Positions 1 through 64,000 of a stretch of 64,000 bases of DNA are shown in pieces. The notes beneath the pieces are model-generated. The model ran no database searches. It had not been told where the DNA came from and saw only the letters and a program-made list of their open reading frames with translations. The DNA lies in NCBI GenBank assembly GCA_030386875.1, contig CM059557.1:61148514-61212513 (forward strand), given 5' to 3'. Position numbers and translations under genes: made by a program. Each line of letters starts with the position of its first letter. Position 1 is the first letter of the stretch. Source of the DNA: Morinoia aosen (lineage: Eukaryota > Arthropoda > Malacostraca > Amphipoda > Talitridae).

Positions 1-2104
1 GTAGAATAATATTTCAAATCAGAATCTCTCATATGTTTCAAAATCACTAGATTACCTTAACTGAAATGTTGATCTTTGCTGTCGCTGTTCTCACAATTTC
101 GAGTCTCAGCTCAACAATTTTCCCGTTTCACGGCTATTTTTAGTTTAAGAAACAATGACGGCATGTTTGGATAGTAGGAAGAATATCGAAGAAATAGAGC
201 GGTTTTCAGATATAACGTCAGATCAGGTGGGCAGGATGAGCTGATGCACTGTCATAGAGAAGTGGCAAGTTTCTCGATGCTCGCGATTTGCGATTGATTT
301 TTTCGTTCAGCCATACGAAGACAAAATTGAAAATAATTTTATAGAATTGATGAGATACAATGATGAAATAATAATTTTCATCACCGGTAAATCTAAAAAA
401 TTAAGTTATGCTGTTAAGTTATTAAGTTATTTGCTTCTAGCAAATTCTCAGAAACTACGACTGAAACATCTCAACAGTTAATGTACACGTACTTGGTGCA
501 CAATAAATCAGGGCTTAACACATACGAAAACAAATAAAAAGTGTCTTCCTAAAAAAGGCCAGTACGAAATATGTATATCAATGTTATTTCATTATTTCAA
601 TATAAAGATCCGCAGCTTGTAGACAAACATAGGCACCCTAATAGGTCAGGAGTAGAACCAAAGATATGAAAAAACGCGAAAATGCGTTTCCTGTGCTAGG
701 TTATCCTAGTCTGCGGTTTATAAATACTGTAAATGTTAGGAAAAAGAAAGTGTCGCATAGATGAATTATTCTTAGGCTGATTTTATACATAGATTTACCG
801 CAGAGTTTAGGTTCCAGTAGCTGCTATTGTTACTGGGTGGGTGGAATGGATATAACTATTTATGTTGATGGGAGAAAGTAACTGATTCTACAACTAAAAC
901 TAAAAGATCGACAGGTCGAAAATTTGAGACATGATGACATGAATATGATGACAGAAAATAATGCTGGACGAAATATTTGCGGGAGCCAAAAACGGGAATG
1001 AATTTTCGCACGAGGCGAACAAAAACATTTCACGACAGGAATAGAACAGTGAAAGCAACATCTACGCTGATGAGCTAATATCTCAATATTATTTACTATA
1101 AACTGGTGGTATTGATTTACTATCTAATACTTGCAATATACATATACCTTGCATGTGATTGTTGACTCTCAATTTGAAAAAAATATTCCTCAATTAAATG
1201 AATATATCGCTTAACCTAGTAATTGTTAATTCTTCTTCCAGTTGACTTTATACATCGGTGAAAAATCTGTCAACAAACTGCAGTGAATATCCTATTAAAT
1301 AAATAACTAGGTCAACCTTCCGGCTCTCTGTCGAGGTCAACCGCCAACAATTCAACAGAGAACAGACATTTTGGATCTCTACAAAGGTTCACGCAGTGCA
1401 AATTTCTTAGCATTTACTCTGAAAGCTACGCTAAAGTTTCAATATTCGAACTTCAGCATCTTCGGGCTCCTCAGGTGTGTGGACAGCCAGCACACCAGAC
1501 CGGACGAACGTGATATAATTTATTTCAATATTATTCTAATGCTAAGAACATGGTTACGACCATGTCTCCGCCGATACCTTTCAGGGCGGTAAAGCAGATC
1601 ACGGAGACAGACTCACGCTGTCTGATGCAGCCTACAATACAGTATGTGCAAAACCACTCTTAATTATACAGTGGTGCAAAAAAGAAACTCCGCACCGCAA
1701 ATATTTTCATAAAATTGTAAATCATGCTAAAATTTGGGTTACTAACTGTAATGGGTTATAATAATACCTTTGGATTCAGCGTTATTTTTGCATCCAAGTA
1801 TCAAGCTCAATGTTTTATTTTATGGTCACTTCTTTAATTATAAACATGGCAATTTGAAATTTGTAAAACAAAAAGAAAATCTACAATTCAGAATTAGGCG
1901 TTAATCCTGACCCTATGACTTTTTAAATCCTGTGGCACGTTACTTCCATGTTTTTAACCTCATAAATAAGTAAAAATCATTTCAGAAAGCCTGATTTTTC
2001 TTTCAGTGATCATGAGGAGATTAGTAAAATCATAATGATGGATTGCCCACACGAAAAACACTCAAATGTACTGTCCAAGACTCAAATGCCATGAAAATGC
2101 CAAG
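1..2104. other. AT-rich sequence without recognised gene
   Basis: No coding segment with a recognisable motif is visible. The longest open frame (1371-1592, plus strand, 73 codons) resembles no family I know and lacks compositional support. The stretch forms the left flank of the hAT element that follows. Confidence 0.5.
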
Positions 2105-3732
2105 CAGGGCTGCCTCTCTAGATATTTTATATCTAGATCTAGATGTTTTTGCTTAATTAAGCCTAGATGTAAAATTTTGAGCCTAGATATTAGCTATAAA
2201 ATCTAGATAGTATTTTCAGCGTGCTAGATATTTTCTAGCTAGAATTACAATTGAGCTATGTATATGATAGATTACTGTAAATTCGAATTAGGAATTCACC
2301 TATAATTGTTGGTTTTCACCTAAGTCTTATTATAATTGTCAATTTGCTTCACCAAATTGTCTGAATAGTGAACCAAACATATTCTGATTATGTTATGTAC
2401 AGATTTTGAATCACACCTAAACTGCTATTTCAATGTTTTTGTGCAATAGTGTAATTTCTAATTGTGATCATCAGGTTCATAAGCTAAAGCACACTATCTC
2501 CAATTGCAAAATTTGTGATGATGTCAAAAATCATGGAATAAAATCCCCATACGTTATCAAAAATGTATTGTGGCCTCATTTTGACAAAAGACTGACCAAT
2601 GATATTGGCAGCAATGAGTTCAGTTCATTGTTGGATGGAAGAAATGATATTTCAATCATGAAACTACTTGGTGTATCAATTATATTCTAGAGTCATGCAT
2701 CTAATAAAGTGGAATCAACTTACTTAGTAATTGCAAACTTATTAAAAGTGATGGAGATAGCGTTGTGACAGCCATAAAACAATTGTTGATAAGTAGGAAT
2801 CTGAGCATTGATAATTGCAATGCAATAGACACTGACAATACAAGTGTTATTAATTGTTAGCATCAATAATGAAGTTTATGCCAAGTTCAAAGAAGAAAAT
2901 TTATATTTAACATTGATGAGCTGTGTATGCCACTCATTCCAGCTTGCTATGTCCTATACTTCTAGTGAATGTTTACCAAGGAACGTGGAATTTTTGATTG
3001 CCGAAACTCATAATTAGTTAGCAAAATTTTCTTAGTCCATGCCAATACAATTAACTTTATAAATTAATTAATCTTGGTTCACTTCCATTGAAAATTCCTT
3101 CTGCTTGCAAAACTTGATGGTTGTCCATTGAGCCTACTGTAAAAAAAAGATTTTGCTTAATGGCTGGATTTATGAAAACATTTTTAGGTTGCAAGGCAAA
3201 GGGAAACCTGCTGTTGTATTATTCAAAATATATTCTGATGAGAAAAATCTTGCACTATCATTTTTTTTGCAACCGATCTTAACAGAGGTGCAAAGAATTA
3301 ATAAGTTATTTGAATATAAAAATGTATATAAGACGAAGTTATTGGATAAAATGCTAATGTTCCTTAAATCAGTTTTCACTAATTTTCTCCTTCCTACTTA
3401 CAATGCTAATAAGTACTTGCTACTACATGGAAAGACTACTTATTAGTCCTTCCTACTTGCAACACTTGTGAAATTGAAGAATATTTGGAGACCAAGCTTT
3501 ATTAGTATAAATATAAGGATATTAAATAATTTAAACAAAGCTAAATTGCCTGGTATAATGCAATTTGTGATATAAATATTCTTATGCACTATTTTTCTAC
3601 TAATTTATTATTATATATAATTAATTTAGTTCTAGATATAATTTTGGATGTTTTATTTTTAAATCTAGATGTTTCTAGATATTTTTTGAGGTCAAACTAG
3701 ATTATTTTAGTCAAATAAAAGTGGCAGCCCTG
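2105..3732. mobile_element. hAT DNA transposon, complete ends, decayed interior
   Basis: The ends are perfect 10-bp inverted repeats (CAGGGCTGCC at 2105-2114, GGCAGCCCTG at 3723-3732). The element is flanked on both sides by the identical 8-mer ATGCCAAG (2097-2104 and 3733-3740). CAG-type termini with an 8-bp target duplication are the hAT signature. At 1,628 bp it is shorter than an autonomous element, and its transposase is broken into fragments. The subterminal DNA is rich in CTAGAT motifs at both ends. The perfect duplication suggests insertion was not very ancient, although the coding region was already defective or decayed quickly. Confidence 0.93.
2433..3480 (+). pseudogene. hAT transposase remnant
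   Basis: Fragments in different plus-strand frames appear in the order expected for hAT transposases of the ZNF862-like type. At 2433-2690 there is a segment ending in a DGRNDISIMKLLGVS-like stretch, matching the family's 'DxSTDxSxxKxLxV' region around the first catalytic Asp. At about 2740-3020 there are decayed matches to the following region, with IDTDN and CVCHS-like stretches. At 3153-3446 a segment with YSDEKNLAL and LQPILTEVQRINKLFE matches the later helical region. The N-terminal BED finger and the C-terminal dimerisation region are not seen. Stops and frameshifts make it non-functional. The family match is from memory of the motifs. Confidence 0.75.
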
Positions 3733-3988
3733 ATGCCAAGACTCAGAGTCCTCAGTGACTCCGTGTGGAGAGGACGTGTGTTGCGCTCGCTCCGAAACAA
3801 AGGGCCTATTGTTAGAAAGAATGTACTTCTAGCCTAACTGGGTACCCACTCTCGCCATGAGGATTCAAATGTGATTTAAACACACCTCACATAAAAACCA
3901 ACACACTATGAGTATAATATTCCCTCAAAAAGTGTGAAAGTGTTCAACCCTCGTTTACACAAGGAAGCGAACTCCCTCAATCTACAAG

Positions 3989-4816
3989 ATGGGGCCCAAG
4001 AGGCAACGCAACAACAGCAGCAGCAGCAACAGCTGTGAGTTCCAGCCGAAGTTTGGTCAATATCCTGATGTGTCTAGCCTAACACAAGGCGGCAAGGAAG
4101 TGGTTTCTGTCCTAATGAAATACTTCAACTCAGTGATGACAAAGTTTATGAGTGATATTGACAAAATGCAAAATGAAATAAGCTACCTTAAAACACTATT
4201 TGAAACAATAGCGGGAAAAAAAGCTGAACACAAAGAAATTCTCGAAGAACATTATGAGAAAATAGATAGCTCAGCTTCCCGTCTCGACCAGTTGGAAAAA
4301 AATGATCAGCGCCGAGACTTAGAAGAGAAAAAATGCACTCTCGTCATTTCTGGGGAGGAACTACCGCAATCACACACCAACGAAAGCTGCAAAGCAACAG
4401 TCTGCAAACTTCGTAAGGATATCAACATCGACCTCAATGATGCTGACATCACGTCAGCTAACCGAATAGGGAGAACACAAATAACTGGAAACGAGGATCG
4501 AAGAAACGTTGCTTTCGAAATAAAACATTATAACAAGAAACGCGAAGTTCTCACCGCCTGCCGAGCAAACAAACATAAGTTCTTCATTAATGAATATCTA
4601 ATACCTTCACGAGCAAAGATTATGTACGCCTTGAGAATACCCAGAAGAAAATTCCCGGAATAAATTGGAATCCCGAGGACCCAGGACGGAAACATCTTCG
4701 CATTCACCCCTGGACAACCGGACTCAAGACGCCATCAGATTAATACGCCAGAAGAGCTGGACAAATACCTGATGCTGCTACTGGATATGTCATCGAAACA
4801 GGTCTTGGATGATTAA
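3989..4816 (+). pseudogene. LINE ORF1 (coiled coil plus RNA-binding region)
   Basis: The open frame starts at ATG 3989 and runs 224 codons to 4663. The N-terminus is Ser/Asn-rich. Residues of about 40-115 form a heptad-like Leu/Ile/Lys/Glu-rich helix, the expected trimerising coiled coil. From about residue 118 there is a basic domain with a TLVISG strand, an ANRIGR motif and a typical end in which Phe-Ile-Asn-Glu is followed by a basic Arg-Ala-Lys helix, as in LINE ORF1 nucleic-acid chaperones. After a frameshift near 4665 the C-terminal tail continues to about 4816 (TQDGNIFAF, then an acidic helix). Family proteins bind the element RNA in the cytoplasmic RNP. Loss of frame before the tail suggests a decayed copy. 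Confidence 0.75.
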
Positions 4817-5482
4817 GCTTAAGCTTGGGTGATCACCTCAATTATTCACTATCATAATATGTAACTGTCACTGATTACATATGTTACTGACGCCTAAAAT
4901 TTTATAACACTACGCAATAACTTTATAGCTTCAAGCTGTATAGCTTCATGTCGTAAATCACTTCCAGCTTTTTAAAATATTAAAGATATCAGTCTCACCC
5001 CAATTTTGACAATTGTTCGCCAGATGTATGTGAACACTTATGACAGCTGTATGTCAACTTTGCAATAACACTATCACCAACATGTACCTGCTAATGTCAT
5101 GATGGAATTTAGATTTCCACCTTGTTCTCTCTCTCCCACCTTAATTGTATGTAATTTCTACCAGTATGATCATTATTACGTGTTAACTATATTAGCTGAT
5201 TAGATATGTCATTGTCTCCTAAAATTTTAAAACTTAATACCTGTTGTATGAGAACTTTGTGACAACGCCTCAGCAATTTTTACACACCAATGTTGTGATA
5301 TTGAACTCCATTATTATTCGCTCATGGACTGAGTACGTGTGTACTCACGAAATCGAGCTAGATTTTCTTTTTGTACTCTTTTCTCTCTTACTTCTCAAGC
5401 TAGTTTTTAGACAGGAATATCTTTTTATCTTCACTCTGTATTTCGTTTTTAACTTACATTAATTTAAATTTACTAATTTTAA

Positions 5483-8460
5483 ATGACTGATCACGCTGAT
5501 GTATTCGATGATATAGACCCAGACCTCAATCATTTAAACAGAATATATCCAAATCTAAACGACTCTGATAACTGCATGTATACTAATATCTCAAGATTCA
5601 ACGAAACTATACGAATATCTCGCAACGATTTTTCGCTCCTTCGTGGAATTGTAGGTCACTCTATCCAAAATTGGAAGAAAAACAATGTACTATTACTGAA
5701 CTTGAGTATAACCTAGACGTGATTAGCTTCACCGAAAGCTGGCTAGATGACTCAACCAAAGACAATTAGATATGAAAATTATCATAATTACCATTCGTTA
5801 CGAAAAAAACAAGCGAGGCGGTGGCATCCGTACGTACATATCTAAAGAAATAGACTCGAATATCATAGCAAGTGCAACAATGAATCAGGATCAAATAGAG
5901 TCACTATTCGTAGAACTGTCTAGAGATGGTGAGCGAATATTGCTTGGAACGGTGTATAGGCCTCCGACAGCCTGTCCTATATCCTTCCTGAATGAGCTCA
6001 ATCGTGTTATTTCTCAGTTCAACAGGTCCTCATACAATGATATAATCATTTGCAGTGACTTCAATTATGATCTACTGAAACATGAAAGCTACGAACCAAT
6101 CTCTAATTTCCTAAATGCCTTTCAGTCTAAATCTTTCCGTCCGACCATCAAAAAGCATACGCGAATAACCTCTGAGTCTGCTACGCTGCTTGACAATATC
6201 TTTATGACAAACCCAAGTGATTTTCTTGCTGGACTAATTACTTCTGACTTATCAGATCATTTTCCAGATTTTCTTAAGAAAAATGTATATATTGCTTGCA
6301 CCAAGGCACGGGCTGAAACTTATTCATATCGTAAAGTAAACGAATCAAATTTAAAAGAATTACGCACCGTTCTAGAAGAATCAGTACTAACATTTCACAT
6401 CTCTCAACAAAATAATAATGCAACGTGCATTGATGAAGCAGTAGTAAAGTTGACTGAAACTATAATGACCGCATAAAATCACTGTTGCCCAATTGTAACT
6501 CGCACAGTTACACTGAACAATATACAAAAGCCCTGAATTACTGGACACATTGTAATAAATATAAAGAAACGTCAAGCGTACCTAGCCCTCCTTTGCGAAG
6601 GGAGAATATCTAGAGAAACATTTAACAGATTCAGAAACTATGTAACGAACCAGATAAGGACATCAAAAAGAGTTTCTTTACGCTCAAGTTTACTCAATTT
6701 TAATCTGACATAAAAAAGACCTAGCGCCTCCTTAACTCCTGCTATAAACCGAATAACGCAGATAGAAAGAAAATTGAATATGTTGTTCAAGAAAATGTAA
6801 AATACCATTAGAAGAAAGAAATTGCAAATCTCTTTAACAATTTCTTCGCAAACGTGGGGAAAACTATAGCTGATGGTATTCCAAGTGAACCTACTGATCA
6901 CCTGGAATACATGGATCATATTCGAGAACACAGCTCCTTTTTCGTTGCGCCTACCAACTCTTCCGATGTAATTGCGTGCATAAACAATCAGAACAATAAA
7001 TCGAGGGGTTACAAACATTTCTGACTTAAGTACTTAAAATTATTGCCGATATTGTAGCCCCGCACATATCCAATATTATTAACCAGTCTTTTTCCTAGGC
7101 ACTTTCCCAAACTCCCTCAAAGTTGCTAGAGTAACCCCAAACTAACAGAGAAATGGTGAAAAAAACTTTATAAACAATTATCGACCTATCTCCATGCTAC
7201 CAATTATTAGCAAGATATTCGAGAAAATTGTGTATAAAAAAGTGTACTTTTATTTGAACAAAAATCATTTCTCTATGATAAACAATACGGCTTTCGCTCT
7301 AAAAAATCTACAACAAAGGCTATATTCAATTATTTACAATTCCTTTATTCTAAAACAGGAAAGCCTGTCTTCTCTGTTTTTCTTGACTTTCGAAAAGCAT
7401 TCGATTGTGTGGACCATAACATATTGCTCTCTAAACTACACTGTTATGGCATTCGAGGGGTTGCCCATGATTGGTTCAGATCATACCTAAGAAATCGGAA
7501 GCAATACGTTGTCATTGACGATGCAAAATCGGACCCACAGACAATTAGCCATGGAGTTCCACAAGGATCTGTCTTTGGGCCTCTCCTATCCCTGATTTTT
7601 ATCAATGATATCATTAAATCTATATCATTTTTCAAATTCAAACTTTTTGCCGATAACAGCACGCTTTCTGCAGTGCTTCCAAACAAAAATCCCGCTCTGA
7701 TTGCGGAAAGCATAAATAATGAACTCCATAAGGTTTCATTTTGGCTTAAGCTAATAAAATAAGCTTTAATATAGATAAAACAAAATATACTACATTCTCA
7801 TGCAAGAAAAATATATCTCTCCCACGCGTTAAAATTGGCGAAGGTGAAATCGAATAAACTAACTCATGTAAGTTCCTGAGTATCATAATAGATGAACATT
7901 TGACCTTCAAAGAGCACATCGCTTATGTTAGTACTAAATTATCAAAATCCATCGGAATCCTAAATAAAGTTAAAAATTTCCTGCCTGAAACAGCTTTGTA
8001 AATGCTCTACCGAACGCTCATTTCACCATACATGCAATACGGTATAGAAGCATTTCACGGAACTGATAAAAATAAAACCAATATAATTTTTAATTTGCAA
8101 AAAAGAGCCATCAGAGCGGTAAGGAACCTAGAATATAACGCTCACACAAATGATTCATTCAAATATTTACAAATACTCAAACTTTCGGATAGCTACAAAA
8201 TCTCCATTCGTAATTTCATTTGCACAACATTAACAAATGATGGCGACAATGGCCTAAAACATATATTAACTGCGCAAACTGGTCATCACGACCATTTAAC
8301 CCGAAATAGAAGCAAATTAATGCTTCCTTATTATTCAAAGACCCGGTCGCAACACAGTTCGTTGGACTAATACTTGCAACTCAATCCCTGCGGAGATCCG
8401 TGAAAGTAATTCTTACAAGGTATTCAAAAGAAATCTTGAGTCTCACTTCTTATCAGAATA
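5483..8460 (+). pseudogene. LINE ORF2: endonuclease and reverse transcriptase, broken
   Basis: The pieces lie in successive frames. The endonuclease begins near 5620 and continues to about 6270 with a GTVYRPP strand, IICSDFN (usual GDFN) and the terminal SDLSDHFP motif. Weak connecting sequence follows. The reverse transcriptase runs from about 7165: NNYRPIS, then a frameshift, then YGFRSKKST, FLDFRKAFDCVDH, the GVPQGS motif and, near 7650, FADN where the catalytic box is normally FADD. The C-terminal 'thumb' region is at 7860-8370 and after. In a functional element this protein nicks DNA and primes reverse transcription from element RNA. The Asp-to-Asn change in the YxDD box alone would abolish activity. 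At least four frame breaks are visible. Confidence 0.85.
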
Positions 8461-8658
8461 CTAGTCGTGTAAGATCACCATAGTCAAACCTTGTCTCCTA
8501 CATGACTGGTCCTAATAATGAAATCTGCCATGGTAAATATCGCCGATCTTCTGTCTGCTCCCACATCGTTTATCGAATATACTGTTAAATCTAGTCCATA
8601 TGAACTATATTGTAAAATGAAGCATCTAATATGAAGTTAAATTATTTCATTGATCAGT

Positions 8659-9072
8659 TATTATGGAGTGGATAGCCCTACACTAGAGCACAGCATAGGT
8701 TCCACATAGACACAACATAGTTATAGTACTGAACACAATAGACAATGCAATGACACAGCAAGTTAGGTAAATAGTTCACTCACCTCTTGGATACCTTAAC
8801 TTTATACTCAAATGGCGGTACTGTGGCTAGTGAGGTTAGAGCGGAAATAGACGGGAAATGTATAGAATAGAGTAGAATAAAATTAGTACATTAGTTTAGA
8901 ACTTAAGAAGTTAGATACCAACCACAGTAGGTAATTATATACACCCTCGGTCAACATGTACTTGTTGTTGAACCCGAGGCCAATAGCAGACTGACTTTCG
9001 AGTGTTGCTCTCTCGAGCGTTGCCAACTTATGGTCTCTCTAACTAGAACTTACACTACTCGCTATATTACAT
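8659..9072. mobile_element. Probable solo LTR inserted in the LINE 3' region
   Basis: Comparison with the second LINE copy (about 16140-16215) shows extra sequence here. The extra 414 bp is flanked by the same pentamer TCAGT (8654-8658 and 9073-9077). It ends in CA and begins TA, one transition from the canonical TG. An AATAAA signal sits inside at about 8877. Five-bp duplication, TG/CA-like ends and a poly(A) signal fit a solo LTR of a BEL or Gypsy element. No internal retroelement genes are present. Confidence 0.55.
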
Positions 9073-9479
9073 CAGTCTAATGTGGAACTAGGTTAAGTGA
9101 ATTAGGTTAAACAATATTGTACACCTTAGAATAACGTTAATGTTAGGATGCCCACTGAACTCTTATTCTCTTATTCGGGCCCACAGGCTGCTATACCCAA
9201 ATTTGACTATTGTACTAGACTGAAGAAACATTCTACCTCTGTATCACCTGTGGTAAATAAATTGTTTAAATTGTTTAAAATTATTTAAAAGACTGTAGAC
9301 TGTGGCTTAGAAAGTGGTAGAGCATCGGAATATCGGCAGAATTCGAAATCGTCCAAGAGTTACTTTTTATAGGGAAGATGATGCCCTAAAGATCAGCGGC
9401 TTCAGGATTAAGTATGAAACTTCTTCTCAATTCGCAAATGATGTGGCCTGGTTGAAAAGTGTTCTGTTTCAACAATTAA

Positions 9480-9790
9480 GAAAATAAAAGAATTTGAGTA
9501 GAACAGTTGCATTCCATAACGCAACCCTAAATTATCTCTGAAGAACAGAAAATGTCTTGTGGAAGTTGTCAGAGTCATGAAAATTTGACGCCTCTGACCA
9601 GCACAGGGTGCTCTTTAACGATAAAAGCAAATTCAATAGGCTAAACAGTGATGGCTGGTGATGTATTCCACGAATGAGAGGTAATGAGTTTAATCTCAAA
9701 TCTACAGTTCTAATCCTTCTAGGCGATGGTGGTATGATTTTGGGGGAGTCATCAGTGCTCGTCGTCCAGGGCTTATCGTTGGACTGCAAA
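9480..9790 (+). pseudogene. Tc1-type transposase fragment
   Basis: A plus-strand reading around 9590-9790 gives HRVLFNDKSKFNRLNSDG, followed by a PRMRGNEFN-like stretch. This matches the middle of Tc1 transposases, where the usual text is 'VLFSDESKFNLFxSDG' around the first catalytic Asp. Here that acidic position reads Asn-Asp-Lys. Upstream and downstream parts are too decayed to follow, and no inverted terminal repeats could be located. Insertion at or just beyond the LINE 3' end is likely. Confidence 0.6.
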
Positions 9791-11400
9791 GTCGAAATAA
9801 TTCGACCAAATACATCGACGTGTTAGCTAAGCATTTTGCGCCCTATTATACGCCCACTCCTCAATGCAAGCGCCAAGACATGGCAGGACGATCAAAAAAC
9901 GATAATAATTCTCTTGAAGTTTCAAAATCTTCTAAGTGAGTCAATGGCGAATAAGAAAAAACCTCATCCACTTGTTTAAACGCATTTGATTCTGGCGCAC
10001 AGATTGTCAGACACCTAAATATGAACTCCTTGATTTTGCGCTGGGATCCGGAGATCAAATGGCTGACATTGTGTCTGAAAAAACACCACGTACAGCTAGG
10101 CAAGTAATTGGCAAGAGTAAGAGTAAAGCCGCCATATCTTAGCTTACTAATAGATAACGTATAATAAATTAGCTGAGGAATTGGAGATCACATTCTAGGA
10201 TTGAAGTGATTATGAGTAAAAAGTAACGCACCGTAAATCCTACAGGATTGATAGTACTGGTAATATAAGGTAATTATTGTAGCCAAAACTGGTCAAATAA
10301 TTCTATGCCAAGTCCGTAAAAATATTAAAGTTTAGAAATTATATCACTCATTCCTTCACTCAGCTGTAGAAAATGCAGAAGAGTAGAATTCAGATCTAGG
10401 AAAAACGTGCTATTTAGTGATAACGCCAAGCCGTTGCTAAAAAATTCTCGAGTTCTGTTTTCCTTTCACCTTCACTTCAACATTCATATTGCTCGCCCAG
10501 AGGTACTTTAATCTAACATTATAGCTCAAGATTACTTTTGAGGTTAGAAATTATTTATTGACAACGGGAGATTTACCTGAAATTTCTCACCGTCGCAAAG
10601 CTTCATGACAGGTACAGAGTCCTCATTAATATTTATCTGCTAGTACGTATTCAAATTTTAATACTATTGAGTTAAAACACATGTCAGTATTACTTTGACG
10701 TTCTTACAAACTTGCCAGGATTGTTTAGAATGCTGGTGCTGTTTGATGTTTCCATTGTGGGATCTGAAATCTTGTTTCCGGGTCATACCCTATTAAAAAT
10801 TAAGGGAGTAGCATGGTTGATTAAGGGAGACAGCGGTGAATTAAAGGAGTATTAAGCGAACCGAGGCCTCTTCCCTTCTGACACTTCCAGGGCGCGACTC
10901 ATAAGCGCGATGCGAGCAAGTTCTCCCATGGTTCTACCACAGGCCACCTGTTCAGGTGGCCTCTAGGCGAAACGTCTGCCACCTTTCTCGAGAGAAATGA
11001 CGGTTACCGTCTTTCGCGTCAGTTTTGAAGTTGGTGTTGTGCGTGACACATGTCTGGATCGTGTCTCTATTGTTTAAAACGTTTCAAGTAGTGTTAGAGT
11101 GTATATCAGTGCGAGTGTGTATTGCGTGAGGGTGTATAGTACGTGAGGGTGTCAGAAGAAACAAGAGATGGAAGAGACGTAGAATGCTGGTCTATAGAGG
11201 CATGAACGGAGCAAGGACTGCTAGTTTCACCACTTCGGTCAATTGATATTTGTGACGATTCATCGTTGTGGTGGGGCTGGTAGCGAAGGCAAAACCTCAA
11301 TGTAAGCAATGTAAAAACAACAAAATGTGGAAACCAAACCTGAATTTTCCCTCGTCAGTCTTCAGCAACCTTTGAATTGAAGGACGTTCTTGAAGGTGAT
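9791..11400. other. No recognised gene; CpG-richer patch near 10870-11060
   Basis: No family match was found on either strand. Around 10860-11060 the base composition rises in CpG (GGGCGCGACTC and neighbours) and a short inverted repeat, AGGCCACCTG/CAGGTGGCCT (about 10942-10962), could form a hairpin. This could be a promoter-like patch or part of an unidentified repeat. The open frames here are short and unconvincing. Confidence 0.35.
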
Positions 11401-11426
11401 CGACGATGTGTTCAGATACATATTTG

Positions 11427-11540
11427 TGTGTGTGTAGGGGGGGGGGGGGGGCGGGGTTGTGTGTGGGTGTGGGAGTAGGTGTGTGGGAGGGGGGTGTGTT
11501 GAGGGTTTGTGTGTGGGGATAGGTGGGGGAGTGTGTGTAT
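11427..11540 (+). repeat. G-rich GT/GGG simple repeat
   Basis: The plus strand is almost purely G and T, with a run of about 16 G followed by GTGTGTG and GGGGG blocks. It is a degenerate microsatellite. The many G-runs separated by short loops meet the usual pattern for G-quadruplex formation. Minus-strand frames here encode only Thr/Pro/His-rich translations of the repeat and should not be taken as genes. Confidence 0.85.
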
Positions 11541-11712
11541 ATGAATAGCCGGTGTAATTAAGCTCGGGCAAGGTAAAAATATTTTATTTTCCTTTCTAAT
11601 TTTTTTGTTATGTATATAGCTACGAGTATATTCTTTCAACGACCCTAGGGTATTGTTGCTATATTCTTTTCAAGGTACATTTATATTGTTCCCTGCAGGC
11701 TTTCGCCTCCAA

Positions 11713-12090
11713 GGCTGCGTACAGCTGATTTCCCATTATTGCACGTTCAACCGTTGACGCTTCTCAACCAAATATAGCCAGTTGCCCATTAATTACCTTA
11801 GTTATAGCGTTGCGAAAACTTCAAGCATAAGTTATACGTCACAAACATGTCCCATTAATGTCAGCTTAATAATGAACACGCACCCTTGAAATTTTCTGCA
11901 CATTAGTAGGAATGTATTTAATTTACATACTCTGGTACATTTTTATTGTACTATCAACCGTGTTTGCTTATGATGAATTGATTAATCGCGCAAGAACTAA
12001 GGTAATTCAAGGGCAAACTGGTTATAATCGGTTTGAGCAGTGTGACGGTTTGAAAGTGTGACTAATGGGAAATCAGCTGTGCGCAGCCGT
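11713..12090. mobile_element. MITE with about 110-bp imperfect inverted repeats
   Basis: The left end (GGCTGCGTACAGCTGATTTC, from 11714) pairs with the right end (GAAATCAGCTGTGCGCAGCC, to about 12089). Pairing continues inward for about 110 bp on each side, including a shared AATTACCTTAGTT block. The central part does not code. A target duplication could not be defined, so the superfamily is unknown. At about 376 bp it has the size of a non-autonomous DNA transposon. Confidence 0.72.
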
Positions 12091-12109
12091 TTTTTTTTTA
12101 AATTAAATT

Positions 12110-12400
12110 AAGAGGTGGCCATCCTGGGCCTCTCATGATTCTCCGATGGTGAATAGGAGAAACTGGTCGCGCCTTGGGAGCGCGACGGTAGTGCTCCATG
12201 CTGAGCCATGCGTGGCCACCGGTTGGGACAGAGGTGCAGGCGCGCCTATAAAGTGAACACTTCGAAGTTGCCTCATAGGAGACGCATGGATGAAACAACC
12301 ATGCATATTTGGGAGCGCTCCCAAGAATCACCGATGCCACTCCTATAATTTTTAATAGGGTATCCATTCACTCCCGTCTCATCACCAGTTAAAGATGGTC
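12110..12400. other. GC-rich, hairpin-prone non-coding segment
   Basis: This is locally much richer in GC than its surroundings. It contains a perfect 16-bp palindrome TTGGGAGCGCTCCCAA (12309-12324) and repeated GTGGCCA and GCGC blocks. Two overlapping minus-strand frames are open only because of base composition. It may be part of an unidentified repeat. I do not recognise it as an rRNA, tRNA or protein exon. Confidence 0.4.
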
Positions 12401-14641
12401 TTCGTGTAGTCAGAGTCACTGATGGCAAAGTCTAGCAGGTTTTTTCAATTTCCAGGGGTTGTTTCCACTTTTCTACAAGCAACTTTGAAACGAATTTTTT
12501 TAACCAACATTCGTTGCATGACAAAATCTTTTGTTAAAGTTTGTATAAACTATGGTCCGATGTCCGTTTCATCTTATATATTCCATTATTTTTTTTTAAA
12601 TCTGGTGATTCGAGATGCCGAACGTCAACCATGTAAGCTTAAAAACTTTCTGGAGAAGTCGTACACAAACATTGTTAGACTGGCAATTACGAATTTTGTC
12701 ACTTTAAGTTACTCACTCGCCTGCAGAATGAATTATCATTCCGAGATGAGAGCACTAAGTGAATTTGAATTTTTGAAGTATCAAGTTTTCAAGTGAACTA
12801 TAGAATTTTTAGGGAGCCCTCATATCTCACTCCCATATTCCCAATAAATACTCAAATATTTAGTTAACGGGAACAGACAGAAAAATTTTACTCAAGCGAT
12901 AATTCCGTGTACCAGGTACACTTTGCACGCTTGAAGTAAACAGGACTGATGTGAGTTTAGTGGCAATGAATCACATATTACGTCATCGATTACGAAATTT
13001 CAGTTAAATTCTTTTGAAAAAAGAGTCAACCTAAAAACTTCTTGGCTATAACAGTATAAGCAAAATATAAAATCTCGAGAAATATAAGGGGGTTTGTTCA
13101 GAAATAGCGTTTACAAATCTTTGCTTAAAAATTCATTATGCAACGTTATTGCACATTTGCATACAATTTCTGCTTAAACAAATGAGCTGCGAAGAGAAAA
13201 TTAAGGAAGGTTTACATTAATGTTATAATTCAAACAGGCCCATTAATGTTTGGTTCGATGATTTTTATCGCATTTATGCGATTTATGGGTGTTAAATGGC
13301 GAGGACTTGATCCATCATACGAAGAAAGAGTTTAATCTAAATGTCAGAGTCAAACAAAGGGTAAAATTTTACGGTTGATTACAAATTTAAACGCACGCTT
13401 GAAAATCCTTTCGTGGTTTAACGATACAGCATTGCTGTAGTTTTCTAACTGGCGAGATTAGAATTCAATGAGTTTGGACGAAAGTTCAAGCGAAGTAAAT
13501 TTCCCTAATTGGTGCAGGGAACGTGACAGGCATAGCCAATGCTCTATGAGGCAACATTCGGATTCAATTTAGTTTCGAAAACCTGTTCTTTCTGGAATTG
13601 TTCAATACCTTTTCTAATTTTAGATTTCTGCAAGTTTTTTTTGTTAAGATCGGCCCCAACTCATGGGTCATTAATATTATATGTGTTGTGCAGTGCTGTT
13701 GCTTATAATCTTGTGATTTCATATTCCTGTAGTTTAAATTTTGTCTTTCTAGTGGTTGTGTACGGTGATTTTCAACATTAATTTTTTAAAACTCCTGATG
13801 CATGATATTTTAAAAATGAGGTTTATCTTTGTCACTGCGACTTACATTTTTCAGCATGTTTTTAGCAATAGATTATATTGGTTACATCTAACTATCGCTT
13901 TTTATATACTGACAAAGATGTAGAACACTAAAAATTGGCAGTGGTTCAGTAAAAATTACCATATGTTTCGTATATTAACGCAAGACGAACTCGAAAAAAA
14001 TATTTGTTCATGAATGAATGAATTATTATTGGATACTGTAAATATCAAGGACATAAAGACAACGTAGTGTGCCCGAGCAGGAGAAATTCTTGAAAGTATT
14101 TTCCGTGAAATACTTTTGGATCATAAGAGGTATATTCATTTCAACGTTAAAAAATAGATTTCTTAAAAACCGGCTGTCACCCGAAGTTTTCGCCTGTACC
14201 ACGTCACTCCTGAGCCCAACACATCTGGTATAATCATTTATACATACATTATCCATAGGAAGTAGATATCGGGTTTTTCGACAACATACAACGGCATTGG
14301 TCGATCACTTGTATTTTAGGATTTATTTATTCCTGATTTATAATCGCTGATAATAGTTCATAAAGAAGTTATTCGCATTATCTTATTTTCTAGTATATGG
14401 TTATAAGAAATGTATTGATACTCTTTGGGGAAAATTACCCAACACAATAGAATAAGACAAATGTAAATTCTTTGTCTCCTGATGGCCAATTTTTGTGATT
14501 ACTTCCGTCAAATTTCAGTGACCAAACGTTTTGAACCTTTCAAGTTCAAAAATTCAAATTCAAAAGATATAAAATCTAGCTACTAAATTTAGTTAAGCTA
14601 GATTGAGTAACGTATGATCTTGATAGACTTGGTAATGTTAG
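12401..14641. other. AT-rich sequence, nothing recognised
   Basis: Both strands were read without finding a conserved protein segment, terminal repeat or tandem array. The frames at 12422-12796 and 13539-13781 have low-complexity hydrophobic translations and no motif. I treat them as chance frames. Confidence 0.45.
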
Positions 14642-14643
14642 TA

Positions 14644-15401
14644 CGAGGCCTGTCTAAAAAGTATCCGACTTTTGGCCAGAAAAAATATTTCGAATACCTG
14701 ACGGAGTTGGGACCCTAATCCCCTTCAAAGTAGGCCCCTTGTGCTTGTACACACTTAGCCCACCGATCCTTCCACTGCTGGAAACACCTGTGGAAGTCTT
14801 CTTTTGGAATAGTGTTCAGCTCCGTCGTCGCTTTCTGGTGCGAAGCAAAATCAATCAAGGTGATGCTGACTGTTTTCTTTGATGTCCGTGGAGTTTTGCA
14901 TCACGAATACGCACCGGAAGGACAAACAGTGACAAAGGAGTACTATCAGGATGTTCTCCGGCGACTTCGTGATGCAGTTCGGCGCAAAAGACCAGACATG
15001 TGGACTGCGAACAACTGGCACTTGCATCACGACAACGCGCCCGCACATTCATCCCATTTGATCCGCAATTTCTTGGCCAAACATGGAATTACGACCGTTC
15101 GCCAACCTCCCTACTCTCCAGACCTGGCTCCTTGCGACTTCTGGTTGTTTCCAAAATTGAAGACACCACTGAAAGGATCCCGTTTTGAGAGTAGAGAAGA
15201 GATAATGCGGAACGCGACGACAGAGCTGAACACCATTCCAAAAGAAGACTTCCAGAGGTGTTTCCGGCAGTGGAAGGATCGGTGGGCTAAGTGTGTGGAA
15301 GCACAAGGAGCCTACTTTGAAGGGGATTAGGGTCCCAACCCCGTCAGGTTGTTGAAGTATTTTTTCTGGCCAAAGGTCGGATACTTTTTCGACAGGCCTC
15401 G
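14644..15401. mobile_element. Mariner element rearranged into a foldback
   Basis: The element is bounded by TA dinucleotides (14642-14643 and 15402-15403). The right half is a normal mariner 3' end with the terminal repeat ending in AGGCCTCG. The left half is not a mariner 5' end: it is an inverted copy of about the last 190 bp (14644-14834 pairs with 15212-15401), including the transposase C-terminal codons. The 5' part, with the transposase N-terminus and first catalytic Asp, has been replaced. The result is a 758-bp palindromic derivative flanked by an intact TA target, so the rearranged form probably moved as such, or the arms recombined after insertion. Confidence 0.9.
14857..15330 (+). 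pseudogene. Mariner transposase, C-terminal half (DD34D)
   Basis: The open frame covers the second half of a mariner transposase. It starts near MLTVFFDVRG, then a HHDNAPAH motif with the second catalytic Asp, and YSPDLAPCDFWLFPKLK with the third; exactly 34 residues separate these two Asp. The frame ends near a YFEGD terminus with a normal stop at 15330. The DNA-binding helix-turn-helix and the first Asp are absent because the 5' part was lost to the inverted duplication. It cannot catalyse transposition. The intact second half suggests a fairly recent origin. Confidence 0.9.
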
Positions 15402-15403
15402 TA

Positions 15404-16405
15404 TAAAGCCTTCGTCTTTGCATGGGTATTATAATAGATTAACATCTGACCTTCAAAGTGCTAATTGCACATGTCAGTACTAAATTGTCAAAATCCTTGG
15501 GAATCCTCAATAAAAGGAAAAACGTATTGCATGAAAAAGCGTTGACAATTCTTTACCGAACGTTCATTCGACCATATTTACAATACGGAATAGAAACTTG
15601 AGACGGGGCTAATAAAAATAAAATCAATTTGCCCCTTGGACTGCAAAAAAGACTCATTAGAGTGGTGAAAAATTTAGAATATAGTCCGCATACAAATGAT
15701 CCATTCGAAAGTTTAAAAATACTTAAACTTTTGGATCTCTACAAGCTCTCCATACGTAGTTTTAAGAATAAAACACTGCCGATGATGGCGGCAGAGACCT
15801 CAAACTATTATTAACTGCATAAACTCTCCATCATGATCATTTAAACCCGAAATAGAAGCAACTTAGTACAAAAGCTCGGTCATAGCATAGTACCCTCTTC
15901 ATTGGAACCAAAACTTGGAATTCAATCCCTGTTTACATCTGAGAAAAAAAGTTCTAACGTAACTTTCAAAACTAATCCTGAATCCCTCTTTCTTTCGGAA
16001 TATTAATCACACAAAGATATAGAGCCAAATCTGTTCTGCCATACGCATTCAACCTGATTGGGTTATTTGCCTTTAATGACAAACATCTTAAGTCTGTTCT
16101 CAAGTTTTTTCAAGAATATACTGTTCACATATGATGTAGCCAATATTAACTATTATAGTACATTTAAGCATCGAATCCTGAGTATTCTTGATCATTCTAG
16201 TGCGCAACTAGGTTAAGCGAATCAGGTTCAACATAATTACACCCCTAGAATAATAGCGTTGATGATAGGATGCCCTAAAAATCGCTGAACTTATTCTGAC
16301 TCTCAAGTTATTATACGTAAATCTGTCAATTGTACTACATTTAAGAAACAATATAATACTGTAACACTTGTGGCAAATGAATTGTCTAAATTGTTTATAT
16401 GATTT
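15404..16405 (+). mobile_element. 5'-truncated second copy of the CR1/Jockey-type LINE
   Basis: This aligns with the 3' part of the LINE at 3745-9290, starting opposite about 7880 and ending with the same ATTGTxTAAATTG-type tail near 16375-16405. The segment 15629-15814 gives the C-terminal LQKRLIRVVKNLEYSPHTND stretch of ORF2, parallel to 8090-8160 in the first copy. Truncation at the 5' side is the usual result of target-primed reverse transcription. Alternatively, the mariner insertion marks the border. It lacks the LTR that interrupts the first copy. Confidence 0.83.
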
Positions 16406-16736
16406 AAATTTCCGTTGTCGAACCTTATGTTCATGGTGTAACTCTAAATTACTCATGCACAGAGGGTAATCGCACGATAAACTCGGTTTCATATGGTGAG
16501 GTACCATGAGTTCTCCAGAAAAAAGTTCTCTTTTGATAACCATGAGGCCAGGCGTCATCGAAGCATTGCAGGCAGTCATAACCGCTTCAAAAAATTATTC
16601 CAAGTCTGCTGTTCTACAGGAAATGCGTGGGAGAACTCGGCCCTTGCCCACTGAAGCAAAACAGTGAGAGACAAACTTTGCTAGTATATTCGTGAAGTGC
16701 GAAATTTCAAATGCTTGCAAGATATAAATTGTGCTT
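16406..16736. other. Short flank between LINE copy and element N
   Basis: No gene was recognised. The last two bases (TT, 16735-16736) are the left target duplication of the outer N copy. Confidence 0.5.
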
Positions 16737-17012
16737 CCCAGTCAGAAATGCTAGTGCAGATCGGCATCGATTATCTAGGGACAGTGCATCTATTTTAGGA
16801 TCAGTGCGGGGCCCAGTTCGGGAAGAAATTTTTATTTACCGGTCATTGTAGATCAATGCAGAAAATTCTGGACAGAAATGTCTGCAGTGATCTTAACGAA
16901 AAATCGGCACTGATCATCAATAATTCCAATGAGAGGTATTTTTTTAAACCAGTGTTTATTATGAAACCAAATTTTGATTTCAAATCGAACGTGTAACTTT
17001 CAAGTTAATTAA

Positions 17013-18269
17013 GGGGAACTGTAGCCCTAAAATTTTTCTAATTTTTCAAATTTACCTTTTTTGCATTGCTTTCGCAACTTGGGAAACCGTATTGCTTAGG
17101 GATATGTAACATTGAAATCCAAACACATTTGTGTGACCCAGAGCTTAGATGTTCCGTATTGAAAAGTAATTTTAAGCAGTTTAAGAATCATAAAATATGA
17201 GTGATGTGTGTGCCATAAATTTCTGTGCAGCGAGCAAAACATCCTACTTATGCAATAGCTGTACTCTATTTATATTTTGCCAAGGAAAGTAAATTATTTA
17301 AATCAGTGTTATAAAGACCTGGTATCCACAATACTATCCGCCTTATCTGCCCGGTGATTCGCGCTGGAAGAATTGCAGAGAATTCTCCAATTGAATCTCT
17401 GGTAATTTGCGCTTCTAAATGTGAAATCTTTGTGAAGATAATTAAACTAACGCTACAAGACGAGTATCTTATTGAAAACCTTACCTTCGGCCGACTCGCG
17501 GTGATCTGAAAATTACTACAGCCGAAGCAAGGCTGGAGAGGTGATACAACCGTCAGAGGTTCTCAAAAATTAGCCGCATGAGCTGATCTAACTACGGCCA
17601 GGACTGCTAGACGGTCCGCACTTCCCCTTGTTCAGTGAGTTTGGGGACATATCAAAAACCCAATCCCTGACAATTTGCTTCAATAAAACGTCGCAATAGT
17701 AAATATTTATTGTGCGAACATATGAAAAATATCCATACATATTGCGCAAAACACTTTTCCTTCTACAGTTTTCACCGTAGAAGTTTGATTTTCGTCTCAT
17801 TCGACGCGGTAAGACCGTGGAAACAGCGGAGCGAAGTGGAATTGCACTTGAAATCTAAATTAGATTTCTTTGGGGAAAAATCTGTGACTTTAAAAAACTT
17901 TTTTGACAAATGTATTGACAAATGCAACAATAAATTTTTTCGAATTCGAAATTCTAAATAATCCTTCATTTTCCAGTTATCACATTCTTTCCGCGTCGAA
18001 TGAGACCAAAATAAAGCTTCTACGTTGAAAATTGTAGAAGGAGAAACGTTTCGCGCAATATGTATTTATATATATGTATGTATTTTCCATATGTTCGCGT
18101 GATAAATTTTTTCTATTGTAAAAATGGAAACTTTTTATTGATGTAAATGTGTTCCAAATTGAATTTTATATATCGTTATGCATTTTCATTCCCCTAGTTG
18201 CGATAGAAATTCGATAAGTGAAATTTGAAAATTAGGTAAATTAGGACAATTTTAGGGGTAGAGATCCCC
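17013..18269. mobile_element. TTAA-flanked foldback DNA element (in outer N)
   Basis: TTAA precedes (17009-17012) and follows (18270-18273) ends of the type GGGGAACTGTAGCCCTAAAA and its inverted partner GGGGATCTCTACCCCTAAAA. Long arms pair inward, including a well-conserved block at 17740-17815 against 17990-18060. The TTAA target fits Kolobok or piggyBac-type elements. The same element is present in the inner N copy (about 51655-52350), so it was in N before the two copies diverged. It is non-coding. Confidence 0.72.
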
Positions 18270-19654
18270 TTAAAATAGGGAAATTCACAGGTGAACTTGG
18301 TTTGTTTTAATTCAAATTTCACATCCATTAGGTTTTAAATAATAGTTTACCAAAAAGTGAGTACAATTCTATGTTTCGATTTTTCTAAGAGAACAACACT
18401 GGGAATTTTAGGTTATTTTTTGTAAAATGTGCTAGCCATGATAGAAATTTTGTTCGCTCATTTTCACATTTTAAACTCCTACACACAGCCAATCCATTCA
18501 GCAATTATATTGCTGTAGTAATAAAATGCCAACTCCCTTAAAATCCCTTTGTCGTTTTGCTCTTAAATATGAAATCTTAAAATTCCGACGGCCAACATAA
18601 ATTACTTGAATCACTTGATCAATATGATAAGAAACAAGCATGGCGTAACACACGAACGAACGAATAAACATGCGCATTGATATCGAGAAAATAATTCTAG
18701 TTGCAGCAGGGCTAAAATTATTATGAGCCATTTAAATGTAACTTCTAAATTTTAAATGCAAGTATTGTATAAATTGTACGTGCAAAAACATAAAGCGCTT
18801 GTGGTATTGCTTCATCAATAATAATTACTGCCAATTTTGCATCATATTATTAAATTCATTCATCAGTTATTTTATTTCATAGTGAAAAATATTTTAATGA
18901 TGTTGATTTGCAACAAATTGGTTATATCGTCATATGAAATAACAAAAATAAAGAACTAGTTTTTTGGTCGCACGTATTTCACCACGGGAGTGTGCAGCGG
19001 TCAATGTTGTTGCTTCACAATAAGCGCGTTAGTCAAATTAATCTATGGGCGTTCTTAGTGTGTGAGATGAGCTTTGAAGTTCGAAAAATACGCTTAGCAA
19101 TTGTGCTATGATGATGGAAAATCAAAGAATGAGAAAATTATTCTATGAATAAAGTGAAAGACAGAAAAGGCCAAGGATTGTTGCTTGTTTAGAAAATTCA
19201 AACCGACGTAAGAAGCTCTACAGAAAGTCATTTCTCCAGAAAGAGTTGAAAAAACGCGCAGTGAATCTGACATAACGACTGATAATTCCAACAGTTCTTT
19301 GTAAATTTGTGACAGTGAAGATGATTTAGATGTGAAGTGAGTGACATAGATAATAGAGAGTGTGTGCACTTTGATTGGATAAGCAGCTGAACAAAATTAA
19401 AAAGAAATTCCTAACATGAGAGTGTATCTCTCATTAGTCTAACAGTGAATATTGGTGGCATACCCTTCTACAATATAATAATACACAGGTGATGCAATCC
19501 TTGTGTCTGATATTGGATATCGAGCCATAATAATTTGTGTAGGCAATTATTGTTCGAATAAAGTTTCTATGAATGAAATACCTAAACCTGACTTACTGCT
19601 AAAAAATTTTCAGAATGGTCTGGAAAACTTATCTGGCCAGTAGGACTGAAAGGC

Positions 19655-19810
19655 ATGAAAACATTTGCAGCTTTTGAGTTTAGTAATGAGAGAACAAGTG
19701 CTGTTGTGCCCTGTTCATGACAAAAGCCACGTGAACAATCACAAAAAAAGCAGCAATCGAAGACATCCAAATGGCAGCAGTACCGGTGCACCGCGCTCAC
19801 AACTGCAATT
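19655..19810 (+). pseudogene. N-encoded gene, exon 1 (outer copy), broken
   Basis: The frame starts with ATG at 19655 and reads MKTFAAFEFSNERTSAVV, the same start as in the inner copy (50102-50257). The hydrophobic 'FAxxEF' start resembles the N-terminus of arthropod proteins that carry a C-terminal DUF4806 domain; this resemblance is from memory. In this copy a stop codon appears after 21 residues (19718-19720), and the splice donor present in the inner copy (GTAAGG) reads TTAAGG. This exon is therefore dead here. Confidence 0.5.
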
Positions 19811-20913
19811 AAGGATTATATTTAGTCTATGTCATTGGTGCTTTGTATTTTAAGTTCCTTTCAGCTTGTGTTGCATGAAATTGTGGTTTGGTTTACCAAT
19901 TGCAGATGAATGTCAAAATGCAACATAATGGCAATTTTTTTTGCTAAGTGTTTTAAATTTTTGTGCAATACATTTCTGTCAAATATCACTCTGAAATCAC
20001 AATTAATTTTAAAATATGTCAGATATTGTGTGTTTTTCATCTTTGTACATTTATTTTAATCGTCCCAACTTTGTGTTGAAGTTCTTTGACACAATGTGAG
20101 CATATTGTAGAAATGAACATGCGGCAAACAGAAAGTATTAATTTGGATTAAAAATAAAACAAAAAAGTAATTATAGTGCTTGTGAAATAGTTTTCTATAG
20201 TGAACAGGTAATGAATATACATATAGCATTTAAAAATTGTATTCATCTATATCAATAATTTTTCAATATTTTACAATATAATTTTCTTCGTTCCCCAGCA
20301 ACGCATGAACACTGCAAAAAATAACCTGTATGGTATCACTGGGACCTCAACTACAGAGTGAGAATTTGATGAGGGCAGGGCAACTTCTTCTCAGCTTCTT
20401 CAGAGTATCGCTTTCACCCGTCAGCAGAACAACTCATCTCGCAGGCAAAGTACGGTTTATTTCTACTTTGAATGATATGTTAATTTAGGCTTCGCTTTCT
20501 TGATCAAAGGTATAATGAAAACAGGTTTAAAGAAAAATCATCCCTTAATTTTTAGAAAGCAATAGAACAATTTATCTTACAAATTATGTTTTTCCCAGAA
20601 TGAATATACCAAAATATATTCCTTCCATTTAGAATGAATTGCTGTGAAATGACCACACTAAGTGTTCTCAAGTGAATTTAAAACACCGGCTTATGGTTTA
20701 TATTTGTTGGATAATGATATATATATCATTAGTTTGCTTGTGCCTTATTGCAAACAGTTTAGAAAACCCATTATAATGAAAATTTAATTTTCCTGAATGA
20801 TTTTGTATTTTTTGTGTTTATGCCTAGTTTATGATGAGTATTTTTGATGTAGAGTTGTATTTTTAGGTTGATGTGAGAGCTTGTTAAGTGAGTGGATAAG
20901 ATGAAAGGAGAAT

Positions 20914-21706
20914 GGGTAAATGTTAAGGAGAGGACAATAATCGATTTTACATTTTTTTTGGTGCTTTAATATAGGTAGTTAGATCGAAATAAACAACTTT
21001 TATTTCATGCACTTTCCGTCGAAAATGAGTATTTAACGAGTTATAGCGGTGACGGAATGTAGCGTTAGTCAACTAATGTAACTTAAAGAACCTAATGTAA
21101 CCTAAAGTAACCTAACGTAACCTAAAGTAACCTAACGTAACGATCATTAGAGCGCTTTCAGCCGTCGGAAGGGAAAGTCCACGGAGAGTCATACCTGAGA
21201 GGGGAGAGTCCTCAAAAAATTTTTTCCCGTGCTTGAAAGGTTTAAAGGTTAACATCGGCATCTTTGGGATGCTTTATTTCCAATCAAGCCTGATACATAT
21301 GATCTTAGCATTGGTTTTTCAAATGTCTTATAACTAACCCTATATATAGGACACCACGACGGTTCCCCCGTAAAGCCGGTACCCATTTCCGACACCTGGG
21401 TTGAGTGGGGTATTGTGCTTGAGCTTTCCCTTATACCCAACGGGGAAAATCTCCGCGCCAGCGCTGGGAACGAACCCGCGACTTCCAGCATGCAAGTCCG
21501 ATCCCTTAACCGCTGTGCCACGGAGAGCACATAGAAAGAATTGAAAGAATAGAACTGCGGTAGGTAACCTACCGCTATAACTCGTTATGAATACTCATTT
21601 GCGATGGAAAGTGCATAGAAGAAAATTTTTTTATTTCGATCTAATTACCATTAATCAAGCACCAACAATTGGAAATTCGATTACTGTCCTCGCTTTCACA
21701 AATACA
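20914..21706. mobile_element. MITE with long inverted repeats (outer N only)
   Basis: The inner N copy lacks this block, which gives the borders directly. Flanking 8-mers AGGAGAAT and AGGAGACT look like an 8-bp target duplication with one change. The arms pair around GGTGCTT, TTAGATCGAAATAAACAAC and ATGCACTTTCCGTCG-type blocks on the left and their complements near 21585-21672. A second member of the family is at 44366-44872. Between the arms are irregular CCTAANGTAA decamers (21075-21142) and a tRNA-derived SINE. Confidence 0.7.
21240..21531 (-). mobile_element. tRNA-derived SINE, copy 1
   Basis: Read on the minus strand, it begins CTCTCCGTGGCACAGCGGTT (box A region) and has GGTTCGTTCCC (box B) about 45 bp later, the internal RNA polymerase III promoter of a tRNA-like head. 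A conserved body follows, containing CAATACCCCACTCAACCCAG and ending in TTGGAAATAAAGCATCC. A second copy at 27911-28214 shares the body and tail. It lies inside the MITE, so it inserted later than the MITE or moved with it. A likely short duplication, TTGAAAG, occurs on both sides. Confidence 0.83.
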
Positions 21707-22331
21707 GGAGACTGTGAAAAATTTGGAATTAGAGTGTATTGAAAACATTGCACGTGTAAAAGTGAAAATGGCTAAGACTGAGGGCATGAAAACTGAGTTG
21801 TATTGGTTAAAGGGAAGAAGTAAAGATTAAAATATACAAAAAGGTTGAAGGTAGGAGAAAGATGCAAAACATTAGAAACAATGTATGTTGATGCAAATGA
21901 GTGGTGGGAGAAATGAAGCTCATGCTAGGAATAGAGTGGAATAGAGTTAATTACATTGGTACCATAGTTTACAGTGAGGTAAAAAAGTATGTTACAAAAA
22001 TTCAAGTAGGTGAAGATTAATTCGAATAGAGTCCAATCATCATATGGAAGTGGTGAACTGGTACTGGATAATGAAAAATTTAGTACCGATGAGTGATGTG
22101 AAAGAATTAATATTCAGCAATCTGGCATAGGTATGAAAGTTTAAGGAATATGAACAATGAACAAAAAAAAGTGTTGAATGTTGCAGTAAAAAGCATGCAA
22201 ACCATAAAATCTAAAAATGATTCAAGTAGAATAATGTACATTGCTTTCCTCCATTGTATGTAATTTTCTCTTAAGTCATTTTTGATACTGCACACAGTAA
22301 ACTTTGATTTCAACTGAACTATTACTTTCAG

Positions 22332-22505
22332 ATTGACAAGCTCAAGCATTACATTGGGGTCAACAGCGGAGGCATCATACGACGCATCCTCAAAAGAGCG
22401 ATGTCACGAGAGCCTGCTGTGCAGTATAGCTACACTGGGCATGGGGAAACCGTCGACGAGAAAAACAAGAATTCAGAGTGCATCCATTCTGCGTCCAAAT
22501 CATTG
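22332..22505 (+). pseudogene. N-encoded gene, exon 2 (outer copy): DUF4806-like
   Basis: A 58-codon open exon lies between a good acceptor (TTACTTTCAG) and a good donor (GTGAGT at 22506-22511). The translation contains GVNSGGIIRRILKRAMSRE and then a QYSYTGHG stretch, the pattern of DUF4806: a GG turn, an RRILK helix, a hydrophobic strand with an aromatic and 'TG', then a final helix (CIHSASKSL). It joins in phase 0 to exon 1. DUF4806 is known from many uncharacterised arthropod proteins; its function is unknown. The intact splice sites and frame suggest this part still looks functional, but exon 1 in the same copy is broken. Confidence 0.55.
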
Positions 22506-22519
22506 GTGAGTAGACTTGA

Positions 22520-25229
22520 GGGCGACGTCCACCCAAAATCGAGGAAATGGCTGTAACGTTTGTTGTATGAGATTTAAATTTATGAAAATTGGCGTACGTA
22601 TGTAGTTTTGGGAGTAAATAAAGGTCGTCTCTATAAATTTTTCCCCCCTTCGACAAAATTATGGAGACAATGGGGGAAAGGGTAGGGGAAAGTTCATCCT
22701 TTTCAAGGGACATCTTCTCTAAAATTACTTATCGTAGAGCAATATTTTAGGTGTCATTGGATGCGCAATAAGTTGCTGCACGACGAGTCGAAGAATTATT
22801 TTAGTTTTCATGATAATTTCTGAGTTACGTAGGAAAAATTTGTCTAAAGCCTTACAGATTGGAAGGTTATAAATAATTTTTATGAAATGACTGTAACGTT
22901 CTTTCAATATAATATAGATCTATGAAAATTGACACACTTTGTATTTATAAAAATAAATAGGGGTCGTGTACATGACTTTTTCCCCTTTTTGCCATAATTA
23001 TGGAAATATTGGGGGAAAATGTTGGGTACATGGTTATTTTTTAAAATATATTTTCTCCGAGCGTTTTTATTGTAGAGCAATGATTCAGGTATCATTAGAT
23101 GCGCAAAAATCTGTTCCATCTACTGACATATGATTTTTTTTCAAGGTAATTTGTGAGGATTTCCCTCACAAACTCTCCAGGGTTGCGCGGGAGGCGCTTC
23201 AACTTTACCTTAATAGATCCAGCTACGCAGCCCGGCAGTAAGGTCGGAGGGCGCAGGGCTGAGACAGGAAGATGCTTTTTGTAACTCGGTTCCTTTTGAG
23301 TTTGATTCATTTTGCTAATTTACAACTTGATACTTATGAACTTAACTCTTCTGAGAGAGGTTTGAACCCTAATTTCATGTATCTGAAATTTTATTTCCGT
23401 TGTTGCTAAGAAGGCCAGTGTTAACGTCTTCGCGGTGTGTCTTGCTAATTTACTACTGAATGGAGTGACCTGAACTACACCGTCATTAGTTATCGTGTCT
23501 TGCGCCGTCAACTGCGCGTACTTCGGCCCCAGCTCTACGGGTCACCGGCGTCTCGTCTGTTAACTTGGCATCTTTCCTCTTATTCTTTTTTATTGTGTGA
23601 GTGCTTGATTATTTCGATTACCGGCTTTCGTTTAAATTCTTACTTACTTAAAGGTTGCCTTGGTGACCAAATTAACTTACCTTAACCTACTTAAACTTAC
23701 TTAAACTTACTTAAACTTACTTATTTAACTCTCTGATGAGAGCTCTACCTGTTACAGGGGAGTCTATAACTCCCCTATTTGAGCTCCGTCTTCTCCTCTT
23801 ACTATCTTCTTGAAAGTCCGGTACTTTTTGCCCTTTGCCTCAACCTTGACAACTCTTCCTGCCATAAAGTTTTTACACTGGACGAACCATAAAGTTCAGG
23901 TGTGGTTATTCTCGAGTTTCATATAAATTATAAATTGTTTTGTCTAAATTTGTTATAACTGATTATTTGTTGATCATTATTTTTCCTGTTGCCAACCTTC
24001 GTATGTGTAACCTTGTCGTCTTCTCGCAGTACATTCAAATGTGACTGCGTAGAGAATGGTCCGGTGCTCCTTTCGTCGGTACCTCATAACCCCTTGCAGC
24101 TGCCTTGATTAGGTAATTTGGCTTTCTCATCTCTAATAACAGATCTGTCGATTTTGTAATAAGGACATATATTCAATTGCTTTGTCTTCATATTTTATTT
24201 TATTAGCAGACGAGTCGGTACACCTGGGAGTTTCTTGATGGTTGCCGCGCTCTTGGAACGCTCCGCCGCCAGCACGCGCTTTTCTCTGCTGCGAGGGTGG
24301 GCTGCTTTCACGTCCGCACCGAAGACGTGGTGTTGCGTCGGGTCGCTGGGGGCTTTATCGTGGTCGTAGCGCACCTCGCCGTGCCGCATGACAGCCGGCT
24401 GGCAGTTGGCCTTCTACGTCTCCGTTTTGCTGACTGCATTGCTGGCCCAAGAGCGTTGTTTAGCGGGTAGCCGTTGCAAGACCCGTATTACCGCTTAACA
24501 GCTTCTACAGCCGCTTTGGGTGGACGTCCCGTCCGAGCTCCATCAAGACACTACTGGCTTTCGCAGCTTTTACTTCAACCTTTTAAGAAAATATTACTTA
24601 TATAGGAACCGGAAAATTGCTCTAATAAATTGTATACTATTGGAAGAACTTCACTTCCTAATAGTTTTTAACACTAGCTTTGTTGCCTGTCTCTCAAGAC
24701 GAGCAGGCTGTTCCCCTTTTAATTGTTCGCCTAACCTTTGATATGTGCACGAGTCTTTAATGAACTGATTTTCCTTGTTGCTTCTTTAATTGTTCTTTTT
24801 TGAGTTGTGTGGACGCACATACTCCACAAATTTTTGGTAACAGTAAAAAATCTATGGTAAAAATTATGACTTTCTAAACTAAAAGTTTTAAATTTTTTAA
24901 TAACTAATTTACTGTGAAATTCAAAATAATCCTTCGACTCGTCATGCAGCAACTCTTTGCACATCCAACAACACCTTAATCATTGCTCTAAGATAAATAC
25001 TTTTTGAGAAAACGAACGTCTCTTGAAAAGTATGCACTCCCCCCTTCCCCCCTACCTCCCTTTCCCCCATTGTCTCCAAAATTATGTCGAAAGTGAGGAA
25101 AGTTATGGAGACGACCCTTATTTATTTTTAAAAATACATGAGTATGCCAATTTTCATAGATTTAAATTCCATAAAAACAACTTTACAACCATTTCATTGG
25201 TTCAGTCGATTTCATCATGAACGTCTCCC
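22520..25229. mobile_element. TTAA-type foldback element (outer N), split by an LTR
   Basis: The ends read GGGCGACGTCCACCC and, inverted, GGGGAGACGTTCATG. The adjacent tetramers are TTGA and CTAA here, and TTAA on one side of the matching element in the inner copy (47139-48141), so the ancestral target was TTAA. Its body contains about 300-bp modules (22555-22760, 22880-23105 direct; 24925-25205 inverted). It sits 14 bp after exon 2, within the intron. It was present before the N copies separated. Confidence 0.66.
23152..24828. mobile_element. Probable solo LTR, 1,677 bp
   Basis: The inner N copy lacks this block. It starts TGTGAGG and ends CTCCACA, i.e. TG...CA, and is flanked by AATT (23148-23151 and 24829-24832). 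A run of ACTTACTTAA-type units lies at about 23685-23730. No gag, protease or polymerase frames are present, so it is best read as a solo LTR. The strand of the parent element is not known. Its unusual length leaves some doubt. Confidence 0.65.
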
Positions 25230-25727
25230 CTAATATTCCATGCAATCATTCAATATCTAATGAAGTAATCAATTCAACCTACTAAAATTATCTAATAATA
25301 TTTTATTCAACCACTACTTCTTAGCTATTATGATGCATTATACCGAAGCTGATCTGTTACAAAAGTTATTAATCGCATGTGCTTGGCATGTATGTGCACA
25401 GAGTTTGACAATTCATTTTTTTCGTGCAGTCTAATCATGTTTTCAGGTTACTTCATTAGATTGTTGATGGTTTTGAATCCAACGCAGGTTTTCTTGTCAG
25501 TTAACCAAGATTCTACTTTGAACCTAGCTGGCTGGAAACCCTGTCGTTTCTGTTTGACGTAAATGTTGTCTTTGTATTTCTCCTTCATATCACCCACTGA
25601 CATCATGCAATGAAATGGTTAAATAATATGAAACATGCTCCAAAATTATCCCTCGTTTTAAAATCCACCACAACATTGCTTTTAAGACGGTCTGTCATCA
25701 AAAAAAGTATATCTTAATATTGAATTA

Positions 25728-26085
25728 AGCTCCCAGGTGGATAATATACGGGCCCGATCTGACGGTTACGTAAGCCTTCTTTTTAAGAAAAAAGTGAGTT
25801 TTTGTTTTGATAAGACAATCTTTTTTTGGGTCAGTACTATCCTTTTCTTCAGAACCTATTACTCACTTTTGGAACTTCAATCTTGTTGAGACTTTCTTTC
25901 CGACCTGTTGTCTCTATGCGCATTATGTTCAGTTAACTGGCGACACACTGGTGTTACCTCACAAGGATGGCCCATGTGGGAACATACGTTGTGCATAGAT
26001 TTCGCATTTACGAGTCCATACTTGATGGTCCCTTCATTATTCCTTTCTTTTGAACGCCTCTTGTGGTTATGGAAGCTTAAACTAA
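25728..26085 (-). repeat. Hairpin-ended SINE-like repeat, old copy (outer N)
   Basis: It aligns with the family described under 34545-34910: CTCCCAGG, GGGCCCGA, GTAAGCCTTCTTTTT, a GGGTCAGTACT block and the terminal AAGCTTAAACTAACTTAT. The hairpin end is no longer recognisable. The same copy is present in the inner N (32341-32738), so it predates their separation. Confidence 0.55.
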
Positions 26086-26175
26086 CTTATATTAGAATAA
26101 TATCCAATATATTGATTGGTACACAGTTTTACCTCATTGTATAGTATTAACCTATACCTACACTTTAATTTTTAG

Positions 26176-26465
26176 ATTGCGCTGCAGAATTGGGATTGAA
26201 GGCCCGAGACTGGCACGGGAAACGAGGATCATTTTCGCTGGAGGTTTCTTCAGGCGTTGATGAAGATGCATCGCAGTTGAAAGTCTCGGCATCAGACATC
26301 AGAAGCGAGGACGAGGAATGGAACCCTGAAGAACTTGATCTCAGGCTGCTCATGTGGGCTCGTTTGTGTGAAGAAATTAGTAGTGCATCTATCGTCAACG
26401 AGGGAGGCTGTGCGTACTCGTTTTTACTGAACACTGGCTGTTTGATGAATGTTCTCGTTTTATAG
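26176..26465 (+). pseudogene. N-encoded gene, terminal exon (outer copy)
   Basis: An acceptor (TTTAATTTTTAG) precedes an open frame that runs to a stop at 26465. The translation includes LGLKARDWHGKRGSF, an acidic SEDEEWNPEELDL stretch and LLMWARLCEEISS, and ends in a short hydrophobic tail. The inner copy (31929-32227) keeps the same frame and most residues. The phase (one base from the previous exon) does not fit directly to exon 2, so an unrecognised exon between them is likely. No domain is known to me. Conservation of frame between copies is the main evidence that it coded. Confidence 0.5.
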
Positions 26466-27084
26466 GTCTCAATATATTCTTTTTCCCATAGCATTGTTTG
26501 CAACTTTATGCATTAGCGGAAAATTTCAAAATGGCTCTATTAGGTAGGAAAAATTGTGTATTTTAACTAGGCTTATGCCAAAAGCGCTTTATCATAAAGA
26601 AATGTTCGTGGCCACCGAATATTTGCAATGTTGTAAATGTGGAACTTAATGCGGTTATAGTACTCTTTCACCTGACAGCAGCAGCCTCTCACTACCTATA
26701 TTTTATATTTTATATTTTGCAGCGGATGCAAGCCTTTCCTATTGAAGTAAACAAACACTGATTCCCAATCAGAAATGTCTTCACCGATCGGAGAAGATAA
26801 TCACCGATCGTTTATTGCAGACATTCTTTGCAGATAATTGAAGATCTTCGCCGAAGTATCTGCATTCAGTGCGGATTTTGTGCAGAATTAGTGCAGTCTA
26901 TGTCCGCTTTTGAAGTGCAGATAGGCATCGAATTTATGCGAAGATCTTCACTGACCACGAGCGAAAAATTTCATTAATCTGCAATGAACTGCACTAATCA
27001 ATGAAGATCTTTTAAAATAAATCTTCAACGATCTTTACCATATGGAAGAAAAAAACGCATTGATAAAATGCTGCACATTATACT

Positions 27085-27700
27085 CAACAACAAAACAGTT
27101 TATCCTTCCGAAAATCGAACGTCAGCGTTGGGAGTCTCGCCCCTCTGTCATAGAGCCGAAAGTCCGTGTAGGTCGGTACAAACTCTTCTCACACACACTC
27201 TTTATTGAACCAAATGGCTGGCACGAAGTTACATAATTTTTTTTCTGACTTTTCAGCCTTACAAAATAGTCCAATGTCTTCACGTGCAAGTTGATTCAGG
27301 AATGCTCCCAGCATTTTTGTACTAATACACAGCAATTCATTAAAATCAATACATCTATCTAATTATAAAATGCAACGCAATTAGACAGAAATGTAGATTA
27401 TAATGAATTGCTGTGTTTCAGTACAAAAATGCTGGAAGAGGATCGTTCCTGAATCAACATACAAACGAAGTAATTAGACTATTTCGTATGGCTGAGAAGA
27501 TAGAAAAGAAATTATGCAAGTGCGTGTCAGCCATTTTGTTCTATAAAGTGTGCGTGAGAGAAGAGTTTGTTCCGACCTACACGGACGTTCGGCTCTATGA
27601 AAGAGGGGCGAGACTCTCTACACTGACCTACGATTTTTGGAAGAAATTATTACAGCGCGAGTTGGATCAGAAAACAGTTTATCCATTAAAACCAAAGCCG
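27085..27700. repeat. Palindrome carrying a conserved frame (inner N)
   Basis: The arms 27085-27388 and 27392-27700 are inverted copies centred near 27390. The same palindrome is found in the outer N (54725-55420, centre about 55130), so it is an ancestral property of N. The right arm holds the 118-codon frame. The left arm encodes a broken version of the same peptide on the minus strand. Confidence 0.82.
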
Positions 27701-27769
27701 AGCTCTTCGGTGAGAAAAGCTAAAACATTAGCATCCGTGATTAAAAACAAAACTGAACTATCAATATAA
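27413..27769 (+). CDS. Unknown 118-aa protein conserved in both N copies
   Basis: I do not recognise the family. The frame starts at ATG 27413 and has a basic central region (AEKIEKKLCKCVS), then TYTDVRLYERGARLSTLTYD, a helix with LLQRELD, and a Lys/Ser-rich tail. The outer copy (54725-55081, minus strand) keeps the frame throughout, with most differences in the first 15 residues and scattered substitutions afterwards. It lies on the strand opposite to the DUF4806-like gene. No intron is needed. It may be the terminal exon of a longer gene, since nothing marks ATG 27413 as a true start. Confidence 0.42.
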   Translation: MFQYKNAGRGSFLNQHTNEVIRLFRMAEKIEKKLCKCVSAILFYKVCVREEFVPTYTDVRLYERGARLSTLTYDFWKKLLQRELDQKTVYPLKPKPSSSVRKAKTLASVIKNKTELSI

Positions 27770-27910
27770 TCATTCGGTACGGCAACAACGATTTGTATCA
27801 GCAACCTTTAAGAAATAAAAAACATAGGAATATAACACTCGTTATTTCTGACATAGACCCTGTGTCAAGAGAGCAGCATGTCGCACAAACCCCTCCCTCC
27901 CATAAATTTT

Positions 27911-28214
27911 TTATAATAATAATAATAATAATAATGAAGGCATCTACGGATGCTTTATTTCCAATCAAGCCTGATACATATATCACCTTTTACATTGGAT
28001 TTTCAAATGCCTTATAACTAACGCCAGGACGCCATAACGCTTTCCCCCGGTCGAGACCGGTACCCATTTCAGACACCTGGGTGGAGTGGGGTATTGTGCT
28101 TGGAATTTTTCTCCTATACCCAACAGAGAAAATCGCCACTGCCAGCGCCGAGACTCGATCCCGGGTCCTGGCCGCACGGCGGCAGAACCTATACCACATG
28201 GCTATGGCGGCACT
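27911..28214 (-). mobile_element. tRNA-derived SINE, copy 2, with ATT tail
   Basis: On the minus strand it begins GTGCCGCCATAGCCATGTGG (box A TAGCCATGTGG), has box B-like GGATCGAGTCT, then the same body as copy 1 (CAATACCCCACTC, GGTACCGG, AGGCTTGATTGGAAATAAAG). It ends in seven or so ATT units. The outer N lacks it at the homologous place (about 54570-54590), so it inserted after the N copies separated. Its tail fits LINE-assisted retroposition. The head differs from copy 1 more than the body does. Confidence 0.83.
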
Positions 28215-28414
28215 CATACTATATTTCATACTATATTTCATGAGTATATTTATACTCATGGATCAGTTTTTGTGAGACACTATGCTGAGATTAGCTATGA
28301 CCTTAGTAGACCATCGTTTTGCTTTCTCGCCGTGAGACTGACTGGACTACTGTAGAGTCAAACCTAGTGACTTTAGAGCCGCAGCAATGTTTATAAATAA
28401 AATGATGTAAATTT

Positions 28415-28757
28415 GATTAGCCTCCCAGTCCCATGACAAAGATGTTCAAAGAGAGGAATTGGATGAAGACATCATTTACTACGGAGTTTAGGGAACGTGG
28501 AATCAGTGCACAAGGAGCATAGAAAGAGTAAGCTAAGAAAGAAATTGACGAAACAAGAAAAATGTTGAAGAAGAAAGTAGTAGCTGCTTAAAAATTGGAC
28601 AGCAGTGAACCGAAAAAAGACGGTTCGTAACAAAACAAAATGCCTATGCTATTTCAACAAAAAGAAAGCCGACGAAACATTCAGCTTGGTACCTCACATA
28701 ATCCCCCTTGGAGCGCTAATTCCCATAGATACAATAGTTGTATCCCCCTGAGGGTAG
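28415..28757 (-). repeat. Hairpin-ended SINE-like repeat (inner N)
   Basis: The family member contains the GATACAATAGTTGTATC palindrome near 28726-28743 followed by CCCCCTGAGGG. The homologous copy in the outer N is at 54094-54425. Sense direction is inferred only. Confidence 0.75.
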
Positions 28758-29675
28758 TGGTGTGAAAAAGTTGAGTTATTTATAAGTCATCATTTTTTTA
28801 TAGTGGCCCACGAGCTGCCAGTTGTGCACATCTGCTCTAAATGTAATAAAATAAATATCAATCATATAATTTTATAACACATATCGTCACGTGTATATTC
28901 GTTTGATAAAAACGAGTATTGTAAATATTATAAGACGCCTTTGAGGAATTTTGTTCTCTATTTCATTTACGTGGGACACTTCCATTTGTTAGTAACAATT
29001 TATATCGACAATTATCCACTCGTTCTTCAATAATTTCACGAGATTTGTGAATTAGAATCAGTGTATGTTTACTTCAATAGGAATGGCTTGCCTCCATTGA
29101 AAAACCTAAATACAGTAGAACTCCTAAAATTCGAACATTTTGCTATTCCGGACATTAGGAAGTTTTCGGATTTCGGGAAGGACACATTTAGCATTGTGTA
29201 CCCTCAAAGTTTTCTAGGAACAAATTTTCTTTCTCAAAAGAAAACATATTACTCGTATTCTACGGCCAACTGAGTCACAAAAATTTCAACTAAGGGTCTA
29301 AACTCTAAAGCTTTATGACTGTGTTAAAAGGTCAAATCAAACAACTTTTCGTGGAAATGTATTATTTGTGAACTTAAAGTGTGTCTACCATGACAAGGTA
29401 TGACGCAAACTGAAAATATGCAGCAATGTTAATATTTATGACTAACATATATTGAATATATATTATTAAACACAAAAAGATATGCATAAACTGATTGTAG
29501 AAAACTAAATTACAAATATTTATTCTGTAGAAATATAGTATATTGGAAAGCATTGTATTGTTCATTTAGACAAAACGTAGTTGAAAATTAGACAAATACA
29601 ACAGGTAACAACACACATAATGTAACAGCAATTTCAAATGTGGTTGAACTGAAACTGATAAACTGTAATCATTTA

Positions 29676-30055
29676 TCATGCTTCTCTATCATTATCAGTA
29701 AAATCAAAGGACTCTTGTATACCTTTCTTGATGCTTTGGCGGACTTTGTTCAATTTTGCGTTGCTTGCTTTACTAGAAAGTAATGTTGTTTTTAAGTTAT
29801 ACGCCTGCAATGTGTCATCACCGTTGAAACAAGGAGTCATTTCTATAAATTCTATAACTTTATCTATGTATGATTCTGCTGCATTGCACGTGGTTTTACC
29901 TTGGCATTCATTGTCAGTAAGGTTCCTTTCGTACTATCTGGATTCGGCAAGCATTCAATGTTCTCATAATTTTTTGGAGCGGAGTGTATAATCTCGTCTA
30001 TGTCTTCCATCCACTTTTCCACATACTCACGTTCAATATCTGCGAATGCGCCGCT
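29676..30055 (-). pseudogene. Detached C-terminal tail of the Tigger transposase
   Basis: Directly after the TAA at 30056-30058 the same frame continues with an acidic stretch (REYVEKWMEDIDEIIHSA). After one shift near 29915 it goes on to a stop at 29676-29678, with a Lys-rich end (KVRQSIKKGIQE). This is what the last ~125 residues of the original protein would be. One nonsense change and one shift separate it from the main frame. Confidence 0.7.
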
Positions 30056-31342
30056 TTATGAAGCTAAGTGAAATGATTCATTAATAAACTCTTTATTTCG
30101 TGACTTGACAGAATTTTTCTGTTCATGGTATGCTTCATTCATTGAATTGATGCCATGCAACAATTGATGCCATGCATTCGAGAGAGTTTCGCATTTCACA
30201 GTGTTCCACGCTGACGCTATCGCATACAAAGCGTGTTTGATGGTAAAGCAGCGCTGAAATTCGCCAGGATGTGTGTCGCCATGTATCATTTGAAGAATGA
30301 AATTTCTCTTGTAGAAACATTTCAAACTTTGTATTACACCTTGATCCATAGGTTGGATCAGTGCCGTAACATTTGGGGGAAAATAACGTGCGAAAATAAT
30401 GCCATCATCAGAAACCAGTTCCGTTTCCTCTGGATGCGCTGCACAGTTATCTAAAAGAAGCACGCACTTTGCACGAGGCTTTCCCACTGCTTGCAAATTT
30501 TTTTGTACTGCTGGAACGAATTCATTGAAAAACCATTCTTTGAAGATGTATTTGTTCATCCATGCATTAGGTTGTGAACGATATGTGACTGGCACATTAT
30601 GTGTTCCTTTCAATGCTCTTGGATTTTTTGCCTTTCCAATCACTAGAAGTTTTAATTTGTGCTTCCCAGAAGCATTGGCGCAGGTTAATACCGTAACTCT
30701 TTCTTTATTCTTTTTAAATCCAGTTGCTGTTGCTTCTTCATTTGCAGCAAGTGTTTTACTAGGTAGGCATTTCCAATTGAGCCCTGTCTCGTCGCAGTTA
30801 TAAATTTGATCGGGCGTAAGTTCATTTTCTTTTATAACATTTTCAAAGGTGTTCTTGAAGACTGTTGCTGCATCTGCGTCTGCCGATCGCTTTTCCCCAG
30901 AAATACTTAGCTGTCGTATGCCATGCCGTTGCTTGAATGATCGCAACCAACCTTGACTAAATGTAATATCCGAAGTTATTTTCATTTCTTCCTTCAATAT
31001 CTTAGCTCTAGCAATCAACAATGGGCCTGATACAGGTACACCTTCCTTCCGTTTTTTTGAAAACCAAGCGTACAAACATTTGTCAAAAGTCGCATCTCTT
31101 GGTTGGTATAATGTTTTCCTTCCTAACGTTCTTCTACATTGGGAATTACAAACGGCAGCCAGAATTTTACTCTTCTTTTTTTTAATATCACAAATGGTAG
31201 AAATACCAATTTCATATCGTCTTTTAATTTCTTTATATGACATTCCGTCTTCTATGCATTGCAGTACTTGCCGTTTTTCCACAAGAGTTAATACCTTATA
31301 TCTTGCTGTTGCTCGTTGCTGTTCTTTTCGTTCAGACGCCAT
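30056..31342 (-). CDS. Tigger/pogo transposase, nearly full length
   Basis: A 428-codon open frame. Residues of about 14-60 form the CENP-B-type N-terminal helix-turn-helix. About 83-145 form the second CENP-B/Tc5-type DNA-binding helix set, ending WLRSFKQRHG. The DDE_1 catalytic core has D184 (YNCDETGLNW), D298 (LLLDNCAAHP) and D333 (LIQPMDQGVIQSLK). These bind element ends in the nucleus and cut and join DNA at TA. The frame ends at an in-frame TAA after residue 428. Homologous sequence continues in frame beyond it, so the usual acidic C-terminal tail has been cut off. All catalytic residues are present, and truncation may or may not abolish activity. Confidence 0.93.
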   Translation of the reverse strand: MASERKEQQRATARYKVLTLVEKRQVLQCIEDGMSYKEIKRRYEIGISTICDIKKKKSKILAAVCNSQCRRTLGRKTLYQPRDATFDKCLYAWFSKKRKEGVPVSGPLLIARAKILKEEMKITSDITFSQGWLRSFKQRHGIRQLSISGEKRSADADAATVFKNTFENVIKENELTPDQIYNCDETGLNWKCLPSKTLAANEEATATGFKKNKERVTVLTCANASGKHKLKLLVIGKAKNPRALKGTHNVPVTYRSQPNAWMNKYIFKEWFFNEFVPAVQKNLQAVGKPRAKCVLLLDNCAAHPEETELVSDDGIIFARYFPPNVTALIQPMDQGVIQSLKCFYKRNFILQMIHGDTHPGEFQRCFTIKHALYAIASAWNTVKCETLSNAWHQLLHGINSMNEAYHEQKNSVKSRNKEFINESFHLAS

Positions 31343-31928
31343 TATGGGTTTCTCGATGAATAAATTATAACTACCTATCTATGTATTATGGATGAATCTG
31401 TGGTATAAATAAATCATTGAGAAATACATCTAAAGACCAGTTGTACGTTTTAAACGGTATTGTAACTAAGAGTAACATGGTAACTTTACAACACGAATTG
31501 TTTGTATTACGCACACATACACTGCTACTGCTCATTTACAATCCTGTTGCTTGGGTAAAGTTATGAATGTGCCCGGTTAGCAACAGATGACGCTACCGTC
31601 GGTTTGGGTTTTAGAATTTTTGGGTTTTAGGATGTCGGATTTTACGAGTATTTCAAATTTTGGGATTTCGGATTTTAGGAGTTCTACTGTATAAAATACA
31701 GGTACTGAGCGGCTGCTGCTGTCAGGTGAAACAGCACCACTACTTAATAAAGTTCAACATTTACAACATTACAAATATTCGGTTGCTACGAACATTTTCT
31801 TATGATAAAGAGCTTTTGGCTGAAGCGTAGTTAAAACACACAATTTTGCCTAGCTAGTAGAAGCATTTTTGAGTTTTCCGCTAATGCATAAAGTCGTAAA
31901 CAATACTATGGGAAAAATAATAAATTGA

Positions 31929-32227
31929 TCACTTTAAAACGTGAACATTCAAACAGCCAGTGTTCAGCAAAAACGAATACGCACAGCCTCCCTCGTTGAC
32001 GACAGATATACTACTAATTTCTTCACACAAGCGAGCCCACATGAGCAGCCTGAGATTAAGTTCTTCAGGGTTCCATTCCTCGTCCTCGCTTCCGATGTGT
32101 GATGCCGAGACTTTCATCAGCGATGCATCTTCATCAACGCCTGAAGTAACCTTCAGCGAAGATGATCCTCGTTTTCCGTGCCAGTCTCGGGCTCTTCTTG
32201 CCTTGAAACCCAATTCTGCAGCGCAAT
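31929..32227 (-). pseudogene. N-encoded gene, terminal exon (inner copy)
   Basis: This is the counterpart of 26176-26465. The acceptor (CTTAATTTTTAG) and frame are retained, with the same DWHGKRGS, SEDEEWNPEELNL and LLMWARLCEEISS blocks. A three-residue insertion is seen near the start (KARRARDW against KARDW). Substitutions are spread through it without a stop. Confidence 0.5.
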
Positions 32228-32340
32228 CTAAAAATTAAGGTGTAGTTGTAAGATAATACTATACAATGAGGTGAAACTGCATACCAATCAACATATTGGT
32301 TATTATTCTAATATAAGTTAGTTTAAAACTTCTCTAACCA

Positions 32341-32738
32341 CCCTTTAGTTTAAGCTTCTTAAGAGGCACTCCAAAGAGGCGCTCCAAAGAGGCGCACCAA
32401 AGAGGCGCACCAAAGAGGCGCTCCAAAGAGATTTATAATGAAAGGACAATCTAGTATAGGACTCGTACATGCGGAATCTATGCACAACGTGTGTTCCCAC
32501 ATGGGCCATCCATGTGAGGTAACACCAGTGTGTTGCAAGTTAACTGAACACAATGCGCATAGAAACAGCAGGTCAGAAAGAAAGCCTCAACAAGATTAAA
32601 GTTTAAAACGTAAGTAATTGGCTCAGAAGAAAAGGATAGTACTGACCCAAAAAAAGATGGTCTTAACAAAACAAAAGACACTTTTTCATCAAAAAGAAGG
32701 CCTACCTAACCGTCAGATCGGGCCCGCATATTTTCCAC
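32341..32738 (+). repeat. Hairpin-ended SINE-like repeat, old copy (inner N), with 13-bp tandem units
   Basis: Counterpart of 25728-26085. In this copy a 13-bp unit, AAAGAGGCGCWCC, is repeated about four to five times at 32370-32430; it is absent from the outer copy, so the expansion is private. Confidence 0.6.
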
Positions 32739-32917
32739 GTGGGAGCTCAATTCAACATGAAGATATACATTTTTGATGACAGACCGTCATAACAGCAATT
32801 CTGAGGTGTATTTTACAACGAGGAATTGTTTTGGAGCATATTTAAAATTATTTGGCCATTTCATTGCATGATGTCAGTGGGTGATATGAAGGAGAAATAC
32901 AAACGAAACATTTACGT

Positions 32918-33200
32918 CCCAGTCAGAAATTTATCGTCTGACCGACGAAAATTTACGTCCGAATTTACCAGTAATTATCATCTTCTTCTTCCTATAAACC
33001 GACGATATATCGTCAGAATTAGTGTCGCGAATGTCCCCTATTATCGTCCGATTTACGTTAAATTACCGGTTTTTATCGTGAATTTTGGACGAAGACCGAC
33101 GATATTAACCAGTCAATTACCGGCAGTTAAACGATTATTATAGTCGGTCTTCGTTCAAAACTCACGATAATTACCGTTGATTTAACGTTATCAATCGCTA
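32918..33200. repeat. Left subterminal repeat zone of G
   Basis: Short motifs such as ACGATAAT, GACGAAAAT and AATTACCG recur in both orientations and reappear in the right end (about 46590-46786). Such arrays often serve as transposase binding sites in CACTA-type elements. That role is inference here. Confidence 0.7.
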
Positions 33201-34179
33201 CTCTAACCACTATATTCCAGGAGATTCATAAGCAGTGCAACGATTTGTCCCAAAAATAGCGAATTGCTCCCAAAAAAATGGGCCACACCTCGTGAAATGC
33301 GTCTGTCCAATTACCGCAAATTTGAACACTGCACAAAAATTCTGAAAAAACTTAATTTAATTCAACAAATATGTTAAACACTGTCCATATATTTCCGCAA
33401 GTTTCTTGCAAATTGCGATAATTGAACAGATTAGTATTACAGGGTGAAGCCTATTGCAACAAGTAACAATGCCTTATTAGAAAAAATAGTTACAATGCTG
33501 ATGAATGCTACAGTAAGAAGGCTCAAAATGTCATCTTCATCGAAGAACACGAGACAATTACGATAAGTCTCACAGTACAATATATTTATTTCAAAAACGC
33601 CACTGATTTATAAATAGGTTAAAACATTACAGAAATGAGATTTTTCAACACATATATTTATTTCATTTTCAACAGCCGTCATTTGACTATTAAAATAAGT
33701 TCATACAAAAATATCTTCGGCACTCAAAGAATTTCATCACACGTTTTTGTAAGATTCACCACTACAAACAATACGTATATAACCTTCATTTAAAATTAAC
33801 CGCCACCACAAAAGGATTCGTCAAGCAACCGATTACTAAGAAAATTTTACCAATTTTTAATTCAATTTGCACCCTTCCATTCTTAGACATCAAATATCTA
33901 CTATGACCAGCCCTCTCAACCACTACACATCTTAGTCCTTTAAATGGGATGAGACGACAGGGCCCGCACTAATGCTATCGAGTCGCAAGTAGCAGAGGGC
34001 GGAATTATCCTCCACAGCCATATCTTTTCAGAAGAAGTTACCCTCCACCTCCCGCTGCAATGCGGCTCCACGTTTGTTCCTCTATAGGATTCTTAATTTA
34101 CTAGATATTCACATCATAAACAAATGAACAACTGAAATTTTTCAAATGAAACTTTCCCATAAAACTGGTGCTATTAGGC

Positions 34180-35010
34180 AAAGAAATGTAATGCCGATAC
34201 ATCCTGTTCGATTAAACGAAAATAAAATCCGTAGAAAAAATACAACATACTTTGGGTTCTTTTTGGTACCAAAAATAGATGAACAGATGGCACATCAAAT
34301 CAGAACGATCAGTAAGTGCTAGTATCGAATGAACTCGTCAATTCGCGAATGAAAATATTATTTTCACATCCGTTTTTTGACATTCCTGCCACAGAAATTT
34401 TCGTAATGCCGATCCCTTATGTTCAATAAAACACAAATGAAATCCGAAGACAAAAGCGAAAAACAGTGGGGCCTTTTTTGGTACCAGAAATAGATGAACA
34501 GATCCGACATCAAGTTAATTAGTACGATCAGTAAAGACTAGTTCAAGACCAGATTTGATAATAGTTTAGTTTTAGCCTCCCTAACCGCAACAAAAAAAGG
34601 TATCGAAGAGAGGAAAGAGGAAGGCACCATTTAGTATGGATAATATGGATTGCGGATACTATATAGAAGGGGCATAGAAACAGTAAGATTAGAAAGAAGT
34701 TCATGAAACAAGACAAAAGTTGAAGAAAGTAGTACGTGCTGAAAAACAGGACAGCAGTGGACCGAAAGAGGTCGGCCTTAACATAGCAAAAAAAACCTTT
34801 TATGTCAACAAAAAGAAGGCTCACCTAACTCTTAGCTCGGGCCCTCACATCTTCTCCCTAGGAGCGCTAATTCCCATACATACAATGATTGTATCCTCCG
34901 TAGGGAACAACTAGTTCCAAATGAACTCAATTCGTTGATGCATATGTTATTTCGGCATCCGTTTTTTGACATTCCAGCCACAGAAATTTTTGTAATGCCG
35001 ATAATACCTC
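34180..35010 (+). repeat. Direct repeat of about 220 bp, third unit split
   Basis: The block CCACAGAAATTTTCGTAATGCCGAT, with TTTTTGGTACCAGAAATAGATGAACAGAT downstream, recurs at about 34190-34330, 34385-34520 and (first part) 34970-35005. The third unit is separated by a SINE-like repeat. This is tandem duplication within G, not coding. Confidence 0.65.
34545..34910 (-). mobile_element. Hairpin-ended SINE-like repeat in G, 8-bp duplication
   Basis: It is flanked by ACTAGTTC at 34537-34544 and 34911-34918. One end carries a palindrome of the GATACAATNNTTGTATC type next to a CCTCCGTAGGG block. The other end has TTAGTTTTAGCCTCC followed by AT-rich DNA. Family members share CAGCAGTGAACCG, AGAAGGCCTACCTAAC and GGAGCGCTAATTCCCATA blocks. 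Duplications of different length in different copies (8, 12 and about 11 bp) point to retroposition. Internal Pol III boxes are not evident. Confidence 0.7.
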
Positions 35011-35426
35011 ATGTTATTAACCTGCAAAGTATTCCACGGAGGCCGGCACAAGAACGTCAACGCATTCGTGAAGAATTCAAGAATTACAGAAATTAGTTAC
35101 ATAAATTATATCAAAGTCCTTTCACGAGTCATCCTGTGTTAATAATAGCATAACAGCGAAAATTTTGTGTTACGATTGTTAACAGGTACGTACTTTTGAA
35201 TTAAATGAACAACTGACAGATACACCCTACTATTAAGACTGCCAAGTCAGTCACAGTGTTGCCAACTCTATAGCGCAGCAAGGAGCTAGATTTCTAACAG
35301 AAATCCGCTAGATAATTGTTGAATGATATATTTTGTTTAGACAGTAAATTACAAAAAATGATAAGTCAGCATAGCACGTTAATCATATTAAAAATTACTT
35401 GCAAGTATAAACTAAATTGATTAAAT

Positions 35427-35759
35427 GATTATTATTATATAAGAAAGTTTTAGCCTCCCCTAACTGCACGACAAAGATGTTCTAAGAGAGGAAGGAGGAA
35501 GGCACCGTTTAGTATGAAGTTGAGGGAACGCGGAATCTATGTACAAGGTGCACAGAAACAGGAAGCTAAGAAAGCAGGTCGTGAAAAAAGAAAAAGTTGA
35601 AGAAGAAAGTAGTAGGTGCTGAAAAACAGGACAGCAGTGAACCGAAAAAAAAGGTCCGTAACAAAAAGGAAGCCTACCTAACGTTTAGCTCAGGTCCTCA
35701 CATAGTCACCCGGGAAGCGCTAATTCCCATAGATACAATACTTGTATCCCCCTGAGGGG
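35427..35759 (-). mobile_element. Hairpin-ended SINE-like repeat in G, 12-bp duplication
   Basis: The 12-mer AATTGATTAAAT stands immediately before (35415-35426) and after (35760-35771). The right end has AGATACAATACTTGTATC and CCCCTGAGGGG; the left end has the TTTTAGCCTCC block. It is nested in the hAT remnant. Confidence 0.78.
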
Positions 35760-36241
35760 AATTGATTAAATAATAAAGTGTTTCTTCATCGGCGATTGAG
35801 CGTGGCAATGCTAATAAATTCATTGCTATGGGAGAAACGTGATTGAATGGATTGTTGCCTGCAGCATTGTTAGATTCAGTTACTTCTACCTAAAGTTCTG
35901 TCGGGGATTCAATATTCTTCGACTGTAACAATCTCAGTTTGTTTCACGCTACTTCATTGCTTTTTATTTTTCGTATTGTAGTTATGGCAGAACAAGTCGC
36001 TTGCCTTTTAGCTGATTGAGGGAACCAATTATAGGTTTGTTCAATAATAAAATCTACATTTCTTAGCGGAGCTTCTGCTCAAGCATTAGATACTGACCAT
36101 TGAATTGAGTGGCACAAGCATCAGACCGAGTTGCGTCGAAACATCCTTTCTCAATGGTTTGCTAAAATACCTCACCAGGTAATTTATTATCTGATGTATC
36201 AGTGCTTTCAGCAATTAGTGTGTTCAACTTTTCACATATAT

Positions 36242-36586
36242 ATCAGCACACAGTTTACTGACGAAATGAAGTGCAAGAACATTCACAAAAAATTCCCTGT
36301 ACTTGCTGAAATGAAGTTTGATACCCGGTTCTGCTTTACAATCAGTATGCTGAGATATCAGCACACAGTTTACTCACAAAATGAAGTGCAAGAACATTCA
36401 CAAAAAATTCCCTGTACTTGCTGAAATGAAGTTTGATACCCGGTTCTGCTTTACAATCAGTATGCTGAGATATCAGCACACAGTTTACTTACAAAATGAA
36501 GTGCAAGAACATTCACAAAAAATTCCCTGTACTTGCTGAAATGAAGTTTGATACCCTGTGCCGTTTTACAGTCAGTAAATGAACTG
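36242..36586 (+). repeat. Three tandem 115-bp units
   Basis: Units start at 36242, 36357 and 36472 (ATCAGCACACAGTTTACT). Units 1 and 2 are almost identical; the third diverges in its last 30 bp. The minus-strand frame of the hAT remnant passes through them, so this is a private expansion of former transposon sequence. Confidence 0.92.
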
Positions 36587-37525
36587 CAGCACACTCACGA
36601 CAGATGGTCAGCAATAGCAGAGGAACTATATTCTGCGATATGCAAACATAATTTACCCTCTGTTGCACTCTGTAGCGTCTTCCTCAAAAGCTGTGATTTT
36701 CGACTGACGAACACTCCAGGCAACATGCGAAAAATTAATCGTGTTTTTGGCTCATCAAATTTTTCAGGGCACACAATTTTGCGTTTATGGTTCATTTACA
36801 ATAGTCCCAAAATGCATTTGCATTGTAGGCAGCCTCTACATTCAGGAAAAGATTTCCAACTTTTCCGGAAGTATCATGCTTAAGCACAAGTGATTACGCC
36901 GCACTCTCTACCCCACACGCTACTCACCACAACCAACACATGAATGGCTGCTGCTGGCATGGAATGATGTCGCCGAAAAAACGTTACATGTACTGAACTT
37001 GACCGCTAGAAATTGTTACATCATTAGTTGAATACATTTTTCTATAGGTATAGATAATTGCGCCTATAATAGGAAAGTAGGTAAATTAGAGCCAAACCGT
37101 ACTTCAAATACTCTGGTTTTTCCGCCAGGAGCTAGATAGTGATTTTAGGAGCTAGATGAAATCTCAATACTCGAGAACTAGCTGGAAATCCGCTAAATTG
37201 GCAACACTGTCAGTTGCCTTTCAGTTTTTCCAGTATGAAGGTTGGCAGGGACAGCACGCATGGGGAACGGGTGGGAGACATTAGATGGTGGGTTAGGGGT
37301 TTTTTGAAGAGGCGGGGAGGGAGAAGACGCGTTGCCCCGAGAAAAGCACCCTTCATCTAAACCCAGCTTGAGGAAGGAGCATCATGACCTGATGTCGACG
37401 GAGCTAGGCAAATAAGGGACTGAGAGGCGGTCAAAGTAAGCGATGAAGAAGCAAGTAGCCTTTGAGGAAGTGCACTGGTTTTCTCCGGCCACTTTTCTGA
37501 TTCAATCCGTCGTCTCTGAGCCAGC

Positions 37526-37790
37526 TCAATCGTTGCAACGAAGCAGGACCCCTTGGATGCCTGACGCCTTCAGGTTCTTATCTTCATCATACCCGACTCC
37601 AGCTAATGCATCCGATGAATAGAATTTATTAGTAAATATTACCTGTGCAAGTGAAAACAAAATAAAATAAATTACCACTTGCTGAATGACTGTGTTTTGA
37701 GCAAGCCAAGCTAGCTTTAATTGTGATCTCAACATTTGGCCCATCAGGCTTTGGCTGCCATCGGAGAATAAGTCGATTACCTTAACCCTG
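37526..37790 (-). other. Possible decayed exons of unknown type
   Basis: On the minus strand two open stretches (DLFSDGSQSLMGQMLRSQLK, then VIFTNKFYSSDALAGVGYDE) are separated by a 35-bp AT/T-rich tract ending CACAG. This looks like an acceptor, but the intron would be unusually short. No family was recognised, and the region may be chance coding. The surrounding 37220-37500 is GC-richer than most of G. Confidence 0.2.
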
Positions 37791-38157
37791 AATACAAAAC
37801 TTGGTATCGGTAACCTATTGGACAGCTGAGCGTTAAGTTATTGATAATTTATTTTTATAGGAAACTTTGAACCAATTTGACTTGTTAAATTTGAAGAAAA
37901 TGATGTGTTAATAAAACAAACTGATATTAAAACGTAACATTGAGGACTGACGTCCATGCAATGCTCAAATATACTGAAGAATAACCAATTGTTGAACGAA
38001 AAAACAGATTATTCACATTAGCATTTAATTATCGATTCCGCCCACTGCAATGCTAATACGTTTTCAAATGTTGCAACCAATCTGCCAGTCATTGTTACAA
38101 CAAATTAGTATCAATAAATCCCTTTATTTGCGTTACCATGACGAAAGATGATTATTA

Positions 38158-38506
38158 GTTTGTTTAAGCCTTCCTATCCGCAGCCATATTTATGCGATGC
38201 AAAGAGAGGAAGGAAGAAGGCACCATTTAGTATGGAGTCAAGGGAACGCGGAATCTATGCCGAAGGGGCATAGAAACAATAAGTTGAGTATGAAGTTCAT
38301 GAAAAAAGAACGAAGTTCAAGAAGAGAGTAGTAGGAGCTGAAAAACAGAACAGCAGTGAACCGAAAAAAGAAGGTCCTTAACATAATAAAAGCATTTTAG
38401 TTCAAAAAACTGAAGGCCTAACTAGCTTTTAGCTCGGGCCCTTACTTTTTCCCCCTGGAAGAGCTAATTCCCATAGATACAATAGTCGTCTCCCCCGGTG
38501 GGGTAT
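38158..38506 (-). repeat. Hairpin-ended SINE-like repeat in G
   Basis: All family blocks are present: GTTTAAGCCTTCC at the left, CAGCAGTGAACCG in the middle, AATTCCCATAGATACAATAG and CCCCCGGTGGGG at the right. Target duplications are not clear. Another member follows after about 35 bp in the same orientation. Confidence 0.72.
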
Positions 38507-38540
38507 TACTATAATGGAATGCCATTTATGATATCAGTTA

Positions 38541-38892
38541 GATAACATGTTAGTTTAAGCCTCCCCCACCGCTAAAAAGATCGTTTCGAAGAGAGGGAGG
38601 GAGGCACCATTTAGTATTGAGATAAGGGAATCCGGAATCTATGCAGAAGGGGCATGGAAACAGTAAGTTGAAAAAAAAGTTCATGAAACAAGATATAAGT
38701 TGAAGATGCCAGTAGTAGGTGCAGAAAAACAGGGCAGCAGTGAACCAAAAACTGGTGGTCCATAACATAACAAAAAAAATTCTATTCCAATAAAAAAAAG
38801 GCCTACATAACTCTCAGTTGCGCCCTCACACCTTTTCCCCATGGGGGTGCTAATTCTCATAGATACAATAGTTGCATCCCCCTGAGGGGAAA
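38541..38892 (-). mobile_element. Hairpin-ended SINE-like repeat in G, 11-bp duplication
   Basis: GATATCAGTTA (38530-38540) before and GATATTAGTTA (38893-38903) after differ at one base. The terminal GATACAATAGTTGCATC and CCCCTGAGGGG hairpins are preserved. Confidence 0.75.
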
Positions 38893-40975
38893 GATATTAG
38901 TTAATGAACGAAAAGAACTGTGTAAGCTTACACGAACCTTATACTAACTCACAGGTGGAATGCTCCTTGAAAGAGATTTTCATCTGTAGACGAGCTTGTC
39001 CTAACACAGAGTAGGATATTTCCTAGGCCACACCACCGTCATGACGTCATGGTGAGCTGGTGAGCTGGTGACGTGCGGACTGACACCCACACATCGCTGA
39101 AATTAAATAGAAATTAAATAGAGCATGTAATTGTGTGTGATAAATCAAAATCAAACGCGTTCCCCATTTTGGAAACTGCCTAATTGTAAGAAGAATGAAG
39201 CTTTGTTTGTAAAAACCTTTTTACTACACCATACCATATCATACTATATAAAGAATGACCAGGACATTTAGACATCTAAATAGGATCGAGATTCATGCCG
39301 CTTTTACCTTCACAGGAAAGTTTTCATGGATTGTTAAATTCTAAATAAACGGCGGATAGGCCAGTCAGTCCAGCCTTTGTGCAATAATTCCTAGCCTCTG
39401 AGGGTAGGTACTGCAAAGAGAGCCATCACAGCGTAATATGTTATTCACTCTGGTAATGAAAAGTTTTACGTGTGCAATCACTGACCAGCATCACATTTTC
39501 ACAGTACTTTTCAACAACTTTATGCTTTTTGCCTACTGAATGCAGTTGGAAATTGGCATCTTTGATATCATTTCCATGATAAGTTTTTATGTTTATCCTT
39601 ATTCATAAGCAAAATTAAAATTTTCAAATTGATTCCACACACAATAAACCTGGAAAGTAATTTCTGATTATAAATATAGTGTTATATGTTCCTCATTGGA
39701 AAAAAATTCATTTCTAAATTTTACATTTGCCCGGAATCATCAAAACAATTCAAACAAACATTATGCTGGGTGTCTTCTTATATTTCCGTTCCAAATTTTA
39801 CTACTTTTTACAACCTTTAACAGCAAAAAATGACTTCCGAATTTTTACAAAATGAATGTTGTCCAAATGTGCAGGATGTAAGAAATCATCGTATAATGAG
39901 TAGTTTGAGTCAATAATACATGCCATAGCATGTGTTCAAAAAAATTTCAAGTTGATTAATACATAAAATACTAAATTAGAAACTTATTACTAAATGAAGC
40001 GTCCAATGCATAATTGCAAAAAATATCCAATTTTTTATGTACCTCTTCCCAAACAGACCTTAACAAATCTTTGGCCAAGACCCTGCCTCATTTTTGAACA
40101 ATGAGAACAGATCATATGCAAAAAATAAACTGACTGGAAATTAGTAGACACCGGGGAATTGTCCAATCCTCTTACAGGAACATTTCCCACAAACTGCAGC
40201 AAATATCTGATTCTGAGAGAAAAGAATTTTTGAAAATCAATCTTCAAACTCTATGTGCATATTTACTTTACATTCCATTTTCAGTGAATTATCCCGCTTC
40301 ACAATTTTTTACAACCCTGACAGGTAAAATAAACCCTCAAGGCAAATTTCATTACTACTTTCTTTTTTGCTGCTTTTCAAATTTTTTTACTTTTTACTAC
40401 CTAGTAGACACCTTGTTATGGGAATGAAAGAAATGTCCGATAATCAACCCAAAGCAATAGTATTGAATCATAAGAATTAAATACTTCACATTTCAACATG
40501 ACAGGTCTTAATTTACTTGAGGTATCAGCAAAGGCTTCATTGGGTGAATTGCATGAAAAGTAACTATTGTCTCTAGCATCAGACTCAAGCAAATCTAGAT
40601 GGATTTCACTTACTGAGTTTCCAAAGTTTTATTGACTCTGGGCTGTTTTTGATGGGAGTATCACATTGAATTTTGACAGTTAAATGAAACAGATTTACTG
40701 AACAAGTCTAAGCGTTTATCAGGATGTGAATAAGAATTAGAGGGAATCAAGAGCTGTTCACTTCATTTCCATTATTGGATGATTCTGAAATTAATAAATC
40801 ATTAACACAAGGTTGGGAGACATTACCAAATACATCTGGGCAAGTGTGAGAAACTAGATCATTTATTATTTAACTTTTCAACATTAAAAACCTTACAAGA
40901 ACATCATTGGAAGAACAATGGTAAGAAATTCACTTTGCATATTTTTATTGATTTACTGTCAATAGTTGAAAAATT

Positions 40976-41165
40976 CACTAACTCTGTAGTCTATAAAAAA
41001 GCAATATTTTGATTTACAAACATCTTCAGGCTGAAAATACATATAAAAACACATACAGTCACAATGATAAAGTGCAAATATAATACCCAAAGCTACAACA
41101 TACGGAGTGATAATTTTGAAAATGACAGCACTGGAAAATGATTAGAAGCAAAACTTGCACCACAT
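40976..41165. repeat. Left inverted arm flanking the minisatellite
   Basis: It is homologous in inverse orientation to 43541-43745, sharing blocks such as CTAACTCTGTAGTCTATAAAA and the AGCTACA region. Similarity fades outward to about 40920. The arms bracket the tandem array, making the centre of G a foldback. Confidence 0.75.
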
Positions 41166-41219
41166 TAATAAGTGCTGGTGAGACTATATCTTTTTACTAT
41201 ATAATAAAAAAACTCAGGC

Positions 41220-43260
41220 TTTATTTTGACAAGCTCGGGTCATATTTCGAAAAGCTCGGGTTACATTTCGAAAAGCTCGGGTTACATTTCGAAAAGCTCG
41301 GGTTACATTTCGAAAAGCTCGGGTTACATTTCGAAAAGCTCGGGTTACATTTCGAAAAGCTCGGGTTACATTTCGAAAAGCTCGGGTTACATTTCGAAAA
41401 GCTCGGGTTACATTTCAAAAAGCTCGGGTTACATTTCAAAAAGCTCGGGTTACATTTCAAAAAGCTCGGGTTACATTTCAAAAAGCTCGGGTTACATTTC
41501 AAAAAGCTCGGATTACATTTCAAAAAGCTCGGGTTACATTTTGTAAAGATCGGGTTACATTTCGTAAAGATCGGGTTACATTCCAAAAATCTCGGGTTAC
41601 ATTCCAAAAAGCTCGGGTTTTATTTCAAAAAGCTCGAGTTTTATTTAAAAAAGCTCGGGTTTTATTTAAAAAAGCTCGGGTTTTATTTAAAAAAGCGCGG
41701 GTTCTATTTCCAAAAGCTCAGGTTTTATTTCAAAAAGCGCGGGTTTTATTTCAAAAAGCTCGGGTTTTATTTCAAAAAGCTCGGGTTCTATTTCAAAAAG
41801 CTAGGGTTTTATTTCAAAAAGCTCGGGTTTTATTTTAAAAAGCTCCGGTTTATTTCAAAACGCTCGGGTTTATTTCAAAACGCTCGGGTTTTATTTCAAT
41901 AAGCTCGGGTTTTATTTCAATAAGCTCAAATTTTTTTTCAAAAAGCAGATTTCATTTCAAAAAGCTGATTTCATTTCAAAAAGCTGATTTCATTTCAAAA
42001 AGCTGATTTCATTTCAAAAAGCTTTGATTTTGTTTTCAAAAGGCTTTGATTTTGTTTTCAAAAAGCTCTGATTTTGTTTCAAAAAGCTCTGATTTTGTTT
42101 CAAAAAGCTTTGATTTTGTTTCAAAAAGCTCAGGTTTTATATTTATAACTAGGTCACATATTTTGAAAAATCTCAAGTTCAATTTATAAAAACCTCAAGT
42201 TCAATTTAAAAAACCTCAAGTTCAATTCAAAAAAACGTCAAGTTCAATTTAAAAAAACCTCAGGTTCAATTTAAAAAACCTCAAGTTCAATTTAAAAAAA
42301 CCTCAGGTTCAATTTAAAAAACCTCAAGTTCAATTTAAAAAACCTCAAGTTCAATTTAAAAAAACCTCAAGTTCATATTAAAAAAACCTAAAGTTAAATG
42401 TAAAAAACCTCAAGTTCAATTGAAAAAAACCTCAAGTTCAATTTTAAAAAACCTCAAGTTCAATTTAAAAAAGCTCAAGTTCAATTTAAAAAACCTCAGG
42501 TTTATTGTTAAAAACTTTAGGTTCAATGTAAGAAATCTCAGGTTCAATGTAAGAACCCTCAGGTTCAATGTAAAAAACCTAAGGCTCAATGTAAAAAACC
42601 TAAGGCTCAATGTAAAAAACCTCAGGTTCAATGTGAAAAACCTCAGGTTCAATGTGAAAAACCTCAGGTTCAATGTGAAAAACCTCAGGTTCACTGTGAA
42701 AAACCTCAGGTTCACTGTGAAAAACCTCAGGTTCAATGTAAAAAAACCTCAGGTTCAATGTAAAAAACCTCAGGTTCAATGTAAAAAACCTCAGGTTCAA
42801 TGTAAAAACCTCAGGTTCAATGTAAAAAACCTCAGGTTCAATGTAAAAAACATCAGGTTCAATGTAAAAACCTCATGTTCAATGTAAAAAACCTCAGGTT
42901 CATTGTAAAAAAGGTCAAGTTCAATATAAAAAAGTTCAAGTTCAATGTAAAAAAGTCCAAGTTCAATGTAAAAAAGTCAAAGTTCAATGTAAAAAAGTTC
43001 AAGTTCAATGTAAAAAAGTTCAAGTTCAATGTAAAAAAGTTCAAGTTCAACATAAAAAAGTTCAAGTTCAACATAAAAAAGTTCAAGTTCAACATAAAAA
43101 AGTTCAAGTTCAACATAAAAAAGTTCAAGTTTAATTTAAAAATGCTCAAGTTTAATTTTAAATGCTCAAGTTTTATTTTATATGCTCAATTTTAATTTTA
43201 AATGCTCAAGTTGATTTAAAAAATCTGAAATTGATTTTAAAAAGCTCAAGTTCAATTTAA
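41220..43260. repeat. Two-kilobase minisatellite, 19-21-bp unit with drifting sequence
   Basis: About 100 units run from AAAAGCTCGGGTTACATTTCG (41220-41930) through AAAAGCTGATTTCATTTC, AAACCTCAAGTTCAATTTA (42180-42480) and AAACCTCAGGTTCAATGTA (42490-42890) to AAAGTTCAAGTTCAATGTA (42900-43140). Neighbouring units are nearly identical, while distant ones differ, so expansion was local and repeated. Because 21 bp equals seven codons, long frames appear in several phases on both strands (for example 254 codons with a Lys-Leu-Gly-Leu-His-Phe heptad). They are products of the repeat, not evidence of a protein. Confidence 0.95.
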
Positions 43261-43540
43261 AGCACCCAATTTTGGTATAAAAGAGGTCACGTGTTATTTA
43301 TAAAAGGTCAAGTACATAGGCATAGGTAAACAATTTTAGAAGCATTAGATTTTCAAAATAATTCTGTTACAAAATATACTTGACATATTTTAAATTATAA
43401 CCTGTATTGAATTAAACTTGTGCTTTTTAAAATAGAACTCAAGCTTTTTATAAGCGTAAATAAAAAAGTGTAGGTAACAGTATTGCTCTAGGTGTAATAC
43501 TAAAAAATATGTTAATACTGTTACCTAACCTTACTAAAGT

Positions 43541-43745
43541 AGTACATATTGCTGTGGTACAAATTTAGTTTCTAGTTATTTTCTTGTGTTGTCATTTCTA
43601 AAATTATTACTTTGTCTGATGTAGCTTTGAGTATTAGATTTGCATTTTATCAATGACTGAAAATATTTTTCTGTATCATTCTAGCCTGAATATGATGTTC
43701 CTATTTTAAAACGTCACTTTTTATAGACTACAGAGTTAGAGAATT
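43541..43745. repeat. Right inverted arm flanking the minisatellite
   Basis: Partner of 40976-41165. The outward continuation (43745-43800) still resembles the complement of about 40920-40976. Confidence 0.75.
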
Positions 43746-44365
43746 TATCAACAACTGACATTGTTTCAATAATAATATGTTGAGCAAATTTATTACTGCT
43801 TTAACACACAATGAAATGGAATGATTTGATGAAGTTGGAGATTTTGCCCAACTAATTCCGATTTGTCATTAGATTGAGAACAATTTCCAAATTAATAATG
43901 CTCATGACAATCCTTAAATGTTTCTACTGCACAAGCAATCAAGAACATAATTTCAGCTTCTGCAAAGACATTGTAGATAAGTAGTGGGATGTCAGCATAG
44001 CATATCAGAAAGAAACTATCAGTAGAAATAAGTTGGAGTGGGTGTGAGAAAATATTAAACTCAATTTTTCCCCAAAAAATATTACTGGTGTCCATTAAAA
44101 GTGCGATTCAGAAATACACCACACCTCGTCTCTAAAAACACAACTAAGGTGAGTCAGAATATAATTTGTAATGTCAACACATGTTAAAATAAGATCTTAC
44201 CAACTTCATCATTTTTGACAATTTTATGCAGTTGGAAAATGCTCTCAATGATGCCTTATCTGTAATAACTTTTTGTGTATAGAAATAGAATACTAATACG
44301 CATATACAAATAATTCTCACAAACAAATATATTACTAAAATGTAATTTGGCAAACGGTCTGGAAA

Positions 44366-44872
44366 GAACCATTACCAATTTTCCACTTTTTGGAGCCTAA
44401 GCATGGCTAATTAGATCAAAATAAACAACTTTTCTTCTATGCACTTTCTGTCGCAAATTAGTATTCAACGAGTTAAAGCGGTAGGTTTAGTTTGGGTCCT
44501 ATGTAATTCATTATTTGCCAGCCCCACAGAGCCTCAACCCACTTCTAGGATCTTTAATTCCTAACAACACAATAGAAATTATCACCCATAAATAATAAGT
44601 TATAACAGTATGTTAACTTTTGTCTTACATGGTGGGAATGCGCTCAATCATTTGAGCGCATCGGAAGGGAGAGTCCATTATTTTCTTGCCATCCAACGCG
44701 CTCGGTGAATTAATTTCCGTTTCAAACACTAGAGTCGCGGTCAGTAATTTACCATCATAACTCGTCAAATACTCATTTGCGACGAAAAGTGCATGGTAGA
44801 AAAAATGTTCATTTACATCTAATTAGCTATGTTTGGGCACCAAAAAGTAGAAAATTGATCATTGTAATCTCC
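44366..44872. mobile_element. MITE, second member of the 20914-21706 family
   Basis: Inverted ends around ACCATTACCAATTTTCCACT and GGAGCCTAAGC pair with GGGCACCAAAAAGTAGAAAA. Both members share TTAGATCAAAATAAACAACT and TGCACTTTCTGTCGCAAAT-type blocks and the GGAAGGGAGAGTCC core. It lies in G and lacks the SINE. Confidence 0.72.
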
Positions 44873-45934
44873 TGAACATTAACCACTAATTTTCTGTAAT
44901 GATTACACAAGGTTACTCTCCACCAGTCACCAGAAGGAAAGTCACTTTGAAAATTTACATTTATACTGAAACTAATCTAAATGATGATTTTGATCCAATG
45001 AGACACATTACCTTAATATTCAACAAGTGAGCATTGAATGCTTCACATTTCATCATAATAGGCATACCAGAGCAGGACTCAATGGTAATATTTTTAGGCT
45101 ATTATGCACCATTATAAATAAATTTTTAGTCTCTCAGAAAATAATTTGCACCATCACAAATACAAACAAAATTGGCATAAGCAAGTTACCAAAAATTTCT
45201 AGAAGGTAACTATCAGCACAAATAAATCTAAGGGTAGAAATTATTTACAATTGAAATTTTGCTCAAACCATGATTTTCCTGGCATGAATCAGCAGCTCGA
45301 TTCAGTTACACACCCATTTTCATCCACACTATTTTAAGAAAGGCAGCTGAAATGAATAATTAATGACACCAAACCACTTAGGTATCTTCTTTATACATTA
45401 ATCCTTGTTTATTGCAGTAGAGTAACTCGAATGGTAACTTTGATATGTGTACACATATAAAAAGCAATTTTTTCTTGAGAATGCACAGAATAATTTTGAA
45501 GTCTCCCACGTTACCAGTTAAACACATCAAAATAACTTAAAACGCCAACATTGAGGCAATTAGATCTTGGTTCCAATATTATAAGCTATGAAATTTCAAT
45601 GTTTAGACATAGATACTTTGAAGCATTCCAAACATTAAATAGTATGAACGCTCAAACTTGTAGCACCACAATGACTCCACGCAATGAACAACAGCTCAAA
45701 TGCAAGTCCAACAATCACGAAGGTTTCAATAATTTTAGCATGTGGATTCACTCATTTAAAAATATTTCATTATTAAAACCTGGGAATTTACAAAGGTAGG
45801 CTTGTATTTTTTTTATATGTTCGTTTTCGATCATCTCACATAAAATTATTTCATTAGAAAATAGGTCAATAAGGTTTAAAATTGTTACAAGCACGAACGT
45901 GATAAACAATTGTACTCTCGTACTCTAACTCTTT

Positions 45935-46215
45935 TAAAAACTGACAAGCCGCATCCGGGACGGTACAGAAAGTTTTGGGGAAACTACAGAAATTTCTTGA
46001 GCACGCAGTCAAAAGACTTAAGTTTACCACTCGTAACTTTTGAAAGAATGCACCGATTGACTTTAATTAAATTACTCTCAAACGAAAGAGCAAAGCATTA
46101 CGCTGAAAGAAAATGCTTTGACCGACAGGCCGCAGCCGAGACGGTTCAGAAACGGTTTTGTTGAAACTACAGAAATTTCTTTAGCGCGCAGTCAAAAAAC
46201 TTCACCATTTCACTT
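45935..46215 (+). repeat. Diverged tandem duplication, about 185-bp period
   Basis: The block with CTACAGAAATTTCTTGAGC and a GCAGTCAAAAGACTT tail (45936-46020) recurs at 46118-46202 with about one change in eight. Open frame 45910-46164 merely crosses it. Confidence 0.7.
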
Positions 46216-47138
46216 GTAATATAATGTATAAAGTGTTAAAATTAAAACGCTTGAAATTAAATTCAAAGCATTTGAAGCCTTAGTTGAAGAATTTCACCTT
46301 CATATTACAATGTATAAAATTACAATGTATGAATATTGAAAAGTTGCATACGAAAATCCAATTGAAAGCTTCGGTTTTTTTAGATCTAAGCTTCGAAATA
46401 AAGTTTTCAATTTCCCAATAAAAGAACTAAAGCTCAAATTACATCATGTGAAGATTACGTAAACTAATTTCATTTGACCACGGGTAATACATAACATAAT
46501 TTTATCTGACTTGTCCTTGATTAAACTTATTCATGGACAAACATTGACGATAGATTCAAATAATGAAGTATAGTCTGAAAAACAACAGTAGTTTTACCGT
46601 GGTATTTCTACGGTAAAAATGACAGTCAGAAATTGACGGTAAATCACGGTCATCATCGTCGGCGTGCCGTTTTAGCGTCTAAAATTACCGTTGATCACTG
46701 GTAATATTATTTACCGTCGGAATACTTCGATAAAAGATGAAAACCGATCATAATTACCGTTACGCCGGCGATAAATTTCTGACTGGGGTCAAGCAGAAAC
46801 GAGAGGGTTTCCAGCTAGCTAGATTCAAAGTAGAATCTTTTTAACTGACAAGAAAACCTGTGTAGCATTCAAAAACATCAACAATCAAATGGAGAAACTT
46901 GAAAACAAGGTTAGACTGCATGAAAAACTTAATTGTCAAACTCTGTACACATACATGCCAAGCACATGCGATTAATAACTCTTGTAACAGATCAGCATCG
47001 GTTTATTGCATCAGAATAGCAAAGAAACAGTGTATCAGAATAGCAAAGAAGCAGCAGTTGAATGGAATAATATAAGTTTAATTTAATAGGTTGAATTGAT
47101 TATTTCTTTAAATATTGTATGAATGCATGGAATATTAA

Positions 47139-48141
47139 GGGAGACACCCAAGCTGAGACATACTGAATTAATGAAATGGCTGTAACATTCTTTCTATAGA
47201 ATTTAGATCGATGAAAATTGACATACACATGTTTTTTTGAAATTAAATAGGGGCCGTCTCCATAACTTTTCCCCACTTTTGACACAATTTTGGAGACAAT
47301 TGGGAAAAGAGGAGTATGGGGGAAGTGCGTACTTTTCAAGAGACGTCTCAAAAAATACCAATCTTCGAGCAGTGATTTAGGCGTCGTTGGATGCGCAAAG
47401 AGTTTCTGCATGACCAGTCGAAGGATTATATTTAGTTTCGCTATAGTTTAGATATTATAAAATTTAAAGTTTTTTTCGAAAAATGAATTTTTTTCATATT
47501 TTCAATGTAACCAAAAATTACTATGAAAAAATCATATGTAAGTAGCAGGAGCAACTTTTTACACTTTTAATGGTTTTAAATCATTGCTCTACAATAAAAA
47601 CGCTCGGAGAAAATAGATTTAAAAAAAATACCCATGTACCCTACATTTTCCCCATTATCTCCGTAATTACGACAAAAATGGGAAGAAGTTATGTACACGA
47701 CCCCTATTTATATCTACAAATACATGGGTATGTCAATTTTCATAGATCTAGATTCTATAGACAGAACGTTACAGTCACTTCATTAAATTAACTAATATCT
47801 TCCAATCTGTAATTCTCTACAAACATTTTCCCACGTAACTTATAAATTATCATGAAAATCAAAATAATCCTTCGACTTGTCATGCAGCAATTTATGGCGA
47901 ATCCAATGATACCTAAATCATTGCTCTACGATAAGTAATTTTTGAGAAGATGTCTTGAAAAGTATGTACTTTCCCTTACCCTTTTCCCCATTGTCTCCAA
48001 AATTAAGTCGGAAGTGCGAAAAAATTATAGAGACGACCCCTATTTACTTTCAGAAATACGTACGTACGCTAATTTTCATATATCTGAGTCTCATACAACA
48101 AACGTTACAGACATTTTCTTGATTTTGGGTGGACGTCTCCC
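47139..48141. mobile_element. TTAA-type foldback element (inner N)
   Basis: Counterpart of 22520-25229 without the LTR: 1,003 bp, TTAA at 47135-47138, ends GGGAGACACCC and GGTGGACGTCTCCC. It directly follows the exon 2 remnant, as in the other copy. Confidence 0.7.
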
Positions 48142-48155
48142 ATAAGTCTACTCTC

Positions 48156-48325
48156 CAATGATTTGAAGGCAGAATGGATGCTCTTTGAATTCTTGTTTTT
48201 CTCGCCGCCGGTTTTCCCAAGCTCAGTGTAGCTAAACTGGACAACAAGCTCCCGTGACAGCAAGCTCTTTTGATAATGCGGCGTATGGTCCCTCCGCTGT
48301 TGAACCCTATGTTGAGCTTGTCAAT
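48156..48325 (-). pseudogene. N-encoded gene, exon 2 (inner copy), broken DUF4806-like
   Basis: The acceptor (CTTTCAG) is kept. The translation starts DKLNIGFNSGGTIRRIIKRA, then a frame change, then LLSRELVVQFSYTELGK and IHSAFKSL, again the DUF4806-like pattern. The exon is 170 bases against 174 in the other copy, and the donor GTGAGT has become GAGAGT. This exon is therefore non-functional, while exon 1 of this copy is intact: the reverse of the outer copy. Confidence 0.55.
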
Positions 48326-49174
48326 CTGAAAGTAATAGTTCAGTTGAAATCAAAGTTTACTGTGCGCATGATCAAAAATAACTTTAGAGAAAATTACATG
48401 CAATGGAGGAAAGCAATGCACATTATTCTAGTTGAATGATCTCTACATTTTATGGTTTGCATGCTTTTACTGCAACATTCAACTTTTTTTATATTTCATA
48501 GTTCACATTTCATAAACTTTCATACCTATGCCAGATTGCTGAATAATAATTCTTTCACATCACTCATCGGTTCCAAATTCCTCATTATCCAGTACCAGTT
48601 GACCACTTCCATATGATGATTTGACTCCATTTAAATTAATCTTCACCTTCTTGAATTTCTGTCACATACTTTCTTACTTCACAGTAAACTATGGTACATA
48701 TGTCATTAACTTTTTTTCACTCGATTCCTAGCATGAGCTTCATTTTCCTACCAGTCATTTGCATCAACATACATTGTTTATTGTTTTCTTGTATTGTATT
48801 GTTCTTTCTGTTACCGTCCACCTCTATGCTTATTTTCATCTTTACCCTTTAACCAATCAAATCAGTTTTCAGGCCCTCCATCTCAGCACTTTTCACTTTT
48901 GCGTGTGCAATGCTTTCAATACACTCAAACTCCAAATTTTTCACATTCTCCTCTCATCTTATCCACCCACTTAACAAGCCTAACATATCATTCTTACACA
49001 TCAACCTAAAAATACAACTCTACATGAAAAATGTCTATCATAAACCAGGCATGCTCATCTACAGTTACTTCATCTTATTCCTAAAAATACAAAATCATTT
49101 AAGTAAAATTATATTTTCATTATAATGGGTTTTCTAGACTGTTTGCAATAAGGCACAAACAAACTAGTGACATA

Positions 49175-49206
49175 TGCTGTATATATATATATATATATAT
49201 ATATAT
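49175..49206. repeat. TA microsatellite
   Basis: About 14 TA units. The homologous place in the outer N (about 20715-20725) has only a few, so the array expanded privately. Confidence 0.85.
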
Positions 49207-50101
49207 CATTATCCAATATATATAAACTATAAGCTGGTGATTTAAATTCATTTGAGAACATTTTGTGCGTTCATTTCACAGCAATTCATTCTGGATGAAA
49301 GGAATAAAATTTGGCATAAACATTCTGGCAAAAACATAATTAGTAAGATAAATAGTTCTATTGCTTTCTAAAAATTAGGAGATGATCTTTTATTATGTCT
49401 GTTTTCCTAAATCTTTGATTAGGATAGCAAAGCTTAAATTAACAAATCATTCAAAGTAGAAATAAAACTTACTCTGGCTGAGAGATGAGTGTCCTGCTGT
49501 CCGGGTGAAAGCGAAACACTGAGGAAGCTGAGAAGAAGTTACCCTGCCCTCATCAAGTTCTCACTCTGTAGTTGAAGTCCCAGTGATACCATACAGGTTA
49601 TTTTCGCAGTGTTCATGTATTGCTTGGGAATGAAGAAAATTACGGTAGATTGTTAAATATTGAAAAATAATTGAAATCCGTAAATAACATTTTATCATAT
49701 GCTACATATTCATTACTTGTTCATTATAGAAAACTATTTCACAAGCAATATAATTAACTTTTTGTTTCATTTTCAATCGATGTAAATATTTTCTATTTCC
49801 ACATGTTTGTTTATACAAGGGGCTCACACTGTGTCAAAGAACTTCAACACTAGGTTGGGACAATTAAAACATACGTACAATGAAAAAAAAACACACAGTT
49901 TCTGATATTTTTTAAAAATATTTGTGATTTCAGAGTGATATCTGAAGAAATATATTGCACAAAAATTCAAGTCACTTAGCTAAAATATTGACATTACGTT
50001 GCATTTTGGCTTTCATCTTGCAATTGGCAAATCAGAATTTGATGCAACACAAACTGACAAAGTACAAGGGATCAATGACATAGACTAAATATAATCCTTA
50101 C

Positions 50102-50257
50102 TTGCAGTTGTGAGCTGGTGCACAGGTACTGCTTCCATTTGGAGGTTTTTGGTTGTTGCTCTTTTGTGATTGTTCGTGAGAGTTTTGCCAAGAACATGCA
50201 TGACACAAGAGCTCTTGTTCTCTTATTAGTAAACTCAACTGCTGCAAATTTTTTCAT
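50102..50257 (-). pseudogene. N-encoded gene, exon 1 (inner copy), open
   Basis: A 52-codon open exon starts at ATG (50255-50257) and ends in phase 0 before a good donor GTAAGG. The translation begins MKKFAAVEFTNKRTRALV and continues with a basic, Lys/Gln-rich stretch (ITKEQQPKTSKWK). The 'FAVVEF'-like start is what I remember from arthropod proteins with a C-terminal DUF4806 domain. The same frame is open further upstream to 50410, but the outer copy does not keep that frame, which favours this start. The gene as a whole is dead in this copy because of exon 2. Confidence 0.5.
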
Positions 50258-51654
50258 GTCTTTCATTCCTACTGACCAGATAAATCTTCCAGACCTTTCT
50301 AGAATTGTTTTTAGCAATAAGTCAGGTTGTGGTATTGCATTCATAGAAACCTTATTAGAGCAATAATTACCTACACAAATTATTATGGCTCGATACTCAA
50401 TAGCAGACACAAGGATTGCATCAGCTGTATATTTATTATATTGTAGATGGGGATGCCATCAATTTTCACTTTAAACAAATGAGAGATGCACTCTCATCTT
50501 AGAAATTTCTTTTTAATTTTTTTTTCAACTGCTTATCCAATCAAAGTGCACACACTCTTATTTACATATGTCACTCACTTCACATCTGAATCATATTTTC
50601 ACTGTTACAAATTGACAAAGAGCTGTTGGAATTATCAGTCGATCAGCTGATCAGTTCGATTCACTGCGCGTGTTTTGAACTCTTTCTGGAGAAATGACTT
50701 CTGAAGAGCTACCTACGTCGATTTGAATTTTCAAAACAGGCAACAATCCCTGGTCTTTTCTGTCTTTCACTCTATTCATAGAATAATTTTCTCATTCTTT
50801 GATTTTCCATCATCATAGCACAATTGCTAAGCGTATTTTTTACATTTTAAGCTTATCTCACAAACTAAGAACGACCAGGTTTAGTTTGACTAACGCGCTT
50901 CTTGTGAAGTTGCGACTGATGTCAACACTGACCGCTGCACGCTTCCGTGGTGAAATGTGTGCGACCAAAAAACTAGTTCTATATTTTTACTATTTCATGT
51001 GACAATATAACTATTTCGCTGGCAATCAAAATTATTAAAATATTTTTCACTATGAAGTAAAATAATTGATGAATGAGTTTAATAATATGATGCAAAGCTG
51101 GAAGTAATTATTTTTGCTGGAGAAATTCCACAAGCGCTTTATGAACATGCTTGTACAACTTATAAAAGACTTGCATTAAAATTTGGAAGTTGCATTTCAA
51201 TGGCTCATAATAATTTTAGCCCTGCTGCAAGTAGAATTATTTTACCTATATCAATGCGCATGTTTATTTGTTCGTGGGTTACACCACGCTTGTTTCCTAT
51301 CAAATTGATCAAGTCATTAATGTCGGTCGTCGGAATTTCAAGTTTTCATAACTAGGAGCAGAACGACGAAGGGATTTTAAGGGAGTTGGTATTTTATTTC
51401 TACAGCAAAATAATTGCTGAATAAATTGACGGTGTGAAGGAGTTTAAAATGTGAAAATGAGCAAACAAAATTTCCAACATGGCTAGCACATTTTAGAAAA
51501 AAAATTAAAATTCCCTGCGTTGTTTGCGTAGAGAAATCGGAACATAGAATTGTACTCCCTTGGTGGTGAGCTAATACTGAAAACGTGATGTATGTGAAGT
51601 TTAATTTAAAACAAACCAAGTTCACTTGTGAATTGGCTTACTGTAAGAGGTTCT

Positions 51655-52350
51655 CTACCCCTTAACTTGACCTAATTTTTCAAATTTTACTTTTCGAATT
51701 TCTATTGTAACTAGGGAAACGAGAACACATAACGATATATAAAATTGAATTCGAAACACATTTACGTCAATGAAAAGCTTCCGATTTTATAATAGAAAAA
51801 GTTATCACGAGAACAAATGGAAATATATTTAATTATGCATATATTATATATAGCGCGAAACACTTCTGCTTCTACAATTTTCAACGTAAAAGCTTTATTT
51901 TGGCCTCGTTCGACGCGAAAAGAATGTAGCATCTAGAAAATGAAGGATTATTTTGAATATCGAATTAGAAAAACTTATTGATACATTTGTCATAAATGTT
52001 TTTCAAAGTCCCAGATTTTTTACCATAGAAATATAATTTAATGTTCAAATTAAATTCTACTTCGCTCCGCTGTTTCCACTGCCGTACCACGTCGAATGAA
52101 ACAAAAATCAAGCTTCTACGTTGAAAATTGTTGGAGAAGTGTTTTGAACAATATATATATATATAGAAATTCGCCGATATTAATTTTTTTTCATACGTTC
52201 GGGCAATAATTTTTTTCCGATTGCGGAGTTTTATTGAAGCAAATGTGTTTGGATTTCAATGTTACATATTTATGTATTTTGGTTTCCCAGGTTGCAAAAG
52301 AAATGCATAAAAAAGGAAATTTTAGAAATTAGAAATTTTTTAGGCCTAGA
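51655..52350. mobile_element. TTAA-flanked foldback element (inner N)
   Basis: Counterpart of 17013-18269 but with a shorter left portion. One end has GAGATCCCCTTAA; the other flank reads TTAC instead of TTAA after complementing. Arms pair around the block with CTTCTACAATTTTCAACGTA. Confidence 0.65.
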
Positions 52351-52944
52351 GATCCCCTTAATTAACTTGAAAGTTACACGTTCGATTTGAAATCAAATTT
52401 CGGTTTCATGATGTACACTGGTTTAAAAACAAATACCTCTCATTGGAATTATTGATGAGCAGTGCCGATTTTTCTGTTAAGATCACTGCAGACATTTCTG
52501 TACCGAATTTCCTGCGTTGATCTGCAGTGACCGGCGAAGAAAAATTTCTTCCCGAACTTGGCCCCGTACTGATCCTAAAAAAGATGCACTGTCCCCAGAT
52601 AATCGATGCCGATCCGCACTAGCATTTCAGACTGGGTTCTAATTCACAAATCTCGTGAAATTATTGAGGAACGAGTGGATAATAGTCGATATGAATTGTT
52701 ACTAAAAAATGAAGTGTCTCACCTAAATAAAACAGATGACAAAATTACTCAGAGACGTCTACCTATAATATTTACAATACTCATTTCTATCAAACGAATA
52801 TACACGTAACGATATGTGTTAGAAGATTATATGATTGATATTTATTTTATTAAATTTAGAGCAAATGGGCACAACTGGCACCTCCTGGGCCACTGTAAAA
52901 AAATTAATACTTATAAATTACTTTTCTACATCACTCCCCTTTAA

Positions 52945-54089
52945 GGAGACGGTTTACGTGGAAATTTGAAAAAGTGGCTGATATTCTGTTTTTAAATGCA
53001 TCTTATAGGGGATTTTCTTGCGCTTCCATTGGTTACTAATTGCTCGCGTCTACTCCGATTGGTATGGCCCCCACAGAGAGGGGAGAGCGAGGGGGTGCAA
53101 TGACCTTGATGCAGTCTGACCCTTTCCACCCCTCATATTGGGGGTCAATTGGGCGTGTTTCTTTGCGGCAATGGCAATAGAGTATGTTCATGGGCTAATC
53201 AAAATGCTTTCATATCCAAACAAAAAATTCTAACGCTGACTAATAATTTTTGACAATTATAAAATTCCAGCTGTTCTGTTTACTTCTGTTTACACACGCT
53301 TTCATTCATAGCTCGATGACAGCCGCAGTATCATAGATACGGCTATGGCGAGCACACCAATCAAAAGGGCTTGAAAAGAGCTACAAAGCAGAGGAGACCA
53401 CAAAAAAATACGTTTTTTAGTGAATCTTTTTTTGTTTTTGGGGGGAATAGGGGTTATGAACACTCACACTTATTGTCTTTTGATGTAGATTTTCTCCCAG
53501 AGTTCAAAAGCTACAACAATGTCAAATATATGAATCTAAAGTGCTCAAAAAGTACCACAAAAGCTGAAGAGTTCATTGTAGAAAACACGTAGTTCAAACA
53601 ATAGGAAGAAAAACAATTTTTTTTGAGAAAAACACGTTTTCTGGAAACTTGCTTTCAAATCTATCTTCTTCCACAAGTTTAGAGTTACATGAATGGGGTG
53701 TATACCATTCGATAGGGCTTAGCGAGCTATATCCATAAGCAATACAAAATTTTAAAATATTATTTTGAAAATTACATGACATGAAAAAAAAAATTCACAT
53801 TTTCTAGAAAAACATTCCTAAAATTCCAGAAATAAAATAATCAAAATTCCACATTGCTTAACCGTATATGGGTATATAAACTAAATAAAAACGAATTTTC
53901 GTTTCTGTAACTTCAAAATTGTAGAAGATGAATTTTGAAAAAAAATATTTCGTTTTTTTTTCAAGAAAGAAAAAAATGCAGATAAAAAACGCATCAAAAA
54001 TGAAATGATATTTGCAGCATTGTACACCTACTGTGAAAGTTTCAGAGAAATCCCACAGTAAATAATTTTTTTTGGGGTAGACGGCCCCC
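52945..54089. mobile_element. TTAA-flanked DNA element (private to outer N)
   Basis: TTAA at 52941-52944 and 54090-54093 brackets ends GGAGACGGTTTAC and GTAGACGGCCCCC, which are inverted and partly alike. The inner N lacks it at the matching site (about 28757), so this is a later insertion at the very edge of the SINE-like repeat. The interior shows no transposase. Kolobok-type is plausible. Confidence 0.7.
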
Positions 54090-54093
54090 TTAA

Positions 54094-54425
54094 AAGGATA
54101 CAACTACTGTATGTATGGGAATTAACGCTCCAAGGGGGTTATGTGAGGTACCGAGCTAAATGTTTGGCCGGCTTTCATGTTTTTGAAATAGCATAGGTTT
54201 TTTGTTTTGTTACGGACCCTCTTTTTTCGGTTCACTGCTTTCCTGTTTTTAAGCACCTACTTCTTTCTTCTTCAACTTTTTTCTTGTTTCATCAACTTCT
54301 TTCTTAGCTTACTGTTTCTATGCCTCTTGTGCATTGATTCCGCGTTCTTTCAACTCCATACTAAATGGTGCCTTGTTCTTCCCCTCTTCCGAACATCTGT
54401 ATCGTTATAACGGTAGGCTAACCAA
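54094..54425 (+). repeat. Hairpin-ended SINE-like repeat (outer N)
   Basis: Homologue of 28415-28757. It begins just after the TTAA element with GGATACAACTACTGTATG and GGGAATTAACGCTCC, continues with CGGTTCACTG and TTCTTCTTCAAC, and ends near AACGGTAGGCTAACC. Confidence 0.72.
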
Positions 54426-54724
54426 TTTTTACATCACTTTATTTTTAAACATTGCTGTGGCTCTAGAATCGCCAGGTTTGATTTTACACTAGTCCAGTCA
54501 ATTTCACGACAAGAAAGTAAAAAGATAGTCTGCTTTGGCCATAGCTAATCTCAGCATAGTGTCCCTCAATGATCCATGGGTATAAAAAAATATGGGAGGG
54601 AGGGATTTGTGCAACATGCTGCCCTCTTGACAATGGTCAAAGTCAAATATAACAAGTGTTATATTCCTACTTTTTTATTTGCTAAAGGTTGCTGTTACGA
54701 ATGGGTGTTGCCTGTACCGAATGA

Positions 54725-55081
54725 TTAATTTGGCAGTTTAGTTTTATTTATAGTCACGGATGCTAATGTTTTAGCTTTTCTCGCCGAAGAGCTCTGCTTT
54801 GGTTTTAATGGATAAACTGTTTTATGATCTAACTCGCGCTGTAATAGTTTCTTTCGAAAATCGTAGGTCAGTGTAGAGAGTCTCGCCCCTCTGTCATAGA
54901 GCCGAACGTCCGTGTAGATCGGGAGTAACCCTTCTCTCACACCCACTTTATGGAACAAAAGGGATGACACGCACTTACATAATTTCTTTTCTATATTTTC
55001 AGCCTTCCAAAATAGTCTAATTTCTTCACGTGTACGTGGATTCAGGAATGCTCCTAGCATTTTTGTACTAAGACAAAGCAA
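54725..55081 (-). CDS. Unknown 118-aa protein, outer N copy
   Basis: The open frame aligns along almost its whole length with 27413-27769, with the same TDVRLYDRGARLSTLTYDF core, LLQRELDHKTVYPLKPK stretch and Lys/Ser-rich end. No stop or frameshift has arisen in either copy, although surrounding DNA has diverged by roughly one base in five. That suggests coding constraint in the past. No domain was recognised. The palindrome's second arm (55140-55420) has a broken version. Confidence 0.42.
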   Translation of the reverse strand: MLCLSTKMLGAFLNPRTREEIRLFWKAENIEKKLCKCVSSLLFHKVGVREGLLPIYTDVRLYDRGARLSTLTYDFRKKLLQRELDHKTVYPLKPKQSSSARKAKTLASVTINKTKLPN

Positions 55082-55509
55082 TTCATTAAAATTTATATTA
55101 TATTAATCTATGTTTCCATCTAATTACGTTGCAGTTTATAATTAGACAGATGTATAGATTTTAATTAATTTCTATGTATTAGTACAGAAATGCAAAGAGC
55201 ATTCCTGAATCATTCGCACGTGAATAAATTGGACTATTTCGTAAGGCTGAAATGTTAGAAAAGAAAAATGATGTAGGTGCGTGTCATCTATTTTATTCAA
55301 TAAAGTGTGCGTGAGAGAATCGTTTCTCCCGACCTACACGGATGTTCGCCTCTATGACGGAGGGGCGAGACTCTACGCTGACGTACGATTTTCGGAAGGA
55401 TAAATTCTTTTGATGTTAAGTATTATGTGCATTTTTTCCGTGCATTTTCCACTCCTATTTGGCAAAGATCGGTAAAGATTTACTTTAAAAGATTTTCATT
55501 GATTAGCGC

Positions 55510-56750
55510 TGACAAAAAATATGCCGTGACAACTATAGCAGGGATAAAAAATAGAATAACACGAAAGATGTTTAATGGCACTAGCGTTTAGGAAACGCTA
55601 AGAAGATCGATAGATTCATGAAGTCCCAACTATGGACCGAAGGGATAGAAACTAGGCCGGTTGGGCATCGTCTCGAGTAGCGCTCCCCTAAGCCTGAATT
55701 ACCACGACTACTGTCGAAGGAGAGACTGATCAGCAGTTGAATTACGTTGAGAAGGGTACAAGGCCGCAACAAAAGAATTACGTTAAGGAATTAAGGGCAC
55801 AAGGCCACAACAAGAGAATTACGTTGAGAAGGGCACAAGGCCACAACAAGAGAATTACGTTGAGAAGGGCACAGGGCCACAACAAGAGAATTAAGTCGAG
55901 AAGGGCACAAGGCCACAACAAGAGAATTACGTTGAGAAGAGCACAAGGCCGCAACAACAGAATTACGTTGAGAAGGGCACAAGGCCGCAACATAATCACG
56001 TCAAGGAATTAAGGGCACAAGGCCGCACAGAATTACGTGAATGAATTAAGGACACAAGGCCGCAATAATTTTAGTTCAAAGTTACATCTCTCCAGATCTA
56101 GTTAAGGATTCGCTATGCAGGCCACTGAACAGTTATAACACACCACTCCGCGACGCTACTCATGGACGGTGTCTCACCATTGCAAACAGTCGAGCTCGTG
56201 TGCTGTCCACCCGACGAGGCCACGGGCGCACCGTGCGGAAGTCGGTGCAAAGGTCTCACTCCATCTTCCCCGCAGAGGATCCTGTGACGTACGACATCAT
56301 CGGTAGATATTTAGTCGTGCGGGGGAAGATCTGGCTCCCAAGTACTAGATCTTGAGGTAAGAGATGAAGCGGCATCGGAATTTTACGTAAACAGAGGCGG
56401 TAGCTGTTGATGCACAGTCTTGCGAATGAAGAGGACTTAATTAAGATCACTATCACTGCATCCTTCGCAGATAAACACGATTGAACACAAAACCGGGAGC
56501 TGCCGCCTTACGAAAGCGATCTTTGTCGTCCGTACATTGAATTGGGCAGAGCTCATGTGACAACGCGAGCCAGCCTGAGGAAACTGCTCGTGTTGCCATT
56601 TGGTTGGAGTTCCTGCGATGGTTTCAGACGAAAAATTAGAGTACCGACCACAAACAAAATCGAGAATTGTGGATGAGAACAGTGGCCAGCAAATTAAAGA
56701 TTAAATACAACTTTTGTTAACCAAAAAAAAATTTTAATGCGTTTTATTCA
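55510..56750. mobile_element. Probable solo LTR, 1,241 bp, with 36-bp tandem repeats
   Basis: The inner N lacks this block. It starts TGAC and ends TTCA (TG...CA) and is flanked by AGCGC (55505-55509) and AGTGC (56751-56755), a 5-bp duplication with one change. It contains about seven 36-bp units (55745-56050) of GAATTACGTTGAGAAGGGCA type, which produce artefact frames in several phases, and a GC-richer second half. No retroelement genes were seen. Confidence 0.66.
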
Positions 56751-56973
56751 AGTGCAGTTTATTGCAGATCAATGAAACTTTTCGCTCTTGGTCAGTGAAG
56801 ATCTTGGCAGAACTTCGATGCCTATCTGCACTTCAAAAGCGGACATTCACTGCAATAATTCTGTTCCTAATCCGCGCAGATACTTCTGCGAAGATCTTCA
56901 ATGAGCTGCAAAGAATGTCTGCAATAAACGGCAAAAATCTTCACCGATCGGTGAAGACATTTCTGTTTGGGTT

Positions 56974-58792
56974 ATAGCTACTGACAAAGATTTTATTGCA
57001 GATTATTTTAGAAAACGATTTTAAATATTGGTTCAACCTTTATCAAATTATAGATTCGACATTTTGATAGATATATTTCGGAAAACATCTTACATTACTG
57101 TGAATGAATCCATGATTTAACACTCAACTTGGCTAAAATTGTGACGAAAAATTCTTGAACACATTATTGCCGATAGAATTGAACTTCCTTGTCTTTTGCA
57201 CTGTAATAAGTAGTCAATTGTCAAACTGTTTAAAGCATATTCTCAATTAGTCTGCAAATTTAACATAGTTGATTAGCGTTTCTATACCCAATTCAAAATC
57301 ATGGACGTATCACCGGTGGGTTAAGGACGTGACGGTCAATTATGTGCGATTTATAGGCTGGTCGGCCTACTCTGCATTAACACTCCTTCAACGCGCTCTA
57401 AACTACCCGCGGTCGATTTCGGACGTGAAATTCGTTGTTGGCCATGGACGATTTGAAGGAGAAAAGTTTTCAGTTGGGGAATGGCCGTAACATTTGAGTG
57501 CGGCCATCCGTGGTTTACAGCCTTACAAATGTATGCTGCCGGTAGTGTGCTGCAGCCTGCCGGTACGCGTCGCGATCTGTTAGACTTGGTTTACGACTGT
57601 AAGTCATCGAGTAACGTACTGGAAGTTACGGTTTTTGCAATCGCGATTGCTGGTGTGAGTTTTCCTTGTGAATGTGTTCTTTGCAATTATTGCATTAGAT
57701 AAACGGTGATTTAGAATTGCATCATCATGCCAGAAACGTGTTTTTTGATTGTTCATCGGGATGTTGAGGCCATCGACAGTTACTCTCATCTTAAGATTTT
57801 CGCGTTAGTCGACGAGCTCAAGCTGAGTTCAAATTTTTAAACACAGTTGTGTGAAATGTTGTTCGTCCAACTGTTCTGAAACGAGAGCAGTGGTATTCAT
57901 GTCAAAGTACTCTGGATAGATTATTGAACAAGTTTACAGCACAGTTCACATTCACTTGATTCATTTGCAAGTTATATTCATGAACATTGGAAGCATGTAG
58001 AAGATGGGTCATTGTGCAGGTGGGTCATTTTATATCGTAATTATTGTTATGCCTTTCATGATGGACATTTTTTATTCCTTTTTACTGTCCATGATCAGCA
58101 TGTTTTTCTGTCTTCAACTGTTCTCTTATTTAATTTTTTTTCAAGATTTTTAATTCTGTGCATCAAGCCCTGTGCAACAGTGGACCGTATTTATCATTTG
58201 AGGGTATGGTTTATTGTAAATACTTTTTTGGTAGATAATTGCGATAGCAAATTGTGCTCTAGTTTTTCCCCTAAAACCGCATTAGTAATGCAAGAAAATT
58301 CTTTTGTGCTATTCTTTACCTATATTTTCTATTTGGTTCGCTAATGAAATATTTTGCAGAGTTTAAAATTGTTATATAAAATGTTATTCAGCATCCAGCC
58401 GATAAACAAGCACATTCATTCAATTTTAAGTGCCTTCGTATGTAATTCATGAATGATGCGTTTCTTTTGCAAAAATTTCTTTTGCTGGTTCATTGGTCAC
58501 CCAGATAAGGTAGGGTACTGAAAACTTACATTGTAACTCTAATTTCATTTGTTATGTTCTTTAATGATATTTAAAATGTTTCTTGCTGGCAAATCATTTC
58601 TATGTTGTCTAAAGATTTGAGAGATCTATCAAGAATACTATATATATATATATATAATGTACATTGTACATGAGTGTTGAAAAGACACTCAATGCACTCG
58701 ATTTGATATATCTATATCAAGAAAAAAAATGTGCATATTTCATTTATTTATTTTTTGATGTATAGATATATGAAGAATGATGTGTATATATA
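56974..58792. other. No confirmed gene; possible coding patch 57285-57840
   Basis: Between 57285 and 57840 CpG is more frequent than in the neighbourhood. Frames at 57269-57490 and 57481-57702 overlap, and a short frame from ATG 57727 reads MPETCFLIVHRDVEAIDSYS before a stop at about 57840. A host 5' exon or an unrecognised repeat are both possible. The rest is AT-rich, with a TA repeat near 58640. Confidence 0.3.
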
Positions 58793-59143
58793 AAGGGTGT
58801 TGTGTAATTCGATGAACATAGTTTAACCAAATACTGAAAAATGCAAAATAAAACGATTTTCATGGGTGACAAAAGCCTCAAAACTTCTTTGTTTTCGGGA
58901 AATGATGACCTGAAATAATTTTAAATTCCCGTAAGAATGGGTTTGACGTGCAGCCAACGAGTAAAATCTAACTTCTTTGGCGCGCGCTTCAGGCTATTCC
59001 TACGGGAATCTATAATTATTTCAGGTCATCATTTCTCGAAAACAAAGAAGTTTTGGGGTTTTGGTCACTCATAAAAATCGTTTTATTTTTGCGTTTTTCT
59101 GTATTTGGTTAAATTACCTGCATCGTAAACACACAACACCCTG
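58793..59143. mobile_element. Palindromic MITE, 351 bp
   Basis: Nearly the whole element is one palindrome. GGGTGTTGTG starts the left arm and CACAACACCC ends the right; inner blocks such as TTCTTTGTTTTCGNGAAATGATG pair. TA dinucleotides flank it (58791-58792 and 59144-59145), so a mariner-type MITE is likely. It stands directly beside a foldback mariner. Confidence 0.85.
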
Positions 59144-59148
59144 TATAT

Positions 59149-60045
59149 ACTGGGTGTCCTACAAAAATGTCCCCGACTTTTGGATTGATTATACCTCCGC
59201 TTTCAAATAACATGTTTAAAAGTATTTTTTTCCCAATGCAATGAATTTTGTTCGGATAATTTAGGTTTTTGAAAACCGTTTAGCAACCACTTTACAGTGT
59301 TCGTTTTACTGAAACAGGTGGAAAAACTAATTGTTGGAAGGAAAAGTTTTCAAGACGACACTGGTGTTCTTCATTTCTCAATACTCATTTACTTCCTTAT
59401 TTCATGAGAAATACTTCCTTATTTTCAATACTCATTTACTTCCTTATTTCATCATTTGAAGGCACCTAAAATGCACCTCACTAACGATCAAAGAATTTTC
59501 ATCGTATTAGAATATGAAGCAACGGCAAACTGATAAGTTAGAAGAACGTTTAATTTTCTTTCTAATTTTCTAACTCTGCGATACACAGTTTTCTTATCGG
59601 ACGAGTGCCTTTCTGAAGAACTTTTCATTAATTGCTCTTCGAAGTTTTTCACGCTTTTCCAATACGATAAAAATTCTTTGATCGTTAGTGAATTGCATTT
59701 TAGTTGACTTCAAATAATGAAACAAGGGAGTGAATAACCTCTCAGAGGGTTTAAATATTTGGTGTTATGTAGGATATTATTATTCTCAACGGTAGGTATT
59801 TAGAAATGATAAACACCAGTGTGGTTTTTTAAATCTTTCGTTTGAACAATTAGTTTTTCTACCTCTTTTAGTAAATCCATCACTGTACAGTGGTTATTAA
59901 ACTATTTTTAAGAAATTAGACTATTCGAAACGGAAACAAAATTTACCACATTGCGAAAAAAAGACATTTCAAATATGTTAAATCAAAGCGGAGATATAAT
60001 CAATTAAAAACTCGCGGACATTTTTGTGGGACACGCGATGTTATG
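59149..60045. mobile_element. Mariner-type element rearranged into a foldback
   Basis: The ends GGGTGTCCTACAAAAATGTCC and the complement of GGACATTTTTGTGGGACACGC pair, and the arms extend about 400 bp (59149-59560 with 59630-60045). Both arms carry a transposase start in opposite directions. The 3' half of the element is missing. A clean TA duplication could not be shown on both sides. A 38-bp direct repeat (CAATACTCATTTACTTCC type) lies at 59388-59452. Confidence 0.8.
59470..59700. pseudogene. Two inverted transposase N-termini (mariner type)
   Basis: On the plus strand from 59471 a frame reads MHLTNDQRIFIVLEYEATAN. On the minus strand from about 59700 another reads MQFTNDQRIFIVLEKREKLR. 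Both match the start of a mariner transposase with its first DNA-binding helices. Neither continues into a catalytic domain. They show that the 5' end of the element was duplicated in inverted orientation. Confidence 0.75.
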
Positions 60046-60050
60046 TAGAC

Positions 60051-60650
60051 GCTCCGCAGAAGGATAGAACTATTGTATCTCTGGGAACTAGCGCTTCCAG
60101 GGAGGAAAATGTGAGGACTTGAGCTAAGAGTTAGGTAGGCCTTCTTTTTGTTGAAATAAAATGTATTCTTGAACCACCTATTTTCGGTTCACTGATGTCC
60201 TGTTTTTTAGCACCCACTACTTTCTTCTTCAACTTTGATCTTGTTTCATGACCTTTTTCTCAACTTACTGTTTTTAAACCCTTTCCGCACAGATTCCGCG
60301 TTCCCTTTGAAACGTTGACTACGTTGGTGCGGTTGCTACGGTTGGTTCGGTTAAGTTGTGAGTAGCAGAACTTAGAAACCGACTGTACTACTCAAAAGCA
60401 CTCTTGGCCTTTATAGAAAGTGTGAAAAATGTAAGTGTACGATCATTTTAACTGGTATGCTAAAATCCATTCTGAAAAAGGAAGTGGAATTATGGAAATG
60501 CTATTCATTTATGCCCGTGTGCAAGTAAGCAATTTACTTAGTGGTACACGTATGTCCCAAAGCGTAGTCCACGTGTTGTCTCCACACTAAATGGTGCCTC
60601 CCTTTTCCTCTCTTTGGATCGCATTTGTTGCGGATAGGGAGGCTTAAACG
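60051..60650 (+). repeat. Hairpin-ended SINE-like repeat with 270-bp insertion
   Basis: The family sequence runs from GATAGAACTATTGTATC and GGGAACTAGCGCTTCC to about 60310, is interrupted by unrelated sequence (about 60311-60580), then resumes with CCACACTAAATGGTGCC and ends at GGGAGGCTTAAACGAACC. It lies outside N and G, so the family is not restricted to them. Confidence 0.7.
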
Positions 60651-62241
60651 AACCAATAATCTAAACTATAATGTAAACGAGCGTTGAAAGCGAACTTTGT
60701 GACATGGAAATTTCATTCTCATCCTTATGTTTATGTAGTTGATATTTGTTTGTTATATGCAGCATTTTGAACGTATTGTGCTTTTATGTTTAATGCCTAT
60801 ATTATTTTGGTGTGCCATTCGTGGGAAGGCTGTGATTTAATGGAAGTAAGATATTCATGTAAATTTTTATTGAGAGATTGTTTAATTTTTGTGATAAAAT
60901 TTGAAGAAAGAGCGGGATTCTATGTACTTTCTAATGTATTGTCTTATGTACCTTAGCTCCCAGTTGCACGTGCATCGATGTCATTGGATGTACAATATTG
61001 TACTGAGCTTAATGGGTCAATACATTGAGTGTGAATGTATTGTAAGATCCAAAGCTTCCAGTGCAATTTTGTACACCCCGTGAGGCGAGGCACGTGCAAC
61101 CGGGAGCGATTTTTTAACCTATAATCCATGGACGGCCAGCCGCAATTCGAATCTGGTTCTGAGGCAGTAAACGACCGTTAGGTAAGGCGGAACAACGGCG
61201 ATTCGCGTGCAGTTTTGTGTCCGGAAAAGTGGACATTTGACCCTTAAACCGCGCGTAACACAACTAAAATACGCCTAGGAACCGACGCGTACTCACCGGC
61301 GAAACGTCCTTGATTTTCAATTGGGATGTCGTAAAGGTGCATGACATCCTGCTTCGGTTTTGTCTAAGCCCATTCACATCAAGTACTTAGTAATTCATAA
61401 GTCTTAAAATTCCTTTGATCAAGAAAAAAATCAATATACCCTTTTTTGTACTCAGAACCAGCAAAACAATTCTCAGGCGATTTACTTCCGTTCGAGCGCA
61501 CTTCTGATGCACCAGGACAGTGAGCACGTGACAATGTAGTATCCCGCCAGGGTAACGAGGATGAAGAATGAGCCTTTTGTGATAACGCCTACTTATAGTT
61601 CTAGTTACCGGAGTACTTACAAGGCTACCTAGCGTAATACAGGTTTAAAATGAGGTGGGTGCGCATATTAGTAAATTTAAATAAGAAAATGATACCAATT
61701 AAGACGAGGAAATGTAAAAAAAATTCATAAAGGAAATTCTGATATCGATCTAAAATTCTTCTCTTTAAATTTTCATTTCTTTAGTTTCGTCCTCTACCTG
61801 TGCATTAAATTAACGTAGGATTACCCTCAAGTTACCCCATTAATTTTATGAAGCTTGATTCTCTTAAATCAAAGGACCAACGATTCGATTAAAGCTCAAT
61901 TTCTGTCATCCCAAGTCACATGAAGTGCATTGCAACGTTTTTTTTTTGTCTTAATTTTAGCTCGCATGATGTACTGAGACAAATGAAAACTGATTCTTGT
62001 TGTGAGTAGCCTATCTTCTACCACAATGTCTTTTTGATGTTTACGAACAGTCTCACGCATAATATTTGATAATGGGAGCATAACCCAAAGCCTTTTGTGC
62101 GGCGCAAAGTTTCAGATATACATCATCATCGTTCGTTCATGCATTAAACACGGTAACTGAGGCGGGTTGTATTGAAGCTGTGGGTGACGTCGCAGTTGAA
62201 GTATTAACTATCATGTACACACCGTAATATACTCTATGTTA
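60651..62241. other. No recognised gene
   Basis: AT-rich except for a CpG-richer patch at about 61075-61340 with several CGCG and CCGG sites. Nothing was recognised on either strand. The patch could be a promoter or an unidentified repeat. Confidence 0.35.
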
Positions 62242-62420
62242 TCAAAAGTATCTGGAATCCGGACACCTAGTTGAAAATGACTTATCAGTTCGTGGCGCCC
62301 TCCATCGATAATGCTGGAATTCAATAAGGTGTTGGCCCACCCTTAGCCTGGATGACAGCTTCCACTCTCGCAGGCATACTTTCAATAAGGTGCAAGGAGG
62401 TTTCTCAAGAATATCATACA
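62242..62420 (-). mobile_element. Terminal fragment of a Tc1 element
   Basis: The plus strand shows ATCAAAAGTATCTGGAATCC (terminal repeat region), then GGTGTTGGCCCACCCTTAGC. On the minus strand this gives the C-terminus of a Tc1 transposase (LHLIESMPARVEAVIQAKGG, then PTPY and a stop). The frame continues only to about 62400. The rest of the element is missing. Confidence 0.8.
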
Positions 62421-62848
62421 CAACTACTTATTTTTAGCGGGTTTTGAGGTTATCAACTACGGTTAATTTTAGATCTAGAGTTTAAGCAGGTTCTCTACTC
62501 AAAATTTCAACCGATTTTCTTCCAAATTTCAGCTGGGCCCATGGGTAAAGTGTAACTTCTAGTGATCATTGTACTTCATTTTTCCCTCCTATTTTGGTGG
62601 CAATGAACGATGCTTAAATGTCTGTCTAGCAATAATAATACTATCTAGCTAGGAATTTAAAAACGAAGAATGCGCCACGTATTGAAATCATGTTTAATTA
62701 AGATTTCACACGAATTTTAAATTTAACACTAAGTCAATTCTATAAAACGTTTCGGAGACCTGCTCCATCTTCAGTTAACAGTCTGCAAAGATAAAATAAA
62801 GAACAAAATCTGTCTTTCTATACAAAATACATGGGCATATAAAATCTA

Positions 62849-63388
62849 CTAGTAAATTTGCAATGGGTAAGAACTATTTGCGCTTTTGAGTTCTGGCTTT
62901 TCTTTAGAGATAAAAATAGATTCTAAAATACGTAAATCTAGATTATTTGATGCCGTGCGTAAAATCGAAAAATTTTCCTCTGCTATGCGGTCATAACACT
63001 GCTCGCTGTGAAGGCGGATAGATGAATGAGGCGGTTGGGTCAGAGGTCTTCCGCTACGGTAGCTGACTCCACGGTGTTGGGCAATCCTAATATAGAATGG
63101 CAAAGTCGTCATGCCGACATAGCCAGATGTACACTGTACACAACTAAACTTATACACGATGGATGCCCGCATCCGTTTAGGAATCACGTCCTTGTAGCGA
63201 AAGAAGGAGCCAATTTTTAATGAATTAACAGACACAATGCACAGTTTTACAGCAGGAAAATGACGTTTAAAAAAAATTTCTAAATCTCGTGACATTTTGT
63301 CAGTGTAATCTCCAAAATAGGGAAAAACGCAATAGAGACGTTGCAGTGGTTCTATCACGGCATTGGTTACGGAGTATTTCTTAGCCAA
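62849..63388 (-). CDS. Penelope-like polyprotein, C-terminal GIY-YIG part
   Basis: The frame is open for 179 codons and ends with a normal stop. It starts inside the linker after the reverse transcriptase (VFPYFGDYTDKMSRDLE). It contains the CxxC pair C83/C86 directly before G89-Y90-V91-G92, the GIY-YIG equivalent, then R101 and H105 in YIRIAQH, as in Penelope-like endonucleases. In a full protein this domain nicks DNA for retrotransposition. The reverse transcriptase is absent because the copy is truncated. ATG 63388 is only the first Met after truncation. Confidence 0.85.
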   Translation of the reverse strand: MAKKYSVTNAVIEPLQRLYCVFPYFGDYTDKMSRDLEIFFKRHFPAVKLCIVSVNSLKIGSFFRYKDVIPKRMRASIVYKFSCVQCTSGYVGMTTLPFYIRIAQHRGVSYRSGRPLTQPPHSSIRLHSEQCYDRIAEENFSILRTASNNLDLRILESIFISKEKPELKSANSSYPLQIY

Positions 63389-63456
63389 AAATTTTTTAAT
63401 ATGTATATTGACAATAGAAGTAGGGTCGTCATTTTCCTGCTGTAAAACTGTGCATT

Positions 63457-63846
63457 GTGTCTGTTAATTCATTAAAAATTGGCTCCTTCTTTCGCTACAA
63501 GGACGTGATTCCTAAACGGATGCGGGCATCCATCGTGTATAAGTTTAGTTGTGTACAGTGTACATCTGGCTATGTCGGCATGACGACTTTGCCATTCTAT
63601 ATTAGGATTGCCCAACACCGTGGAGTCAGCTACCGTAGCGGAAGACCTCTGACTTAACCGCCTCATTCATCTATCCGCCTTCACAGCGAGCAGTGTTGTG
63701 ACCGCATAGCAGAGGAAAATTTTTCGATTTTACGCACAGCATCAAACAATCTAGATTTACGTATTTTAGAATCTCTTTTTATCTCTAAAGAAAAGCCACA
63801 ACTCAAAAGCGCAAATAGTTCTTACCCATTGCAAATTTACTTGTAG
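63457..63846 (+). pseudogene. Penelope-like GIY-YIG part, second copy with a stop
   Basis: Nearly identical in protein to the minus-strand copy over SVNSLKIGSFFRYKDVIPKR and the CVQCTSGYVG motif. The codon CAA after the GRPLT stretch has become TAA (63655-63657), cutting the frame. The following codons still match the partner to the end at about 63846. This is a single C-to-T difference plus few others, so the duplication is young. Confidence 0.85.
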
Positions 63847-64000
63847 ATTTTATATGCCCATGTATTTTGTATAGAAAGACAGATTTTGTTTTTTATTTTA
63901 TCTTTGCAGACTGTTAACTGAAGATGGAGCAGGTCTCCGAAACGTTTTATAGAATTGACTAAGTGTTAAATTTATAGTTCGTGTGAAATCTTAATTAAAC

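Follow-up and report, generated by a model that had tools for sequence, protein, structure and literature searches.

In the window analysed here, the whole 64,000-nucleotide stretch from Morinoia aosen, we found three nested insertions, an element G and two copies of an element N, that very likely belong to the animal CACTA (EnSpm/TRC) transposons, as large, non-autonomous elements moving by cut-and-paste. This membership is suggested by their ends and target duplications and by subterminal repeats at four of the six ends, and is unproven by protein. Coordinates of the elements and their parts are listed in Table 1.

Table 1. Elements G and N and their structural parts in the window
Feature	Position	Strand	Details
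Outer N	16737..56971	+	14,360 bp of own sequence, interrupted by inner N
Inner N	26764..52636	-	inverted; 12,001 bp without G
TT duplication of outer N, left	16735..16736	+	right partner 56972-56973
TT duplication of inner N, left	26762..26763	+	right partner 52637-52638
Element G	32918..46787	+	13,870 bp; TIR, GT duplication, empty site, no Pfam match
G left terminal inverted repeat	32918..32936	+	CCCAGTCAGAAATTTATCG
G right terminal inverted repeat	46769..46787	-	
GT duplication, left of G	32916..32917	+	
GT duplication, right of G	46788..46789	+	
G empty site	25557..25558	-	single AC, reading GT on the opposite strand, within TTGACGTAAATG of outer N
G left subterminal block	32918..33217	+	repeated GACGAT/ATCGTC, TTACCG, TTATCG
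G right subterminal block	46538..46787	-	
N right-end subterminal block	26764..27013	+	repeated GCAGAT, AAGATC, CGATCG

Element G is bounded by a perfect inverted repeat of 19 bp, CCCAGTCAGAAATTTATCG. The initial annotation had given G 13-bp inverted ends and an extent of 32918 to 46786; the left end and the inverted match were correct, while the right end lies one base further and the repeat is longer. The GT noted there on both sides of G is indeed present, G being placed between ...ACATTTACGT and GTCAAGCAGA.... When the flanks are joined with one GT, they align to outer N, where TTGACGTAAATG is unbroken around 25557 and contains GT only once. This uninterrupted empty site, also recognised previously, directly marks a target duplication of 2 bp.

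Two copies of one 12-14 kb element, in opposite orientations, account for the window's large inverted pairs. Nine collinear blocks of inner and outer N are 81-89% identical, and two more blocks, located off-diagonal, are 69 and 72% identical; the length of inner N counts in a Tigger/jerky-like stretch that outer N lacks. All four N ends have TT directly outside. Inner N is inserted in outer N between CACTGATT and CTAATTC, and the same sequence occurs unbroken within inner N itself (around 29057), where it represents the empty site. The earlier proposal of three separate insertions with 2-bp duplications holds (GT, TT and TT); G and inner N each have an empty site, and the TT of outer N is read from its flanks. 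Pairing 16737 with 56971 and 26764 with 52636 provides each copy with a left end, a right end and flanking TT, so two other readings of N were dropped, one as a palindromic foldback element and one as an element ending at CACTGA, with a Helitron-like look. Foldback-type elements have kilobase-long terminal inverted repeats; in N, the left and right ends of each copy agree without a break over only their first 4 bases and mismatch at 2 of 13. The alternative TT-flanked pairing (16737-52636 with 26764-56971) was rejected, its intervals overlapping instead of nesting. Apart from their ends, G and N had been described as unrelated in sequence. This is nearly so, as matches at E<=1e-3 (blastn, word 7) are confined to two repeats of ~300 bp and ~120 bp, which are also present at other places in the window or inside the elements.

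A 13-bp end had been claimed for all three insertions. It is exact at G and at the left end of outer N (CCCAGTCAGAAAT, 0 mismatches against the first 13 bases of G); the remaining N ends deviate from it by one mismatch (inner N left, CCCAGTCTGAAAT, and right, CCCAATCAGAAAT) or two (outer N right, CCCAAACAGAAAT). All six ends start with CCC. On both strands of the window, exact CCCAGTCAGAAAT occurs three times, at 16737 (+), 32918 (+) and 46775-46787 (-), against a mean of 0.003 per sequence in 300 sequences generated by a second-order Markov model of the window. Repeats or misassembly could in principle have produced the shared ends and duplications by accident, with G being no transposon at all, and the richness of the window in repeats, minisatellites and palindromes would favour such an accident. 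Given the 19-bp perfect inverted ends, the 2-bp duplication, the unbroken empty site in the paralogous N copy and this excess of the 13-mer, we consider it extremely improbable.

Subterminal regions were scored by 7-mers repeated on either strand in 250-bp windows, against 2418 background windows that exclude three tandem arrays and retain windows overlapping the element ends. The score of both G ends is equalled by 31 of these 2418, that of the N right ends by 8 (outer N; block at 56722-56971) and 0 (inner N). Both N left ends display no excess, their score being equalled by 645 windows. The motifs themselves are unlike, GACGAT and TTACCG in G versus GCAGAT, AAGATC and CGATCG at the N right ends. 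The observed/expected CpG ratio reaches 2.55 in the first 300 bp of G, and part of the G end, AGTCAGAAAT, is repeated internally near its right end (46624-46633). CACTA elements carry subterminal arrays of short repeated motifs that are bound by the transposase. The blocks of G and of the N right ends resemble such arrays, at four of six ends and not at all of them. A stretch near position 2000 scores equally high for repeated 7-mers and is unexplained.

Open reading frames of the window include a DDE_1 transposase, which we take to be Tigger/jerky-like, a Transposase_1/DDE_3 relic, presumably mariner-like, and endonuclease and reverse-transcriptase domains that to us look like a non-LTR element. 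The longest stop-free frame of outer N has 125 codons. A 21-bp minisatellite contains all or most of each of the five longest frames of G (129-258 codons), and the other G frames have at most 112 codons. The longest in inner N is the Tigger-like frame (440 codons), followed by two frames of 137-138 codons antisense to it and one of 128. Six-frame translations, with stops written as X, were scanned against Pfam at E<=0.1. No family was detected in any of the six frames of G or of outer N (16780-26763 and 52637-56971), although a transposase with many frameshifts, or one outside Pfam, could escape such a scan. In inner N, all six frames of 26764-32917 yielded the Tigger-like domains alone, in one frame, and those of 46790-52636 a sole match to Med25, judged to be due to chance (E 0.078, below the curated cut-off). 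Transposase_21 (PF02992), which autonomous members of animal CACTA/TRC carry and non-autonomous copies would lack, was not detected at E<=0.1 in G, outer N or inner N. The procedure was controlled on four stretches and recovered known domains in three of them, in one frame each (Tigger-like, broken mariner-like and broken endonuclease); the fourth, 59000-63997, yielded no Pfam domain.

G and N, 12-14 kb in size, are big elements with no Pfam-recognisable transposase of their own; as the initial annotation had suggested, they are probably non-autonomous, and their movement would depend on a transposase supplied in trans. Alternatively, G might be a decayed autonomous element with a transposase diverged past recognition. 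Its size would fit a complete CACTA element (Spm/En has 8.3 kb, and coding Rim elements average 14.1 kb; PMC1636069), and coding relics could be worn, given the 11-19% divergence of the nine collinear N blocks. The six-frame scan of G was empty at E<=0.1 under a procedure that found domains in three of four controls, and we regard decay of an autonomous G as very unlikely.

The superfamily of these probably non-autonomous elements was assigned from ends and duplication. Tc1/mariner elements duplicate TA and piggyBac elements TTAA; both were rejected for G and N, whose duplications are GT and TT. Plant CACTA elements (En/Spm) are large, have non-autonomous derivatives and subterminal arrays of short motifs, and are characterised by CACTA ends and 3-bp duplications. 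The ends of G and N start with CCCAG or CCCAA instead of CACTA, and their duplications are 2 bp, not the plant-type 3 bp.

Animal CACTA elements provide a closer pattern. In DeMarco et al. (2006, PMC1636069), CCC is proposed as the core end of these elements (TRC), together with 2-bp duplications. CACTA/EnSpm, named by the initial annotation as the nearest known pattern, is retained. The start of the ends, which had been thought to set G and N apart from animal CACTA, is in fact the proposed TRC core end, and a large, little-described superfamily is not needed, as structure and ends fit animal CACTA/TRC (PMC1636069). A match of the ends to a well-described family had been named as grounds for rejecting the superfamily proposal; with PMC1636069, such a match exists for the TRC group as a whole and not for a named family.

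Several of the published elements can be compared with G and N directly. The Aedes aegypti TRC element (9.2 kb, end CCCAGTCAAC, 2-bp repeats) shares the first 8 bases of its end with G and the left end of outer N, as well as the 2-bp duplication and large size; it differs in its 10-bp inverted end (19 bp in G) and in containing sequence similar to the SmTRC1 transposase, whereas G has 13.9 kb without a recognisable one (PMC1636069). SmTRC1 of Schistosoma mansoni likewise starts with CCC, shows 2-bp direct repeats around 7 of 14 copies, has three empty sites in other repeats and contains an internal tandem-repeat region; unlike G and N, it has a 54-bp TIR, a length of ~4.5 kb and an ORF with a Transposase_21 domain (PMC1636069). 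A Tribolium TRC element ends in CCCTAGTAGC... and has 2-bp repeats (PMC1636069). In Hydra, Spongebob_HMa / EnSpm-4N1_HM was assigned to TRC/CACTA by its end CCCAGCCAACATTGAC and 2-bp duplication; this end agrees with that of G in 7 of the first 8 bases and little beyond, and the consensus, unlike G and N, is 5.8 kb long (PMC4298943). For Daphnia CACTA elements, recognition partly via terminal inverted repeats is described (PMC2884549). In the wider CMCT group, duplications are 2-5 bp and ends are in most cases 5'-CA..TG-3' (PMC12730594); absence of such ends from G and N is a point against the CACTA reading.

To estimate the weight of these likenesses, the seven positions after CCC were compared with all 868 CCC sites of the window, own ends included. 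The Aedes end agrees with G and the left end of outer N at 5 of 7, which is equalled or bettered by 10 sites, and with the other three N ends at 4, 4 and 3, reached by 61, 61 and 212. The Hydra end scores 4 of 7 with the former (44 sites) and 3 of 7 with the latter (200 sites), and the Tribolium end 1-3 of 7 with the five end types of G and N (191-773 sites). G and N could be members of a different DDE/D superfamily, either known or undescribed, whose CCC ends and 2-bp duplications are TRC-like by convergence: no transposase of their own is seen, and their link to TRC is a short end identity only, weak for three of the four N ends. Subterminal repeat arrays at four of the six ends, which fit CACTA elements, argue against convergence. 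The CCC start, the 2-bp duplications of differing sequence (TT, TT, GT) and the large size also fit published animal CACTA jointly (PMC1636069 and PMC4298943), making another superfamily unlikely.

The nesting shows that outer N inserted first, inner N then into outer N in inverted orientation, and G last, into inner N. A transposase encoded elsewhere in the genome would recognise the CCCAGTCAGAAAT-type end, probably along with subterminal motifs, excise the element and insert it via a 2-bp staggered cut. We infer that G and N are mobilised in trans, by cut-and-paste, and that they share one transposase or use closely related ones. It is unlikely that a separate lineage, of which G and N would be the non-autonomous members seen here, has an undescribed CMC-like transposase of its own that reads a CAGAAAT core beside CCC, and that this lineage carries large non-coding cargo (12-14 kb) in which each family has its own code of subterminal motifs. 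The nested record with its two empty sites demonstrates the 2-bp duplication of CCC-ended elements directly and in two families, and indicates that a size of 12-14 kb is within reach of members lacking a recognisable transposase. G and N look like representatives of a known kind of transposon, the animal CACTA branch described in 2006 (PMC1636069), and open no new class.

The literal 13-base end CCCAGTCAGAAAT had no match in a literature text search; with CCCAGTCA and 'transposon' as query, PMC1636069 was among the matches listed. Pattern scans of prokaryote, virus and plasmid collections, which have little bearing on animals, returned no match for three G/N end patterns in viral contigs or for the G end in genome contigs, and a distant search of 34400-39000 against plasmids was likewise without match. 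Throughout the window, repeats, minisatellites and palindromes are abundant. A window-wide search for 13-base CCC...GGG pairs, allowing up to 2 mismatches and requiring identical 2-bp flanks, detected 19 pairs: 5 connect G or N ends, 6 fall inside a palindrome common to the N copies (27105-27643 and 54851-55398) and 8 others belong to neither group.

Dispersed copies of a repeat (about 200-350 bp, roughly 70-80% identical to one another) are found in the window, four of them in G, the CACTA/TRC-like element nested in the inner of two N copies, and one at an equivalent place in each N copy. G also contains a minisatellite with a 21-bp unit repeated about 98 times, flanked by an inverted repeat of 259 bp (75% identical). 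Two short, mutually related elements, located in outer N and in G, both possess inverted arms of about 110-130 bp.

A 440-aa frame for a Tigger/jerky-like DDE transposase lies in inner N and is lacking in outer N. Its nearest protein is 93% identical across 84% of the query.

Further features were observed outside N and G. The 1573-bp candidate element has 13-bp inverted ends (CCCTATTAAAAAT) and is flanked by TA at either side. Many short repeated motifs around TCTAGAT are concentrated in one stretch, with a score (7-mers repeated on either strand per 250-bp window) comparable to that of G ends; no CCC end was noticed there. The edge of the window is occupied by a 574-bp inverted repeat (98% complementary). 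It is overlapped by a 204-aa frame, some relatives of which contain PF26215 and which we guess to be Penelope-like.

Positions of additional features in the window
Feature	Location	Position
Dispersed repeat	G	34554-34905, 35446-35761, 38150-38503, 38538-38889
Dispersed repeat	N copies	28417-28754, 54077-54405
Dispersed repeat, weaker copy		32549-32753
Dispersed repeat	outside N and G	60045-60306
Minisatellite	G	41205-43261
Arms around minisatellite	G	40921-41176, 43541-43796
Short inverted-arm element	outer N	20921-21700
Short inverted-arm element	G	44361-44884
DDE transposase frame	inner N	30056-31378 (-)
TA-flanked candidate element		10788-12360
Motif-dense stretch		2001-2376
574-bp inverted repeat, arms	window edge	62692-63265, 63427-64000
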